NCBI GenBank assembly: GCA_017828975.1
Contig: JAGAJN010000028.1
Coordinates: 1-64,000, forward strand
From: Oscillospiraceae bacterium
GTDB lineage: Bacteria > Bacillota > Clostridia > Oscillospirales > Ruminococcaceae
Length of the DNA: 64,000 nt
Direction of reading: 5' to 3'
Both the position numbers and the translations under genes were made by a program. Below, piece by piece: positions 1 through 64,000 of this stretch (its first letter is position 1; each line of letters opens with the position of its first letter). The notes beneath the pieces were generated by a model. It worked only from the letters and a program-made list of their open reading frames with translations, did no database searches and was not told where the DNA came from.

Positions 1-190
1 AAAGGGTTTTTACCTTTAAAAGGGCTTACCTCATCGAAAACGACCCGAGATTTCAGAAGAACTCTGATACATAAATTGTGTAAACCATGTGCTTGCACAA
101 AGTGTAAACTATCTTACTCTTGACAGAAACCCGTCCCCTACAAAATAGTCAGCTTTTTTTGTGCAGCATTTTATTGAAAACACACGCTTC

Positions 191-1408
191 TCAGCGAATT
201 CCGTACTTCTCGATAATATAGTCCATATCCTTATCGCCTCTGCCCGAGAGATTTATAAGGATAGAGCCCTTCTTCATCTGCTTAGCCAGCTTGATAGCAT
301 ATGCAACGGCGTGAGAGCTTTCGATAGCGGGGATAATGCCCTCCATTCTTGAAAGGGTGAAGAATGCGTCGATAGTTTCCTCGTCGTCCACAACGTCGTA
401 TTTTACCCTGCCAAGGTCGTGAAGGAATGCGTGCTCGGGTCCCGAGGACGGATAGTCCAGACCGCTTGCCACCGAGTAGACGGGAGCAGGCTCGCCGTTT
501 TCGTCCTTGAGCATAATGCTGTTAAAGCCGTGCATAACGCCCTCTGTGCCGTATGTCAGACTGGCAGCATGGTCGCCCATCTTGGGACCTCTGCCGAGAG
601 GTTCAACGCCGTAAATGTCAACGGGGTCATTAAGGAATCCCGCAAACATACCCGCAGCGTTTGAGCCGCCGCCCACACAGGCAACAACAGCGTCGGGCAG
701 CTCGCCCGTCATTTCAAGGAACTGCTCCCTGGCTTCGATTCCCACAACGCTCTGGAAATCTCTTACCATCATAGGGAACGGGTGAGGTCCAACGACTGAA
801 CCGATGCAGTAGATGCAGTCCTTGTACTCCCTTGTGTATGCCTCGAAAGCAGCATCAACGGCTTCCTTGAGTGTGGCAAGACCGTGTGTTACCTCGATAA
901 CATTTGCGCCGAGTATCTTCATTCTCGCAACATTGGGAGCCTGCTTTTTGATGTCAACAGCGCCCATGTAAATGTCACATTCGAGACCGAAATATGCAGC
1001 CGCAGTCGCCAGCGCAACGCCGTGCTGACCTGCTCCCGTTTCGGCAATGACCTTCTTTTTGCCCATATATTTTGCCAGAAGCGCCTCGCCCATGCAGTGG
1101 TTCAGCTTGTGTGCGCCCGAGTGGTTCAGGTCCTCACGCTTAACATAAAGCTGAACATTTCCCAGACTGCCCGAAAGGCGTTCCAGATAGGAGATAGGTG
1201 TAGGTCTGCCCTGAAAATCCCTGCGTATCCTGCGAAGCTCGCCGATGAACTTGCTGGATTTTGCGATAGTGAAATAAGCGTCTGTTATCTCGTCCATAGC
1301 CTTTTTCAGGTCATCGGGGATATACGCTCCGCCGTATTTGCCGAAATAGCCGTTGTCGTCGGGATAATTCTTGAAATAGGTGTCAAATTCTACGCCGTTG
1401 AAATTCAT
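191..1408 (-). CDS. trpB: Tryptophan synthase beta chain
   Basis: Pyridoxal-phosphate enzyme that condenses indole with serine, the last step of tryptophan synthesis, in the cytoplasm. The 405-residue product shows the family landmarks in order: GRPTPI at 67-72, [12 protein letters not shown] at 90-101 (the last lysine should carry the cofactor), GAGQHGVA at 125-132 and the phosphate-binding GGGSN at 246-250. Length is normal for the TrpA-dependent class. The ATG is preceded by GGAGG at good spacing. No trpA, trpC or other trp gene is nearby; the next gene is divergent. Whether trpA lies elsewhere or this copy salvages indole cannot be told from the window. Confidence 0.96.
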
Positions 1409-1479
1409 AAAACATACCTCCGTTAAAATATTTCTGACAAAAACAAAAACGTCCCTTTTTTTCTGTCAAAATCATTTAT

Positions 1480-1508
1480 ATTATACTACACTATTATCAA
1501 AAAGTCAA
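1480..1508 (-). promoter_or_regulatory. Promoter of trpB
   Basis: On the minus strand TTGACT (1503-1508) and TATAAT (1480-1485) are 17 bases apart, giving a leader of about 65 bases. I see no T-box or leader peptide with tryptophan codons in so short a leader. Confidence 0.75.
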
Positions 1509-1633
1509 CAAATTGTATTGCTTTTTCACGGCAGTCAATTTTATTGCAGAGAAAAGATGAACGAAACTTTTGTATATTTCCCCCTCTGCTGCCAATAATC
1601 AAAGCAAATCCCCAACAGAAAAGAGGTATACTT

Positions 1634-3931
1634 ATGATAGCATTTCTCACCGCAGGCGGGGAAGGTCTGCGAATGAAGCCCGTTACCTGCCGAACTCCAA
1701 AGCCCCTTGCAAACCTATGCGGCGCACCGCTTATCTCCTACCCCATCGAAGCGATTGAAAAAAGCGGCGTTCCATTCTCCCGAAAGATAATTTCGGGCGG
1801 ATGCTTCTCCCGCAGCCTGAAAGCCGCTGTCCCGAACGATTGGGAATTTCTCGGCAGCGACAGCGAAAACAGCGAGCTTTCCGCCCTTTATTCCCTTAAC
1901 ACAGGGGAGGACATACTTATTTCGGCGGGGGACACGGTTTCCGACTGCGATATTGCACGGCTGGCGGAATTTCACCGTGAAAACCGTTCGGAGCTGACCT
2001 GCGCCCTCTGCGAATGTTACGATATTCGGGACAAAAACCTTGCTCTCCTCTCGGAAAACGGCGAAATTCTGTCCGTCATAGAAAAGCCGTCCTATTACAG
2101 CTGCCGAACGGGACTTGCCCTCTGCGGAACGGTCATCATCTCGGGAAAAGCCCTCTCCGAGATAATTTCGGAGGATAACCGAAAGCTGCCCGAATGCCTT
2201 GAAACGGGGCTTATCCCGCTGTTTATCAGAAAAAAACGACCTGTTTTCGGGATAAAATGCGCCGAGAAATTTTTCGACATAAATACCGTAAACGACCTGC
2301 TTGCCTGTCAGACGGATATGCTGTTTTCGGGGAAATTTACCGAAACATATCCCCAATATGAACGAATGGGCGTGCAGATAGAGTACCCCTGTGTCATCGG
2401 AAAGGACGTGACATTCTCCGAGGGCGTAAAGATAGGCGCAGGCTCGGTCATCGGGGACAACGTGTTTATGGGCAGAAACGCCCGCATAAACGGCGGATTT
2501 ATCGGTAACGGCTGCTATATCGGCGAACGTGCTTCCGTCAGCGGCGGATATATCTGCGGCGGCGCACGGCTTATGACGGGAGCGTCCGTGTTCGAGGGGG
2601 CTGCCGTGGGAGAAAAGGCTGTTGTGGGCGAAAATGCCGTTGTCGAGCCGAATGTGAAGATTTGGAGCGGTCGTGAGGTCGAAGCGGAAACGCTGGTATC
2701 CTCCGACGTGAAATACGGCGTGGGAAAGCCCGTCACCATCGGCGAGGACGGCATATGGGGGGACAGCGGCGGTTCGGTGGACCCCCAAAGCTGCGCCGTA
2801 ACGGGAAGCGCCCTGACCGCCGCCGCTGCGGAAATCCGAGGGAAAAAGCGCATTGCCGTAGGTTATCGGCAAAACGACGCTTCAAAGGCTCTGGCATTTG
2901 CGGTAATGTCGGGCATTTCCGCAGCGGGCGGCGAGGTTTCGGACATCGGAGGAGCCACCGCCGAGGAAACTGCCTTTGCGGTGCGGAAAGCGGAACTGTC
3001 GGCGGGCTGCTATGTTGACGCAGGCGTTACCGCAAGGGTTTCCCTTATCTCCTCGGACGGTCTGCCCCTGAAACGCCATGAGGAGCGCATTGTCGAAGCG
3101 GGGCTGAACAGGGGCGATTACCCGAAAAACGGCTTTCCCCGATTCGGCGGAATACAAGATATGTCCTCAATAAGCGAGCTGTACAAGCTGCATATTTCCG
3201 CTCTTTGCAAAGCACCTCTAAACGGCGTAAGGGTGCGCATTTCCTCATCGGACGACAGGATATGCAAGCTCGGTGCGGAGCTGCTTGCTCCCGTAAATTC
3301 CCCGAGCGGTCGGGAGATAGTTTTCAGCATATCCTCCGACGGACGGAAGGCGTCCGCATATTCCGAGGAAAGCGGCTATGTTTTCTGGGAAAGGCTGGTG
3401 ATGATAGCTGCGATCAAGGCATTTTCCGAGGGCAGAACGGTTTCCCTGCCCTGCGAATTTCCCGCAGCCGCCGACAAGCTGGCGGAAAAATACAGAGGGA
3501 CTGTCCTTAGGTACGGCTGCTGTCCCACAGACAATTCGGACGATTTGGCAAGAGCGGCAGCCTTCGGTTTCCCCGAAGTGCGGGACGGTCTTGCGCTGGC
3601 TCTCAGCGTTTCCGACTATCTCAGCCGTGAGGGGATCTCCCTGAACCGGGCGGCGGAGCTGCTCCCGAAATATGCGTCCGCAGCAAGATTTATCCCCATA
3701 GACCGCAGTTCACGGGCGCTTCGGGGACTGTCCGACGTGAGAAGTCCCCAAAGCTCCGATGAGGGCATAATGCTGGACGAAAGCGGTTCAAGAGTGTTTA
3801 TCCGTCCCGTAAAAACCGGCAGAGGGCTGATGATGTATGTGGAAAGCATGAGCATTGAAGCGGCTTCGGAAATTTGCGATTTTTACGAGGAAAAGCTGGT
3901 TCGGGAAGATAAATTTAGCACTCCCGATTAA
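1634..3931 (+). CDS. Sugar-phosphate nucleotidyltransferase / beta-helix / phosphomannomutase-like fusion
   Basis: A 765-residue fusion probably making a nucleotide sugar for glycan synthesis. Residues 1-235 are a nucleotidyltransferase domain with the GGEGLRMKPVT...PKPL signature at the N-terminus. Residues about 250-375 are hexapeptide (left-handed beta-helix) repeats rich in G-x-x-x-x-I/V/A steps. The rest, from GEDGIWGDSGG, resembles the phosphoglucomutase/phosphomannomutase fold. The phosphoserine loop (usually T-A-S-H-N-P) is not recognisable; the matching place reads AGVTARVSLISSDG, so the mutase half may be inactive or regulatory. I start at ATG 1634 because AGAAAAGAGG sits just upstream; the frame is open further 5' without a good site. 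Mannose-1-phosphate guanylyltransferase is the closest guess; the substrate is unproven. Confidence 0.8.
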   Translation: MIAFLTAGGEGLRMKPVTCRTPKPLANLCGAPLISYPIEAIEKSGVPFSRKIISGGCFSRSLKAAVPNDWEFLGSDSENSELSALYSLNTGEDILISAGDTVSDCDIARLAEFHRENRSELTCALCECYDIRDKNLALLSENGEILSVIEKPSYYSCRTGLALCGTVIISGKALSEIISEDNRKLPECLETGLIPLFIRKKRPVFGIKCAEKFFDINTVNDLLACQTDMLFSGKFTETYPQYERMGVQIEYPCVIGKDVTFSEGVKIGAGSVIGDNVFMGRNARINGGFIGNGCYIGERASVSGGYICGGARLMTGASVFEGAAVGEKAVVGENAVVEPNVKIWSGREVEAETLVSSDVKYGVGKPVTIGEDGIWGDSGGSVDPQSCAVTGSALTAAAAEIRGKKRIAVGYRQNDASKALAFAVMSGISAAGGEVSDIGGATAEETAFAVRKAELSAGCYVDAGVTARVSLISSDGLPLKRHEERIVEAGLNRGDYPKNGFPRFGGIQDMSSISELYKLHISALCKAPLNGVRVRISSSDDRICKLGAELLAPVNSPSGREIVFSISSDGRKASAYSEESGYVFWERLVMIAAIKAFSEGRTVSLPCEFPAAADKLAEKYRGTVLRYGCCPTDNSDDLARAAAFGFPEVRDGLALALSVSDYLSREGISLNRAAELLPKYASAARFIPIDRSSRALRGLSDVRSPQSSDEGIMLDESGSRVFIRPVKTGRGLMMYVESMSIEAASEICDFYEEKLVREDKFSTPD

Positions 3932-3937
3932 TATCTG

Positions 3938-3964
3938 CTTGCGCTCTCAATCTTAGAGTGCTAA
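3938..3964. promoter_or_regulatory. CIRCE-like HrcA operator upstream of hsp20
   Basis: CTTGCGCTC, nine bases, then GAGTGCTAA. The right arm is a perfect CIRCE half-site and the left arm matches 6 of 9; the nine-base spacer is canonical. A second, perfect left half-site (TTAGCACTC, 3915-3923) lies 23 bases further up, inside the end of the preceding gene. The complete site at 17524 supports a HrcA regulon in this genome. Confidence 0.7.
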
Positions 3965-3992
3965 TTTTCATCATTCTTTCACAATTCTATTA

Positions 3993-4020
3993 TTGTATCG
4001 TCAAATACGGGGGATATAAT
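3993..4020 (+). promoter_or_regulatory. Candidate promoter of hsp20
   Basis: TTGTAT (3993-3998) and TATAAT (4015-4020) with a 16-base spacer. The CIRCE-like site lies about 30 bases upstream of the -35 box rather than over the start point, which is unusual; another start nearer the operator is possible. Confidence 0.5.
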
Positions 4021-4119
4021 CATAATCACAATAAAGAAAGAGAACAGGAGCTGATACCATTGAACCGAGTGAGAATTATCCCCACAAAAAAATATCATGC
4101 AAGACCGGAGGAATTATTT

Positions 4120-4536
4120 ATGATGAACATTACACCCTTTGAAAGAAATTTTAACGTTTTTGACCCCTTTGCAGATTTCGATAGATTCTATGACGGCAGA
4201 CAGATGCCTTCCATAAAGACCGATATTAAGGATAACGGCGACGCTTTCGAGCTGTCCGCAGAGCTTCCCGGCTTTAACAAGGAGGACATCTCCATCGACA
4301 TCGACAAGGACAGACTTGTCATCTCCGCCGAACATTCCGAAAATAAGGACGAAAAGGACGAGAACGGCAAGTATATCCGCAGAGAGCGTTCCTACGGCAG
4401 CTTCACAAGAAGCTTCGACATTTCCGCTGTAAACGCAGCTGCTATCTCCGCAAAATACGAAAACGGCGTCCTCACTCTGGATCTGCCGAAAAAAACTCCG
4501 GAACAGGAAGGCGCAAGACGGCTTCAGATCCAGTAA
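4120..4536 (+). CDS. Small heat-shock protein, Hsp20 family
   Basis: ATP-independent holdase chaperone of about 138 residues. The alpha-crystallin domain spans about 35-125 with AELPGFNKEDI near 48-58 and the late A-x-x-x-NGVLTLDLPK motif near 110-123. A frame open from 3958 gives a longer reading, but GGAGG at 4107-4111 selects ATG 4120 (or 4123). The CIRCE-like site upstream suggests HrcA control shared with groESL. A strong hairpin terminator follows. Confidence 0.93.
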   Translation: MMNITPFERNFNVFDPFADFDRFYDGRQMPSIKTDIKDNGDAFELSAELPGFNKEDISIDIDKDRLVISAEHSENKDEKDENGKYIRRERSYGSFTRSFDISAVNAAAISAKYENGVLTLDLPKKTPEQEGARRLQIQ

Positions 4537-4568
4537 GCACCGACTTTTCCGATAATATAAATTAAACG

Positions 4569-4602
4569 GCGGCTCATCTCTTTACGGAGGTGAGCCGCTT
4601 TT
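4569..4602 (+). terminator. Intrinsic terminator after hsp20
   Basis: GCGGCTCA pairs with TGAGCCGC across a 14-base loop and is followed by TTTT. It lies between the convergent hsp20 and aldolase genes. Confidence 0.8.
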
Positions 4603-4608
4603 GCCGTC

Positions 4609-6195
4609 TTAATTGTTTTTTTCATAGATACTCGGCGTAATAAACCTTATATCCATGACCTTCCGAAGCTTTGCGATATATTTGGAAATAGCCTCGTTTA
4701 TCCTCTGCTGTTCCTCGTACCCAACGCTGTTTACCATACGTTCGTCATAATAATTCTGTGCACCCGAATAATGGAAGCCGTCATATCCCGCCAAAGCCGC
4801 CGACCGCACTCCCGCCTTTCGCAGCAGATTTATCAGCATAAGCCCCGCATTGTCCGAAATATGGCTGTCCTCGCAGAGATAGTCGCTGTAATTCACCGCA
4901 GTGACATCTCCCGAAACGGAGATATTCGAGGTGCAGATTATCCTGCCGCCAAGCCGCATGACTGCTTCATCTGCGCTTTTGAAGCGTTTCAGATTGCTTA
5001 TAAACACCCTGTCAAAACCGTACAGCTCGGGGATATGATTTATCCCGAAAACCACGGGACGATGCTCCTCAATATATCCGCTGACAGCTTCACGGCAGGT
5101 CAGCAGGCTTTTTCCGGGGGCAAGGATAAGCACGTCGCGTCCCCTGCAAAGCTCCGCAATTTCAGCCACAGCCGCCTTGTCGTCAATGGTGTGCGCCTGA
5201 TAATCAAAATACAGCTTTTCTATCAGACCGCTGTCGAAAAACTGCTTTTTGCCGTCGGGAATTGATTTGATAACGGCATTTATGTCACGTATGCAAAGCG
5301 TATGATGGTCGGTCAGCCAGGAGGCGTAATTCGGGTGACAGCCGTTTATGGCAGCGATATAGTACGCCGCCGAATATCCCCAGGGACGGCAGTTGTAAAT
5401 GGGCATGATATACTCGTCCATTATCTCCAGAATGGGGAGAATGTCGTATTTATCCTCAATATTTTCGTTGATATGGCGGGTGATAAGCTCCGTGCAGAGG
5501 TTACCCGCTCCCCGTCCCATGCCCAGCACGGTGGAATCTATGATAATGCTCCGACGGGAATTTGCCGAAATAAGCTCCTGCGCATTTGAAAAGGAAAGCT
5601 GTAAATTATTGTGCGAATGAAATCCCACACTTATGCCCGACGTAAGATTGTTGTCGATAAGGAAAAACATACGCAGGACATCTCTCTTGCGCATAGTGCC
5701 GAAGCTGTCCACCATATAAAACGCCTCGGGCTGAAAGGCGTTTGCCCACTCGATAAGCCCCAGCAGCTCCGAATCGGAATAGCTGAGCGTCACCATGGGC
5801 TGAACGAACACACGGTAGCCCTTGTCCCTGCATCGGCGGCAAAGCTCCTGCGCTTCTTTTATCTGACTTTTGTGGAATGCTATCCTGAGTATGGAAATAT
5901 TTCCTCCCGAATATTCGGGAATATCGTCGGCTGAATACTCTCCGCAGTTTATCATCAGCGCAAGATTTTTTGAGGGACAGCCCGAGAAAACCGTTTCCGC
6001 TTCGGCTATGCTTCCGAAAATGCTCTGCTCCTCACTGCTTTCCTTTGTCCTGCTGAGAAATCCGCACTCGATATAGTCAATGGCAGACTTACCAAGCTTT
6101 TCCGCTATGGCAGGGATAGTCCTTCTGCCGAAGCTCCAGTTGTTTATATATCCGCCGTCACGGAGGGTACAGTCCAGAATGTCAATTTTCGCCAT
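4609..6195 (-). CDS. DRE-TIM aldolase fused to a DUF115/GT42-like domain
   Basis: Last gene of the glycan operon, 528 residues. Residues 1-300 are an HMG-CoA lyase/4-hydroxy-2-oxovalerate aldolase type barrel: LDCTLRDGGY at 7-16 supplies the metal-binding aspartate, GFHSHNN the HxH pair, and GMGRGAGN the late glycine loop. Residues about 335-528 begin with VLILAPGKSL and later have a glycine-aspartate step (ALAGYDG), which resembles the MptE/DUF115 and sialyltransferase-like folds; this second assignment is inference. Its start overlaps the end of the cytidylyltransferase gene by 14 bases, so the two are translationally coupled. A role in building or attaching an acidic 2-keto sugar fits. A paralogue of the barrel alone is at 30305-31270. 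Confidence 0.75.
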   Translation of the reverse strand: MAKIDILDCTLRDGGYINNWSFGRRTIPAIAEKLGKSAIDYIECGFLSRTKESSEEQSIFGSIAEAETVFSGCPSKNLALMINCGEYSADDIPEYSGGNISILRIAFHKSQIKEAQELCRRCRDKGYRVFVQPMVTLSYSDSELLGLIEWANAFQPEAFYMVDSFGTMRKRDVLRMFFLIDNNLTSGISVGFHSHNNLQLSFSNAQELISANSRRSIIIDSTVLGMGRGAGNLCTELITRHINENIEDKYDILPILEIMDEYIMPIYNCRPWGYSAAYYIAAINGCHPNYASWLTDHHTLCIRDINAVIKSIPDGKKQFFDSGLIEKLYFDYQAHTIDDKAAVAEIAELCRGRDVLILAPGKSLLTCREAVSGYIEEHRPVVFGINHIPELYGFDRVFISNLKRFKSADEAVMRLGGRIICTSNISVSGDVTAVNYSDYLCEDSHISDNAGLMLINLLRKAGVRSAALAGYDGFHYSGAQNYYDERMVNSVGYEEQQRINEAISKYIAKLRKVMDIRFITPSIYEKNN

Positions 6196-6940
6196 TGCCC
6201 CGTATCCTCATCTTCATAAGCTCGTTTACCCTTTTCAGGTCGTTTTCCGTGTCAACGGCTACCGAATCGCTTTCGACCTCCACATACTGCACTTTGTATC
6301 CGTTTTCGATAAAACGAAGTATCTCAATATCTTCAATGGCTTCAATTTTCGCCTTGCCGAATTCTTTTCCGTAATCGCAGAAAAACCGCAGTGCCTCGGG
6401 CTTAAAACCGTAAACGCATACCTGCTTGTAATATTTATAGTCAATGCTTCCCTTGGGATAGGGCGCAGCGGCTCTCGTCAGGAAAATACCCACATTTTCC
6501 TTGTTGGTGATAACCTTCGGGACGGTGCAGTTTACAACGTCCACAGGGTCGGTTATCTCAGCCATAAGGTTTGACACCTGCAGCCCGCTGTCCTCGTAAA
6601 AAGGCAGGATAGCCGCTCTGATGGTGTTCGGGTCAAGCATAGGCTCGTCCCCCTGGATATTTACATAAAGGTCGGCGGGTATTTTCTCTGCGACCTCGCC
6701 TATACGGTCAGTGCCTGTACGGTGCTTATCAGATGTCATGATAACGTTAATATCCAGAGCCTTGCAGACAGATTCTATCCTTTCATCATCGGTGGCAACA
6801 TAAACAGCATCAAGCTCCCCGACCTTTGCCGCCTGATTATACACCCACCATATCATAGGCTTGCCGCAGATGTCCGCAAGAGGCTTTCCGGGAAATCTGC
6901 TTGATTTGTATCTTGCGGGTATAACGCCGATTATTTTCAT
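6182..6940 (-). CDS. kdsB: 3-deoxy-manno-octulosonate cytidylyltransferase (CMP-Kdo synthetase) family
   Basis: Activates a 2-keto-3-deoxy sugar acid with CTP. The 252-residue product has the nucleotide loop PARYKSSRFPGKPL at 8-21, the HRTGTDRI segment and the metal-binding NIQGDEP, all classic KdsB features. The ATG follows AGGAGATAATTAAT. It starts two bases after the acyltransferase stop and overlaps the aldolase gene. Kdo is typical of Gram-negative lipopolysaccharide, so in this genome the product is more likely a capsule or surface-glycan precursor; the exact sugar is unknown and no kdsA or kdsD is seen here. Confidence 0.88.
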   Translation of the reverse strand: MKIIGVIPARYKSSRFPGKPLADICGKPMIWWVYNQAAKVGELDAVYVATDDERIESVCKALDINVIMTSDKHRTGTDRIGEVAEKIPADLYVNIQGDEPMLDPNTIRAAILPFYEDSGLQVSNLMAEITDPVDVVNCTVPKVITNKENVGIFLTRAAAPYPKGSIDYKYYKQVCVYGFKPEALRFFCDYGKEFGKAKIEAIEDIEILRFIENGYKVQYVEVESDSVAVDTENDLKRVNELMKMRIRGNGEN

Positions 6941-6941
6941 A

Positions 6942-7736
6942 TTAATTATCTCCTATACAAATTTCATTGGTTTCAAAATCCAGAATGACCTTAGGCGGGT
7001 CATATTTTTTATATGCGCCCGATGCCGCCCTTTCCTCAAGTTCATCAATACACAGCTCGGGTGATGAAATATCAAGTCCCGTGAGTATATCGGGACCATA
7101 GTCCCACCACTTGAGCTTCACCAGACGTTCAACGATATTATCGCTGAATTTCTGCCTGATAATTCTTGCAGGGTTTCCTCCGACAATAGTATACGGCGGG
7201 ACGTCCCTTGTAACTACCGCTCCTGCCGCTGCTATTGCACCATCTCCTATGGTAACTCCGTTCAGAACGGTCGCTCCGTATCCTATCCAGACATCATTGC
7301 CGATTATGGGGAGCTTTTTCTTTGTAGATGCGGCGATATACTTTTCCCGCATTATTGCTTCATTCTGCATATCGTGCTGTGAAATAAAATCCTGCGCATA
7401 TTGGCTTTTGAGATCGTATCTGAACATCAGATGCGGCGACAAAAACTCGGTCGGATGACCTACCAATCCGATATTCACATTGTATGCGATCATACAAAAT
7501 CTGCCGATCTCACGGGCTTCTATCACACAGCAGTTTTTAACGTTTCTGACCGACCGCATATTTATCTGAGTAAACGCACCGATGAAGCCTGTTTCTATCT
7601 GACTTCCTCCGATATAGCACGGGGCTTCGATAACTGTACTTTTAAACATTCCCCAAGTGCCTATCTGAGGGGCTTCGCTTACTGTCACAGCAGCTCTGCC
7701 GTCCTTTAAAACTATGTCGTTTTCAAGCTGTATCAT
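6942..7736 (-). CDS. Hexapeptide-repeat acyltransferase (xenobiotic acetyltransferase type)
   Basis: A 264-residue O-acyltransferase of the left-handed beta-helix class. Visible are hexapeptide turns through the first 100 residues, [10 protein letters not shown] with the likely catalytic histidine, [35 protein letters not shown] and KLKWWDY, the usual order for the CatB/Vat group. The start has GAGGTGG upstream. The C-terminal domain of the 1111-residue gene product upstream is a paralogue. It probably acetylates a glycan unit or nucleotide sugar. Confidence 0.85.
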
Positions 7737-7789
7737 ACTTCCACCTCAATATTTATGACCGCATATCTGCCAGTAAGAGGATAATTCTA

Positions 7790-7860
7790 TCCTTATTTTT
7801 TGAATACACATAAGATTTCCGCAAGCGGCTTCCCGGGAAATCTAGTTGAGTTGTTTTCAT
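7790..7860 (-). pseudogene. Fossil of a kdsB 5' end
   Basis: A ribosome site AAGGAGATAA and ATGAAAACAAC are followed, after a loss of about 27 bases relative to intact kdsB, by AGATTTCCCGG, AAGCC, CTTGCGGA and ATCT. Over 31 bases this differs from kdsB codons for RFPGKPLADI at only three places (28 of 31 identical). The residual frame is shifted and stops within about 35 codons. Nothing of the later CTP-binding region remains. The intact gene lies about 1 kb downstream in the same operon, so this is a duplication or replacement scar. Confidence 0.75.
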
Positions 7861-7877
7861 ACTTGACTTATCTCCTT

Positions 7878-10800
7878 TTACACCTTGACAATATCCGCAA
7901 GGTTTTTCTTTATGACGTATTTATTCGGCGAAAATTTCGGGTAACCGCCGTTTATCCTTTCCCTGACGGTTTTTATGGTTTCGGATATGTCGCTAATATT
8001 ACAATTGCTGAGAATTCCGGGTTCATAGTCCCACCATCTGAGTTCAAGAAGCTCTTTTATCTGTTCCTCGGTGAAACGGTATTTTATGACTCTTGCGGGA
8101 ACTCCGCCGACAATTGCATACGGCGGGACGTCCTTTGTAACAACCGCACCTGCTGCAACAATTGCTCCATCTCCGATATTCACGCCTGACAGAATAATTG
8201 CGCTGTGACCTATCCACACATCATTCCCAACCGTAACGCCGCCCGCTCTGATATGTCTGCCCGCAAGAATGGCGGCTTCGTTTTCCTTTGTATTGGTGAA
8301 GCTGTGGAATCTGCTCTTGTCTGCGGCATATTGGCAGCATGGGTCAAACAGATTATGCCCGCTGATACAATTTGTAGGGTGATTATATGTGCCCAGCTTT
8401 ACATTTGGTGCAATATTTGCGTATCTTCCTATGGAGGTCACACCAACGGAGCTGAAATTCTCATTTATCATCGAGTGTGCGCCTATCTGCTTTACATTAT
8501 ATGTCCCGATGCGCATATTCACGGGGGCTTCAACGGTAATATCGGTCTGCTGTACAAACTTATCGAATATTATTATACCGTATCCCGCAGCCTTGTTCAG
8601 AACAGCCATGTTTTGCGAGCCCTTCAATGCCTTTTCAAAAAGATAATCCGTTTTTATCGAATTATACGTGCTTTTTCTGTCCATGGATATTCCCTCTGCG
8701 GACAGTTCAAAGCCGCGGTATTTATTGATCTTTTCAAACCGAAAATCGGAAAGCTGCCGAGCCTTTTCGGGGTCCCTGCAAAAAACATATACGACTTCCT
8801 CATTGAGGTCTTCAAGAGTATCCTGCCGCAGGAGCTTTTTTTCAAGCCTGAGTTCGTAAATAAAGGGCAGGAATTCACGGGTATCGTTCAGGAAGATGAA
8901 ATCCTTCGCAGAATTCAGAAAAACTATCACAGCGTTATTGCGTATATCCCTCATTCTGCAAAGAAGCCTGTTCAGAAAATCTCCCGGATTCCAGAAAATA
9001 TTATCAATAACAGTCACCGAGTTTTCGGAGAAATCGAACGTTGACCATACCGAAGAAAATTCACAGCCGAATATCTCCTTTTCCATTCGCCAGATAACAG
9101 AATTATGTATGCCGTAATGAAAGAATTTTTCCCTTTCGACTCCGAGATGCTTTGCAAGCCCAATAGCCGCATACAGCTTGTTTATAATCCTCAGACTGTC
9201 GAAAAAGAGAAAAGGCACCGTATTATCGGAAATGCTGACCGATCTTGCTCCCGATGAGCCTGTACTTACGGTTTCGCTTATTTTCAGACCGGGGATACAC
9301 TCAATAAGGAAGCTGGGGAAATATCCCGGTATGACATCAGCCCCGAGAAATCTCTCACTAAGCACCTTCCTGTCAAAATCACTGTTAGGGTGGGGCTTGA
9401 TTATGACATTTTCGGAATTGATGAAATGATCTGCGACTGTCTGGTTCCCGTAAAAATAAAGCTCTCGGGAGTTGAGAGAGCCTATCTTTTTTTTCTGCTC
9501 CCTTGACCACCACTCGGAGTTCAGGATATAAACGGTATACTCCTTATCCGGGCTGTACCGAAAATCAATGCCGTAAGCGGAAACAAGCCTGTCCCTTTCC
9601 TCTGCGGGAAGCCTTTGCAGCAGCTCAGACGGCGAATTTCCGTAAATGATGCCGTCTGTCGTTTCGCCCGCACCATAAGCGTAAAGCTTTCGGCAAAAAG
9701 GTGAATCCGAGGACAATGCCTTGTATTTGAAAATTGCATTATCATAGGCGGGGATAACGCCTTTGTTCAAATTATACCTCTTATGGTCACGGCACTGCCC
9801 CGCCACGCCTTCTATCATATTGAACGGAAGCTGCCTTATATTCAGATAAACACCGAAGGAATTGTATGTGTCAAAGATCGAATATATCTCATGGGAAGCC
9901 GAAAGATCAAGCCCTATCTCCGCCGTAAATCTGTCAAAATATTTTGCAACAGCATTTTCCGCATTGCCCGATGAAGCTATCTCCGAAATAACATCTCTGT
10001 CATTGTAAAAATAAAATTTTCCGATATAGCCGAAATTATCCATGCACCTGCTGAAATTATCAACGGTAATATTATCGGCAATTACCTTATCCAGCAGAAA
10101 AACCGCATCTGCGTCCTTATGAAAGCAAAGCTTGTGAAGGATACAATTAATGAGAAATCCGAAATGTCCTACCTGATAAACCACGGTTTTCTTTTCGTTT
10201 ACCAATCCATTCACCTTCAAAAACTCCCTCCACTCCCCGAGCCTATCGGGGTAATTTCTATGAAACTCCGAATAATCCGCCAATCCATAATAATACTCCA
10301 CAGGCTTTGAGCGGTCAAAATCATTGATATCTATATGCGGCAGAGAAAAATGCTCACACAATTCCTTTGTGCGTGAATCCGACGTAAGGAAAAGCGCAGG
10401 AACATTCTCCCACAGCGCAATAACATTCCCATGGAACCTTGCCCCGATGCTGAGATCAAACCCTCTTATATAGCTTCTCCACTCGTTTATATCGAAAAAG
10501 CGGTGACTGTTTTTGCCCAGCCAGCTCTGAATATCCTTTAGCAGCAAAGGGTCACCTATCTGCTTTTCGGAAACCTCCGCCGCTGTCTGTTCGGCAAAGC
10601 TGAAATCATTTTCCGCACAATACCGAAGAAAATCCAGCCTTGGCTTGTCCAGCTTTTTATAAAATGTTTCAAAGTTCGCCGAAACTCTTCCGACGGACTT
10701 TTTCTCCGTCCCGACACTTAGAAGTCCCGCCGTGTCCATATACATTGACGGGCAGCCTATTACCATAAAATTGTCAATGCCGTATCGTCTGAGTATCTCT

Positions 10801-11213
10801 GCGGTATAGTCCCCCCGAATGCCCATAACACAACGCTCGGAAATGCGCCTTATGACCCTGACCGTTTCGGGGTGAAGCCTGAAATCGGGTATCATACGGT
10901 CGCACTGCAAGCCTATGCTGATGGGGATAAGCGGCAGCTCGCCTATTGCGTCAAGTGCCTTATTCAGATAGGAAAAATCCTGCATCTGCCTTATCCAGAT
11001 AAGGTCTGTGGTGACAAACGCAGAGAACCTGTCAAGCCTAAGCTTTTGCGGGTCATTTATATACCGTCTGGGAATGACCTCAAGGTTCAGATTTGCCTTT
11101 AAGGATTCCCAGAAAAGCATATTTCCCGTATTGTTACCCAGCTTGGCAAGCTTTTCGCTTTCGGGTATTGAGCTGTCTGTTATTTCATCAAGAAAAATTC
11201 CGATTTTTTTCAA
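7878..11213 (-). CDS. Polysaccharide pyruvyltransferase / glycosyltransferase-like / acyltransferase fusion
   Basis: A 1111-residue cytoplasmic multidomain glycan enzyme. Residues 1-335 are a polysaccharide pyruvyltransferase (CsaB-like) domain with [28 protein letters not shown] and [10 protein letters not shown], the segments that carry the family's conserved positions. The middle, about 345-870, is not securely recognised; a [11 protein letters not shown] stretch resembles capsule and polysialyl transferase folds. Residues about 890-1111 are a hexapeptide acyltransferase with [24 protein letters not shown] and LRWWDYEPG. Translation most likely begins at TTG 11213, nine bases after AGGAG. 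The preceding gene ends 21 bases upstream. Confidence 0.8.
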
Positions 11214-11234
11214 CTCTGTTTTCTCCTAAAACTG

Positions 11235-14200
11235 CTATTTGACTATCACTTTTTCCAAAGCGGAACAAAGCTTAACTCCGTTTTCCGACAGAAATTCCGT
11301 AAACTCCCTGAAATTCCTGTCTATCTTCGACCTGAACAAGCTGAGGTCTGCCGCTTCATAATACTCGCTGACGGACTTATTCTTGTCAAACTCCTCCGCC
11401 TCTATGGACGGCAGCCCGAAAAATCTGCAAAGCTCTCTGCCCGCCGCATCATAATTCACAAACAAAGCGGGAACGCCGCAGCGCATAGCCGCAGCATTGT
11501 TTGCAAAGCTCATGCCCATAGCAAAGTCGGTGTCCTCAAAGCTGTCATTCCAGCGCCTCGTATCGAAATAGATACTCTTGCCCTTCTCATATTCACACAG
11601 CCTTTCAAGCAATTCCTTATCGGAAATATTTTCAGCCGAAAGGGACAGCGGGGTGGTATCGGTAAGCTCAAAGCCATTCTCCGCAAACCACATAAGCATA
11701 TCAATTTCCACCGCCGAAAGGCTGCCGTAAAAGGGCTTAAAGCTTGCCGAGGCTCTGCCTATTTTCTGCTTGTCCCTGCGGATATTTTTCATTTCCGAAA
11801 TGTTTTCATACATTGACGGACAGCCAATTATCCTTACATTATTGACGCCAAAGCCCCTGAGTATCTCCGCCGAAAGCTCTCCCCTTACTCCCACGGAACG
11901 GCATCTTTCGGCTATTGCCCTAAGGGTCTTAACGGACTCCCTGCCCAAGCTGAAAGCACAGCCCTCCGTACAGTCAAAGCCTATGCTTATGGGCAGCAGC
12001 GGCTTATCGCCTATCAGCTCAAGAGTCCTGTCAAGGTAGGTGAGGTCGTCATTTTCTCTTATCCACACAAGATTTGTGCTGAGGAAAATGTCCTGCTCAC
12101 CGTCGGAAAAACCGCCCTCATGGGTCAGGTACCAATTATTGACGAGCTTCGGTCTGAAATTCCGTTCCATATATGACCAGTCAAACAGATTCGACGTATT
12201 TCCCGCACATTTCTGGAATTTATCCTCCTCGGTGTCGTCTGCGGTTATTTTGTCCATAAACATGACCGCACGGAAAGGGTCGGGCTTTTTCGCCTTTTTA
12301 TCGGGGAGCTTGTAATATTCGGGCTTCTTTATGCCGATGTAAGCGTCCTCACCGATGACCCTGTTCTCAAAGGCAATATTTATCTTTAGCTTCATCAGAC
12401 GGGCTATTTCTCCCGCCCAGAAATCCACCGCTCTCACACGCTTTCCCTCTCCGAAATCGTCCTCAAAAACAAGGGTGGAGAAGATATTTCTGTCAAGAGT
12501 TTTTCCGTAATTCAGGTAATATTCAAAGGGCTGAGAAGCATCCTCATGACGGAAATACAGTTCATCGAGCATATCCCCGAACATCTCATATATATCCCGA
12601 ACAAAGTCAAGGGCAGCGTTTTGTACTGTATCTGTAACAAATTTCGTCTGATAGTCGGTGTGATATTCCTCAAAAACAGGAGAAACCGTTCCATCTGAGT
12701 TTCGGGCATATCCCACAGCAGACGGTGCCTGCTTCATAAAAAGATGCTCACGCATAACGCCCGTTACGCCGGGCTTGTAGCCGTAAAACAGCTCATTTTC
12801 AAAGCCGTCCCGCTTCATTCGGCGGTCAAGCACCTCTGCATTGGAGTGGATATAGCAGGAATTGGGGGCATATCCGAGAAGGCTTTTCAGCGCACTTTCT
12901 GCCCGTCCGCTGTAACCGATGTCAAAAAGCAAATCCTGCGGGGCGATAATATCCTTGAAATAATCGGAAAGAGCCGCCCTGTGGCTGTCAAGGTCAAGCT
13001 TATCCCACAATGCGGTGATAAACTCTCTGAGAAAGATCTCGTATTCCTCTCTTGATGTGAATTTCTTGTCCTTCAAAAAGCCCCGCTCTGCCAGACTGCC
13101 GCAGAAGCTTAGCCGCTCATTTTCGGGCAGCACCGACGCAAACATATCCACAAAGCTCTGAGGAGTGGCATTTTTGATATTCAGCTTGTTTATCAGCGAA
13201 TACATATCCTCGGGGCGCTTTATATCCGCAAGAGCAAGCGCCTTTCTCGAAAGATACAGATAACTGCTTTCGGGCAGTCTGCCTTCCCTGTTGATAATAT
13301 CGTAAGCCTGCTTCACAAGATAGCCATCTCTTGCGACAAAGTGAAGCTTTCGGACATTTTTGCTTTTTGCCGCCCTGCAAAGCCACAGGGCAACAGCCAG
13401 AAGGTGCATTCCCAGCGCAAAGCAGCCGATATACACGGGGTCGGCGTTAAAATCCGTCTGCCTGTTGAAGCTGACATAGGGGTTATCGAATATCCTGTTT
13501 GCGGCAGCGGCGACAAGGGTCCGAAGCCCCGAAAAGCCCCAAAGCCCGCCGTTCAAATCTCTGTCGGACGGATTGTTTACAAAGCTCTGAGTAAATCCCT
13601 CCCCCGCATAGATGCCCTGATTCAGGTTGCCGATAATGTTGACCGATCTGTCCAGATGGAAGCTGCTCATTCCCAGGCTTCGGGGCATTTCAATATCGCT
13701 TGCCCAGTTGTCACCGATATGCACGACTCTTTCGGGGGAAATATCCACATCGTCCAAAAGGCACTTGAAAAGCCTGCCGCTCCATTTCCCCAGCCTTTTT
13801 TCCGAGGACAAATACAGCCGCTCATATCCTGTGATGCCGTTATTTTCAAGTATCCTTTCCACAGTGCCCCTGTCAAGGTACATATCCGAGGTAAGGACAA
13901 CACGCTTTCCCATATCCAGCGCCATACGGAAAAGCTGTGCGCCGACACGTCTTGGCTTGCAGAAGCGAAGCTCCAGTTCTATCTCCTTTTCCTTCATTTT
14001 ACGGCAAAGCTCGGGGGAAAAGCAGTATCTTTCCGCCATTTCCCCGTAAATCTCGTCAATAGTAATATCGTCAAAGGAGGGGTGCAGCAGACGGAATTTT
14101 TCACGGCAGCTGCGTTCGCTCTCGATCCTTATCTGAGCAAAATCAATATCTGCGTTTGCCCCTGCAACCTCCATAAAATAGCCGTTCATCATATAGAAAA

Positions 14201-15308
14201 GGTCGGTAGGGATCCAGAAGGGTCTAACGGTCAGCGTATCGAAAATATCAAAGCTGACACATTCCGTCTTTTCATCTGCAATAGCTGCCTTTATATCCTC
14301 AAACCACCTATACGACTCGGAAACGGGAGTTTTTATGCTGTAAAAATATTCGTCCTCAAAGGCAAGACCGCACAGCTCATCTCCCAAAAACAGCTCGTCC
14401 CTGATAACCTCGCCGTAACAGTCGATAATGCCCTTTTCACGGAAATTGTCAAAATATATCCTGCCGTAAAGCTTCCGCCAACTTATGTAATTTTCCGCAA
14501 ATTCATCATATCTGCCCGAAAGCTCCAGCGACTCCTTGAAAAATCCGAACACAGCAATAACATCATCAAGATTTTTTTTCAGCCTGTTCTGTGTAACATT
14601 ATCGGTAGACTGTCCCGCCCGCTGACGGTAATAGTAGACCGCATCGGGGACGCTTCTCACTCTTACGGCATTTGTCCAGAAAACGCTTGAAAAGGCAATA
14701 TCCTCCGTCATTATCAGCCCCGGATTTTCCTCGGAAAATTTCAGGAAACGCTTATAGTCCTTGTCCCACAGTGACTTTTTATACAGCTTGTTCCAGACAA
14801 GCTGCCACGAATAGCAAAGCCCCGACTGCTCCATATATGTTCGGAGCACGTTATCTCCGTCAAGGCGAAGCTCCGTCAACCTTGTGGGGTCAAGGTTGAA
14901 ATACTCGCATTTTCCGTCCTCATATGCAAGAAAAAAAGTGCCGAGAACCATATCCGCATCGTCATCGCAAGCCTTGTTTACCAGCTGACGGTAGAAATCG
15001 GGCGAAAGATAGTCATCGCTGTCCACAAAAGCGATATACTCGCCCTCTGCCTCCTCCGCACCCGATATTCTCGCGCGGAAAAGCCCTCTGTTTTCGGCAT
15101 GCCGCACATATTTTATATTATCGTGTTCACTGAGATATTCGGAAATGATCTCCTCGGAATTGTCCTTAGTCGCATCATTTACAATGATTATCTCAATGTT
15201 TTTATATGTCTGCGAAAGAATGCTGTCAAGGCATTTTCCGAGATATTTTTCCGTTCCGTAAACGGGAATAACGACCGAAACAAGCGGCATATTTTTGTGA
15301 TCGGGCAT
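11235..15308 (-). CDS. GT2 glycosyltransferase / HAD / pyruvyltransferase-like giant protein
   Basis: First gene of the glycan operon, 1357 residues. Residues 1-250 are a GT2 domain: VSVVIPVYGTEKYLGKCL, IIIVNDATKD, and FVDSDDYL as the metal-binding DxD region. About 340-560 is a HAD-like domain with FDIFDTL (nucleophile motif), VVLTSDMYL and HIGDNWASDIEM. About 600-960, with KLHFVARDGYLVKQ, is unassigned. About 1015-1345 is a polysaccharide pyruvyltransferase domain with LPISIGFDC, GVRGELSAEIL and RIIGCPSMY, paralogous to the N-terminus of the next gene product. The ATG follows GGGGGAAAAGCT; a TATAAT lies at 15341-15346 on the minus strand, with only a weak -35. Confidence 0.82.
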   Translation of the reverse strand: MPDHKNMPLVSVVIPVYGTEKYLGKCLDSILSQTYKNIEIIIVNDATKDNSEEIISEYLSEHDNIKYVRHAENRGLFRARISGAEEAEGEYIAFVDSDDYLSPDFYRQLVNKACDDDADMVLGTFFLAYEDGKCEYFNLDPTRLTELRLDGDNVLRTYMEQSGLCYSWQLVWNKLYKKSLWDKDYKRFLKFSEENPGLIMTEDIAFSSVFWTNAVRVRSVPDAVYYYRQRAGQSTDNVTQNRLKKNLDDVIAVFGFFKESLELSGRYDEFAENYISWRKLYGRIYFDNFREKGIIDCYGEVIRDELFLGDELCGLAFEDEYFYSIKTPVSESYRWFEDIKAAIADEKTECVSFDIFDTLTVRPFWIPTDLFYMMNGYFMEVAGANADIDFAQIRIESERSCREKFRLLHPSFDDITIDEIYGEMAERYCFSPELCRKMKEKEIELELRFCKPRRVGAQLFRMALDMGKRVVLTSDMYLDRGTVERILENNGITGYERLYLSSEKRLGKWSGRLFKCLLDDVDISPERVVHIGDNWASDIEMPRSLGMSSFHLDRSVNIIGNLNQGIYAGEGFTQSFVNNPSDRDLNGGLWGFSGLRTLVAAAANRIFDNPYVSFNRQTDFNADPVYIGCFALGMHLLAVALWLCRAAKSKNVRKLHFVARDGYLVKQAYDIINREGRLPESSYLYLSRKALALADIKRPEDMYSLINKLNIKNATPQSFVDMFASVLPENERLSFCGSLAERGFLKDKKFTSREEYEIFLREFITALWDKLDLDSHRAALSDYFKDIIAPQDLLFDIGYSGRAESALKSLLGYAPNSCYIHSNAEVLDRRMKRDGFENELFYGYKPGVTGVMREHLFMKQAPSAVGYARNSDGTVSPVFEEYHTDYQTKFVTDTVQNAALDFVRDIYEMFGDMLDELYFRHEDASQPFEYYLNYGKTLDRNIFSTLVFEDDFGEGKRVRAVDFWAGEIARLMKLKINIAFENRVIGEDAYIGIKKPEYYKLPDKKAKKPDPFRAVMFMDKITADDTEEDKFQKCAGNTSNLFDWSYMERNFRPKLVNNWYLTHEGGFSDGEQDIFLSTNLVWIRENDDLTYLDRTLELIGDKPLLPISIGFDCTEGCAFSLGRESVKTLRAIAERCRSVGVRGELSAEILRGFGVNNVRIIGCPSMYENISEMKNIRRDKQKIGRASASFKPFYGSLSAVEIDMLMWFAENGFELTDTTPLSLSAENISDKELLERLCEYEKGKSIYFDTRRWNDSFEDTDFAMGMSFANNAAAMRCGVPALFVNYDAAGRELCRFFGLPSIEAEEFDKNKSVSEYYEAADLSLFRSKIDRNFREFTEFLSENGVKLCSALEKVIVK

Positions 15309-15388
15309 AGCTTTTCCCCCTGAAAATTCAATATACTTCTATTATACAACCACCAGCCCCTGCAAGTGTTAAATTTCCGTGAACAGAG

Positions 15389-15430
15389 CAAAAAACACCC
15401 CTCACCGAAAAAACGATGAGGGGCGAAAAA
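15389..15430 (-). terminator. Intrinsic terminator after groEL
   Basis: On the minus strand CCCCTCATCG pairs with CGGTGAGGGG across TTTTTT and is followed by GTTTTTT. It separates groESL from the glycan operon read in the same direction. Confidence 0.85.
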
Positions 15431-15450
15431 ATCTATTTTACGGGAAACTA

Positions 15451-17097
<1,647 letters not shown>

Positions 17098-17110
17098 CTA
17101 TAATAATGTA

Positions 17111-17443
<333 letters not shown>

Positions 17444-17523
17444 CTAATTTAATAGGAAGTTAGTACAAGGTCTTGAAGTTTTCTGATTTATTAAGCAGAT
17501 TTATCAAATGGACTTGCAATCTG

Positions 17524-17550
17524 CTAGCACTCTTTAACTTTGAGTGCTAA
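17524..17550. promoter_or_regulatory. CIRCE element (HrcA operator) of groESL
   Basis: CTAGCACTC, nine bases, GAGTGCTAA: one mismatch from the consensus TTAGCACTC-N9-GAGTGCTAA. It begins about where transcription should start, the classical place for repression by HrcA. Confidence 0.95.
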
Positions 17551-17555
17551 TATAT

Positions 17556-17583
17556 ATTTTACCTCATTATCCAAAAAAATCAA
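17556..17583 (-). promoter_or_regulatory. Promoter of groESL
   Basis: Minus-strand TTGATT (17578-17583) and TAAAAT (17556-17561) with a 16-base spacer put the start point at the edge of or within the CIRCE element. Confidence 0.7.
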
Positions 17584-17963
17584 GTGTTTTTCTGTAATAA
17601 CCAAAATCTTTGTATATCTGCACAATTTAGGAGATGTTATTCTGTCGGTTATATTTGATAATGAACAAAAAAATTGCCCTAAGAAGCCCCCAAAAGTGAA
17701 TAATTTTTAAGCGTTTTCTTTCGTAAAACTCGTTATAATATGAAATTTACAATCTGTTAATAATTTGGACGTCATATATACAATAATATTTTCTGAAAAT
17801 GATTATAATAGAAGTATACGATATTTTGGGGGAGAATTTTCCTCAATTGTCCCATACCGAACACCGTCAGATTTCTATATGTTTGGTATATTTATGTTAA
17901 TTCACAATTTTTATCACTCTGACGGTTAAACACTGTATTTTGAGTGGGGAAGGATGTTGCAAT

Positions 17964-18665
17964 ATGTCACTTGGTAAGGTTCTCGTTGTCGATGATGACA
18001 ACAATATCTGCGAACTTCTTAAGCTGTATCTGGAGAAGGACGGCTACGGAGTTATCATTTCACACGACGGAGATGAGGCTGTTGTTAAGTTCAACGCCTT
18101 GAAGCCCGATGTTGTCCTGCTGGACATCATGCTGCCCGGTCTGGACGGCTGGCAGGTATGCCGTGAGATCAGAAAGAAGTCCAACGTGCCTATCATTATG
18201 ATAACCGCTAAGAGCGAGACCTTTGACAAGGTTCTGGGTCTTGAGCTGGGTGCAGATGACTATATTGTTAAGCCCTTTGATACAAAGGAAGTTATCGCAA
18301 GAATCAAGGCTGTTTCCAGAAGAATCGGTCAGACCTCTTCCGAAACCGAGATCAAGGAAGTTAAGTACGACAAGCTTGTTGTCAATATGACAAGATATGA
18401 GCTGAGAGTAAACGGAAAGGTCCAGGATACTCCTCCCAAGGAGCTGGAGCTGCTGTTCTATCTTGCCTCCAATCCCAACAGAGTTTACACAAGAGATCAG
18501 CTCCTTGACGAGGTATGGGGCTTTGAATATTACGGCGATTCCCGTACTATCGACGTTCACATCAAGCGTCTGAGAGAAAAGCTGGAGGGCGTTTCCGACA
18601 AGTGGGCTCTCAAGACCGTATGGGGCGTAGGCTACAAGTTCGAGGCAGAGGAAGAAAATGCCTAA
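17964..18665 (+). CDS. OmpR/PhoB-family response regulator
   Basis: DNA-binding response regulator of 233 residues. The receiver has VLVVDDDNN (acidic pocket) near residue 5, the phosphorylated aspartate in DVVLLDIMLPG near 52, the conserved threonine in IIMITAK and lysine in YIVKPFD near 103. A winged helix follows, with PPKELELLFYLASNP and RTIDVHIKRLREKL. I use ATG 17964, behind GGGGAAGGATG, instead of the TTG eight codons upstream. It overlaps the kinase gene by eight bases. The targets are not evident. Confidence 0.93.
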   Translation: MSLGKVLVVDDDNNICELLKLYLEKDGYGVIISHDGDEAVVKFNALKPDVVLLDIMLPGLDGWQVCREIRKKSNVPIIMITAKSETFDKVLGLELGADDYIVKPFDTKEVIARIKAVSRRIGQTSSETEIKEVKYDKLVVNMTRYELRVNGKVQDTPPKELELLFYLASNPNRVYTRDQLLDEVWGFEYYGDSRTIDVHIKRLREKLEGVSDKWALKTVWGVGYKFEAEEENA

Positions 18666-20100
18666 AAGCATCTTCCGCAGCTTTTTCGGGCTGTTTGCGG
18701 CAATAATCGTTTCGGCTATTCTGGTTATCGGAGCGGTGCTGCTGCTTGTTTCAAAAGAATATTTCAAGTCAAGCACTAAGGCGGATATGATAACTGCTGC
18801 CAATGAAGCTATTGAAGAAATCAAGCTGTCCTGTCCTTCCGGCGGACAGCTTGATTTGGATTTTACCGAAAAACTGCTCATAAAGCTTGCGGATATTTCA
18901 AATGACAAATTCACCCTGACCGACAGCGGCGGAGAACTGCTGGTCTGCACCGAGCAGGAGAGCAGCTGTACCCACAAAAACCGTCCCTTCTCTCAGAGAA
19001 CTCTTGAAACGGTCAGTGCAGCGGGCGCAGAGGGCTATTTTGTTTACGGCATCCTTGACAGCAGCGACGAACCGCCCGCATTTAATCTGGGCAGCAAGTT
19101 TATGCTGAATAACGAATCCCTCTATCTCTTCTCTCAGGTAAGCCCGAATGAGTTGGAAACCTATCTCCGTTCTCTGCTGCTTACCTTTGGGATAGTTGCA
19201 GTGGTCATTGTGGTGATACTGCTCCCCATCGTGTATTTTTCCGTAAAACGGCTCACAGATCCCATCAAGGATATGACAATTGCCGCAAAACGGTTCGGTG
19301 AGGGCGATTTTTCGCAGAAGGTCGATATAAAAGAGGAAAACGAGCTGGGCTATCTCGCCAACACGCTGAACGAAATGGCAGCGTCCCTTGAGATCATTGA
19401 GGAAACGAGAAAGAGCTTTGTTTCCAACGTTTCCCATGAGTTGAAAACGCCTATGACCTCCATCGGCGGATTTATCGACGGAATTCTGGACGGTACCATT
19501 CCCGAGGATAAGCACCGATACTATCTGGGAATAGTTTCCGACGAGGTAAAGCGTCTGGCACGTCTGGTACGGTCCATGCTCAATATCGCCAAGTATGAAA
19601 CGGGCGACATCGCCATGAAGACGGAGGACTTTGATATTGTCCCGCTGGTCATCAAGACCGTGCTGCTTTTTGAAAAGCGTATCGAGGACAAGAACGTTGA
19701 GGTCATCGGGCTTGACACGGGCAGATTTTTCGTCAATGCCGACACCGATCTTATCCAGCAGGTCATCTACAATCTGGTGGAAAACGCCATCAAATTTGTA
19801 AACGACGGCGGATATATAAAGTTCACCTTCTCTCAGGAAAAGGACAAGACCCTTATCTGTATCAGAAACAGCGGCGAGGGACTCAACAGCGAGGAGCTGC
19901 CGCAGGTTTTCGACAGGTTCTACAAAACAGATGCGTCCCGAGGAAAGGACAAGACAGGCGTCGGGCTGGGGCTTTCCATCGTCCGCTCAATTGTCAAGCT
20001 GCATGACGGAACCATTTCCGTAAAAAGTGCGCTTAACGAGTATGTTGAGTTTATCTTCTCGCTTAATACGGGGAAAACTCCCGATAAAAAGGGTAAATAA
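18658..20100 (+). CDS. Sensor histidine kinase (HAMP, HisKA, HATPase)
   Basis: Membrane partner of the preceding regulator, 480 residues. A first membrane helix lies at about 8-32, an extracytoplasmic domain to about 165, a second helix near 170-192, and a HAMP linker from VKRLTDPIKDM. The H box is FVSNVSHELKTPMTSI, the N box NLVENAIKF, and the G boxes RNSGEGL and TGVGLGLSIV. Gene overlap implies coupled synthesis with the regulator. No substrate-specific sensor domain is recognisable, so the signal is unknown. Confidence 0.93.
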   Translation: MPKSIFRSFFGLFAAIIVSAILVIGAVLLLVSKEYFKSSTKADMITAANEAIEEIKLSCPSGGQLDLDFTEKLLIKLADISNDKFTLTDSGGELLVCTEQESSCTHKNRPFSQRTLETVSAAGAEGYFVYGILDSSDEPPAFNLGSKFMLNNESLYLFSQVSPNELETYLRSLLLTFGIVAVVIVVILLPIVYFSVKRLTDPIKDMTIAAKRFGEGDFSQKVDIKEENELGYLANTLNEMAASLEIIEETRKSFVSNVSHELKTPMTSIGGFIDGILDGTIPEDKHRYYLGIVSDEVKRLARLVRSMLNIAKYETGDIAMKTEDFDIVPLVIKTVLLFEKRIEDKNVEVIGLDTGRFFVNADTDLIQQVIYNLVENAIKFVNDGGYIKFTFSQEKDKTLICIRNSGEGLNSEELPQVFDRFYKTDASRGKDKTGVGLGLSIVRSIVKLHDGTISVKSALNEYVEFIFSLNTGKTPDKKGK

Positions 20101-20106
20101 AAACAA

Positions 20107-20147
20107 TAAAGGACACTTTTCGGTGAATGAAAGGTGTCCTTTTTCTT
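20107..20147 (+). terminator. Intrinsic terminator after the two-component operon
   Basis: AAAGGACAC pairs with GTGTCCTTT, followed by a T-rich run, just after the kinase stop codon and before the convergent toxin gene. Confidence 0.85.
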
Positions 20148-20158
20148 TTGTACCCGTG

Positions 20159-20416
20159 TTATTTATAGTGATAACGGCAGGAAATGATATAAAGCTGTCC
20201 GTCCTCTATCTTATAGACAAATCGGTTTACATCATCAATGCGGCGGCTCCAAAGCCCGCTCAGGTCATGCTTTAGCGGTTCGGCTTTTCCTATTCCGTCA
20301 AAAGGGTTTCGTTCTATATCTTTAATCAGCAGGTTTATTCGTTTGAGAGTTTTTCTGTCCTCCCCCTGCCAGTAAAGGTAATCCTCCCAAGCCTCATCAG
20401 TCCATATCTTGTTCAT
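20159..20416 (-). CDS. yoeB: YoeB/Txe-family ribosome-dependent mRNA interferase toxin
   Basis: Toxin of a type II module, 85 residues, the usual YoeB length. WTDEAWEDYLYWQ at the start, then NPFDGIGKAEPLKHDLSGLW, SRRIDDVNRFVYK and a C-terminal CRYHYK are the family pattern, including the late histidine-tyrosine pair. ATG 20416 lies nine bases after AGAGG; earlier TTG and ATG codons are too close to that site. It overlaps the antitoxin gene by 20 bases, as expected for coupled expression. Confidence 0.9.
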   Translation of the reverse strand: MNKIWTDEAWEDYLYWQGEDRKTLKRINLLIKDIERNPFDGIGKAEPLKHDLSGLWSRRIDDVNRFVYKIEDGQLYIISCRYHYK

Positions 20417-20693
20417 CGTCATCAACCTCTATAAGTTCGTGTTCCGAAATCTTTCCGGAATTTAGCTGGGCAATGGAACGTTTAAGGTGAGCAAGATTTG
20501 CGGGACTGTAAAAATAATCATCATCGCTTCTATTGCGAAGTGTAACATCAAAAGGGATACCGTCACAGCGGATAGTCTGCTTGAGAAACATATTGAACGC
20601 CGTTGACATATTCAGACCGAGTGCGCTGAAAATCTGCTCTGCTTTTGCCTTATCATCGCAATCCACACGCATAGTAACGCTTGTTGTTGCCAT
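20397..20693 (-). CDS. RelB/DinJ-family antitoxin
   Basis: Antitoxin of 98 residues. The N-terminal SVTMRVDCDDKAKAEQIFSA and GLNMSTAFNMFLKQ fit the ribbon-helix-helix DNA-binding fold of RelB/DinJ. The acidic tail (EVDDDEQDMD) would mask the toxin. YoeB toxins are classically paired with Phd/YefM-type antitoxins, so this is a mixed pairing. It should repress its own promoter through the inverted repeat at 20728-20744. Confidence 0.88.
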   Translation of the reverse strand: MATTSVTMRVDCDDKAKAEQIFSALGLNMSTAFNMFLKQTIRCDGIPFDVTLRNRSDDDYFYSPANLAHLKRSIAQLNSGKISEHELIEVDDDEQDMD

Positions 20694-20727
20694 AAAATCA
20701 TCTCCTTTAATAACATCATATTTACCC

Positions 20728-20744
20728 TGTACTTATATTGTACA
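20728..20744. promoter_or_regulatory. Putative antitoxin operator
   Basis: TGTAC, seven bases, GTACA: an inverted repeat over the -10 region and start point of the toxin-antitoxin promoter, where a ribbon-helix-helix repressor would bind. Confidence 0.5.
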
Positions 20745-20765
20745 TCAGAAGGCATACTTTGTCAA
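20737..20765 (-). promoter_or_regulatory. Promoter of the toxin-antitoxin operon
   Basis: Minus-strand TTGACA (20760-20765) and TACAAT (20737-20742) with a 17-base spacer; the gene begins about 40 bases downstream after AAAGGAGATG. Confidence 0.85.
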
Positions 20766-20790
20766 TACCGTTTTTAAGAATGGTGCCCTA

Positions 20791-20893
20791 ATACTAATCC
20801 CTCATTAAAGTATTGACTAAAAATCTGCACAAAGCCCATAAACGCAAGCTTTTGCACAGATTTTTTGTCTACTTTATAATCGGGAATTAGTAT
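20791..20893. repeat. 103-bp palindromic element, copy 1
   Basis: Bounded by ATACTAAT and ATTAGTAT with imperfect inverted arms of about 27 bases and an inner stem (AAATCTGCACAAAGC against GCTTTTGCACAGATTT). Shares its length and core CCCATAAACGCAAGC with copy 3 and, more loosely, with copy 2. Lies between the toxin-antitoxin promoter and the epimerase terminator. Confidence 0.85.
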
Positions 20894-20927
20894 AAAGAAT
20901 ACCGATAAATACTTTCCACATTAAAGC

Positions 20928-20962
20928 AAAAGGCTGCCGAGCATATGCACGACAGCCTTTTC
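20928..20962 (-). terminator. Intrinsic terminator after the epimerase gene
   Basis: On the minus strand AAGGCTG/CAGCCTT arms enclose a short loop and are followed by TTTT. Confidence 0.75.
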
Positions 20963-20990
20963 CTATATACAAAACATTATTTAAGGCAAA

Positions 20991-21938
20991 TTAAAGTGTG
21001 TTGGACAGCTTCCATCTGAAACGTGAGATACGCTGTGCCTTCGTGTTGTCAAAGGTTACGTTGTTGCAAATGGTGCTTATATCAACGCAGCGATAGTCGG
21101 TTTTCAATCTCTTGTTGCCGAACGCAATTGCAGACTTCACCGCATCTGCACCGTAGTTTCTCTGGATAACGGGACCCAGCTTGAAGTTGGTGCGGATATA
21201 CTCAACTATCTCCTTTGCGTAGATAGGCTTGCTGTCGCAGATATTGTATACGCCCTGATAGTTGGTTCCTGCGGGCACTTCCAGCACGCCCCAGATGAAA
21301 TCTATCAGATTGTACAGGCAGCAGAAGGAAAATCCGTAATCTCCCGTGCCGTAAATGAACGCACAGCCGTCCTTAGGGTCATATATTCTTGCATTGAGAT
21401 TTTCTATGTAGGTCTTTGTGTAAATTGGGCATACTCTCATTATAACGCCCTTGGTATTGGGGTGCTTCTTTATAACTGCGGACAGATACTTCTCACTTTC
21501 GGATTTCATCTTCGCATAATCCGTAACGGGTTTGTCCGCATTGGTTTCTCTGATAGGCTCTCTTGTTTTCTGCGGAGCATATACCAGATGTGTGCTAAGA
21601 AGCAGAATATCAGAAATGCCGGCTGTTGCGGCTGTCTTGTAGATATACTTATCGCAGGCGTCTGCGTCCTTGGCATAATTAGGCTCCATAACGTTGCTGT
21701 AATCATTATCCACGCTGCACGCAAGATGAATGAGAGCGTCTATCTTACTGCCCTCCAGAATACTGGAGATCTTCGCCTTGTCGGTAACAGAGCACTGAAC
21801 GAAGCTGTAATTCGGCTGACCGACAAACTCACTGGGGGAAGAGTCTGTGCCTATAACATTATATCCCCTGCTAAGCAAGGTTTTTGTAAGTTCACGACCT
21901 ATAAGACCGCTGGCTCCTGTTATGAATACTGTTTTCAT
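20991..21938 (-). CDS. NAD-dependent epimerase/dehydratase (extended SDR)
   Basis: Nucleotide-sugar type short-chain dehydrogenase of 315 residues. The Rossmann GASGLIGREL motif is at 7-16, a second strand ends in DSSPSEF, and LIHLACSVDN follows. The usual YxxxK is represented by DYAKMKSE with the active tyrosine and lysine. Substrate is unknown; UDP-glucose epimerase-like or dTDP-sugar chemistry is possible. Monocistronic, with its own promoter and terminator. Confidence 0.85.
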   Translation of the reverse strand: MKTVFITGASGLIGRELTKTLLSRGYNVIGTDSSPSEFVGQPNYSFVQCSVTDKAKISSILEGSKIDALIHLACSVDNDYSNVMEPNYAKDADACDKYIYKTAATAGISDILLLSTHLVYAPQKTREPIRETNADKPVTDYAKMKSESEKYLSAVIKKHPNTKGVIMRVCPIYTKTYIENLNARIYDPKDGCAFIYGTGDYGFSFCCLYNLIDFIWGVLEVPAGTNYQGVYNICDSKPIYAKEIVEYIRTNFKLGPVIQRNYGADAVKSAIAFGNKRLKTDYRCVDISTICNNVTFDNTKAQRISRFRWKLSNTL

Positions 21939-22061
21939 CAGCCGTTAATCCTCCATTCGGGCTAGGGAACAGATGCTATGTGTGTATGTCAGTCACAATG
22001 AGATGCCAAAAGATACAACATTCAGCATTACATAGTTATCCCTATTCTATATCTATATACT

Positions 22062-22089
22062 ATTATACCACAAACCAATAAAAAAGCAA
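22062..22089 (-). promoter_or_regulatory. Promoter of the epimerase gene
   Basis: Minus-strand TTGCTT (22084-22089), 16 bases, TATAAT (22062-22067) preceded by TGG, giving an extended -10. The leader is about 120 bases with no clear structure. Confidence 0.65.
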
Positions 22090-22159
22090 TATCTTTTTCG
22101 GAAAAAGTGATAAAAAATTTTTACTCTTCAGATAAAATCGGCGTTTTTCACTATTTTTC

Positions 22160-22188
22160 TTGCAAATTTTTATGATATATGTTAAAAT
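22160..22188 (+). promoter_or_regulatory. Promoter of the radical SAM gene
   Basis: TTGCAA (22160-22165), 17 bases, TAAAAT (22183-22188). The start codon lies about 30 bases downstream. Confidence 0.65.
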
Positions 22189-22217
22189 AGGAGTATAATA
22201 CTATTGGACGTGATCAT

Positions 22218-23162
22218 ATGAACGATAAATTCCCCGCCGAAAACGGCAAGCGCTACCTTTCTCAGAACGATTATCTTAGGAAACGCTTCGGCGGAAAGGT
22301 AATGAAGGTGTCCTTGAACGGCGGATTTACCTGTCCCAACCGTGACGGCACAAAGGGCGTCGGCGGCTGCATCTACTGTTCGGAAAGCGGCAGCGGAGAT
22401 TTTGCGGGAAACCCGTCTATGTCGGTGACGGAACAGTTTGAAGCCGTCAGGGCACCTCTGATGAAAAAGTGGCGGGACTGCTCCCTGTTTATCCCCTATT
22501 TTCAGGCGGGGACGAACACCTATGCTCCCCTGCCCCGACTGAAAGCATTGTTTGAAGAAGCACTTTCCCTTGAAAATGTCTGCGGACTGGCAGTGTCCAC
22601 CCGTCCCGACTGCATTTCCGAGGAAACGGCGGACTATCTGGCGGAAATTTCCCGTCGGACATATCTGACGGTGGAGCTGGGCTTGCAGACAGTCCACGAC
22701 AAAACCGCCGCACTTATCAACCGCTGCCACACCTACGCAGATTTCCTGAACGGCTTTGAAATGCTTCATTCACGGGGGATAAACGTCTGCGTCCACCTGA
22801 TAAACGGCCTGCCCTTTGAAAGCCGTGAGATGATGCTGGAAACTGTCAGACGGGTCTCGGAGCTGCCCGTACACAGCATAAAGCTGCATCTCCTGCATAT
22901 AATCCGAGGGACAAGGCTTGCGGATATGTACGAGCGGGGCGAATTTCCCGCAATGGAGCTTGACGAGTATGTGAGCCTTATCTGCGACCAGCTGGAACTG
23001 ATACCGCCCGACGTTATCATTCAGCGGCTTACGGGGGACGGCGCAAAGGACGACCTTATAGCACCGCTGTGGAGCCTGAAAAAATTCTGCGTCCTCAATG
23101 AGATAGACAAGGAAATGCGTCGGCGTGACAGCTTTCAGGGCAAATTCTCCCTAAAGAATTAA
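22218..23162 (+). CDS. TIGR01212-family (YhcC-like) radical SAM protein
   Basis: Radical SAM enzyme of 314 residues. The iron-sulfur cluster motif has the wide spacing typical of this family: cysteine in TCPNRDGTKGVGGCIYCSE near residues 40-55. RPDCISEE, VELGLQTVHD and HLINGLPFE follow, as in YhcC. The reaction is not established for the family. First of four closely spaced plus-strand genes, although the next has its own extended -10. Confidence 0.88.
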   Translation: MNDKFPAENGKRYLSQNDYLRKRFGGKVMKVSLNGGFTCPNRDGTKGVGGCIYCSESGSGDFAGNPSMSVTEQFEAVRAPLMKKWRDCSLFIPYFQAGTNTYAPLPRLKALFEEALSLENVCGLAVSTRPDCISEETADYLAEISRRTYLTVELGLQTVHDKTAALINRCHTYADFLNGFEMLHSRGINVCVHLINGLPFESREMMLETVRRVSELPVHSIKLHLLHIIRGTRLADMYERGEFPAMELDEYVSLICDQLELIPPDVIIQRLTGDGAKDDLIAPLWSLKKFCVLNEIDKEMRRRDSFQGKFSLKN

Positions 23163-23241
23163 TCCTATCTTACAAAAATATCCTAAGAAAATTCAACATT
23201 TTGTGATATAATTATCAAAAACCCAAAAAGGAGGCAGCAGC

Positions 23242-24432
23242 GTGGCAAGACTTAGCGAAAAACGTATCGCCGACAATGAAGCGGTAAAAAACCGTAACCT
23301 TGCGTCCAAGCCCCCGCAGGTCAAATATAAAAATCAGGACAATGAATATAACAACGCCTATCGGAAATGGAGGAGCGAGAGCCGCATTTTTCTGGGACAC
23401 CCCGACCCCGACAATCCCAACGAAATGATATACAAGGACGGCGTCGGAATCATTGCCGAGAACAGGACGGCTGCCGAACGTCGGACGCTGGTCTATGTCC
23501 ATTCGGTCATAATGTGGGCGATGGTATTCTACCTTGTTATCGAGCTTTGCCTCAGCTCTGTGCTGCCGCCTGTTATCGGCAAGCTTGGGGCGCATATCGG
23601 CACAGATGCGGTAACGGGGCTTATGTACGGCAACGATGTTACTGTCATCATAATTATGTACCTCTGCGAAACGGTAAAGCAGCTTATCCCCTTTCTGATG
23701 GTGAAAAAGGCGCTGAATATGCCCATAAATATCGTCCTGCCCATGAAGATATACGACCGTGAGGCATTCGGCATTGCGATACCGGCGGCACTTATGTGCT
23801 TTCCCCTGCTTTCGGCATTTTCGGGACTTTTTAACAGATTGCTGTCAACTGTCGGGATATTGCCCTATAACAACATCGTGCCCCATATGAACACCATGAC
23901 AGGCTCTGTGGCTTCGGTTATTATTTCGGTGATATATGTTCCCATTGTCAGCGAGCTGCTCATGCGGGGAATGATACTGCACTCTCTCAGGCAGTTCGGT
24001 GATGCTTACGCCATACTCATTTCCGCCTTGGTTTCCACCCTGTGCGTGCATAACCTGACCCAGATGTGCTATGTATTTATTAGTGCCATCGTTATCGGAC
24101 ATTTTGCGCTGCGTACAGGCTCTATGATAACTGCGGTCATTATGCGCATGATATTCAAGCTGGCAGCGACCTCGGCATGGTATGCGGAGCGGTACCTGCC
24201 TGCGGAGGATAACATACTGTTCATCGGCATAGTATTCACTGTATTCCTTACTGTCGGGCTTATCGGTATACTCAGATTTATCGGAAAAAGCCGCAAAGGT
24301 ATCGGTCTGACGGCTATCGAAACGGAGCTGACCCTTAAAGAAAAGCTCCCGGAAGCATTTTTCTGTCCGCCGTCGCTGCTGTTTATGGCGACATCGGCGG
24401 CGCTTATGATAATCTCGCTGAACGTGGTGTGA
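23242..24432 (+). CDS. CPBP-family intramembrane protein (degenerate protease motifs)
   Basis: Polytopic membrane protein of 396 residues; hydrophilic N-terminus to about 80, then about eight membrane segments. The CPBP/Abi region is near 230-310: SELLMRGM stands for the usual EExxxR (one glutamate present), STLCVHN for FxxxH, and the third motif lacks its usual histidine. Proteolytic activity is therefore doubtful. GTG 23242 follows AAAAGGAGG. TGATATAAT at 23205-23213 is a candidate extended -10. Confidence 0.75.
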   Translation: MARLSEKRIADNEAVKNRNLASKPPQVKYKNQDNEYNNAYRKWRSESRIFLGHPDPDNPNEMIYKDGVGIIAENRTAAERRTLVYVHSVIMWAMVFYLVIELCLSSVLPPVIGKLGAHIGTDAVTGLMYGNDVTVIIIMYLCETVKQLIPFLMVKKALNMPINIVLPMKIYDREAFGIAIPAALMCFPLLSAFSGLFNRLLSTVGILPYNNIVPHMNTMTGSVASVIISVIYVPIVSELLMRGMILHSLRQFGDAYAILISALVSTLCVHNLTQMCYVFISAIVIGHFALRTGSMITAVIMRMIFKLAATSAWYAERYLPAEDNILFIGIVFTVFLTVGLIGILRFIGKSRKGIGLTAIETELTLKEKLPEAFFCPPSLLFMATSAALMIISLNVV

Positions 24433-24433
24433 T

Positions 24434-25402
24434 ATGAACGAAGCATTTATGAAGGAAGCTGTCCGTCTTGCGGAGGAATGTGCGAAGCTGGGCGAGGTGC
24501 CTATCGGTGCGGTGGTTGTGAAACGTTTCCCCGACGGCGAAAGGATAGTCGGACGGGGCGCAAACAGCCGTGAATCCCAAAAGACCGCTCTGGGACACGC
24601 CGAGCTGTCCGCCATAGCCGACGCCTGCGAAACACTGGGCGGCTGGCGGCTGCATAGCTGCGACCTGTATGTTACCCTTGAACCCTGCCCAATGTGTTCG
24701 GGAGCGGCGGTCAATGCACGGATAGACAATGTGTATTTCGGCGCATATGACAAGAAAAACGGCTGCGGCGGCTCGGTGATGGATATGTCTGAGCAGCCGT
24801 TTACGCACCGTCCCAATTTTGTCGGCGGGATAATGGAGGAGGAATGTTCGGAGCTTCTCCGAAAATTTTTCCGTGACCTCAGGAAGGAGAAAAAGCATAT
24901 GGACATCAATATGATAAAGGCGGACACCGACGAACAGCTTCTGACGGTTTCAAGGCTTGCAAACGAGATATGGCACGAGTATTTCCCCTGTATCCTGACG
25001 GCGGGACAGATAGATTATATGGTGGAGAAATTTCAGTCGTTTCCCACTATGAAAAATCAGGTTTCAGGCGGATATTCCTATTATATTATCTCAAAAAACG
25101 GGGAATACTTGGGATATACGGCTGTCTGCCCCGAGGAGGACGGACTTTTCCTGTCAAAGCTGTATCTCAAAAAGGAATTCCGAGGAAAGGGCTATGCACG
25201 TCAGGCGTTTGAGTTTCTGAAAAAGCTTTGCGCCGAAAAGGGGTACAGATATATCCGTCTGACGGTGAATAAGTACAACGCCGACACCATTGCGGTTTAC
25301 GAAAAGCTGGGCTTTGAGCTGCTGCGTTCGGAGGTCACCGACATCGGCAACGGCTATGTAATGGACGATTTCGTGTATATTTACCACATTGAGAAAGGTT
25401 GA
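24434..25402 (+). CDS. tadA: tRNA adenosine deaminase fused to a GNAT acetyltransferase
   Basis: The N-terminal 152 residues are TadA, which converts A34 to inosine in tRNA-Arg(ACG): GHAELSAI carries the zinc histidine and proton-shuttle glutamate, PCPMCSG the two zinc cysteines. Residues about 156-322 are a GNAT fold with LYLKKEFRGKGYARQAFEFL (acetyl-CoA loop) and NADTIAVYEKLGFE. The frame is continuous, but ATG 24899 (codon 156) is preceded by AGGAAGGAGAAAAA, a strong ribosome site inside the coding sequence, so a separate acetyltransferase may also be made. The gene begins one base after the CPBP stop codon. Confidence 0.88.
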   Translation: MNEAFMKEAVRLAEECAKLGEVPIGAVVVKRFPDGERIVGRGANSRESQKTALGHAELSAIADACETLGGWRLHSCDLYVTLEPCPMCSGAAVNARIDNVYFGAYDKKNGCGGSVMDMSEQPFTHRPNFVGGIMEEECSELLRKFFRDLRKEKKHMDINMIKADTDEQLLTVSRLANEIWHEYFPCILTAGQIDYMVEKFQSFPTMKNQVSGGYSYYIISKNGEYLGYTAVCPEEDGLFLSKLYLKKEFRGKGYARQAFEFLKKLCAEKGYRYIRLTVNKYNADTIAVYEKLGFELLRSEVTDIGNGYVMDDFVYIYHIEKG

Positions 25403-25728
25403 TGAAAATGGCTGAATTTCAAATAAACGAACAGCTTCTGAAACAGGCACTCACTCAGGCGATGGAAAGTGCCGCTGTAATGGCTGTGAATATGTTCGCC
25501 GCAGAAACGGTCAGAGCGATATTTGCGCCCCGTCCCACGAAGATAATGATAGAGAACGGCGTCCCCGCAAACCTCACCATTGCGGGCAAAAAGGGCAAGC
25601 CTCAGGCAGTTTATGTTACTACCAAACGGCTGAGGGCGAACTATGCTCCTGCGCTGTTTTTCGGAGCGGTGGCATTCGGGTGCTATGCACTTTTGAAGTA
25701 TCGGGAGAAGGACGTTGAAATTATATAA
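25402..25728 (+). CDS. Small hypothetical protein with a C-terminal membrane helix
   Basis: A product of 108 residues that I do not recognise. The N-terminal third is amphipathic and Ala/Met-rich, a basic middle (KKGKPQAVYVTTKRLR) follows, and APALFFGAVAFGCYALL near 80-96 is a likely membrane helix. Its ATG overlaps the TGA of tadA by one base, so it is coupled to that gene. An ATG two codons later is an alternative start. Confidence 0.65.
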   Translation: MKMAEFQINEQLLKQALTQAMESAAVMAVNMFAAETVRAIFAPRPTKIMIENGVPANLTIAGKKGKPQAVYVTTKRLRANYAPALFFGAVAFGCYALLKYREKDVEII

Positions 25729-25732
25729 AATG

Positions 25733-25803
25733 TTTAGTGTTAAGAGTTGAATGTTGAATTTTACGCAATTAACTTAACTTTCAACACTTAACACTCAACA
25801 CTG
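25733..25803. repeat. Heptad GTTGAGT-type inverted array, upstream of rnpB
   Basis: Tandem seven-base units of the type GTTAAGA, GTTGAAT, GTTGAAT run in, and their complements (CAACACT, TAACACT, CAACACT) run back after a spacer of about 20 bases, giving a long imperfect hairpin. It ends four bases before the rnpB -35 box. Confidence 0.8.
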
Positions 25804-25806
25804 CTG

Positions 25807-25835
25807 TTGACATTTCAGCGAAAATGAGTTATAAT
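25807..25835 (+). promoter_or_regulatory. Promoter of rnpB
   Basis: TTGACA (25807-25812), exactly 17 bases, TATAAT (25830-25835): a perfect consensus promoter, ending about seven bases before the RNA begins. Confidence 0.95.
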
Positions 25836-25840
25836 CAAAT

Positions 25841-26196
25841 CTGCGAGTAAGCTATGCGATAGCGTGAGCGCTTTATGGTCACGAGGAAAGTCCGGGCATC
25901 ACAGAGCGGGGTAGCTGCTAACGGCAGCCGAGGGCGACCTTAGGGATAGTGCAACAGAAAGATACTGCCTCCCGTCTTTTGACGGGCGGTGATGGTGGAA
26001 TGGCGAGGTAAGAGCTCACCGGTGTACAGGCGACTGTACAGCCCTGTAAACCCTACCCGATGCAACGTCTAATGGTACAGTCTGTCAATGTCTGCTCGGC
26101 AGGCAGCCTGTAATGACGGCTTGAACTCCCGCGGCAACGGGGAGTCTGGATAGATTATCGCACACGACAGAACCCGGCTTATCGGCTTAGTCGCTT
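25841..26196 (+). ncRNA. rnpB: RNase P RNA
   Basis: Catalytic RNA of the enzyme that matures tRNA 5' ends. The conserved core AGGAAAGTCCGGGC (about 25881-25894), the internal ACAGAAAGATACTGCC, and the 3' core ACAGAACCCGGCTTA are all present in order. The P1 helix pairs GCGA-g-TAAG (from 25843) with CTTA-g-TCGC (to 26194), which sets the ends. Length near 350 bases fits a bacterial type A fold. A terminator follows at once. Confidence 0.97.
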
Positions 26197-26200
26197 TTAT

Positions 26201-26239
26201 GCCGTCCCGTCCTTATCAAACGGGGCGGCGGTTTTTTTA
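26201..26239 (+). terminator. Intrinsic terminator of rnpB
   Basis: GCCGTCCCGT pairs with ACGGGGCGGC, followed by seven T residues. Confidence 0.9.
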
Positions 26240-26320
26240 GTGTTGAATGTTGAGTGATGAGTGTTGAGTTTTCACATTCCGCATTCAACTCAACACTCAA
26301 CTTTCAACACTCAACACTAA
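26237..26320. repeat. Heptad GTTGAGT-type inverted array, downstream of rnpB
   Basis: Left arm of four units (GTTGAAT, GTTGAGT, GATGAGT, GTTGAGT) and right arm of complementary CAACACT/CAACTTT units around a short centre. Together with 25733-25803 it brackets rnpB. Confidence 0.85.
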
Positions 26321-26321
26321 T

Positions 26322-26353
26322 AAAAACGGCTCCATCAAAACTGACAGAGCCGT
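26322..26353 (-). terminator. Intrinsic terminator after rplA
   Basis: Minus-strand ACGGCTC/GAGCCGT stem with TTTTT after it, about 100 bases past the rplA stop; the end of the rpmG-secE-nusG-rplK-rplA unit. Confidence 0.85.
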
Positions 26354-26410
26354 AAAATTTTCAGTATATAGCGTTAAAACCCAAAATCAAATTCAGCCGA
26401 AGCCATATCT

Positions 26411-26446
26411 AATTCAACTTTCAACACTCAACACTTAACACTAAAC
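26411..26446. repeat. Heptad repeat, single arm, after rplA
   Basis: Four to five units of CAACTTT, CAACACT, CAACACT, TAACACT directly after the rplA stop codon, without a facing arm of its own. Confidence 0.7.
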
Positions 26447-26451
26447 TAAAA

Positions 26452-27147
26452 TCAAACACCAAACTTAGCTGTGGAAACTGTGATACCAACGCCCATAGTA
26501 GAAGCAACTGTGCAGGACTTGAGGTATGCACCCTTTGCAGCAGCAGGCTTAGCCTTAACGATAGCTTCCATAAGAGCATTGAAGTTCTCTTCCAGCTTAG
26601 CAGCACCGAAGGAAGCCTTGCCGATGGGGCAGTGAATGATATTGGACTTGTCCAGACGGTACTCGATCTTACCTGCCTTAGCCTCAGTAACAGCCTTAGC
26701 AACGTCGGGAGATACAGTACCTGCCTTGGGGTTAGGCATCAGACCACGGGGACCGAGGACCTTACCAAGACGTCCAACCAGACCCATCATATCGGGAGAA
26801 GCGATTACAACGTCGAAGTCCATCCAGTTTTCCTTGGTGATCTTCTCAACCATATCCTCAGCGCCAACGTAATCTGCACCTGCAGCCTTAGCAGCCTCAG
26901 CCTTGTCTTCCTTACAGAATACCAGAATCTTTACGTTCTTACCTGTACCGTTGGGAAGTACAACTGCGCCTCTAACCTGCTGATCTGCGTGACGGGAGTC
27001 AACGCCCAGACGTACGTGGATCTCAATTGTTTCATCAAACTTAGCCTTAGCTGTCTTGCAAGCCAGGTCGAGAGCCTCAGCAGCCTCGTAAGCCTTGCTT
27101 CTGTCAACCAGCTTAGCGCTGTCTACATATTTCTTACCGTGTTTCAT
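26452..27147 (-). CDS. rplA: 50S ribosomal protein L1
   Basis: Builds the L1 stalk that guides deacylated tRNA out of the E site. The 231-residue product has [20 protein letters not shown] near 38 and [15 protein letters not shown] near 130, both diagnostic. Last gene of its operon; rplJ and rplL do not follow, so the usual L11-L1-L10-L12 block is split here. Confidence 0.98.
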
Positions 27148-27213
27148 TTATATATCCTCCTCAAATGTGGTAAAATAACGGAAATTTCCTCCCACTGCGA
27201 GCTTCGGCTGAAA

Positions 27214-27639
27214 TCAAGCCTCAACCTCAACGCCCATAGAACGAGCAGTACCTGCGATCATACTCATAGCGCTTTCAAGGGAAGCAGCGTTCAGGTCGGG
27301 CATCTTGATCTGTGCGATCTTCTCAACCTGTGCCTTAGTGAGCTTACCAACCTTAGTCTTGTTGGGAACGCCGGAAGCGGACTCAAGACCCAGCTCTTTC
27401 TTGATAAGAACAGCTGCCGGAGGAGTCTTAGTGATGAATGTGAAGGAACGGTCAGCATAAACAGTGATAACTACGGGAATGATCATGCCGATGTCGTTCT
27501 TAGTTCTCTCGTTGAATTCCTTAGTAAAGGACATAATGTTAACGCCGTGCTGACCCAGAGCAGGACCAACCGGGGGAGCAGGAGTAGCCTTACCTGCTGC
27601 GATCTGAAGCTTAATTAAGCCTACAACTTTCTGTGCCAT
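27214..27639 (-). CDS. rplK: 50S ribosomal protein L11
   Basis: Base of the GTPase-associated stalk; binds 23S rRNA near the factor site. The 141 residues begin [34 protein letters not shown] in effect, the proline-rich thiostrepton-region signature, and include [12 protein letters not shown]. Sixty-six bases upstream of rplA. Confidence 0.98.
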
Positions 27640-27697
27640 GATTTTGCACCTCCAATAAAATTAGCCAAAACCGGCTTATACATCAAATAACGTTCTG

Positions 27698-28249
27698 TCA
27701 GTCCTCATCGGGAGTGACCTGTGAAATGCTCACAGCTGCGGGAGTTTCACGTCCGAACATGGAAACGGAAACGTCCACCGTCTTATCCTCCAGATTGATA
27801 GCCTTGACAATGCCTGTGAAGCCTTCCATAGCGCCGCCTGTGATCTTAACACGGTCGCCCTCCTTGAAGTTCAGTTCGACTGTAACGGGAGCGGAAGTAT
27901 CCTCCTCAGCCTTATCGAAGCCCATAGCAGCGACTTCCTTATCGGTCAGAGGAACAGGCTTGGATCCGGGGCCCACAAATCCTGTAACGCCCCTTGTGTT
28001 TCTTACGACATACCAGGAATCATCAGTCAGTGTCATCTTAACAAGAACGTAGCCGGGGAAAATTTTCCTCTCGACTTCCTTTTCCTTGTTATTTTCGGTA
28101 ATTTCGATAGCCTTTTCGGTAGGCACTCTTATCTCGTTGATAAGGTCGTGCAGCTTACGGTTCTCAACGACCTTCATAATGGTCTGAGCAACCTTATTTT
28201 CATAACCCGAATAGGTATGGATAACGTACCACTTAGCTGATTCTGACAT
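27698..28249 (-). CDS. nusG: Transcription termination/antitermination factor NusG
   Basis: RNA-polymerase processivity factor of 183 residues. The NGN domain begins KWYVIHTYSGYENKVA and carries FPGYVLVKM; the C-terminal KOW motif is FKEGDRVKITGGAMEGFTG near 130-148. Sits between secE and rplK, the standard place. Confidence 0.98.
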   Translation of the reverse strand: MSESAKWYVIHTYSGYENKVAQTIMKVVENRKLHDLINEIRVPTEKAIEITENNKEKEVERKIFPGYVLVKMTLTDDSWYVVRNTRGVTGFVGPGSKPVPLTDKEVAAMGFDKAEEDTSAPVTVELNFKEGDRVKITGGAMEGFTGIVKAINLEDKTVDVSVSMFGRETPAAVSISQVTPDED

Positions 28250-28280
28250 AAATTCTCTCCTTCCTGTACGTCTGACGGGA

Positions 28281-28598
28281 TCAAGCGTTCAAAGCAAGCT
28301 TTAAAAGCGCTGAAAGTCCCGAATCAATTCCCCAAATAAACAGTGCGGAAACGACCATAAACGCAAGCACGACGCCTGTATTGTTTACGACCTTTGACCA
28401 AGAGGGCCAAACTACCTTCTTGAATTCGCTCTTAAGATCCTTGAAATACTTCACGAATCCGTTCTGTTTCTTTGCGGACTTGCCGTTTTTTGCAGATTTC
28501 TTTGCTTTTTCCTTGTCCTTTACGATTTTTTCAGCCTTTGCTTCGGCCTGGGCAAGGATGGAATTCTTCTTGGAAGCGGATGGTTTTTTATCAGCCAA
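28281..28598 (-). CDS. secE: Preprotein translocase subunit SecE
   Basis: Small clamp subunit of the SecYEG channel, 105 residues. A lysine-rich N-terminal half precedes the family motif FKDLKSEFKKVVWPSW and a single membrane helix (VVLAFMVVSALFIWGID). The charged extension is longer than in the shortest Bacillus forms but common in Clostridia. Confidence 0.96.
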   Translation of the reverse strand: MADKKPSASKKNSILAQAEAKAEKIVKDKEKAKKSAKNGKSAKKQNGFVKYFKDLKSEFKKVVWPSWSKVVNNTGVVLAFMVVSALFIWGIDSGLSALLKLALNA

Positions 28599-28618
28599 AA
28601 CAGACGACCACCTTTCGC

Positions 28619-28768
28619 TTACTTAGTTTCCTTGTGAAGAGTATGCTTCTTGCAGAACTTGCAGTACTTATTCATCTCAAGTCTGTCGGGGTCGTTCTTC
28701 TTGTTCTTCTTTGTGTTGTAGTTGCGCTGCTTACATTCTGTGCAAGCCAAAGTGATTTTTACTCTCAT
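28619..28768 (-). CDS. rpmG: 50S ribosomal protein L33, zinc-binding form
   Basis: A 49-residue protein: it begins [17 protein letters not shown], carries a second cysteine pair in CKFCKKH, and ends HKETK. The two CxxC pairs mark the zinc-dependent version. AGGAGGTG lies nine bases before the ATG. First gene of the rpmG-secE-nusG-rplK-rplA operon; stop 20 bases before secE. Confidence 0.96.
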
Positions 28769-29074
28769 ATCGGCACCTCCTGACGATATTGTTCATAACG
28801 AACAGCTTCGATTTTGCCTCCCTCCTGCCGCCGACGGGAAAAACAACTCCGCACGGGGCGTCGGTCTATTTTGCAAATGAGCGCAAAAAAATAGACCTCT
28901 CAAAGAGGTATTACAATTATATCACATATTTCCCCCGCTGTCAAGGGCTTTTTTCAATTTTTTCGGGAAATTTTCCTGTAAACATATTGTAACCGAACTG
29001 TATTTGTTCTGTTCTTTAAAATTTTTCTTTGCTGTGATATAATGGTATTACAGTAAATTTTTGGGGGAATATCA
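28769..29074. other. Divergent control region rpmG / lipoprotein
   Basis: A 306-base gap. On the minus side it holds the rpmG promoter and a 140-base leader containing a hairpin with arms GGTCTATTTT and AAAATAGACC (28868-28902) and a small one with CCTCTTTGAGAGG. On the plus side TGATATAAT (29035-29043) is a candidate -10 for the lipoprotein gene, with only a weak -35. Confidence 0.6.
28916..28944 (-). promoter_or_regulatory. Promoter of rpmG-secE-nusG-rplK-rplA
   Basis: Minus-strand TTGACA (28939-28944), 17 bases, TATAAT (28916-28921): full consensus. Confidence 0.92.
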
Positions 29075-30247
29075 ATGAATAAAAGAGCACTTACAAAATG
29101 TATAGCGATAATTTCCGCCGTAATAATGACGGGCTGTTCATCGTCAAATACACCCGCCGAAGCTTCGGGAGATACGCTTTCCGCCGAGGTGACGACAGTT
29201 TCCGAAACGTCCGAGGAAACGACCACAGAGCAAACATCTGCGGAAACAACAACCGAAGAAACCACATTGGCAAGCACAGCGGAAGAAACCACGACTGCCG
29301 AGGAAACCACAGCCGAAACCGCAGCGGAATCCCCGTCCGATATGGACATTGAGTTCTTCAACTACAAGTTCATCGAGGACTATCCCGCAAGCGAAATCCC
29401 CGAGGATATGCAGGAAAAGGCGGTCGAATTTCTGAAAAGCAGCGATTACTATGCGAAATCTCAGGAAAATATCGCCCTTTACGAAAGCGATACCGACCTT
29501 GCAAAATATGTCGAAAACGGCAGGATAAAGCCGATGTTTCTGGACGGTTGGCAGGACGATTTCGACGGTGATGGCAGCGAAGAAGCTTTCCTGCTGGTGA
29601 ATATGCCTATGACATATAACGACAGCATTTCAACGGAAAGAAGCTTTCTTATCTTTTTGGATAAAAACGACGAAATGACAATACTTGATAATATGACAGG
29701 CTTATACCCCGCAGTATTGCTGGACTACGGCGAATTCAAGCATATCAGCTTCGGCGGATATGGCATCTACGGAGCTGATGATCACACGTTACTGTACGGA
29801 GTGAACGGCGAAAAAGCCGAGGTGCTTTATGGTATGAGGGGCGGATTTGAAAAGTTCGGCTGCTTTCTTTCTGCATACGGCTGGCAGGGCACAGGCTCGA
29901 CTATGTATTTTGACACCGAAAAGCAGCAGTATATCTCCATTACCGGTGAACCTGTTTCCCTTGAGGAATTCCGTGCTCTTGACACGGAAAACATCACCGC
30001 CGATTTCTTCCCGGAAAATGAGGAGTTTATTCCACCCGTACCCGCCCGCCGATTTGGAAACAAATATTACGTTGTTATCCAAGGTATCATGGACAGCGGA
30101 ACTGTCTATGTTTATGAGGACGGAAAGCTTAGTGCTGCCGACGGAATAGCATTAAGAACCAACTCCGATTGTTACAACGATTCGGAACACAGCATTGAGA
30201 ACATCGACATTGATGCAGCTCTGGAAAACATGAAAGCTGTTGAATAA
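29075..30247 (+). CDS. Secreted lipoprotein with Thr/Glu-rich linker
   Basis: A 390-residue exported protein of unknown function. The signal peptide (KCIAIISAVIMTGC) ends in a lipobox with cysteine at residue 21. Residues about 30-90 are a low-complexity linker of ETT, TAEE and SAET units, the type that lifts a domain off the membrane in ruminococci. The remaining 300 residues form a globular domain with FDGDGSEEAFLLV, a phrase seen in calcium-loop-like proteins, but I cannot name the family. Own candidate promoter and terminator. Confidence 0.8.
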   Translation: MNKRALTKCIAIISAVIMTGCSSSNTPAEASGDTLSAEVTTVSETSEETTTEQTSAETTTEETTLASTAEETTTAEETTAETAAESPSDMDIEFFNYKFIEDYPASEIPEDMQEKAVEFLKSSDYYAKSQENIALYESDTDLAKYVENGRIKPMFLDGWQDDFDGDGSEEAFLLVNMPMTYNDSISTERSFLIFLDKNDEMTILDNMTGLYPAVLLDYGEFKHISFGGYGIYGADDHTLLYGVNGEKAEVLYGMRGGFEKFGCFLSAYGWQGTGSTMYFDTEKQQYISITGEPVSLEEFRALDTENITADFFPENEEFIPPVPARRFGNKYYVVIQGIMDSGTVYVYEDGKLSAADGIALRTNSDCYNDSEHSIENIDIDAALENMKAVE

Positions 30248-30253
30248 AAATCG

Positions 30254-30299
30254 AAAGCGTTCCATCAATAGCGGTCTGCCGTTGATGAAACGCTTTTTT
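30254..30299 (+). terminator. Intrinsic terminator after the lipoprotein gene
   Basis: AAGCGTT-c-CATCAA faces TTGATG-a-AACGCTT and is followed by a run of T; it lies between convergent genes. Confidence 0.85.
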
Positions 30300-30304
30300 G
30301 ACAA

Positions 30305-31270
30305 TTATTCGTGTATCTCACTATAAAAATTAGCGTAATCTCTTCTGTTTTCCTTTGTAAACTGGATAGCAGTTCTGGGGTGCTGGTTAAGCTGACCTGT
30401 CATAAGGTACTGAAGGTCGTAGCCCCATACAGCGCCGTCCTCCTTGAGCTTGAGCATGTAATTCTCCAGGAACTTGAAAACGGGGTAAACGTCGTACTTA
30501 GGATTTTTCAGGAAGCCGAGAAGCAGCTCCATAGCGCAGTTTCCTGCACCTCTGCCCATGCCCATGTATGTGCCGTCCAGCCAGTCAACGCCGTCGCCGC
30601 AGCACTCGATAGTGTTTGCAAATGCCAGCTGCTGATTGTTGTGAGCGTGAATTCCGACCTTCTTGCCCGTCTTAGCGGCAAAATTCAGATACAGGTCTGC
30701 GATTCTTGCGATCTGCTCGGGATAGAGCGAACCGAAGCTGTCAACGATATAGATGCAGTCAACGGGAGTCTTGCCCAGCATATCCAGAGCGACCTCGATA
30801 TCCTCCTTCTGTGCCTGAGATACAGCCATAATGTTGCAGCTGGTTTCATAGCCCTTCTTGGCAGCGTCCTCGATCATCTCGATAGCCTCGGGCATCTGGT
30901 GGATATAGGTTGCGACCCGTACCAGGTCAACGGGAGAATTTTCCTTCCTATCGAAATCGTCCAGCTCGTGTCTGCCGATGTCTGCCATAATAGCGATCTT
31001 AAGGTCGGTGTCGTTATCGCCCACGATCTCCCTGATATGGTCATCGCTGCAGAACTTCCACTTGCCGAACTTGCTCTCGTCGAACACCTTCTTGGACGCA
31101 CGGTAGCCCATTTCCATATAGTCAACGCCCGCCTCGATATTAGTGCGGTAAAGCGCCTTTACGAAATCATCTGTAAAGTAGAAGTCATTTACAAGACCGC
31201 CATCTCTGAGAGTGGCGTCAACGACCTTGATACTTTCTCTGTAACCCATTAATTCCGACAAAACCTTCAT
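30305..31270 (-). CDS. DRE-TIM aldolase domain protein
   Basis: A 321-residue paralogue of the barrel half of the 4609-6195 product. VVDATLRDGGLVNDF near residue 18 gives the metal-binding aspartate, GIHAHNNQQ the HxH pair, and MGMGRGAGNCAME the late loop. ATG 31270 is preceded by GGAGGAATATAAA; a reading that starts five codons earlier would place that site inside the gene. Family relatives cleave 4-hydroxy-2-oxo acids or HMG-CoA, but this subgroup tends to occur with glycan genes. It stands alone between a lipoprotein gene and rplQ. Confidence 0.8.
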   Translation of the reverse strand: MKVLSELMGYRESIKVVDATLRDGGLVNDFYFTDDFVKALYRTNIEAGVDYMEMGYRASKKVFDESKFGKWKFCSDDHIREIVGDNDTDLKIAIMADIGRHELDDFDRKENSPVDLVRVATYIHQMPEAIEMIEDAAKKGYETSCNIMAVSQAQKEDIEVALDMLGKTPVDCIYIVDSFGSLYPEQIARIADLYLNFAAKTGKKVGIHAHNNQQLAFANTIECCGDGVDWLDGTYMGMGRGAGNCAMELLLGFLKNPKYDVYPVFKFLENYMLKLKEDGAVWGYDLQYLMTGQLNQHPRTAIQFTKENRRDYANFYSEIHE

Positions 31271-31333
31271 TTTATATTCCTCCAAAACAGAAAATCATTT
31301 TAGTTAAAAATCGGTGGTCAACCGACGTTTATT

Positions 31334-31362
31334 ATTATATCACAAGGATTTGGATTTGTAAA
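31334..31362 (-). promoter_or_regulatory. Promoter of the stand-alone aldolase gene
   Basis: Minus-strand TTTACA (31357-31362), 17 bases, TATAAT (31334-31339). A small TCGGT/ACCGA hairpin follows in the leader. Confidence 0.75.
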
Positions 31363-31436
31363 GCACTTTAACACATAAAATCGGTAGAATTTTAGCAGTT
31401 AAAATCGTTAAATTTCACAATAATTATGTAACCAAA

Positions 31437-31475
31437 AGAAAAGCCCGCCCCGACAAAAAACGTCGGAACGGGCAA
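31437..31475 (-). terminator. Terminator of the S10-spc-alpha operon
   Basis: Minus-strand GCCCGTTCCGAC and GTCGGGGCGGGC form a 12-base stem with TTTTCTTTT after it, 20 bases past the rplQ stop. Confidence 0.92.
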
Positions 31476-31496
31476 AATTTATTCAAGCGGTAAAAA

Positions 31497-31838
31497 TCAA
31501 ACCAGCTCGATAATAGCCATTTCAGCAGCGTCGCCGCGGCGGGGACCAACCTTTACGATCCTGGTGTAGCCGCCCTTAACTTCAGCGTACTTAGGTGCAA
31601 TTTCATCAAAAAGCTTCTTAACAACGTCCTCTTTGGTAACGTATGCTAAAACCTGACGCTTGGAGTGGAGGTCGTTGACCTTAGCTGTTGTGATCATCTT
31701 TTCGGTCATAGAACGAACCTCTTTGGCTCTTGTTACTGTTGTTTCTATTCTGCCGTTTTCGAGAAGAAAAGTAACCATAGCTCTGAGCATAGCCTTTCTA
31801 TGGTCGCTGGTTCTTCCCAGCTTTCTTGTTCCTGGCAT
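31497..31838 (-). CDS. rplQ: 50S ribosomal protein L17
   Basis: Large-subunit protein near the exit-tunnel mouth, 113 residues. [16 protein letters not shown] near the start and [20 protein letters not shown] at the end are diagnostic. Last gene of the operon, 18 bases after rpoA. Confidence 0.98.
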
Positions 31839-31856
31839 TCAGATTCACTCCTTTGC

Positions 31857-32810
31857 TTATTCTTCATCGGAACTGAGGTCGAAGCCCAGGGACTGGAGCT
31901 TTTCCTTGACCTCGTCGAATGATTTCTTTCCGAGATTTCTAACTTTCATCATTTCCTCTTCGGACTTGTTGATCAAGTCGTCAACGGTGTTGATGCCTGC
32001 GCGCTTCAGACAGTTAAATGAACGTACTGACAAGTCAAGTTCCTCAATGGTCATCTCAAGGATCTTTTCTTTACCCTTTTCATCCTTTTCCACCATAATA
32101 TCGGGCAGTGAAGCCTCGTCGGAAAGGTCGATGAACAATTTCAGATGCTCGTTGAGGAGATTGGCTGCCTGTGAAACCGCTTCCTTAGCGGAAACTGTGC
32201 CGTCCGTCCAGACGTCAAGTATCAGCTTGTCGAAGTCGGTCACCTGTCCAAGTCTAGTATCCTCGACCTGGAAATTTACTTTCAGTACGGGCGTGTAGAT
32301 GGAATCTACTGCGATCACGTCAAGACCGAGGTTGAGCTGCTGCTTGTTCTTTTCAGCGGGAACATATCCCCTGCCCTTGTCGATAGTGATCTCCATATAA
32401 AGCTTAGCGTCCTTGCCAAGTGTGGCAATGTGCATATCGGGAACAAGGATATCCACCTCAGAATCGGTCTTGATATCGCCTGCTGTTACCGTGCATTCGC
32501 CCTCTGCCTCTACATAGATGGTCTTGGGGCCTTCGCCGTAGAGCTTGGCAGTCAGTCCCTTGAGGTTCAGGACGATCTCTGTAACGTCCTCCTTGACCCC
32601 GGGAACGGTAGATAATTCGTGGTGCACTCCATCAATCTTAACAGATGTAACAGCTACACCGGGAAGCGAGGAGAGCAGTACTCTTCTAAGGCTGTTGCCC
32701 AGAGTTGTACCATAGCCGCGCTCAAGAGGAGCGACGATGAACCTTGCATAGGTCCCGTCAGGCTTAGCGTCGACTGTTTCTATTTCCGGCTTTTCAATTT
32801 TCTCAAGCAT
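31857..32810 (-). CDS. rpoA: RNA polymerase alpha subunit
   Basis: Assembly platform of RNA polymerase, 317 residues. The N-terminal domain holds [22 protein letters not shown] near 28-48 in effect (dimer interface), and the C-terminal domain, from about 245, has [16 protein letters not shown] and [16 protein letters not shown], the UP-element and activator contact surface. Between rpsD and rplQ as usual. Confidence 0.98.
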
Positions 32811-32869
32811 TCACAAAACCCTCCCATATTCGCATTGGTGACAGTACAATATTAAAAAGCACCGTTCTG

Positions 32870-33466
32870 TTACTTGGAGTACAGCTCGACGATAAGGTGA
32901 GATTCAACCTCATAGTCAAGGTCTTCAACTGCGGGCAGACGAGTTACCTTAGCCTCAGCAGCGTCCTTGTTAACTTCCAGCCAAGCGGGAACAAGACGTC
33001 CGTTTGTCTGCTCAGCGATCTCCTTGAATTTTGCGCTGGACTTGCTTGCTTCTCTCAGAGTGATAACGTCACCGGGCTTTACTCTGTAAGAGGGGATATC
33101 CACTCTCTGACCGTTTACGTTAAAGTGACCGTGAGAAACGAGCTGTCTGGCTTCTCTTCTTGTGAGAGCGCAGCCCATTCTGAACGCAACATTGTCCAGT
33201 CTGGATTCCAGCAGAGTGATGAGGTTATCACCGGCCTTGCCTTCCATCTTGGAAGCGATCTCAAAGAGGTGATAGAACTGCTTCTCAAGAACGCCGTAGA
33301 TGAACTTCAGCTTCTGCTTTTCCTTGAGCTGCATACCGTATTCGGAAACCTTCTTGCGGCTGTTAGCGCCGGGGTTTCTGTTGGATTCCTTAGAAATACC
33401 CATAACAACAGGGCTGATACCTAAAGCCCTGCATCTTTTCAGGATAGGTTCTTTACTTACTGCCAT
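32870..33466 (-). CDS. rpsD: 30S ribosomal protein S4
   Basis: Primary 16S rRNA binder and assembly initiator, 198 residues. KEKQKLKFIYGVLEKQF and the S4 RNA-binding fold (LTRREARQLVSHGHFNVNG) are clear. The N-terminus has only one cysteine, so it is the zinc-free version. In many bacteria S4 represses this part of the operon; no leader site is evident. Confidence 0.98.
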   Translation of the reverse strand: MAVSKEPILKRCRALGISPVVMGISKESNRNPGANSRKKVSEYGMQLKEKQKLKFIYGVLEKQFYHLFEIASKMEGKAGDNLITLLESRLDNVAFRMGCALTRREARQLVSHGHFNVNGQRVDIPSYRVKPGDVITLREASKSSAKFKEIAEQTNGRLVPAWLEVNKDAAEAKVTRLPAVEDLDYEVESHLIVELYSK

Positions 33467-33492
33467 TTAAATTACACCTCCAAGTGTTTTCA

Positions 33493-33900
33493 TCAGACAC
33501 GTCTTCTCTTGGGAGGACGGCATCCGTTATGAGGAATAGGAGTAACGTCCTTGATAAGCTTGACCTCAAGGCCAACCTGCTGGAGTGCTCTGATAGCTGC
33601 CTCTCTGCCTGCGCCGGGGCCCTTAACGAAAACCTCAACAGTCTTCAGACCGTGTTCCATAGCAGCCTTAGCAGCAACCTCAGCAGCAGTCTGAGCTGCG
33701 AAGGGAGTAGACTTCTTGGAGCCTCTGAATCCCAGTCCGCCTGCGCTTGCCCAGGAAATAGCATTACCCTGTGTATCTGTGATAGTTACGATAGTGTTGT
33801 TGAAAGTGGACTGGATATGAACAGCACCATTTTCAATGTTCTTACGCTCTCTGCGTCTTCTGACAACTGTGGCTTTCTTACCGCCTTTAACCTGTGCCAT
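33493..33900 (-). CDS. rpsK: 30S ribosomal protein S11
   Basis: Platform protein near the E site and mRNA exit, 135 residues. [20 protein letters not shown] and the basic tail [12 protein letters not shown] are diagnostic. Follows rpsM by 14 bases. Confidence 0.98.
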
Positions 33901-33914
33901 AAATCATACCCTCC

Positions 33915-34283
33915 TTACTTCTTCTTGTTAGCAATGGTCTTTACGGGACCCTTGCGGGTTCTTGCGTTAGTCTTGGTTCTCTGACCTCTTACGGGCAGAC
34001 CCTTACGATGACGAACGCCTCTGTAACAGCCGATCTCAACAAGTCTTTTGATGTTCAGAGCGGTTTCTCTTCTAAGGTCGCCCTCAACTGTGAAATGCTT
34101 GTCGATATATTCACGCAGCTTAGTTACATCATCTTCGGACAGATCCTTAACTCTGATAGAAGGATCTACGCCTGTTTCCTTGAGGATAAGGTCAGCAGAA
34201 TTACGACCGATACCGTAGATATAAGTGAGACCGATCTCGACTCTCTTATTCTTGGGAAGGTCAATACCAGCAATACGTGCCAT
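33915..34283 (-). CDS. rpsM: 30S ribosomal protein S13
   Basis: Head protein contacting the P-site tRNA and bridging to L5, 122 residues. Begins [20 protein letters not shown] and has [20 protein letters not shown] near the end. ATG 34283 lies eleven bases after GGAGG; a GTG four codons earlier touches that site and is not usable. Confidence 0.98.
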
Positions 34284-34355
34284 TTTTTGATGCACCTCCG
34301 TGTTTCTTATTCAAACAATATTCGTATATCCCAAAAACCGCCGAAGCGACGGGCA

Positions 34356-34469
34356 TTAGCCCTGTCTTTGCTTATGCTTGGGGTTTTCGCAGATAATCAT
34401 AATTTTGCCTTTGCGCTTGATGACCTTGCACTTTTCGCAAATAGGCTTAACTGAAGGTCTTACTTTCAT
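34356..34469 (-). CDS. rpmJ: 50S ribosomal protein L36
   Basis: Thirty-seven residues: [16 protein letters not shown], then a cysteine and histidine in CENPKHKQ, the zinc-type form. GAGGTAATCAAA precedes the ATG. A frame open 32 codons further upstream crosses the ribosome site and is not coding. Confidence 0.97.
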
Positions 34470-34509
34470 TTTGATTACCTCCTCAGTAATTTTACTGCGG
34501 CAGCTCGAA

Positions 34510-34728
34510 TTACTTTGATCTCCAGGTAATGCGTCCCTTGGAGAGGTCATAGGGTGACATTTCAACCGTGACCTTATCGCCGGGAACGATCCTGATGTAG
34601 TTCATTCTGAGTTTGCCTGATACATGGGCAAGGATCTGGTGGCCGTTTGCAAGCTCAACCTGAAAATTCGCATTCGGGAGAGCCTCCAGAACTGTACCCT
34701 CTAACTCAATAACGTCTTCCTTAGACAA
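34510..34728 (-). CDS. infA: Translation initiation factor IF-1
   Basis: Blocks the A site during initiation; 72 residues, one S1/OB fold with [20 protein letters not shown] and [14 protein letters not shown]. Starts eight bases inside the KOW-protein gene, implying coupled translation. Confidence 0.98.
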
Positions 34729-34990
34729 GCTTAGTACCCCCTTGAGGTTCTGACGGGCTGTTATATGCCCGCAATAGGTTTCTGAGTTTTTTATCTGTTA
34801 AGTCTGCCGTATCCACATAAGCATTGGTAGGTTTAAGGTGTTTTATTCGCTTTTTTTTGGGTTTGTCGATATGCCTATGCTTACCGTCCGCAATGAAAGC
34901 GAAATCACCCTCGATGTTTATCACCGCATGGTACAAGCCCTTATCGTGACCCGAAGCGGACTTTACAATGCTGCCTGCCTTTATCTCCAT
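34721..34990 (-). CDS. KOW-domain RNA-binding protein
   Basis: Small basic protein of 89 residues. The N-terminal KOW-like segment [19 protein letters not shown] is followed by a lysine-rich stretch ([15 protein letters not shown]), giving an L14e/L24-like appearance. Its place between map and infA is conserved in Clostridia. A ribosome-associated role is inferred from fold and neighbours only. Confidence 0.85.
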
Positions 34991-35003
34991 GCCGCCCTCC
35001 TGT

Positions 35004-35753
35004 TTAGTCGGGTTTGGTAAGGAGAACGGGGCCGTCGGGTGTTATCGCCACCGTATGCTCGAAATGAGCGGATAACGAACCGCTTTGAGTTAAAACAGTC
35101 CAGCCATCGGGAAGAACCTTGACGCCTTCGCCGACTGCATTGACCATCGGTTCAATAGCAATGACCATTCCCGCCACAAGACGGGGACCGTGTCCCTCTC
35201 TGCCGAAATTCGGTACTTCGGGGGATTCGTGAAGCTCCCTGCCGACGCCGTGGCCGACGTACTTCTTGACCACTGCCATTCCGTTTGTTACGACGTGCTG
35301 CTCGATAGCGTGGGAGATGTCCCCCAGCCTGCCGCCGACTACTGCCTTTTCAATACCCTTGTAAAGGCTTTCCTCGGTGACCTTCATGAGCTTTGCCGCC
35401 TCGTCGGAAATCTGTCCGACAGCGAAGGTCTTGCAGCTGTCGCCGTGGTAGCCGTTAATATAGGCTCCCACATCGACGCTTACTATGTCGCCCTCACAGA
35501 TCTTCCTCTTTCCCGGAATGCCGTGGATGACCTCATCATTGATTGAGATACACGCCGAACCGGGGAACCCGCCGTATCCCAGAAATGACGGCTTAGCGCC
35601 GTGGGATACGATGTAGTTGTGGATTATCCTGTCAAGCTCCTTAGTAGTCATACCAACTCTGATCGAACGGCCTGCAAGCTCAAGAGCGCCGCCTGTGATC
35701 TTGCCGGCGATGCGCATCTTTTCAAGCTCGCTTTTAGATTTGATATTTATCAT
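35004..35753 (-). CDS. map: Methionine aminopeptidase type I
   Basis: Removes initiator methionine from nascent proteins; 249 residues. The five metal ligands are visible: two aspartates in SVDVGAYINGYHGDSC, a histidine in GHGVGRELHE, glutamates in VIAIEPM and FEHTVAI. No N-terminal zinc extension. Twenty-one bases after adk. Confidence 0.98.
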   Translation of the reverse strand: MINIKSKSELEKMRIAGKITGGALELAGRSIRVGMTTKELDRIIHNYIVSHGAKPSFLGYGGFPGSACISINDEVIHGIPGKRKICEGDIVSVDVGAYINGYHGDSCKTFAVGQISDEAAKLMKVTEESLYKGIEKAVVGGRLGDISHAIEQHVVTNGMAVVKKYVGHGVGRELHESPEVPNFGREGHGPRLVAGMVIAIEPMVNAVGEGVKVLPDGWTVLTQSGSLSAHFEHTVAITPDGPVLLTKPD

Positions 35754-35774
35754 TTCTAAGCCTTCTTCTTAAAA

Positions 35775-36407
35775 TCAGGCATTTACTGCTTCGAGAACAA
35801 GCTTGGTGGTTTCGGAAACCTCGCTCTGACCGTAAACGGTCTTCAGCTTGCCCTTGCCCTTGTAGAAGTCTACCAGGGGAGCAGTTGCTTCGTGATAAGT
35901 CTTAAGTCTGTCGATAACAGTTTCGGGAGCGTCGTCCTTACGCTGAACAGCGTTGCCGCCGCACTTATCGCACTTGCCCTCGACCTTGGGAGGGTTAAAT
36001 TCGATGTGGTAGGTAGCACCGCAGCTCTCGCAGACTCTTCTTCCGCCCAAACGAGCCTTAATGTCCTCGTCGGGAACGGAGATCTCGATCACCTTGTCAA
36101 TGCGTACGCCCATAGTTTCCAGAGCCTCAGCCTGGGGAACTGTTCTGGGGAAGCCGTCAAGGATAAAACCGTTTTTGCAGTCGTCCTCAGCAATCCTGTC
36201 CTTGAGAATACCGATAACGACCTCATCGGGAACGAGAGCGCCTGCGTCCATAAAGCTCTTAGCCTTGAGTCCGCATTCTGTACCGTTCTTAACGGCAGCT
36301 CTGAGAATATTTCCTGTGGAGATCTGGGGGATTCCGAGGTTCTCGCTGATCTTTTCAGCCTGAGTACCCTTGCCTGCGCCGGGAGCGCCTAAGAGAATAA
36401 GGTTCAT
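35775..36407 (-). CDS. adk: Adenylate kinase
   Basis: Interconverts ATP, ADP and AMP; 210 residues. P-loop [12 protein letters not shown] at 7-18, [11 protein letters not shown] near 84, and a LID domain with two CxxC pairs (CESCG, CDKCG), the zinc-binding Gram-positive form. ATG 36407 lies nine bases after AAAGGA; the upstream TTG is less likely. Confidence 0.98.
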
Positions 36408-36446
36408 ATTCTTCAATCCTTTCAGAAAAGTCGTGGGTTTATCGGT

Positions 36447-37751
36447 TTATTCAAGGAAGCCCTTGTGATGACGCATCATCAGCTGGGATTCCAGAGTTCT
36501 CACAGTTTCCAGCGCAACGCTTACGATGATGAGGATAGAAGTACCGCCCATCGAGATCTGCAGCTGAGGAACAGCGAGGTTGAAGATGATCGGGAGAATA
36601 GCGATAACTCCGAGGAATATCGCACCGATGAGAGTGATCTTGGAGAGAACTCTCTGAATGAAATCGCTGGTGGGTTTACCGGGTCTGATACCGGGGATAC
36701 CGCCGTTGTTCTGGCGGAGATTGTTAGCTATCTCAACGGGATTATACTGCATCGAAACATAGAAGTAGTTAAATCCGATGATAAGCAGGAAATAAACTAT
36801 CGCATACCAGGGGCTGTTATAAGCGAAGAAATTGAGAACGCCTACATAGAAGTTCTGCCAGAATCCAACGGGATCTGTGGGACGCTTAATGAAAAGCTCC
36901 AAAGTAGCGGGGATAGACATAAAGGACATTGCAAAGATGATAGGCATAACGCCGCTCATTGCGACCTTGATAGGAATATGAGTATTCTGACCGCCGTACT
37001 GCTTTCTTCCCACAACCCTCTTAGCGTACTGAATAGGAATACGTCTTTCCGACTCGTTCATGAATACGATAAAGCCTATCATAAATACGAAGATCAGCAG
37101 AACAAGGATAACGAGGAAGATCATCTTCATATCCGCCTTAGCTGTTTCAAAGAGCTTGAGAACAGCGGAAGGACCTCTTGCAACGATACCCGCAAAGAGT
37201 ATCAGGGAGATGCCGTTGCCCATACCCTTTTCGTTGATCTGGTTGCCCAGCCAAACGATGAGGGACGCACCCGCAACAAAGCAGGCGATAATGACAACTG
37301 CGGTGAAAACGCCTTCAAAGCCGCTTGTATATCTGATCGCACCTGCGCTCTTCATAGTGAGGTAGTAGGCATAAGCCATAAACAGTGCGATAAACATTGA
37401 AACGACATTTGTGATCTTCTGGATCTTCTTTCTTCCATCTTCGCCTTCCTTCTGGAGTCTTTCCAGAGGGGGCAGCGCATAGGTCAGAAGCTGCATGATA
37501 ATGGACGAGTTAATGTACGGCTGGATCGAAAGAGCGAACAGAGTCGCCTTAGAGAGCGCGCCGCCCGAAAGAGCGTCCATATAGTTGAGAATGTTTCCGC
37601 TGGTTCCCATAAGACCTGCAAGCTTGCCTGCCTCGACAAAGGGAACAGGGATAGTACAGCCGATACGGAAAATGAATAAAATGAGTAATGTGTAGAGGAT
37701 CTTCTTCCTTAACTCCACAGACTTCCAAGCATTTCTGAAGGTCTGAAACAC
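36447..37751 (-). CDS. secY: Preprotein translocase subunit SecY
   Basis: Channel subunit of the Sec translocon, 434 residues with ten predicted membrane helices. The N-terminal LFIFRIGCTIPVPFV and plug region, ESERRIPIQYAKR and the C-terminal FLE tail are typical. Starts one base after the rplO stop codon. Confidence 0.98.
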   Translation of the reverse strand: MFQTFRNAWKSVELRKKILYTLLILFIFRIGCTIPVPFVEAGKLAGLMGTSGNILNYMDALSGGALSKATLFALSIQPYINSSIIMQLLTYALPPLERLQKEGEDGRKKIQKITNVVSMFIALFMAYAYYLTMKSAGAIRYTSGFEGVFTAVVIIACFVAGASLIVWLGNQINEKGMGNGISLILFAGIVARGPSAVLKLFETAKADMKMIFLVILVLLIFVFMIGFIVFMNESERRIPIQYAKRVVGRKQYGGQNTHIPIKVAMSGVMPIIFAMSFMSIPATLELFIKRPTDPVGFWQNFYVGVLNFFAYNSPWYAIVYFLLIIGFNYFYVSMQYNPVEIANNLRQNNGGIPGIRPGKPTSDFIQRVLSKITLIGAIFLGVIAILPIIFNLAVPQLQISMGGTSILIIVSVALETVRTLESQLMMRHHKGFLE

Positions 37752-37752
37752 A

Positions 37753-38193
37753 TTACATCACCTCAGCCTTCCCGCCTGCCTTCTCAATTTTTTCCTTAGC
37801 CGATGCAGAGAATGCAGCAGCCTTTACAGTGAGATTCTTTGTCAGTTCGCCGTTTCCGAGAACCTTAACGCCGCTGTTGAGCTTCTTAACGATACCGGAA
37901 GCAATGAGAAGCTCCTCATCAACAACAGTGCCCTCCTTGAAAACTTCAAGATCGGAAACATTGATAACAGTGTAGGTAGTACCGAAGATGTTATTGAAGC
38001 CTCTCTTAGGAATTCTTCTTGCAAGAGGCATCTGACCGCCTTCAAAGCCGGGTCTTACTCCGCCGCCGGAACGTGCCCACTGGCCCTTGTGACCCTTGCC
38101 GGCTGTCTTGCCGTGACCGGAACCGTGGCCTCTGCCGATACGCTTAACTTCCTTGGTGGAACCCTCAGCGGGTGATAATTCGTGTAACTTCAT
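37753..38193 (-). CDS. rplO: 50S ribosomal protein L15
   Basis: Large-subunit assembly protein, 146 residues. The glycine-rich N-terminus ([20 protein letters not shown]) and [18 protein letters not shown] are diagnostic. Between rpmD and secY. Confidence 0.98.
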
Positions 38194-38214
38194 AAAGCTC
38201 GCACCTCCCTTTAA

Positions 38215-38391
38215 TTATGCTTCGCTTACCTCGACGAGGTGGGAAATTTTCTTGATCTTGCCCTGTGTCTGAGCGTTGTCGGGCTGAACTGTTACAGCGC
38301 CGATCTTCTTAAGACCGAGGGACTCGGCAGTAGCGATCTGATCCTTCAGTCTGCCGTTTAAGCTCTTGACCAGCTTGATTTTAAGTGCCAT
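38215..38391 (-). CDS. rpmD: 50S ribosomal protein L30
   Basis: Fifty-eight residues: [18 protein letters not shown] at the start and [17 protein letters not shown] in the middle, the compact bacterial L30. Frame and start lie 14 bases after rpsE; stop 21 bases before rplO. Confidence 0.96.
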
Positions 38392-38405
38392 AGCGAGTAT
38401 CCCCC

Positions 38406-38906
38406 TTAACCTAAAATTTCCTTAACGGACTTGCCTCTCTTAGCAGCAACTTCCTTAGCGGACTTGCAGGAAGCCAGACCGTTGATGGTAGCTCTTACAA
38501 CGTTGCAAGCGTTGTTGGAACGCAGGGACTTTGTTCTGATGTCCTTGATGCCTGCCATTTCGATAACGGCACGAACAGGACCGCCTGCGATAACGCCTGT
38601 ACCGGGAGCGGCGGGCTTCATAAGAACTCTGCCTGCGCCGAATTCACCGATGACCTCATGAGGGATAGTGGAACCCTTCAGAGAAACCTTTATCAAATTC
38701 TTCTTAGCGTCCTCGATACCCTTACGGATAGCGTCGGGAACTTCACCCGACTTGCCGAGGCCGAATCCAACGGTACCGTTTCCGTCGCCTACAACAACAA
38801 GTGCTGCAAACTTGAAAATACGTCCGCCCTTAACGGTTTTAGATACACGGTTGATAGCAACAACCTTTTCGGAAAGCTCTAAAGCCTGAGCATCTATATT
38901 TGCCAA
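38406..38906 (-). CDS. rpsE: 30S ribosomal protein S5
   Basis: Decoding-accuracy protein at the mRNA entry channel, 166 residues. [20 protein letters not shown] (double-stranded RNA-binding-like) and [17 protein letters not shown], with the C-terminal [15 protein letters not shown], are clear. Confidence 0.98.
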
Positions 38907-38955
38907 AAGTATTACCTCCTCGTTAAATCTTTACGAGTGCGTTTCCGAGCTTCTA

Positions 38956-39315
38956 TTAGAAGTTCAGACCGCCCTTTCTTGCGCCCTCAGCGAGTTCCTT
39001 AACACGTCCGTGATACAGGTAACCTGCACGGTCGAAAACAACGTCCTTGATGCCCTTCTCAGCAGCCTTGGCAGCGATAGCCTCGCCAACCTTGAAAGCA
39101 CCTTCCTTGTTGCCGCCATTTGCATCGAAGCCCTTGTCCATGCTGGAAGCGGCAGCCAGTGTTACGCCTGCAACATCGTCGATGAGCTGAGCGTAAATGT
39201 GCTTAGCGGAACGGAAAACGTTAAGTCTGGGGCAAGCTGCAGTGCCGCTGATCTTAGCTCTTACTCTAGCCTGTCTTTTAGCTCTTGCAGCCTTTCTGTT
39301 GATCTGCTTAACCAT
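38956..39315 (-). CDS. rplR: 50S ribosomal protein L18
   Basis: Binds 5S rRNA with L5; 119 residues. [19 protein letters not shown] and [20 protein letters not shown] are the family landmarks. Confidence 0.98.
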
Positions 39316-39427
39316 TTAAAAATTCACTCCTTTTCAAACGGAGAATAGTAGCCGGTGTTTCAGGCTGTCCCATTCTCTTATACAACAGGAAATAATTTCA
39401 CAGTAAATAGTAAGGTGAAAAGCAAGA

Positions 39428-39973
39428 TTACTTCTTACCCTTACCAGCCTTACCTTCCTTGCGGATGATATGCTCGCCTGTGTAGCGGATACCCTTGCCC
39501 TTATAAGGCTCGGGAGGTCTCTTCTCGCGGATCTCGGCAGCGAACTGTCCAACCTTCTGCTTGTCGATACCGTTTACGATGATCTTAGTTGCAGCGGGAA
39601 CATCAATGGTGATACCATCGATCTCAGGAATGATGACCTGATGTGAGTAGCCGATATTGAGCACAAGGTTCTTGCCCTGCTTAGCAGCTCTGTAACCAAT
39701 ACCCTCGATATCAAGTGACTTGGAATAACCCTCTGTAACGCCCACAACCATATTGTGGATAAGTGTTCTTGTCAGACCGTGGAGAGATTTGTGGAGCTTA
39801 TCCTCGGAAGGACGCTCAACGATGATCTCAGTACCCTCAACCTTGATTAACATATCCTTGTTGAAGGTGTTGGTCAGGGAACCCTTAGGGCCCTTTACGG
39901 TAACTGTTGTTCCGTCAACCTTGACCTCAACGCCGGCCGGAACACTGATCGGCTTTCTACCTATTCTAGACAT
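39428..39973 (-). CDS. rplF: 50S ribosomal protein L6
   Basis: Located near the factor-binding site, 181 residues. [20 protein letters not shown] at the start and [12 protein letters not shown] near the end. ATG 39973 follows AAGGAGGAACACACA; the frame is open 16 codons more upstream but overlaps rpsH and lacks a site. Confidence 0.98.
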
Positions 39974-39986
39974 TGTGTGTTCCTCC

Positions 39987-40385
39987 TTACCAAATGAATG
40001 CGAGAACTTCGCCGCCGACATTCAGCTCTCTTGCCTTCTTGTCGGTCATAACGCCCTTGGAAGTGGAAACGATCGCGATGCCGAGACCCTTCATAACCTT
40101 AGGCATATCCTCGCAGCTTGAGTAAATTCTTAAACCCGGTTTGGAAACCCTGCGCAAGCCTGTGATTACCTGTGACTTGTTGTCACCGTACTTCAGAGTA
40201 ATTCTGATCACACCCTGCTTGCCATCTTCAATAAGCTGATAGCTCTTTATATAACCCTCGTCAACAAGGATCTGTGCAATAGCTTTCTTCATATTTGAAG
40301 CGGGAACGTCAACCGTTGCGTGCTTTGCGGAATTCGCATTACGAATTCTGGTCAGAAAATCAGCAATTGTATCGGTAATTTGCAT
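39987..40385 (-). CDS. rpsH: 30S ribosomal protein S8
   Basis: Central-domain 16S binder, 132 residues. [17 protein letters not shown] at the start and [20 protein letters not shown] at the end. ATG 40385 has GAGGAGG upstream. Known in other bacteria as an spc-operon repressor. Confidence 0.98.
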
Positions 40386-40510
40386 ACCAGTTAACCTCCT
40401 CATCCGTACCGACGGTCAAACCGCCGAAACGATTAAATCTGTTTATTTCTATTGTATCAACGCCGCCCCGTGTTTCTTTTGACGGGAAACAGCGAATCGC
40501 AAGCCGATGA

Positions 40511-40696
40511 TTACCAGCTGGCCTTTTTAACTCCGGGGATCTGACCCTTATGAGCTAACTCTCTGAAGCAGATACGGCAGATGCCGAACTTTCTCAGATA
40601 AGCATGAGGTCTTCCGCAGATCTTGCATCTGTTATAAGCTCTTGTGGAATACTTAGGAGTTGCCTGCTGCTTCATCTTCATAGACGTTTTAGCCAT
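40511..40696 (-). CDS. rpsN: 30S ribosomal protein S14, zinc type (type Z)
   Basis: Sixty-one residues. [21 protein letters not shown] holds two CxxC pairs in the type Z arrangement (read in two halves, CKICG and CRICF), and the end [11 protein letters not shown] is invariant in the family. Eighteen bases after rplE. Confidence 0.98.
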
Positions 40697-40714
40697 TTAA
40701 TTAATCCTCCTTGA

Positions 40715-41257
40715 TTACTTCACAAACGGAGCACCCATCAGTGTGAGCAGCTCTTTAGCTTCTTCATCGGTCTTGGCAGTGGTGATGAAGTTAATATCCA
40801 TACCTCTTACCTTGTCGATCTTATCATACTCGATCTCGGGGAAAATGAGCTGCTCCTTGATACCTGTGGAGTAGTTTCCTCTTCCGTCGAAGGAGTTGCC
40901 GTTGATGCCTCTGAAGTCACGAACACGGGGGAACGCAACGTTGAAGAGTCTGTCAACGAACTCATACATCTTGTCGCTTCTAAGAGTAACCTTAACACCG
41001 ATGGGCATGCCCTCACGGAGCTTAAAGTTAGCAACGGACTTCTTAGCACGACAAACGATGGGCTTCTGACCGGTGATAAGAGCCAAATCGTTCATGATAG
41101 CGTCGATAACCTTTGAATTTTCTCTTGCCTCGCCTGCGCCGACGTTGATAACGACCTTGTCAAGCTTAGGTATCTGCATAACACTCTTGTAGCCAAACTT
41201 TTTCATCATTGCCGGAGCTACGGTGCTAACATAATATTCTTTGAGTCTTGCTGCCAT
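40715..41257 (-). CDS. rplE: 50S ribosomal protein L5
   Basis: 5S rRNA binder contacting the P-site tRNA and S13; 180 residues. [15 protein letters not shown] near 30, [19 protein letters not shown], and [17 protein letters not shown] at the end are diagnostic. Confidence 0.98.
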
Positions 41258-41275
41258 ATCGTAAAACTCCCTTCA

Positions 41276-41599
41276 TTAAAAAGTTTTGCCGCAGTCTGCG
41301 TTCTTGCAAACTCTGGACTTAGTGCCGTCAGCCTCGATCTTATGGCCGACTCTGGTAGGCTTGCCGCACTTGGGGCATACAGCCATTACCTTTGAAGCAT
41401 ACATAGGAGCCTCAGCGGAAACGATGCCGCCGGACTGACCCATCTGTCTGGGCTTAACGTGCTTTGTAGCGATGTTAAGGCCCTCGACGATAACCTTGTT
41501 CTCCTTAGGGCTTACTTCAAGGACCTTGCCCTGCTTGCCCTTGTCCTTACCGGACAGGATAACAACGGTGTCGCCTGTTTTAACGTGTAACTTATTCAT
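41276..41599 (-). CDS. rplX: 50S ribosomal protein L24
   Basis: Assembly initiator near the tunnel exit, 107 residues. KOW motif [20 protein letters not shown] at the start; the C-terminal part carries CPKCG and CKNADC, a zinc-ribbon-like extension seen in many Firmicutes. Confidence 0.98.
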
Positions 41600-41614
41600 T
41601 TACGACACCTCCGA

Positions 41615-41983
41615 TTAAAGTACTTCGGGAGCGAGGGAAAGGATCTTCATATAATCCTTGTCACGAAGCTCTCTTGCAACAGGCCCAAAGATACGTGTTC
41701 CTCTGGGATTCTTATCTTCCTTGATAATTACAGCAGCGTTTTCGTCGAAACGGATATAGGTTCCGTCCTCACGGCGAACACCCTTTGCCGAACGAACGAT
41801 AACTGCCTTTACAACGTCGCCCTTCTTAACAACGCCGCCGGGTGCTGCTTTCTTTACGGAAGCAACAACAACATCGCCGATATTTGCATATCTTCTGCGT
41901 GTACCGCCAAGAACTCTGATGCACATGAGCTCCTTAGCGCCGGTGTTGTCAGCGACCTTTAAATAAGTCTGCATCTGTATCAC
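41615..41983 (-). CDS. rplN: 50S ribosomal protein L14
   Basis: Intersubunit-bridge protein, 122 residues, beginning [20 protein letters not shown] and ending [15 protein letters not shown]. Starts at GTG, nine bases after GGAAGGAG. The 154-base gap before it holds a GAAACCG/CGGTTTC hairpin. Confidence 0.98.
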
Positions 41984-42137
41984 AGCAGGTTACTCCTTCC
42001 TGTAAGCGAAACCGTAGCGGTTTCTGCTTTGATATTGCCCGTTCCATACACGCCGCCGTGCTGTTCCTGCCTGCAAGCATACAAGCCACAGCATTTTCGG
42101 CGGACCATATGAACGTCTATTGCGATCAAACTGCTAA

Positions 42138-42395
42138 TTACTTAGCCTGTTCGATAACTCTTGTGAGTCTCCATCTCTTATCCTTGGAGATAGGACGGGT
42201 TTCCATAACCTCAACGCGGTCGCCGATGTTGCAAATATTGTTCTCATCGTGAGCCTTGAGCTTTACGGTTCTCTTGATGATCTTCTTATAGAGCGGATGC
42301 TTTACGTTGTCAACGATAGCAACAACGATGGTCTTATCCATCTTGTTGGAAACAACTGTGCCGACTCTTGTTTTTCTAAGATTTCTTTCAGCCAC
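42138..42395 (-). CDS. rpsQ: 30S ribosomal protein S17
   Basis: OB-fold 16S binder, 85 residues: [21 protein letters not shown] in effect at the start, [21 protein letters not shown] near the end (the family signature). Confidence 0.98.
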
Positions 42396-42415
42396 TGTTT
42401 AACCCTCCTTCGCAA

Positions 42416-42607
42416 TTATGCGTTTGTCTTCTCACGAAGAATAGTCATTACACGAGCATAATCCTTCTTAACAGCCTTGAGGCGTGCAGGATTATCAAGC
42501 TGGTTGACAGCGAGCTGGAAACGGAGAGCAAAAAGCTCTTTCTTGAGATCGGTGCGCTTGTTTTCAAGCTCTTCGATCGTCATATCTCTAACTTCAGATG
42601 CCTTCAT
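42416..42607 (-). CDS. rpmC: 50S ribosomal protein L29
   Basis: Tunnel-exit protein and part of the trigger-factor docking site; 63 residues of two helices with LKKELFALRFQLAVNQLDNP and KKDYARVMTILREK. Overlaps the rplP stop by one base. Confidence 0.98.
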   Translation of the reverse strand: MKASEVRDMTIEELENKRTDLKKELFALRFQLAVNQLDNPARLKAVKKDYARVMTILREKTNA

Positions 42608-43029
42608 TACTGCTCGCCTCCTTCTTCTTTTTTAACGAACTTGCACTTGATAGGAAGCTTGTGCATAGCAAGACGGAGAGCCTCTCTTGCGGTTTCCTCG
42701 GGAACGCCGCTGATCTCAAACATAACTCTTCCGGGCTTTACAACAGCAACCCAGTATTCGGGAGAACCCTTACCTGAACCCATTCGTGTTTCAGCAGGCT
42801 TCTCAGTGATAGGCTTGTCGGGGAAAATCTTGATCCAAACCTGTCCGCCTCTCTTGATGTAACGTGTCATCGCGATACGGGCAGCCTCGATCTGATTAGA
42901 GGTGATCCAAGCGGGCTCCAGTGCCTGAAGGCCGAACTCACCGTTGGAAACGGTGTTTCCTCTGTAAGCCTTACCTGTAAGTCTGCCTCTCTGTACTCGA
43001 CGGTACTTAACTCTCTTTGGCAGCAGCAT
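42607..43029 (-). CDS. rplP: 50S ribosomal protein L16
   Basis: Lines the A-site tRNA corridor; 140 residues. [20 protein letters not shown] at the start and [19 protein letters not shown] in the middle. Overlaps rpsC and rpmC by one base each. Confidence 0.98.
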
Positions 43030-43733
43030 TACTTGTTACCTCCTTCGCTCCTGTTTCTTCTGGGGCGTCTTTCCCTTGTTTCGTTGTTCTTGGGAGCAGC
43101 TTCGCCCTTCAGAACCTCGCCCTTATAGATCCAAACCTTAACGCCCAGACGGCCGTAGGTTGTGTGTGCCTCTGCAAAACCGTAGTCGATGTCGGCTCTG
43201 ATTGTCTGCAGGGGGATTGTTCCCTCGTGATAGCTTTCAGCTCTAGCGATTTCAGCACCGCCAAGACGGCCGCTTACTCTGATCTTGATACCTCTTGCAC
43301 CAAGACGCATTGCTCTGCCGATAGCCTGCTTCATAGCTCTTCTGAAGGACACTCTGTTCTCCAGCTGAGCAGCGATGCTCTCTGCAACGAGCTGAGAGTT
43401 AAGATCGGGCTGCTTTACCTCAACGATGTTGATAGCAACGGACTTGCCCATCATCTTCTCAACGCCGAGTCTGAGCTTCTCGATGTTTTCTCCGCCCTTA
43501 CCGATAACGATACCGGGCTTAGCGCAGTTTACGTGGATCCTTACCTTATCAGCAAATCTTTCGATCTCGATACGGGCAACGCCTGCTGCGTACAGGCTCT
43601 TCTTTATATAGTTACGAACGTTGTAATCCTCAACCAGAGTATCGCCGAAAGTTGCTTTGTTTGCAAACCAACGGGAATCCCAATCCTTGATTACTCCCAC
43701 ACGAAGGCCGTGGGGATTTACTTTCTGGCCCAT
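43029..43733 (-). CDS. rpsC: 30S ribosomal protein S3
   Basis: mRNA-entry helicase component, 234 residues. [20 protein letters not shown] at the start, KH-type [15 protein letters not shown] near 80, and [17 protein letters not shown] further on. Basic tail. Confidence 0.98.
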
Positions 43734-43757
43734 AGTTTACCTCCTCTTTCAGCTTAA

Positions 43758-44093
43758 TTATTCCTTTTCCTTTACCACGATTGTAACGTGGGAAGTTCTC
43801 TTCAGGATACGGAATGCTCTGCCCTGTGCTCTGGGCATGATTCTCTTCATGATAGGTCCGGGGCAAACGTAGCATTCGGAAACGTAAAGGTTATCCTTAT
43901 CCATATTGAAATTGTTCTCTGCGTTTGCAACAGCGGATTTCAGAAGCTTCTCCAGGTACTCACAGGCAGATTTGGGTGTGTGCTTTAAAATCGCCATTGC
44001 GGTTTCAGTATCCTTGCCTCTGATAAGGTCAAGAACGATCTGAACCTTTCTGGGGGCGATACGAGCATTTTTAAGGTATGCTCTTGCTTCCAT
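43758..44093 (-). CDS. rplV: 50S ribosomal protein L22
   Basis: Contributes the beta-hairpin at the tunnel constriction; 111 residues. [18 protein letters not shown] near 11 and [20 protein letters not shown] at the end. Confidence 0.98.
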
Positions 44094-44113
44094 TTAAACT
44101 CCTCCTTTGCCTT

Positions 44114-44395
44114 TTACTTACCGTTATTGGATGTCTTTGAACCCGCATGACCCTTGTAGGTTCTGGTGGGTGCGAACTCGCCGAGCTTGTGTCCTACCAT
44201 ATCCTCTGTTACATAAACGGGAACGTGCTTGCGTCCGTCGTGAACAGCGAAGGTATGACCAACGAAATCAGGGAATATTGTAGAAGCACGGCTCCAGGTC
44301 TTGAGAACCTTTTTCTCGCCTGCTTCGTTCATTGCAACTACTCTCTTTAAAAGGACCTCCTGAACGTAAGGGCCTTTCTTGATGCTTCTGCTCAT
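44114..44395 (-). CDS. rpsS: 30S ribosomal protein S19
   Basis: Head protein paired with S13; 93 residues. [18 protein letters not shown] and the signature [19 protein letters not shown]. Confidence 0.98.
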
Positions 44396-44480
44396 GGTTT
44401 TCCTCCTCCCCTATGGGAAGCAAAGGGAAAGCTTTCGCTTTCGCACTTTTCTTCTCAGAGATTCTATAAATCGAATGAAA

Positions 44481-45314
44481 TTATTTACCGTTTCTGCGCT
44501 TAACGATGAACTTGTCGGAACGGTTGTGGTTTGCTCTGGTCTTGTAACCGAGAGCGGGCTTGCCCCAAGGAGTAACAGGTCCGGGACGGCCAACAGGTGA
44601 CTTACCTTCACCACCGCCGTGGGGGTGATCGCAGGGGTTCATGACAGAACCTCTAACGGTAGGTCTGATACCCATGTGACGTGTACGTCCTGCCTTACCG
44701 AGGCTAACGTTCTCGTGGTCGATATTGCCGACCTGACCGACAGTAGCCATGCAGTTGATGGAAATCTTTCTCATTTCGCCGGAAGGAAGTCTTACGAGAG
44801 CGTAATCATCTTCCTTACCCATAAGCTGAGCCATGTTGCCTGCGGCACGAACGAGCTGAGCGCCCTTGCCGGGATAAAGCTCAAGGTTATGAATGAAGGT
44901 ACCAACGGGGATATTTGCCAGTGCGAGAGCATTTCCGGGGATAATATCGGCATCAGCGCCTGCTCTGACTGTATCGCCTACCTTCAGACCGTGGGGAGCG
45001 AGAATGTATCTCTTCTCGCCGTCCTCATACTGAACGAGAGCAATGTGTGCGGAACGGTTAGGATCGTATTCAAGAGTAAGAACAGTAGCATTCATATTAA
45101 GCTTGTTTCTCTTGAAGTCGATAATTCTGTATTTTCTTCTGACTCCGCCGCCTCTGTGACGAACAGTGATACGACCGTAGCTGTTTCTTCCTGCGTTCTT
45201 CTTAAGAGGAGCGAGCAGGCTCTTTTCGGGAGCTACCTTGGAAAGACCGCTGTAATCGGTAACTGTCATCTGACGTCTTGACGGTGTAGTCGGCTTATAA
45301 GTCTTTATAGCCAT
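44481..45314 (-). CDS. rplB: 50S ribosomal protein L2
   Basis: Essential for subunit joining and the peptidyl-transferase centre; 277 residues. [16 protein letters not shown] at the start and [20 protein letters not shown] near the end, which contains the functionally important histidine. Confidence 0.98.
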
Positions 45315-45405
45315 TGTGCTTATTCAACTCCTTTGGTGGTTTTGCGGAAGCTTTCACTTCCATACATTCCGCAGAGGCTTTTCTTCAACCCTCTGCTCCT
45401 TGGGA

Positions 45406-45699
45406 TCACATCATACCGTCGAAGAACTCGATGGTCTTGGAACCTTCTGCAAGAGTAACGATAGCCTTCTTCCAGGAAGGTGTCATACCAACGTGCATAC
45501 CCATTCTCTTCTGTCTGCCGCGGCAGTTCATTGTGTTCACCTTAGCAACCTTAACGCCGAACAGCTCCTCAACTGCCTTGGCAATTTCGATCTTGTTAGC
45601 GTCCTTGGCTACCTTAAAGGTGTACTTCATGTCAGCGATACCTGACATACTTGCTTCGGTAATGACGGGCTTTAAGATAATATCCTGTGCAGCCTTCAT
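45406..45699 (-). CDS. rplW: 50S ribosomal protein L23
   Basis: Docking site for trigger factor and SRP at the tunnel exit; 97 residues. [15 protein letters not shown] and the tip region [13 protein letters not shown] are clear. One-base overlap with rplD. Confidence 0.98.
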
Positions 45700-46325
45700 T
45701 ATGCGTACACCTCCTCGATCTTAGCAACAGCGTCCTGAGCAACGATGAACTTATCGTAGTTCAGAATGTCATAAACATTGATGGTGTTTACCAGAGCAGT
45801 CTTAACACCGGGGATGTTAGCAGCGCTCTTGATAACCTTCTCATCAACCTCAGGCATAACGATGAGAGCCTTAGAGCCCTCTGCGCCGATAGCCTTGAGC
45901 ATGGAAACCATAGTCTTTGTCTTGAATTCCTCGGTCTTGATGGAATCAACAACGATCAGGTTGTTCTCAAGCACCTTGGACGAAAGAGCGGACTTCATAG
46001 CAAGTCTTTTCAGCTTGCGGTTTACAGTGAAACGGTAGCTTCTGGGCTTGGGTCCGAGGGCGATACCGCCGTGTGTCCACTGAGGAGCTCTTGTAGAGCC
46101 CTGACGAGCGTGGCCTGTACCCTTCTGTCTCCAGGGCTTTCTTCCGCCGCCGCTTACCTCTGTTCTGGTAAGAGTGGACTGTGTGCCCTGACGCTGGTTA
46201 GCCAGATAATTCACTACCATAGTGTGCATAGCGGTCTTGTTGGGTTCAATACCGAACACCGCATCTGAAAGCTCAGTTTCGGAAACCTGTGAGCCCTGCA
46301 TATTTAATACTGAAATCTTAGGCAT
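45699..46325 (-). CDS. rplD: 50S ribosomal protein L4
   Basis: Tunnel-wall protein, 208 residues. The loop [19 protein letters not shown] near 62-80 is diagnostic. ATG 46325 follows AAGGAGGAAGCATA. In gamma-proteobacteria L4 represses this operon through its leader; whether it acts on the leader here is open. Confidence 0.98.
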
Positions 46326-46342
46326 TATGCTTCCTCCTTCCA

Positions 46343-46978
46343 CTAAGCCTTCTTAACGCAGTCAACAATGGTAACTATTCCGTTCTTAGGACCGGGAACA
46401 GCTCCCTTGATAGCGATAAGATTATTTTCTGCGTCGATCTTAACGATCTCGAGATTCTGAACGGTAACCTTCTCGGCACCCATGTGTCCGGGGAGAGCCT
46501 TGCCCTTATAAATTCTGGAAGGGGAAGAACAAGCACCCATAGAACCTGCGTGTCTGTGTACAGGACCTGTACCGTGGGTTTCCTTCAGTCTGGAATTGTT
46601 GTTTCTCTTGATTGTACCCTGGAAGCCCTTACCCTTGGAAGTACCGGAAACATCAACGATGTCGCCAACCTCAAAAGTATCAGCCTTCAGAATATCGCCG
46701 ACGTTCTTTTCAGCTGTGTTTTCGAGTCTGAATTCCTTCAGAGTTCTCTTAACAGCAACGTCAGCCTTTGCAAAGTGACCCTTGATGGGCTTGTTTGCAA
46801 GCTTCTCGCGGAGGTCGCCGAAGCCGAGCTGAACAGCGTCATATCCGTCATTGTCAACAGTTTTCTTCTGTACGACAACGCAGGGACCTGCTTCAACAAC
46901 GGTAACGGGGATAACCTTGCCCGCTTCATCGAAAATCTGTGTCATACCGATTTTCTTACCGATGATTGCCTTTGTCAT
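46343..46978 (-). CDS. rplC: 50S ribosomal protein L3
   Basis: Early assembly protein near the peptidyl-transferase centre; 211 residues. [20 protein letters not shown] at the start and [21 protein letters not shown] near 150 in effect. ATG 46978 follows AAAAGGAGG; the longer open frame runs through that site. Confidence 0.98.
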
Positions 46979-47048
46979 TATTTTTTCCTCCTTTTGGTTA
47001 TTGGTCGGTTTCCCGACATGACCCACAGGCTTGCATCTTTAAGAGATC

Positions 47049-47363
47049 TTACTTGATCTCCATTACGATGTCAACACCCGCAGGAAGCTCAAGACCCTGC
47101 AGAGCTTCGGTGGTCTTTGCGGTAGGTCTGAGAACGTCGATGAGTCTTTTGTGTGTTCTCAGCTCGAACTGCTCACGGCTATCCTTGTACTTATGAACCG
47201 CTCTCAGGATAGTAACAACTTCCTTGTCGGTAGGCAGGGGAATAGGACCGGAAACCTTTGCACCCGAACGCTTAGCCGCCTCTACGATTTTTGCAGAAGC
47301 TGCATCTACAACTGCGTGGTCATAACCTTTGATCTTGATTCTGAGCTTTTCATTGACTGCCAC
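47049..47363 (-). CDS. rpsJ: 30S ribosomal protein S10
   Basis: Head protein and NusE transcription partner; 104 residues. [20 protein letters not shown] at the start and [16 protein letters not shown] in the middle. First gene of the operon; the start is GTG, preceded by AAGGAGGCG. Confidence 0.98.
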
Positions 47364-47447
47364 TAAAATCGCCTCCTTGATTAAACTTACTGTATGGGGA
47401 CGAGTTCTGAATTTCGTTACACGCTACCGTGTGTATCGTCATTTATC

Positions 47448-47483
47448 AAATAAAAACAGCCCTGAAAGTTTTTCTTTCGGGGC
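47448..47483 (-). terminator. Leader terminator (putative attenuator) of the S10 operon
   Basis: On the minus strand GCCCCGAAAG and CTTTCAGGGC form a ten-base stem with an AAAAA loop, followed by TGTTTTTATTT. It stands about 85 bases before rpsJ and some 190 or 360 bases after the two promoters, so it must be passed by every operon transcript. Confidence 0.85.
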
Positions 47484-47680
47484 AGTCTGACGTACATAGC
47501 ACAAGCATACTTACAATAGTATCTGTGAACCCATCACAGATCTACCGCAGTTTACGCACATTACCGTGTTCGCTATTACAGCCGCCCAATTTTAAATCGG
47601 ACATACTCCGCGGAAATTACCTGACAAACCGTCAGCAACCTTCCGTTTCTTCGCATATCTATTGCAGTCACGCAAGAAGT

Positions 47681-47709
47681 ATTATAACATACAAATTACC
47701 GCATTTCAA
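47681..47709 (-). promoter_or_regulatory. Promoter P2 of the S10-spc-alpha operon
   Basis: Minus-strand TTGAAA (47704-47709), 17 bases, TATAAT (47681-47686). Confidence 0.88.
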
Positions 47710-47850
47710 GGATTTTTTATAAAATCCTGTGTAGAAATTTGCAGTTATTTTTAGCTTGCTTTTGTGCAAATTTTACAATGCCGCTTTCGGGAAATTTTCT
47801 GCAAAGTGACAATTTATCACCCGTCAAGTCCCGTATCAGCCAACTTTATT

Positions 47851-47879
47851 ATTATACCATATATATGGGAAAATGTCAA
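47851..47879 (-). promoter_or_regulatory. Promoter P1 of the S10-spc-alpha operon
   Basis: Minus-strand TTGACA (47874-47879), 17 bases, TATAAT (47851-47856) with TGG before it (extended -10): the strongest-looking promoter of the window, 170 bases upstream of P2. Confidence 0.88.
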
Positions 47880-47896
47880 GGGGTTTTGCGGAAAAA

Positions 47897-47971
47897 ATGT
47901 TGAGTGTTGAGTGATGAGTGTTGAATTTCCCCATTTAATTTATCACTCAACTCTCAACACTCAACACTAAA
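47897..47971. repeat. Heptad GTTGAGT-type inverted array, upstream of S10 operon
   Basis: Left arm GTTGAGT, GTTGAGT, GATGAGT, GTTGAAT and right arm of CACTCAA/CTCTCAA/CACTCAA units around an AT-rich centre. Same family as the arrays around rnpB. Confidence 0.85.
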
Positions 47972-48015
47972 ATCCGAAGTAACTGAATTATCTCCGTATT
48001 GTAATCAAAATGTAA

Positions 48016-48044
48016 TTGAAAATCAGGTAAAATAATGGTATAAT
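48016..48044 (+). promoter_or_regulatory. Promoter of the 48.1-kb lipoprotein gene
   Basis: TTGAAA (48016-48021), 17 bases, TATAAT (48039-48044) with TGG before it (extended -10). Confidence 0.85.
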
Positions 48045-48072
48045 AAATTGAATGTTAAGGGGGTGATTTCCT

Positions 48073-49377
48073 GTGAAGATGAAAATTATTGCGTTGGCTG
48101 CACTGCTTTGCACCGCCGTATCTCTGTCTGCCTGTTCGGGCAATGAAAACGTTGCCGTGACCGAAACAACGGCAGAAGCAAGAGCCGCAGAGGTGACGGA
48201 AACGTCCTCCGAAGCATCGTCCGAGACAGTTGTGGGTGCGCAGCCGGCACTTATGAGCGACGAACCTGTCGAGGAAAACGAGCCGTTCACATCATATACC
48301 TTTACCTATTCCGATTCACGGGACAATTACCTTGTGACCCTGTCCCCGGGCGAATACAGGGACATCTACAACAACGGCGCCCAGATGCTGCCCATTTCCG
48401 TGACGTTCACCTGTGAGGATAAGAATTTTGCCTCACAGACCGTTGAAGCGACCGCACCCGAGGGATATTACATCGGTCTGCCATACAGCGCAAACGGAGC
48501 ATACACCGCCTGCACTATTATAAAGAATGACATAGATTTCACACCCGTCCCCGACCTGATACAGCTGGATTTCTGGCTGTACGATTATGATGACATTGCC
48601 GAGGAGCAGCGTCCGGCCGTCGTTTCCAAATTCTATGCGGTACACGAGGGCAAGCTGTCCGAGGTCAAGATGATAGACAATACCAAGCAGGAGGGCGAGC
48701 CGCTCCCCTACTGTCCCGTGGATATGCTCCATACCGAGCCGCTGAAGCTGATGGAAGTGCCCGTCCCCGAGGTGACAAAGGACGGGGTTTCCCTGCAAAT
48801 TTACACCTACACCTACGACATTGCCGAAAACACTCTGACAAAAAATGTAGAGCCGCCCGTTCAGGACAATATGCTCTATTTCGGATATTACTATTATTAC
48901 AGGGCAATGGAAATAGCTTACTATATGAATCAGACCACTCTGCCCGTTGAGGATTATGAGAATTATGTCGAAACCGAGATAGCAAACGGCGACAGCACCT
49001 ATACTGCAATGTATTTTCCCATTTCCGACCCAAGATTTTCCACCTATGAGGAGCTGTATAATTATCTGCTGACCATATTCAATCAGAGAATAGCGGACGA
49101 CATGCTTGCGGCTGCGCCTATGCAGTATAAGGATTTTGACGGAAAGCTTTACGGTATTCTGGGCGACGGAGGATATAACATTAATCTCGGTCCCGTCACC
49201 TTTACGGGATATGAGATCTCCGAGGACGGACAGTCCATCATCTTCCACACCCGCCAGCTTACCAGAGATGACAACGGCTTTGAAACAGGCTACACCGACG
49301 GCGGAGATTTCGTCCTGACCTCCAATCCCGACAAAAACGGTTATATAATAACAAAATTCAGGTACCCTTACAGCTGA
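48073..49377 (+). CDS. Secreted lipoprotein, DUF-like C-terminal domain
   Basis: A 434-residue exported protein I cannot assign. The signal peptide IIALAALLCTAVSLSAC ends in a lipobox (cysteine at residue 21), followed by a linker rich in Thr, Glu, Ala and Ser to about 75. The last 110 residues (YNYLLTIFNQRIADD, ...DGKLYGILGDGG, FTGYEISEDGQSIIFHTRQ) resemble the small immunoglobulin-like or IseA-like secreted domains of Clostridia. GTG 48073 is six bases after AAGGGGGTGA; ATG 48079 is the alternative. Similar build to the 29075-30247 product. Confidence 0.75.
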   Translation: MKMKIIALAALLCTAVSLSACSGNENVAVTETTAEARAAEVTETSSEASSETVVGAQPALMSDEPVEENEPFTSYTFTYSDSRDNYLVTLSPGEYRDIYNNGAQMLPISVTFTCEDKNFASQTVEATAPEGYYIGLPYSANGAYTACTIIKNDIDFTPVPDLIQLDFWLYDYDDIAEEQRPAVVSKFYAVHEGKLSEVKMIDNTKQEGEPLPYCPVDMLHTEPLKLMEVPVPEVTKDGVSLQIYTYTYDIAENTLTKNVEPPVQDNMLYFGYYYYYRAMEIAYYMNQTTLPVEDYENYVETEIANGDSTYTAMYFPISDPRFSTYEELYNYLLTIFNQRIADDMLAAAPMQYKDFDGKLYGILGDGGYNINLGPVTFTGYEISEDGQSIIFHTRQLTRDDNGFETGYTDGGDFVLTSNPDKNGYIITKFRYPYS

Positions 49378-49388
49378 TAAAGTTAACT

Positions 49389-49422
49389 GGCATTCACGGC
49401 AAAAGTGCGTGAATGCCCGTTT
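49389..49422 (+). terminator. Hairpin terminator after the lipoprotein gene
   Basis: GGCATTCACG faces CGTGAATGCC in a ten-base stem; the T tract (CGTTTATT) is weak. Confidence 0.6.
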
Positions 49423-49540
49423 ATTCGGTATGTTGATGAAGAGCAGAATGAGATCGCAGATTAATGTGAAAAGCGTTATGTCAAATGTGGAAAGTGAATT
49501 TTTTTAGTGCGCAATTTTAATACCTATGTTTTTATGCAGT

Positions 49541-49584
49541 AAAAAGGGCGCTCCCTCCGCCTTGTGCGGGGAGAGCACCCTTTA
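49541..49584 (-). terminator. Terminator at the end of the kinase array
   Basis: Minus-strand AAAGGG-t-GCTC and GAGC-g-CCCTTT arms around a GC-rich loop, followed by TTTTTA, 47 bases past the HK1 stop codon. Confidence 0.8.
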
Positions 49585-49630
49585 TCGGTATTTGCTCATT
49601 TAAAATAGCTTCACTTTCCACTTTTCACAT

Positions 49631-52547
49631 TTATTGAAGCACTAGTTCAAGTGTTTCGACAACCTCGTTCATATTTATGGGCTTGGAGATGAAACCGTTC
49701 ATGCCACATTCCTTGGCGGTTCGGCGGTCCTCGTCAAAGGCGTTTGCGGTCATAGCAACAATGGGGACACAGGCAAGCGCCTTGTTTTCCAGCAGCCTTA
49801 TCTGCCTTGTGGCTTCGTAACCGTCCATAACGGGCATCTGAATGTCCATCAGCACAAGGTCAAGATCACCCGGCTCGGAAGATGAAACCTTGTCCACCGC
49901 CTCCTGACCGTTTTCGGCTGTATCAACAATAAATCCGTACTCATTAAGTATCTCAAAGGCTATCTCACGGTTAAGCTCGTTATCCTCAACCAGCAGCAGA
50001 TGCTTGCCCTTGAAATTATCCGTTTTGTCGGTAACGGGCAGCACGGCTTCATTCTTCTCCGCCTTCTGCTGACCGAGAGCACTTAGCAGCGACTCCCTAA
50101 GGTCGGACATAAACATGGGCTTTGAACAGAACGCAGTCACTCCCGCAGCCCTTGCTTCCACCTCAATATCCGACCAGTCATACGCCGTAAGGATAATTAT
50201 GGGCGTATGGTCACCGAGAGAACGTATCTGCCTTGTGACCTCGATACCGTTCATATCGGGCAAACGCCAGTCGATGATGTAGGCATGGAAAGCGGTCGTT
50301 GACCTCAATAGCCTGCTTTGCCCTGAGAACCGCCTCTCTTCCCGAAACAGTCCACTCCGACCGCATGCCCACACGAAGCAGCATCTTTGTAACGCTGTCG
50401 CAGGTGTTGAAATCGTCATCGACAACCAGAGCCTTAAGTCCCTCAAGCTCCTTTACCTTTTCAACGCTCCTGTGCTCCGACTGCAAGCGCATTTTAATTC
50501 GGATAATGAACTCCGTGCCCTTGCCCTGTTCGGTGTTGACTTCAATGGTACCGCCCATCATATCGACAATGTTCTTTGCAATGGACATACCCAGCCCCGT
50601 GCCCTGTATCCTGCTGACGGTGGATGTGCGCTCACGTTCAAAGGGGTTGAAGATGCGCTCTGCGAAATCCCTGCTCATACCGATGCCCGTGTCCTTTACA
50701 CGGAACTCATAAAGTCCCTTTCCTTCCGCAGAATTATGCAGCTGCGAAACACGAACCGAAACCGTTCCGCCCGGAGCGGTAAACTTTATGGCATTGGACA
50801 GCAGGTTCAAAAGCACCTGATTAAGGCGTATCTTGTCGCAGTAAACGTCCTCGTCAACAACATCCAGGGTGTCCATATAAAGCTCCAGCTGCTTTGCGTG
50901 TATCTGACCGCTGACGATGGTTTTCAGGTCGTGGAGAATGTCCGAAAGATTTACCTCTGTTTCTTCAAGGTGTATCTTTCCGCTTTCGATACGGCTCATA
51001 TCAAGCACATCGTTTATAAGCGAAAGCAGATGATTGCTCGACGAAAGTATCTTGGACAGATAATCCTTTACCTTCTCCTCATTGCCCACATTTGCGCTTG
51101 CCAGCGTGGTAAATCCGATAATAGCATTCATAGGCGTGCGTATGTCGTGGGACATATTGGAAAGGAAGGTGCTCTTTGCCCTGTTTGCGCTCTGTGCGGC
51201 GTTTACCGCATCTTCAAGCGCATGATTTATCTTCTTTTCCTTAGTTCGGTCGGACATTACCATGATATACTTTTTCTCGCCGTTGATGTCGCTGCAAAGG
51301 GCGATAACGTGGAACCAGCGCACCTCGCCCGTTTTCCGATGAACATACTCTCTGTCCCATTCGCCCTGTTCTCCGGGGGAAATTTCGGGCAGCTTATCAA
51401 GCACACGGACAGTATCATCACTTTTGACCAGCCTGTCCAGCGCATGGATATTTGCCGACACCTGCTTTTCGGGGATCCCCACAAGTTTTTCAATGTTCGG
51501 GCTGATATAGTCAACATGCATATCCTCCGCATTGAGCATAAGGAAAACGTCGTCAACATTAACGGACAGCTTGGAAAACAGCTCATCACGATAGAGTATC
51601 TCCGTATCCTTCTTTTTCAGCTTCAGCTGATTTTGCCTGATAACTACGGCTATCATAAGCAGCGCAAGGCTTACGGTGATACCCGCCGCCAGCATAAGCG
51701 TGCTTGACTGGAGTCTGTTCATGCTCTCATTTACGACAGCTGTGGGCACTATGCCGACGACCGTCCAGTCCTCGAAATCCGCAGATTCATATATGAAATA
51801 ATAGCTTGTTTCTCCCAAGGTGACAACAGCCGCTCCCGAATTTCCCTGACAGAGGTCCTGACGGAATCTTTCCATTTGGGCACTGTCCATATCCGAGTAC
51901 TTTTTCAGCATTGCGATAAGGTTATAGATGTCCTGCTGCTTGTTTGCGGCGTTATCCACCACAACACGTCCGTCGGAATGGATAACATAGCTGCTTGAAT
52001 GTCCGTCAAAGGCGGATATTTTCAGCGCATTTACCATGTCGGAATTGTTGAAGCTTACGGCTATTGCCTCATAGTCAAAGCCCTTGTATGTACCCTTTAC
52101 GGCGGGGCTGACAAACACCATTATCCGGGGCTTTCCGGGCACTACGGAATTTACTGCCATGTCCTTGCCGCGGAGGATAAGCTCGGGCAGCTCGTCCTTC
52201 AAATCAAGGTAGCCCGTTTCATCGCTTACCGTCCGATAATTTCCTTCCCGTGAAATGAAATAGAAGTCGGTAAAGCCTGTTTTCTCCTTTGCATGGGTTA
52301 TGAAAGCATCTATCTCCTTTTCGTCCGAAACGTCCTGAAGATAATCCGCCCAGAGGTGCATATTTGTCCAGTTTCTGCCGACAAGATTATTCAGAGAACG
52401 GTTTGCCTGATGATATATCTCCGTAAGATGGGAGATACTTTCAGAATATATGGTCTGCGACACAAAGGAGTAATAACGGACGCTGACCGCAGCAATTCCT
52501 ATCAAAAATATAACGGCAGCAATGACTGCGACTATCCGTTTTTTCAT
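49631..52547 (-). pseudogene. Hybrid histidine kinase HK1 (dCache-PAS-HisKA-HATPase-REC-REC), frameshifted
   Basis: Reads as one hybrid kinase of about 970 residues broken by one extra base. The first frame (50211-52547) has a membrane helix at 5-22, a dCache-like extracytoplasmic domain, a second helix near 285-305, a PAS domain, H box FLSNMSHDIRTPMNAII, N box NLLSNAIKF and G boxes DTGIGM and GTGLGM, then half a receiver. The second frame (to 49631) continues the receiver with [14 protein letters not shown] and adds a full second receiver ([34 protein letters not shown]). The extra C is in a CC pair at about 50287-50288. A true mutation, a sequencing error and recoding all remain possible. 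Confidence 0.85.
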
Positions 52548-52566
52548 TGTAAAGCTCTCCTTTTCA

Positions 52567-52809
52567 TCAGATTTTCGGTGCGGACATTACCGTATAAGCC
52601 TTGCTGTCATCAAGAGTATCTCCGTTTATTGTAATATCTCCAAGCGTATAGGTGCCGTCGCCGTTATCCGAAACGGTATATTCAATGCCGCTTGTGACGG
52701 GCATAAGATTTTTGTGGCGGATAGGGTTTGAACCGTCCACCTCCGCGCACATGGGCAGCCGGCGCACTTCACCGTTCGGCTCTCTGTTGTTATCTATGTA
52801 GCTGTCGCA
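52567..52809 (-). pseudogene. Remnant of a solute-binding lipoprotein gene (SBP1)
   Basis: The frame reads SYIDNNREPNGEVRRLPMCAEVDG and then jumps to SNPIRHKNLMPVTSGIEYTV, matching two places about 390 residues apart in the SBP3 product. It ends early with a stop, so the last 50 or so residues are missing too. The N-terminal third is absent: homology stops exactly at the edge of the 103-bp palindromic element. The internal joint lies on a GGACGG repeated at both sites in the relatives. It precedes HK1 as SBP3 precedes HK2. Confidence 0.8.
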
Positions 52810-52912
52810 ATACCAATAACCAATAAAAGTCTAGATAAAAAACCTGCGCAAAAACCATATACGCAAGTTTTTGCTTGATTTTTTTATTCACTTTTTAATT
52901 GGTTCTTAGTAT
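52810..52912. repeat. 103-bp palindromic element, copy 2
   Basis: ATACCAATAACCAAT at one end and the complement of ATACTAAGAACCAAT at the other; same length as copies 1 and 3 and the same inner layout (CCTGCGCAAAAACCATA, TACGCAAG), but more diverged. It lies exactly between the SBP1 remnant and the end of SBP2. Confidence 0.8.
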
Positions 52913-54742
52913 AATATAATTTGTGGGTTCTGCCGGACTTCCGCCGTCCTTTATATACGCCGTCCACGCCGGCTTTACTCTGTCGTCCTCTTTCACAAAC
53001 ACACGGCTTTCATCTTCGAGAAATGTGCTGAAATATGACAATATATCAAGGCAGGTGACCTTGAAGGTATCCTCATCTCCGACCTCCCTGCCGTCCCTCA
53101 GAACACGCATAAGAGTGTATTTACCGTCTGCCTCCCGAACCTCGATCGATATTCCGCTGACTGTTGGAAGAGAACCTCTGTTAAAAGGCGTGATTCCGCC
53201 CTCACAGCCCTCCACATACGCCTTTACAAATTCTTTCAGCTGTGCGCCTGTCATTTCGGACTGCCATGCGCAGAGAGGATTTGGCGTTACCATATTTCCG
53301 ACCATCTTCTCGGTGTAATCTGCCTTGAAAACGGAACCCGTAAAGCTGTATGCGGGTGCGACAAGCACATCGCTGCCGTAAAATTCCCGCAGAGTATTTG
53401 CCATGACCGAATACGCTTCGTTTCCGCCGTTTTTGTGGAATATGTTTGAATAGTCACGGTCAACAGTCAGAATCGCTTCTTCGGTATTGTCCTTTGGCTG
53501 CTTAAGCTGAGAATCAAAGGCTTCGTATGCCTGTTTTGCGTCATATTCGCCCTGTATCATCTTGGAAACAACGTCCTTTGACGCCGCAAAAAAGTCATTT
53601 GAAGCAATGCGGATATACAGATGGTTCTGTTCGATAAGCGTCTTCAAATTTTCGAGATAGGGAGAAAGCTGAAGCTCAACATTCTGACTGTATGTAATAA
53701 CATCTTCGCCCTTTGCCAGAGTGTTCTGACCCTCCTCGGAAAGCATAACGTTCAGCACCTTCAACGCCTTTTCCTGACGTGCTTTGTCATTTTCCAGGTC
53801 CTTGTTGAGGGCAATCTGAAAAGAGGGATAGGTAAGCAGCCACTGTTCGCCGTTCTGTCCGAAATAGGGGAGAAATACCGCATCAACGCCCATATTTTGG
53901 AATGCTACCGTATTTGAGCCGCCCGAACGGATAACAGCAGCTTCGCCATTTGTAAACATTTCTATAACGGGATTATAGGAGAATTCAACATCACCCGGGT
54001 GAATATCAGCGTCCTCTATAAACTTTTCCATGCGCTCAAAGGCAGTATGCCAAACAGTGTCGTCCAGCCCCGTTATTTCCATATTCGACGGGTCCTCATA
54101 GCCGCTTCGCCAGATACAGCCTTCCATAGAGGTTATCTCGGGAATGGAAAGCCCCTGGAGCACCTCCATGCAGGTATAGTCATATGAAAAATCGGCAGCA
54201 AAGCCCCGAACACCGACCTTTTCAAATTCTTGGCAGGCGTAAACAAAGCTGTCGTAATCCGTAGGCAGCGGAATATCGTATTCTTCAAAAACAGACCTGT
54301 TTGCCACAAGACCGTCCACCTCGCCGCACATGGGCAGCCAGTTCACCGTGCCGTCGGGATTGGTGAAGCTGCCGATATAGGCTTCATATATGGCACCCGC
54401 CTCCTCGGTGGCAGACAGGTCCATCAGCTGATCCTTAAGCGCCGCCGCATCATGCAGGGAAAATCTGCGTGATGTGATAATATCGGGGAGCTTGCCGTTT
54501 TCATTCATGAATTTATAGAAATCAAGGTCATTGTTTCCCACAACAAACTGAATGTTGACATCGGGCAGCTGTGACTGTATATACGGAGCAAAGCTTTCAT
54601 ACATTGCGGTGCTCCATAAATAAACGGAGATAGTTTCCCCGTCCTCCCTTGAATTGTCCGATGTGCAGCCCGAAAGAACCGACGCTGCCATCATTGCCGC
54701 CGCAGCCAGAGCCGCCGACCTCATCACAGCCTTTTTATCCAT
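52895..54742 (-). CDS. SBP2: solute-binding lipoprotein with 5'-nucleotidase C-terminal-like domain
   Basis: A 615-residue membrane-anchored binding protein. Signal peptide with lipobox LSGC (cysteine near 26); residues 35-420 look like a family 1 (sugar-type) extracellular solute-binding domain (SVYLWSTAMYESF, ITSRRFSLHDAAAL, WLPMCGEVDGLVANRS). The C-terminal 190 residues (SDVLVAPAYSFTGSVFKADYT, EMTGAQLKEFVKAYVEG, PTVSGISIEV) resemble the substrate-binding domain of 5'-nucleotidases. No permease or ATPase gene is near, so a sensing role next to HK2 is more likely than transport; that is inference. It follows HK2 by 38 bases. Confidence 0.8.
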   Translation of the reverse strand: MDKKAVMRSAALAAAAMMAASVLSGCTSDNSREDGETISVYLWSTAMYESFAPYIQSQLPDVNIQFVVGNNDLDFYKFMNENGKLPDIITSRRFSLHDAAALKDQLMDLSATEEAGAIYEAYIGSFTNPDGTVNWLPMCGEVDGLVANRSVFEEYDIPLPTDYDSFVYACQEFEKVGVRGFAADFSYDYTCMEVLQGLSIPEITSMEGCIWRSGYEDPSNMEITGLDDTVWHTAFERMEKFIEDADIHPGDVEFSYNPVIEMFTNGEAAVIRSGGSNTVAFQNMGVDAVFLPYFGQNGEQWLLTYPSFQIALNKDLENDKARQEKALKVLNVMLSEEGQNTLAKGEDVITYSQNVELQLSPYLENLKTLIEQNHLYIRIASNDFFAASKDVVSKMIQGEYDAKQAYEAFDSQLKQPKDNTEEAILTVDRDYSNIFHKNGGNEAYSVMANTLREFYGSDVLVAPAYSFTGSVFKADYTEKMVGNMVTPNPLCAWQSEMTGAQLKEFVKAYVEGCEGGITPFNRGSLPTVSGISIEVREADGKYTLMRVLRDGREVGDEDTFKVTCLDILSYFSTFLEDESRVFVKEDDRVKPAWTAYIKDGGSPAEPTNYIILRTN

Positions 54743-54780
54743 CTATATGACCATTCCTTTCATCACTTTTACACAAAACA

Positions 54781-57282
54781 CTACCTATGCACCTGCCGTG
54801 CAATAGTCCCGATGACCTCCTGAATAACAATAGGCTTTGCAAGATGACCGTTCATTCCTGCGTCCAGAGAAGCCTGAACGTCCTCGGCAAAGGCGTTGGC
54901 GGTCAGCGCAATAATGGGGATATTCCGGGCATCGGGGCGTCCCTGCATTGAACGTATCGCCTTTGTTGCTTCATAGCCGTTCATTTCGGGCATCATAATA
55001 TCCATAAGTATCATATCAAAGGCTTCGGGGGGATTTTCCTCAAATAGCTTTACCGTTTCTTTTCCGTCGGCGGCTCTTGTCACCTTTATGCCAAGCTCCT
55101 CCAGCTGAATAACGGCAATTTCGGCATTCAGGTCGTTGTCCTCTGCCAGCAGTATCTTTACGCCGTTCAGGTCAACATTTGCAATGGGCATAGCCTTTTC
55201 ACAGACATTGCTTTTATCGGTAATTTCCAGCGGAAGCTCAACGGTAAATACAGAACCCGCTCCCTTCCTGCTCTCCACCAGAATGCTGCCGCCCATCAGG
55301 TCAACATAATGCTTGGAGATAGCCATTCCCAGACCTGTACCCTTATACTGCGTCCTTGCGCCCGTTTCCTCCTGCGAGAACTCGTCAAAGATATGCTCCA
55401 CAAACTCCTCGCTCATACCGACGCCCGTATCGGCAATGCGATAGCACACGTTCATATGCCTGTCATCGCAGCCTTGACGGTAGCTTGTTTCAAAGGTGAT
55501 GCTGCCGCCGTCCTCGGTAAATTTCACAGCGTTTCCGAGGATATTTACCAGCACCTCACGGATACGCACGGAGTCGGCAAGCACATAGGGCGTTTCGGGG
55601 ACCTCCGCCTTTGTGTCAAAGGTGATATTTCTGTCGGTCAGGAAGCCGTGGACGATGTTCGCGACCATATCGTTGACCGACGTAATATCGACGGGAACAG
55701 GCTCGAATTTCATCTTTCCGCTCTCGATACGGCTGATGTCCAGCACGTCGTTGATAAGCGTCAGCAGATGCTCGGAGCTTTTGCTTATCTTTTCAAGGCA
55801 GCTTTTTACCTCAGGCTCGGGGTCCTGCTTCAGGGCGATTCCCGTAAAGCCCATGATAGCATTCATAGGCGTGCGAATGTCATGGGACATATTGTTCAGG
55901 AAGGTAGTCTTTGCAAGGCTTGCGTTCTGCGCCGTATGCACAGCCTCCTCCAGCTTCTGATTTATCTTCTTGTCACTTGTTCGGTCGGACAGGTCAAGTA
56001 TGTACTTCTTCGCCCCCCGTATATCGCTGCAAAATGCGATAACATGGAACCAGCGCAGCTCGCCGCTCGCCTGATGGATATACTCCCTGTCCCATTCCCT
56101 CTGTTTTCCGGGAATAATGTCCGAAAGCTGGTCAAGGACACCGGCGGCTTCATCTTCCTTCACCAGCCGTCCCAGCGAATAAACGTCTTTGCGGACCTCT
56201 GCCTCCGTAATTCCCAGAAGCTTTTCAATGTTCGGGCTGACATATTCCACCCGATGGTCCTCCGCATTTATCATCATAAACACATCGTCCACATTGATGG
56301 ACAGCTTTGAGAACAATTCATCACGGGCAACAAGCTCATGGTCCTTTTCCGCAAGCATCTGCCTGTTTCGCTGAATTACCAGCATAAGGAGCATAACGGC
56401 AAAGGCTATGGTTATCACCGACACTACCGCCATAGTCGCAGACTGCAGCTTGTTCATGCTGGCATTGACTATATCTGTGGGAACGATACCCAGCACCATC
56501 CAGTCCTGAAAGCCTGCGGATTCATAGACCAGATAATATTTCCTGCCGTTTACGTCAAACAGCATCTGACCCGAATTCCCCGCAAGAAAATCCGTATGCA
56601 GCTTGGAAATGTCCTCGTCCGAAAGTCTTTCCGACCTTTCCAGAAATGCGAAAATATTGTGTATATCCTCCATATCCTCGCTTCCGTTGTCAACGACCAC
56701 TCTTCCGTCGGGCAGTACCGCATAGGTGCTTGCCTGCCCGTTAAAGGCGGAAATTTTCAGCGCCTCCACCAGGTCGGAATTGTTAAAGGTAATAGCGATA
56801 GCCTCATACTCAAAGCCCTTGTAGCTGCACAGCTCGCACGGAGCGGCAAACACCATTATTTCGGGCTTGTCGGGGACAACGGAGTTTGCAACGATAGGCT
56901 GATCGTCAAGTATCAGCGCAGGCAGCTTGTCCCGCAGATTAAGGTAGCCCCTCTGCCCGTCGATAGAGAGATATTCGCCGTTTCGGGAAATAAAATAGAA
57001 ATCGGTAAATCGGTTTACTTCCTTTGCCTCGGCGACATATTCGATTATATCCGCTTCACTTTCCGTATTTTCCAGATAGGGCGTCCACATCTGCATACGG
57101 CTCCGGTTTACGGAAACAAGGTTGGAAAGAGCCATATTTGCCTGACGGAATATCTCCACAAGGTGGGCAGTGCTTTCCTCGTAAATGGTCTGTGAAACAA
57201 ATCCGAAATATTCGGCACCCGCAAAGATAACGCCCGCTGCAAATATCAGCGCAAGCAGAGCGGCAAGAAGCTTCTTTTTCAC
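54781..57282 (-). CDS. Hybrid histidine kinase HK2 (dCache-PAS-HisKA-HATPase-REC)
   Basis: Intact hybrid kinase of 833 residues. A membrane helix at about 5-25, a dCache-like sensor to about 275 (FTDFYFISRNGEYL, AIAITFNNSDLVEALKIS), a second helix near 285-305, PAS near 320-430, H box FLNNMSHDIRTPMNAIM, N box NILGNAVKF, G boxes DTGVGM and GTGLGMAIS, and one receiver with ILLAEDNDLN, MILMDIMMPEMNG and LAKPI. It begins at GTG behind AAAGGAGGG, 24 bases after SBP3. The sensor half is clearly paralogous to HK1. It needs an HPt or regulator partner; the nearest HPt is on the 61.8-kb gene. Confidence 0.92.
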   Translation of the reverse strand: MKKKLLAALLALIFAAGVIFAGAEYFGFVSQTIYEESTAHLVEIFRQANMALSNLVSVNRSRMQMWTPYLENTESEADIIEYVAEAKEVNRFTDFYFISRNGEYLSIDGQRGYLNLRDKLPALILDDQPIVANSVVPDKPEIMVFAAPCELCSYKGFEYEAIAITFNNSDLVEALKISAFNGQASTYAVLPDGRVVVDNGSEDMEDIHNIFAFLERSERLSDEDISKLHTDFLAGNSGQMLFDVNGRKYYLVYESAGFQDWMVLGIVPTDIVNASMNKLQSATMAVVSVITIAFAVMLLMLVIQRNRQMLAEKDHELVARDELFSKLSINVDDVFMMINAEDHRVEYVSPNIEKLLGITEAEVRKDVYSLGRLVKEDEAAGVLDQLSDIIPGKQREWDREYIHQASGELRWFHVIAFCSDIRGAKKYILDLSDRTSDKKINQKLEEAVHTAQNASLAKTTFLNNMSHDIRTPMNAIMGFTGIALKQDPEPEVKSCLEKISKSSEHLLTLINDVLDISRIESGKMKFEPVPVDITSVNDMVANIVHGFLTDRNITFDTKAEVPETPYVLADSVRIREVLVNILGNAVKFTEDGGSITFETSYRQGCDDRHMNVCYRIADTGVGMSEEFVEHIFDEFSQEETGARTQYKGTGLGMAISKHYVDLMGGSILVESRKGAGSVFTVELPLEITDKSNVCEKAMPIANVDLNGVKILLAEDNDLNAEIAVIQLEELGIKVTRAADGKETVKLFEENPPEAFDMILMDIMMPEMNGYEATKAIRSMQGRPDARNIPIIALTANAFAEDVQASLDAGMNGHLAKPIVIQEVIGTIARQVHR

Positions 57283-57306
57283 GGCACTGCCCTCCTTTCG
57301 TCATTA

Positions 57307-59199
57307 TTATCCCTGAATAATAGTCACATACTCCGTAGGCGGCAGGAACTGCTTTGTTTCGGCAAGCGCCTCGCAGATATATTCCTGACTGGTGAAATCA
57401 TTCGTATAATAATCCTCACGCTTTGCCTTGATGTCCTCGGGCATGGGACAGTTGCAGAAGGTGGGGTGTTCAAGATATGTGTCCGCACCGATAAGCAGAA
57501 CGGTGTAAACGGCATCGTCCTCAAGGGGCTGACCGTCTACGGTAATTTCCCCGAGAGTGAATTTTCCCCGCTCCGTTTCGGTAACGGTGTATTCAAGACC
57601 GCTTGTAACGGGCATCTGGTTGCGGTGATGGATAGGATTGGAGCCGTCCTCCTTGATGTTTACAAGCCAGTCCATTATTCTGCGTATCTCCGCTCCCGTG
57701 TACTCTCCTCGGTACATAGCATTTCGGAAGGTCATTATCCACTTTACCTGCTGAGTGGTGTAATCTCCCTCATATATGGACGAGCTTGCAACGCTTGCAT
57801 ATCCGATAGCTATACTGTCGTTATTTTTATACCGCAGAGTGTTCATCAGCGAGGAAGCCGCCTGACTTCCGTGAACGCCGAAGTCATTGGAATATGCCGT
57901 TGTCTGGGTGAAAAGAACTTCCTCCGATTCGGGATCCTTGTAATCGGTTATCTGCGCATTGAAGGCATCGTAAGCGGTCTTTGCGTCATATTCGCCTGTC
58001 ATCATCTTGTGTCCCACGTCCTGAGAAATACCGAACACCTCGGTAGAAGCAAGGCGCATATACAGGTGGTTTCTGCCTATGCAGTCCTGAACATAGTCAA
58101 GAGCGGGAGAGGGGGTTATCTTAACCTCCTTGTTGTAGGACAGCACGGAGGTGCCTGCCGCAACATGCTTCTGACCCTCCTCGCTGAATATCGCCATAAG
58201 AACATCATTTACAGCCGCCTTCTTTTCATTGTCCTCTTCGACCCTATGGGAAACTGCCAGCTGACACATAGGATAGGTAAGCACCCAGTTATCATCGGAG
58301 CTTTCGCCGAAATAGGGGAGGATAACGCAGTTCATATCCCGCTCAGCCTTGATACTGTCGCAGATCGCTGCGGTGTTTCGTATCATAGCGGTCTGTCCGT
58401 TAAAGAAGGGCTCCATAACAGCACTGAATTGAAGCTCCTCATCGCCCTTTTCAAAGCGAACGTCCTTCAAAAACTGCTCGTACTTTTCAAAGACCTTTGG
58501 CCATACGGTATTGTCAAGACCTACCTGATCATCCGCAGTTTCGCTTTCATACGACATACGCCACTTTGTCCCCTCAAGGCTCATAAGCTCAGGGATAGCG
58601 CAGCCCTGCATGGTTTCCAGACAGGTGTAATCATAATACCAGTCAGCCTGAAAGCCCTTTATGCCCAGCTGCTCAAAAGCGTCGATCGCTGACAAAAACT
58701 CGGCATAATTTGTGGGCAGGGGGATATTATGCTCATCAAAAAGGTCCTTGTTAGCCACGATACAATCGACCTCTGCGCACATAGGCAGCCAGCGGATAGC
58801 ACCGTTTTCCTCACGGTTCACCTCCAGATAGCTGCTGTAAAATGTGCCTGCGACCTCGGTAGTACTGAGGTCCATAAGATAGTCGGCAAGAGGGGCTGCG
58901 TCGTTCAGGGAAAATCTGCGGCAGGTGATAATGTCGGGCATCTCCTCGCCTCGTGCAAGCAGGTCCTTGTAATATTCCATAGTGTTGTAGCTCTGCACAA
59001 AGGTAAAGTCAATATCGGGGAATTTCTGCTCCAGCCAGGGGGACAGCTCCTTGAACATTGACCTGTCCCACATATACATACTGATAGAAATTCTGCCGTC
59101 ATCTTTGCTCTGAGCCGTGTTTTTATCGGCACAGCCCGCAAGCATTCCCGCCGTCACAGAAGCGGAAAGCAGCAGACAGATAAGCTTTGTTTTTGTCAT
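57307..59199 (-). CDS. SBP3: solute-binding lipoprotein with 5'-nucleotidase C-terminal-like domain
   Basis: Paralogue of SBP2, 630 residues. Lipobox LAGC with cysteine near 22; binding domain with SMYMWDRSMFKELSPWL, IITCRRFSLNDAAPL and WLPMCAEVDCIVANK. The C-terminal part holds YTGAEIRRIMDWLVN, MPVTSGLEYTV and YTVLLIGADTYL, again like the 5'-nucleotidase C-terminal domain, here without any catalytic nucleotidase domain. Placed 20 bases after HK3 and 24 before HK2, so it is co-transcribed with both. Confidence 0.82.
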   Translation of the reverse strand: MTKTKLICLLLSASVTAGMLAGCADKNTAQSKDDGRISISMYMWDRSMFKELSPWLEQKFPDIDFTFVQSYNTMEYYKDLLARGEEMPDIITCRRFSLNDAAPLADYLMDLSTTEVAGTFYSSYLEVNREENGAIRWLPMCAEVDCIVANKDLFDEHNIPLPTNYAEFLSAIDAFEQLGIKGFQADWYYDYTCLETMQGCAIPELMSLEGTKWRMSYESETADDQVGLDNTVWPKVFEKYEQFLKDVRFEKGDEELQFSAVMEPFFNGQTAMIRNTAAICDSIKAERDMNCVILPYFGESSDDNWVLTYPMCQLAVSHRVEEDNEKKAAVNDVLMAIFSEEGQKHVAAGTSVLSYNKEVKITPSPALDYVQDCIGRNHLYMRLASTEVFGISQDVGHKMMTGEYDAKTAYDAFNAQITDYKDPESEEVLFTQTTAYSNDFGVHGSQAASSLMNTLRYKNNDSIAIGYASVASSSIYEGDYTTQQVKWIMTFRNAMYRGEYTGAEIRRIMDWLVNIKEDGSNPIHHRNQMPVTSGLEYTVTETERGKFTLGEITVDGQPLEDDAVYTVLLIGADTYLEHPTFCNCPMPEDIKAKREDYYTNDFTSQEYICEALAETKQFLPPTEYVTIIQG

Positions 59200-59219
59200 T
59201 TACATTCTCCTTGTGAAAT

Positions 59220-60840
59220 TTATTTAACTATATATTTGCGAAGCGTTTTTGCCAGGACCTTTAGGTCAAGGGGCTTGGCGATATGCTCGTTCATGCCCAC
59301 TGTCCTTGCTGCCTGAACGTCCTCCGCAAATGCGTTTGCCGTCATAGCGATAATTGGTATGCGCTTGCAGTAGGCTCTGTCCATTGCACGGATAACTCTT
59401 GCTGCGTCGTAGCCGTTCATTCTCGGCATCTGAATGTCCATGAAGATCATATCGTAATATCCGTCAGCGCATTTCGACATCATCTCCACAGCCTCCGCAC
59501 CGTCGCAGGCACGTTCAACGGCAAGTCCCGTAGTACCGAAAATTTCCGTGGCTATCTCCGCATTAAGCTCGTTGTCCTCGGCAAGAAGTATCCTCCTGCC
59601 CGACAGCTTCATATCAGCCAAAACGTCAAGAGGTGCCGTCTGCTCGGGCTGCTCCTCACCCGCCTCAAGGGAGTTAAAGGTCTTTGCCAGCCTTGAACGG
59701 AACAGCGGCTTGCTGATAAATGCGTTTGCGCCTGCCGCCCTTGCCTCCTGCTCAATGTCCGACCAATCGTAGGCGGAAATGATAATGATAGGCACCTCAT
59801 CTCCGACAGCCTTCCTGATAGCCCTTGTCGTGGCGATACCGTCCATTTCGGGCATTTTCCAGTCGATTATGCAGGCGTAATAGTCCCGGTTTTTCTGATG
59901 ACGAACGGTGCAGTATTCCACCGCCTCCGCCCCCGTGGAAACACCGTCGGGCTTCATTCCAAGCTCCTCCAGAATGTCACAGCAGGATTCAAGGCTCATT
60001 TGGTCATCGTCAGCCACAAGCACATTAAGGTCGGCAAATTTCCCCCGATCTATCTCGGTGCTGTCCTGCAGCTTCAGATACATGGTCACCGTAAAGCGGG
60101 AACCTACATTCAGCTTACTTTCCACCTTAATGTCACCGCCCATCATGCGCACAATATTTCGGCTGATAGGCATGCCAAGCCCCGTTCCCTGGATTTTGTT
60201 CACCCTGCCGTCAACAGCCCGTGAGAACGGCTCAAATATTTGGGAAAGATACTCCTCGCTCATGCCGATGCCGTTGTCCTCAAATATGAACTCATAGCAG
60301 CCCACCTTTTCCTGTGCCGACGGCTTTTCCGTGATTGAAAACCGTATTTTCCCCCCGTCGGGCGTGTACTTGACAGCATTGCTCATAAGGTTTGTGAACA
60401 CCTTCTGTATCCGCAGACTGTCCCCGATAACATTCTCGTGTATAACGCCCGAAATGTTTACGGAAAGCTCGTGATGATGCTTGTTTATCTGTGCGCAGGT
60501 CATGGTAAGCAGATTATCCACCAGATTTGAAAGATTGAATTCCTCCTCGGTAAGGTCCACCTTTCCCGATTCGATCTTGCTCATATCCAGGACTTCATTT
60601 ATAAGGCTGAGCATATGCTTGCTCGCCTGTGAGATCTTCTGTAAGCAGTCCCGTACACGTTCGCTGTCGTCCGAATGAGCGGCGGCAATTGCGGTCATGC
60701 CGATAATTCCGTTCATAGCTGCCTGCTTCCGACAATATTTTATGTATAGCCTGACCGTCCTTGGGATCGTTCAGATGGTCCCGAAGGAAATTTCTGATAG
60801 TCTGTTCACGGTCTGATGTTTCTTTATTCAAGCGGCTCAT
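59220..60840 (-). pseudogene. Hybrid kinase HK3 (GAF...HATPase-REC-REC) with internal deletion
   Basis: The original start (ATG 60840 behind GGAGGTGG) opens RNFLRDHLNDPKDGQAIHKI, the usual lead-in to a GAF domain, and reaches SEAGSY. There the sequence jumps, out of frame, to MNGIIGM, the part just after the histidine box. The GAF domain and the phospho-accepting histidine are gone. The rest (to 59220, 498 codons) is intact: N box NLMSNAVKY, G boxes DNGIGM and GTGLGM, two receivers with CIIDWKMPEMDG and MIFMDIQMPRMNG. An internal start at 60716 could still yield a histidine-less protein, but its ribosome site is poor. Confidence 0.82.
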
Positions 60841-60910
60841 TTTTCCACCTCCGGAATACTCGGCACTTTATTTCTGACCGACTTGATTTCCAAGGAAAAG
60901 CGCCAAAAAT

Positions 60911-60937
60911 CCATTAATATCCATTAATATCCATTAT
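60911..60937. repeat. Tandem 10-bp repeats in the array leader
   Basis: CCATTAATAT, CCATTAATAT, CCATTAT: two and a half units of ten bases, one helical turn apart, directly downstream of the minus-strand -10 box. Confidence 0.75.
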
Positions 60938-60939
60938 TA

Positions 60940-60967
60940 AGTATAACAGCCCCCCCTGTTATGTCAA
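60940..60967 (-). promoter_or_regulatory. Promoter of the HK3-SBP3-HK2-SBP2 array
   Basis: Minus-strand TTGACA (60962-60967), 16 bases, TATACT (60940-60945). The spacer is a palindrome, TAACAG-C6-CTGTTA on the plus strand (60944-60961), which looks like an operator. Confidence 0.75.
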
Positions 60968-61007
60968 GTATTGCACGGAAAAGCGGGACTTTGGTCACAC
61001 ATTTTTT

Positions 61008-61040
61008 TAATGTTGAGTGATGAAAGTTGAAAGTTGAATT
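61008..61040. repeat. Heptad repeat, single arm
   Basis: GTTGAGT, GATGAAA, GTTGAAA, GTTGAAT units end directly at the ATACTAAT that precedes copy 3 of the palindromic element. Confidence 0.65.
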
Positions 61041-61053
61041 ATACTAATCTTTT

Positions 61054-61156
61054 ATACTGATTTCCTATCATAAAGTTGACAAAAAATCAGTGCAAAAGCT
61101 TGCGTTTATGGGTTTTGTGCTGATTTTTTGTCTAAACTTTGATTAGAAATTAGTAT
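61054..61156. repeat. 103-bp palindromic element, copy 3
   Basis: Inverted relative to copy 1. Arms ATACTGATTTCCTATCA and the complement of ATACTAATTTCTAATCA; core GTGCAAAAGCTTGCGTTTAT is identical to copy 1 read on the other strand. A further ATACTAAT stands 13 bases outside its left end (61041). Confidence 0.85.
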
Positions 61157-61692
61157 TATCACTATGTAGACAAAAACATCAAAATAATTTACATCATTTC
61201 ACCAAATTCCATTCAACAGCCACTCTAACAGATCATTAACTATTTTCCCTCGGTATTCAATTTTTCTCATTCCACTAAAATGTAAAGCAGGGTAAAGAGG
61301 GTGGGGTGAAAGGGAAGGGGTTTGCAAAGGGGGAACCGTTAGGGGCGGGGGAAACTCCCTGCTTTGCGTTAGGGTTTGCTGTGTCCCTATGCATTTTTGC
61401 ATTGCCCATATAGGTTCCCCCTTTGCGGGAGAGCCACAACAGAAACAAAGGTCACAAAGGGGGTGAGAGAAAAGAAAGTGGAGCAAAAAAATGCAAATTA
61501 CCCAATACTCACAACAGAAATATGCTTGCAAAAATAGTCTATATGCTGATAAAAGATTAGTATTACAGCACCCCGCCAACATTTCGCTGTACCTCTCATT
61601 AAACTCAATGTTCGTTTTTGAACAGCAGGTTACGATCTATGCTTTCAAATGTAAATTTTCCTGTAATTGTTTGCCACATTTGCAGAGAAAAA

Positions 61693-61721
61693 TTGACATT
61701 TTTCGACGCAGCTGATATAAT
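61693..61721 (+). promoter_or_regulatory. Promoter of the HD-GYP gene
   Basis: TTGACA (61693-61698), 17 bases, TATAAT (61716-61721): perfect consensus, 77 bases before the start codon. Confidence 0.92.
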
Positions 61722-61797
61722 AAATAATAACCCGCCGTTTTTGAGGGTTTATCCCTCATTTCGGAAGAACTTTTTAAGGTACCTAAGGGAGGATGCT

Positions 61798-63333
61798 ATG
61801 GGAGAACATTCTTTGATAAAAAACAGAGTGCTAATTGTTGACGACTGCGAAACCAACAGAGCCATGCTGGTGGAAATACTAAAGGATGACTACGAAATTA
61901 TCGAAGCATCGGGCGGCGAGCATGCCATTGAGATACTGCAAAGAGAAGCGGGAAGCATTTCATTGGTGCTGCTGGACGTTGTTATGCCCGATACGGACGG
62001 TTACGATGTCCTTGTGCAGATGAACAGCCTCGGTATAATCGAAGATGTCCCCGTAATTATGATTTCCGCAGAAAGCGCCCCGGGATTTATCACAAAGGCA
62101 TACGACCTCGGCGCTGCGGATTATGTGAGCCGTCCCTTTGAATCCACCGTTGTTCAGCGGCGTGTAAAGAATACCATAGCATTATACGCAAAGCAGAGAA
62201 AGCTTCTGGATATTGTCGCAGACCAGATATATGAAAAGGAAAAGAACAGCAATATGATGATCTCTATCCTCAGTCATATTGTGGAATTCCGAAACGGCGA
62301 GAGCGGTACCCATACTATACATATAAACATCATCACCGAGCTTCTGCTGAAGCAGCTTGTGAAGAAGGACAAGCGGTATGCAATGTCCACGTCGGATATA
62401 CGCCTGATAAGCACCGCCTCCTCCCTGCACGACATCGGAAAAATAGCTATCCCCGACGAGATACTCAACAAGCCCGGCAGATTTACTCCCAAGGAATATG
62501 AGATAATGAAGACCCACTCGGAAATAGGTGCGTCAATGCTGAAAAATCTTACCGAGTATCAGAACGAGCCGCTGCTTAAAGCATCCTATGAGATATGCCG
62601 CTGGCACCACGAAAGATATGACGGAAAGGGCTATCCCGACGGTCTTAAAGGCGACGAGATACCTATCTCCGCACAGATAGTTTCCATTGCCGACGTGTAT
62701 GATGCCCTTACCGGCGAACGCTGCTACAAGAAGGCATATTCCCACGAAAAGGCGATAGAAATGATATGCGGCGGATAGTGCGGCACCTTCAACCCCATGC
62801 TTCTGGAATGTCTGCTTGATGTAAGCGGCAAGCTGGAAAAGGAGCTTAAAGAAAACTCACCCGGACTTAAAAACAAAAGAGAAATACAGGAAATGACCGA
62901 TGACATACTTAACGGCAGCGACCAGTCCGCCGTTGGAACCGTAAAGGAGGACGTTTCCGCCAAGGAAACAAAGAATATGGAACTTTCATCTTTAAAACAG
63001 ATCGGAATAAATACCGACAGCGCAATTGAAAGATTTATGGGCAATGAATCCCTGTATGCAAAGATGCTGAAAAAATTTCTCGGTGAACCTACATTTGCAA
63101 AGCTCACCGCAGCCGTTGCGGAGGGTAACGGTCAGGCGGCGCTGGAAGCGTCCCATACCCTTAAAGGCGTCTGCGGAAATCTGTCCATCGAAAGCCTTTT
63201 TGACCTTTTTGCGGAACAGGTCGTTCTTATGAGAGCGGACAAGTGGGACGAGGCTTATGCCATGATGCCCGAAATTACCGAAAAATACGAGCTGGTGACC
63301 GATACGCTCAGAAACTGTCTTGATATGCAGTAA
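61798..63333 (+). pseudogene. REC-HD-GYP-HPt phosphorelay protein with in-frame TAG
   Basis: Original product about 511 residues. The receiver (RVLIVDDCETNRAML, LVLLDVVMPDTDGYD, VSRPFE) is followed by an HD-GYP phosphodiesterase domain with SSLHDIGKIAIPDEIL and RWHHERYDGKGYPDGLKGDE, which have all the usual metal and GYP residues and would hydrolyse cyclic di-GMP or a related dinucleotide. After ICGG a TAG (62776-62778) interrupts; the same frame goes on with CGTFNPMLLECLL, the normal end of the domain, and then an HPt-like domain with ASHTLKGVCGNL. One base change (GAG to TAG) explains it. The 326-residue product up to the stop may still be an active enzyme, cut from the HPt. ATG 61798 follows GGGAGGATGCT. 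Confidence 0.85.
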
Positions 63334-63352
63334 AATTGGAGGATAATTATTT

Positions 63353-63598
63353 ATGGCAAATGCAAAAAGACTGCTTATCGTGGACGATTCGGAAATCGAC
63401 AGAAGCATACTCAGAAACATTCTAAGCAAGTGCTTTGAGATAACAGAGGTGGAAAACGGTTACGCCGCACTGGAGCTTATCACCAAAAACAGGATAAAGA
63501 TAGACGGCGTTCTTCTGGATATTTCCATGCCCGTTCTCGACGGCTTCAACGTCCTTGACATTATGAGCGAAAACGGCATAAATACTCAGCTACTATAA
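63353..63598 (+). CDS. Truncated single-domain response regulator
   Basis: An 81-residue receiver fragment 19 bases after the HPt part, with its own TGGAGG site. LLIVDDSEIDRSIL and GVLLDISMPVLDGFN give the acidic pocket and phosphorylation site, but the product ends at NGINTQLL, before the conserved threonine and lysine strands. A terminator follows within 40 bases. Probably the scar of a longer receiver; a functional phosphate sink is unlikely. Confidence 0.7.
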   Translation: MANAKRLLIVDDSEIDRSILRNILSKCFEITEVENGYAALELITKNRIKIDGVLLDISMPVLDGFNVLDIMSENGINTQLL

Positions 63599-63629
63599 GC
63601 TGCTTCAATCAAACAACCTTATTACGGTA

Positions 63630-63671
63630 TAAAAATTCCTCCCGTGCCATATCGGTACGGGAGGTTTTTAT
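63630..63671. terminator. Bidirectional terminator
   Basis: AAAAATTCCTCCCGTGCC and GGTACGGGAGGTTTTTA form a strong stem with A and T tracts on both sides, between convergent genes. Confidence 0.88.
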
Positions 63672-63685
63672 TTGCCGATCAAGCT

Positions 63686-64000
63686 TCACAAAATCTTTGC
63701 CAGCGTTGCCATAAGTTCATTTACATTGATAGGCTTTGCAATATGTCCGTTCATGCCCGCCTTGTATGCGTTCTGCTTGTCCTCCTCAAAGGCGTTTGCG
63801 GTCATGGCGATAATGGGAATGTCAGCCTTCGATTTGTCGGCGGAGTGCCTGATAGTCTTAGTGGCTTTGTAGCCGTCCATATTGGGCATCTGAATGTCCA
63901 TCAGGATAAGGTCATAATAGCCGGGCGCCGCCTTTGCCAGCATATCGGCGCAGATAATGCCGTCCGCAGCGTGTTCGGTCATAAAGCCCGATTCTTCAAG
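63686..64000 (-). CDS. C-terminal receiver of a hybrid histidine kinase (partial)
   Basis: The gene enters from beyond the right edge. The visible 104 codons are a receiver with LILMDIQMPNMDGY (phosphorylation site), PIIAMTANAFEED and GHIAKPINVNEL, nearly the same as the last receivers of HK1 to HK3. The frame is open to the edge of the window (LEESGF before the first in-frame ATG), so the kinase part lies outside. Confidence 0.88.
   Translation of the reverse strand, partial: LEESGFMTEHAADGIICADMLAKAAPGYYDLILMDIQMPNMDGYKATKTIRHSADKSKADIPIIAMTANAFEEDKQNAYKAGMNGHIAKPINVNELMATLAKIL

Follow-up and report, generated by a model that had tools for sequence, protein, structure and literature searches.

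Solute-binding lipoproteins with a 5'-nucleotidase C-terminal domain are encoded beside hybrid kinases in a probable three-component sensory array

Introduction

In the window, by which we mean the whole stretch of 64,000 nucleotides that was analysed, hybrid kinases alternate with lipoproteins of the solute-binding protein (SBP) type, and the question that this locus raises is whether these lipoproteins serve transport or inform the kinases beside them. We consider it probable that the array consists of SBP-assisted sensor kinases with a phosphorelay, i.e., a system of the three-component kind represented by CuaDSR and LuxPQ, built with a new lipoprotein architecture.

Layout of the array

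The earlier note had described a minus-strand array without permease or ATPase genes, and the open reading frames (ORFs) and Pfam searches bear this out. Its genes are transcribed from the minus strand and stand in the order HK3, SBP3, HK2, SBP2, SBP1 remnant, and HK1 (Table 1), with gaps calculated from the ORF coordinates of 20 bases (HK3-SBP3), 24 bases (SBP3-HK2), and 38 bases (HK2-SBP2). Across the window and the contig end, the permease profile matched no ABC permease at E 1e-5 in ORFs of at least 80 residues, nor did a motif scan reveal an ABC ATPase.

Table 1. Positions in the window of the array genes and of the neighbouring candidate relay genes
Feature	Position	Strand	Support
HK3: partial HisKA-HATPase-REC-REC, without sensor	59220..60716	-	Pfam HisKA from profile position 17, HATPase_c, Response_reg in 2 stretches
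SBP3: lipoprotein, family-1 solute-binding fold and degenerate 5'-nucleotidase C domain	57307..59199	-	
HK2: dCache-PAS-HisKA-HATPase-REC hybrid kinase, intact	54781..57282	-	Pfam HisKA, HATPase_c, Response_reg
SBP2: intact lipoprotein, SBP3 family	52895..54742	-	Pfam SBP_bac_1 E 4e-11
SBP1 remnant: 87-codon open stretch with two widely separated pieces of a third lipoprotein	about 52567..52830	-	
HK1 first part: dCache-PAS-HisKA-HATPase	50211..52547	-	Pfam dCache_1 E 4.5e-10, HisKA, HATPase_c
HK1 continuation, other frame: receiver domains	49631..50446	-	Pfam Response_reg E 4.6e-43, 2 stretches
REC-HD-GYP response regulator, divergent neighbour; candidate output	61618..62778	+	Pfam Response_reg E 6e-21, HD_5 E 8.3e-31
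Free Hpt protein; candidate phosphotransfer step	62797..63333	+	Pfam Hpt E 0.00032
Receiver-domain fragment, 81 residues	63353..63598	+	ORF list

As for the kinases and lipoproteins themselves, HK2, SBP2, and SBP3 proved whole, but HK3 starts inside its DHp domain and so has no sensor domain, and a frame change within the first receiver domain of HK1 divides that kinase in two. SBP1 has lost its middle; the remnant, which sits within the 347 bases separating SBP2 from HK1, resembles the full-length lipoprotein of a relative locus (L059) at residues 117-143 (74% identity) and 511-566 (73% identity), and the HK1 sensor is 82% identical to the kinase of that same locus. The HK1 match to dCache_1 scores 39.9 bits, below the cut-off of 45, and the outer domain of HK2 models as a dCache domain, i.e., a double PAS-like module on a long helix. 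Because HK3 is sensorless and HK1 frame-split, SBP3-HK2 is the one unit left whole in this assembly, and the array is partly decayed.

One could therefore read the array as a decaying relic of little function, with two of its three kinases and one of its three lipoproteins broken, and the HK3 copy in a genome of the same genus (L016) is also shortened, though differently (114 residues). However, the intact SBP3 and HK2 are 93% and 90% identical in that same genome, and misassembly could account for the breaks, the genome being a draft of 39 contigs; we regard the relic reading as highly improbable. At the place of the receiver-domain fragment, the same-genus genome has a longer ORF resembling the HD-GYP protein.

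Architecture of the lipoproteins

SBP2 and SBP3 are homologs (39% identity over 572 aligned positions, E 2e-142), and SBP2 shares 60-79% identity with the lipoproteins that stand first in 12 tandem units. Searched against Pfam at E 0.1, SBP2 matched SBP_bac_1 and SBP_bac_8, with 5_nucleotid_C (PF02872) unmatched for this protein alone, and SBP3 matched 5_nucleotid_C (E 3.7e-11, 43.8 bits against a cut-off of 23.6), with no SBP family among its matches. Since the presence of both domains in one protein was not evident from Pfam alone, they were joined via homology, fold, and relatives. The N-terminal half has the two-lobed family-1 (SBP_bac_1/8) solute-binding fold, which agrees with the family profile, and is an ordinary oligosaccharide-type SBP. 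At E 0.01, 5_nucleotid_C was matched in 34 of 46 lipoprotein members, and no metallophosphatase family appeared among the Pfam matches of the 46. The family profile matched bacterial 5'-nucleotidases, including UshA, within positions 422-572, and the C-terminal domain of clade B, the sister of the window's own clade A, matches UshA and others. It was with the family profile and with the clade B domain that PDB matches for the C-terminal domain were obtained; the C-terminal part of SBP3 alone (212 residues) retrieved no PDB match at E 1 using phmmer, and the VIA list for the whole lipoprotein model covers the SBP half only.

The lipoproteins are thus family-1 SBPs joined to the C-terminal domain of a 5'-nucleotidase whose catalytic half is missing, and the fusion proposed in the earlier note is real. 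They are not 5'-nucleotidase enzymes, as the catalytic half is absent and the N-terminal half has an SBP fold.

Gene neighbourhood in relatives

We compared the best 80 of 183 relative loci, many of them from MAGs and close relatives; 10 end at a contig edge and are uninformative, leaving 70. A kinase directly follows the lipoprotein in 61 of these 70. In 60 of the 80 loci a kinase core lies directly downstream, giving 62 pairs with a spacing of -26 to +321 nt, 10 of which join by a 4-base overlap, and in the 61st locus (L082) the N-terminus of a kinase follows the lipoprotein and runs to the contig end. Another locus (L036) has its kinase after one intervening regulator gene, another (L078) holds a kinase remnant only, and no kinase is found at 7 of the 70. 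Among 25 further loci, 21 have a lipoprotein ORF of at least 600 residues, with a kinase adjacent in 20 of the 21 and a permease beside the lipoprotein in none. The pairing spans several genera, and because it recurs in most relatives, its occurrence in the array is more than chance. The conserved placement of an SBP next to a kinase, as in three-component systems, is present here.

Two of the 80 loci have a permease no more than 1.5 kb away from the lipoprotein, 1,008 bases upstream of the lipoproteins in L062 and 896 bases upstream in L065, where an ABC-ATPase-like ORF (recognised by eye) stands between them and ends 153 bases before the lipoproteins. None was found within this distance in the other 78; at least 1 kb of upstream sequence is contained in 73 of the 80. 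In L023 and L157 the permease profile detected permeases, as expected. As a control, 26 other SBP_bac_1 genes of eight genomes were inspected over about 1.5 kb, and 19 adjoin a permease, 2 a kinase, and 5 neither.

These counts bear on the possibility that the lipoproteins are ordinary ABC-importer SBPs with a remote permease, the kinases regulating uptake and sensing the ligand directly via dCache. Orphan SBPs can use distant permeases, the window genome has 17 permease matches elsewhere, and the normal SBP half and the two loci with a permease about 1 kb upstream would fit such an arrangement. Nevertheless, the 78 loci without a nearby permease and the 26-SBP control make an ordinary transporter SBP unlikely, and the lipoproteins diverge along with the sensor domain (see below); we give the importer reading a small share of the probability. 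No partner permease gene is adjacent in the window or contig end to mark the lipoproteins as ABC-importer components, although a distant one could serve them.

The idea that such lipoproteins pair with hybrid kinases and are rarely near permeases was upheld (61 of 70 loci against 2 of 80). The C-terminal domain did not prove to be an ordinary part of a known transporter family, nor did the lipoproteins elsewhere turn out always to sit with permeases and not with kinases, the two outcomes that had been named as speaking against it. Since the lipoprotein is usually encoded directly before a hybrid kinase and not beside a transporter, it most likely informs the kinase of extracellular conditions in these Clostridia, many of which live in the gut.

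Co-divergence of lipoprotein and sensor

SBP divergence correlates with sensor divergence at r 0.86, 0.81, and 0.81 in three sets of 60, 57, and 54 pairs, versus r 0.55, 0.50, and 0.48 with the kinase core in the same sets, though part of the SBP-sensor co-divergence is shared descent. The partial r values are 0.79, 0.75, and 0.75 for the sensor versus 0.20, 0.20, and 0.11 for the kinase core, and in the sets of 60 and 57 pairs none of 999 shuffles attained the observed partial r. SBP divergence follows the sensor more than the catalytic core, which is indirect evidence that the lipoprotein may bind the outer domain of the kinase and alter its activity with ligand. When the C-terminal half is considered given the N-terminal half, its correlation with the sensor is negative (-0.23 and -0.26), which suggests that it is the SBP half that fits the sensor. 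Taken half by half, the co-divergence lies in the N-terminal half, and for this reason docking by way of the nucleotidase domain was dropped as a candidate.

Relay genes and proposed mechanism

No Hpt domain was matched by Pfam at E 0.1 in HK1 (both pieces), HK2, or HK3. A free Hpt gene was found in 16 of the 80 loci, a regulator of the form HTH-(His-less DHp)-REC in 16, and both in 4, using profiles each built from 8 of the loci (the Hpt profile also with the window's Hpt); directly beside the pair, these are Hpt in 10 loci and HTH-REC in 8. Four proteins of each type were checked with Pfam. At most of the 80 loci no relay gene was seen. The window Hpt scores 21.3 bits, below the Pfam cut-off of 24.6, is homologous to the Hpt proteins of the operons (E 2.9e-39, with a profile that included the window Hpt itself), and is the only short-ORF one of nine Hpt matches in the genome. 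Together with the REC-HD-GYP gene, it lies 0.8-2.5 kb from the array. The HTH-REC regulator is absent in the window genome, where all 37 matches fall in the receiver-domain part. Judged by sequence, the window appears to combine hybrid kinases that have no Hpt of their own with a free Hpt nearby, the latter being below the Pfam cut-off.

A motif scan, with no background rate, placed HD-GYP genes near 5 and GGDEF genes near 10 of the 80 loci, so c-di-GMP is unsupported as a fixed general output; it is a likely local output in the window.

We suggest that the lipoprotein is anchored outside the membrane and would bind a small ligand in its family-1 SBP half, in clade A most likely an oligosaccharide. 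Ligand binding would alter the contact of the lipoprotein with the dCache sensor of the next-encoded kinase and so switch autophosphorylation. The kinase would then hand phosphate on to its own receiver domain, from where it would reach first a free Hpt and then a response regulator. In the window this relay is probably formed by the Hpt and REC-HD-GYP proteins, with c-di-GMP breakdown as its output; in some relatives the last step would fall to the HTH-(His-less DHp)-REC regulator or to a REC-EAL-GGDEF protein. For the array, we infer the class of ligand, the contact, the direction of switching, and the relay order.

The nucleotide pocket in the two clades

In CD73, the nucleotide-binding residues are Asn390, Arg395, the aromatic clamp Phe417/Phe500, and Asp506 (available part of PMC8677862). 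In clade A (94 rows), no sequence has the equivalent of Arg395 and none has both aromatics of the clamp (0 of 94 each), Asn390 is kept only in 2 distant members, and Asp506 in 6; the alignment is unreliable at the Arg354 column. SBP2 retains none of the five residues, and SBP3 only a Phe at the Phe417 place. In all nine members of clade B, all five equivalents are kept, the aromatics as Tyr. The nucleotide pocket of the 5'-nucleotidases is thus lost in clade A, which makes a nucleotide ligand for SBP2 and SBP3 unlikely, and the nucleotide that the earlier note had listed among possible ligands for the window is unsupported. A broader view, that the lipoproteins of both clades are nucleotide or nucleoside receptors via this domain, could draw on clade B and on the single Phe of SBP3, but the clade A counts leave it very little credence.

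The C-terminal domain derives from that half of a 5'-nucleotidase which binds the nucleotide, and the retained pocket suggests that clade B is a dead-nucleotidase receptor. Much more tentatively, clade B may represent an ancestral two-input receptor that passes nucleotides or nucleosides and a second ligand on to a dCache hybrid kinase, from which clade A, found in the window and in several common gut commensals, would have retained the scaffold without the nucleotide site and given rise, by duplication, to tandem two-receptor units (SBP2-SBP1-HK1); we hold this combined scenario to be possible, with the odds somewhat against it.

Comparison with known systems

LuxP-LuxQ of Vibrio pairs an SBP with a hybrid kinase whose outer domain is a tandem-PAS (dCache-like) one. 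LuxP itself binds AI-2, comes from another SBP family, and is a periplasmic protein of one domain without a lipid anchor. In its kinase part, HK2 matches the LuxQ model (E 1.8e-82, 277.6 bits, cut-off 1200). XylFII-LytS of Clostridium beijerinckii is likewise a sensing SBP with a kinase in Clostridia, but it belongs to other SBP and kinase families and is not known to have a hybrid receiver or a fused domain. Its two proteins are named as a complex in PMC10384115. That paper's subject, CuaDSR of Ruminiclostridium cellulolyticum (cellobiose), likewise has a sensing-dedicated lipoprotein family-1 SBP whose gene lies beside the kinase gene, and CuaD binds the extracytosolic part of CuaS (PMC10384115). 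The differences are that mature CuaD is 410 residues long, with no mention of a 5'-nucleotidase C domain in the available part of the paper, that CuaS, a 627-residue kinase with a HAMP domain, has an outer part without predicted domain, and that CuaR is of the YesN/AraC type and controls an uptake operon (PMC10384115). From the 5'-nucleotidases UshA and CD73, the source of the C-terminal domain, the lipoproteins differ in having no metallophosphatase and, in clade A, in the lost pocket. Per the available part of PMC11113362, the genes of an SBP-kinase couple are adjacent or nearly so in 10 of the 11 couples characterised, and no binding was obtained between AgtS or AruS of P. aeruginosa and their neighbouring SBPs, so gene neighbours are not always partners.

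The earlier note knew of no described system with this pairing. SBP-kinase systems of the three-component kind are already described, also from Clostridia, CuaDSR among them; what is new is the fusion lipoprotein, the hybrid kinase, and the relay genes, and an SBP-5'-nucleotidase C fusion beside a kinase is unnamed in the titles and abstract openings of the literature searched.

The lipoproteins offer a probable input for orphan hybrid kinases of common gut bacteria (Faecalibacterium, Gemmiger, Blautia, Coprococcus, and Agathobaculum). Relay partners are present in some relatives, and the ligand is testable, with a nucleotide screen readily applicable to the clade B domain. The architecture suggests that the substrate-binding half of an enzyme was reused as part of a receptor, and it could serve to distinguish sensing SBPs from transport SBPs.

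Distribution

In searches by rank, own genome included, the lipoproteins were found in 11 of 197 genomes of the family at E 1e-20, and at E 1e-25 in at least 19 of 394 genomes of the order and at least 3 of 398 of the phylum among the matches listed (at most three scored candidates per genome), so that members may be missed; the family- and order-level counts include some ordinary SBPs (L023, L157, and L161). A phage origin was considered and set aside; one unannotated 4,894-base record labelled Bacteriophage sp. holds a relative at 36.8% identity.

Array organization in the window

The window occupies bases 1-64000 of a 67,638-base contig in a draft genome of 39 contigs. The earlier note had described an array of hybrid kinases (HK1 to HK3) alternating with lipoproteins (SBP1 to SBP3) that join a binding protein to a 5'-nucleotidase C-terminal-like domain lacking the catalytic half, and the gene order, the short gaps and the absence of ABC genes in the array that it reported were all found to be correct.

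Genes of the lipoprotein-kinase array, listed in order of transcription
Feature	Position	Strand	Order
HK3	59220-60716	minus	1st
SBP3	57307-59199	minus	2nd
HK2	54781-57282	minus	3rd
SBP2	52895-54742	minus	4th
SBP1 remnant	about 52567-52830	minus	5th
HK1	50211-52547, other frame 49631-50446	minus	last

The array is partly worn, since HK3 lacks a sensor and begins inside the DHp helix, the reading frame of HK1 changes in its first receiver domain, and the middle of SBP1 is gone. A 20 kb stretch from a same-genus genome (L016) contains SBP3-HK2, at 93% and 90% identity, together with a piece of HK3 that is 114 residues long. SBP2-SBP1-HK1 was not found in those 20 kb, and this unit is therefore variable. 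Between the array and ribosomal protein genes lies a further lipoprotein gene (48073-49377, plus strand), the product of which weakly resembles IseA (E 0.00016, under the cut-off) and is 85% identical in L016.

Pairing of lipoprotein and kinase genes

In the main locus set, the best 80 of 183 loci around relatives, a kinase core directly follows the lipoprotein in 60. The kinase N-terminus runs to the contig end in L082, one regulator gene separates lipoprotein and kinase in L036, and L078 has a kinase remnant only; no kinase was found in 7 of the 80 (L032, L051, L079, L081, L085, L086 and L095), and 10 loci stop within about 550 bases. The pair occurs, for example, in Faecalibacterium prausnitzii, Gemmiger formicilis, Coprococcus catus, Blautia schinkii, Fusicatenibacter saccharivorans and Agathobaculum butyriciproducens. 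A family search fetched ten stretches, seven of which went into a 25-locus set that partly repeats loci of the 80-locus set; the rest were L016, where the pair is present, L021, with a 239-residue fragment and no kinase, and L023, with a 507-residue SBP and two permeases. Within the 25-locus set, the lipoprotein ORF reaches 600 residues in 21 loci, and a kinase accompanies it in 20 of these (the exception is L017); the remaining four hold shorter or split SBPs, among them L157 with two permeases. An SBP3 relative (36.8%) also occurs at 2450-4174 of MT838770.1, a short record of faecal origin that carries the label Bacteriophage sp. and is possibly a mislabelled bacterial contig.

Among the best 80 of 183 loci, a transporter gene closer than 1.5 kb was seen in L062 and L065 only. 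The L062 permease (3182-4045) lies 1,008 bases upstream of a tandem lipoprotein-kinase unit, and that of L065 lies 896 bases upstream of such a unit, with an ABC-ATPase-like ORF between (region 1202-2807). As a control, 47 SBP_bac_1 matches in eight genomes were taken, 30 with loci used, 4 of these being the lipoprotein family itself. Within about 1.5 kb, the 26 ordinary genes had a permease in 19 cases, a kinase in 2 and neither in 5, a kinase count that is too low: kinases were detected in only 2 of the 4 family loci, and in one missed locus, L189, the kinase is known further on.

Kinases assisted by SBPs are established (PMC10384115, PMC11113362), and PMC11113362 cautions that SBP-kinase gene neighbours are not always partners. 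As far as literature searches show, the lipoprotein architecture, the dead nucleotidase domain, the widespread association with hybrid kinases and the set of relay genes are new. Both the lipoprotein-kinase contact and the ligand are putative only.

Co-divergence of lipoprotein and sensor

Distances were compared in a set of 60 pairs, made up of 54 that passed length cuts among the 62 from the best 80 of 183 loci, two from the window and four others, then in 57 pairs without the sister clade (clade B) and in 54 after removal of six pairs that had other sensors or belonged to clade B. Lipoprotein distances correlated with those of the sensor at r 0.86, 0.81 and 0.81 (60, 57 and 54 pairs) and with those of the kinase core at 0.55, 0.50 and 0.48. 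Partial correlations were 0.79, 0.75 and 0.75 with the sensor and 0.20, 0.20 and 0.11 with the core, and none of 999 shuffles reached the sensor value in the 60- and 57-pair sets. The signal lies in the N-terminal half of the lipoprotein, with values of 0.88 and 0.83 and partial values of 0.66 and 0.57; once that half is accounted for, the correlation of the C-terminal half is negative (-0.23, -0.26). Shared descent inflates these correlations, for which the core serves as internal control.

The nucleotide pocket in two lipoprotein clades

Clade B comprises nine lipoproteins found in the same order but outside the window's genome (L022, L024, L025, L148-L152 and L156), four of which, scanned singly, matched SBP_bac_8 and 5_nucleotid_C (E 1e-29 to 1.2e-32 for the latter). 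CD73 residues, whose roles are described in PMC8677862, could be placed tentatively on the lipoproteins from motifs and alignment to 2z1a. So placed, the positions of Asn390, Arg395, Phe417, Phe500 and Asp506 are kept in 9/9 clade B proteins, both aromatics being Tyr. The alignment of the window's own clade A holds 94 sequences so labelled, 86 of them out of the best 80 of 183 loci, window included; here Arg395 and both aromatics are kept in 0/94, Asp506 in 6/94 and Asn390 in 2/94 (the distant L073 62-1897 and L084 2345-4198). Within the VSG motif, clade A keeps Ser in 92/94 and Gly in 91/94. Four more lipoproteins, labelled C and outside the 94, have Asn at the Asn390 place in 2/4 and Arg at the Arg395 place in 0/4; one of them, L154 5846-7675, looks like clade A.

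Tandem two-lipoprotein units

Two consecutive lipoprotein ORFs were flagged in 16 of the best 80 of 183 loci. Some of these doubles are one gene in split copies (e.g., L057, L060 and L074), and 12 of the 16 are tandem units (L059, L062, L063, L065, L066, L069, L071, L072, L073, L075, L076 and L091). Their first lipoprotein is SBP2-like (60-74% identity, 79% in L059), and the second is 50-53% identical to SBP3. The window's SBP1 remnant matches the second type and the HK1 sensor is 82% identical to the L059 kinase, so SBP2-SBP1-HK1 was probably once a tandem unit.

Relay and output genes

Among the best 80 of 183 loci, 16 have a free Hpt protein somewhere and 16 an HTH-(His-less DHp)-REC protein, the two occurring together in L038, L043, L071 and L072; Hpt adjoins the pair (<100 bases, same strand) in 10 loci and HTH-REC in 8. 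Each relay profile was built from 8 of the positive loci, that for Hpt also with the window's Hpt. Pfam confirmed four Hpt and four HTH-REC proteins, with HTH_26 above cut-off in 3/4 of the latter. The HTH-REC proteins (L030 6013-6894 and 15 other loci of the same best 80 of 183) have an N-terminal Cro/C1-type HTH, a DHp-like helix pair and a C-terminal receiver. The DHp-like part matched kinase DHp by hhalign (probability 68, E 4.9e-5) and, in 5/8, by hmmsearch (E 4e-6 to 2e-5), with its His replaced by Arg, Lys or Gln, and the protein as a whole resembles a kinase that has become a transcription factor.

Genes identified by motif as GGDEF(-EAL) or HD-GYP precede the lipoprotein by 13-41 bases in L039, L055, L064, L067 and L104, and Pfam confirmed REC, EAL and GGDEF in the L055 gene. 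No HTH-REC protein of the relatives' kind was found in the window genome. On the strand opposite the array, the window carries genes for REC-HD-GYP and Hpt proteins, this Hpt being the sole one of nine genome Hpt matches in an ORF of <700 residues, with a score below the Pfam cut-off. Adjoining this Hpt operon, at the contig's end, is a 1152-residue hybrid kinase (L003 3687-7145; contig bases 63686-67144) with a different N-terminal domain and, by eye, four similar repeated segments. In Agathobaculum, the HK sensor family is fused to GGDEF directly after an SBP-kinase pair (L103 12027-13901). A second pairing occurs in the neighbourhoods of such lipoprotein-kinase pairs, in which a small SBP-type lipoprotein directly precedes another hybrid kinase (L102 3988-8830, L104 2492-6962 and L018 14238-17634); this lipoprotein matched Pfam SBP_bac_3 (E 2.5e-24) in L102 only and was recognized by eye in L104 and L018.
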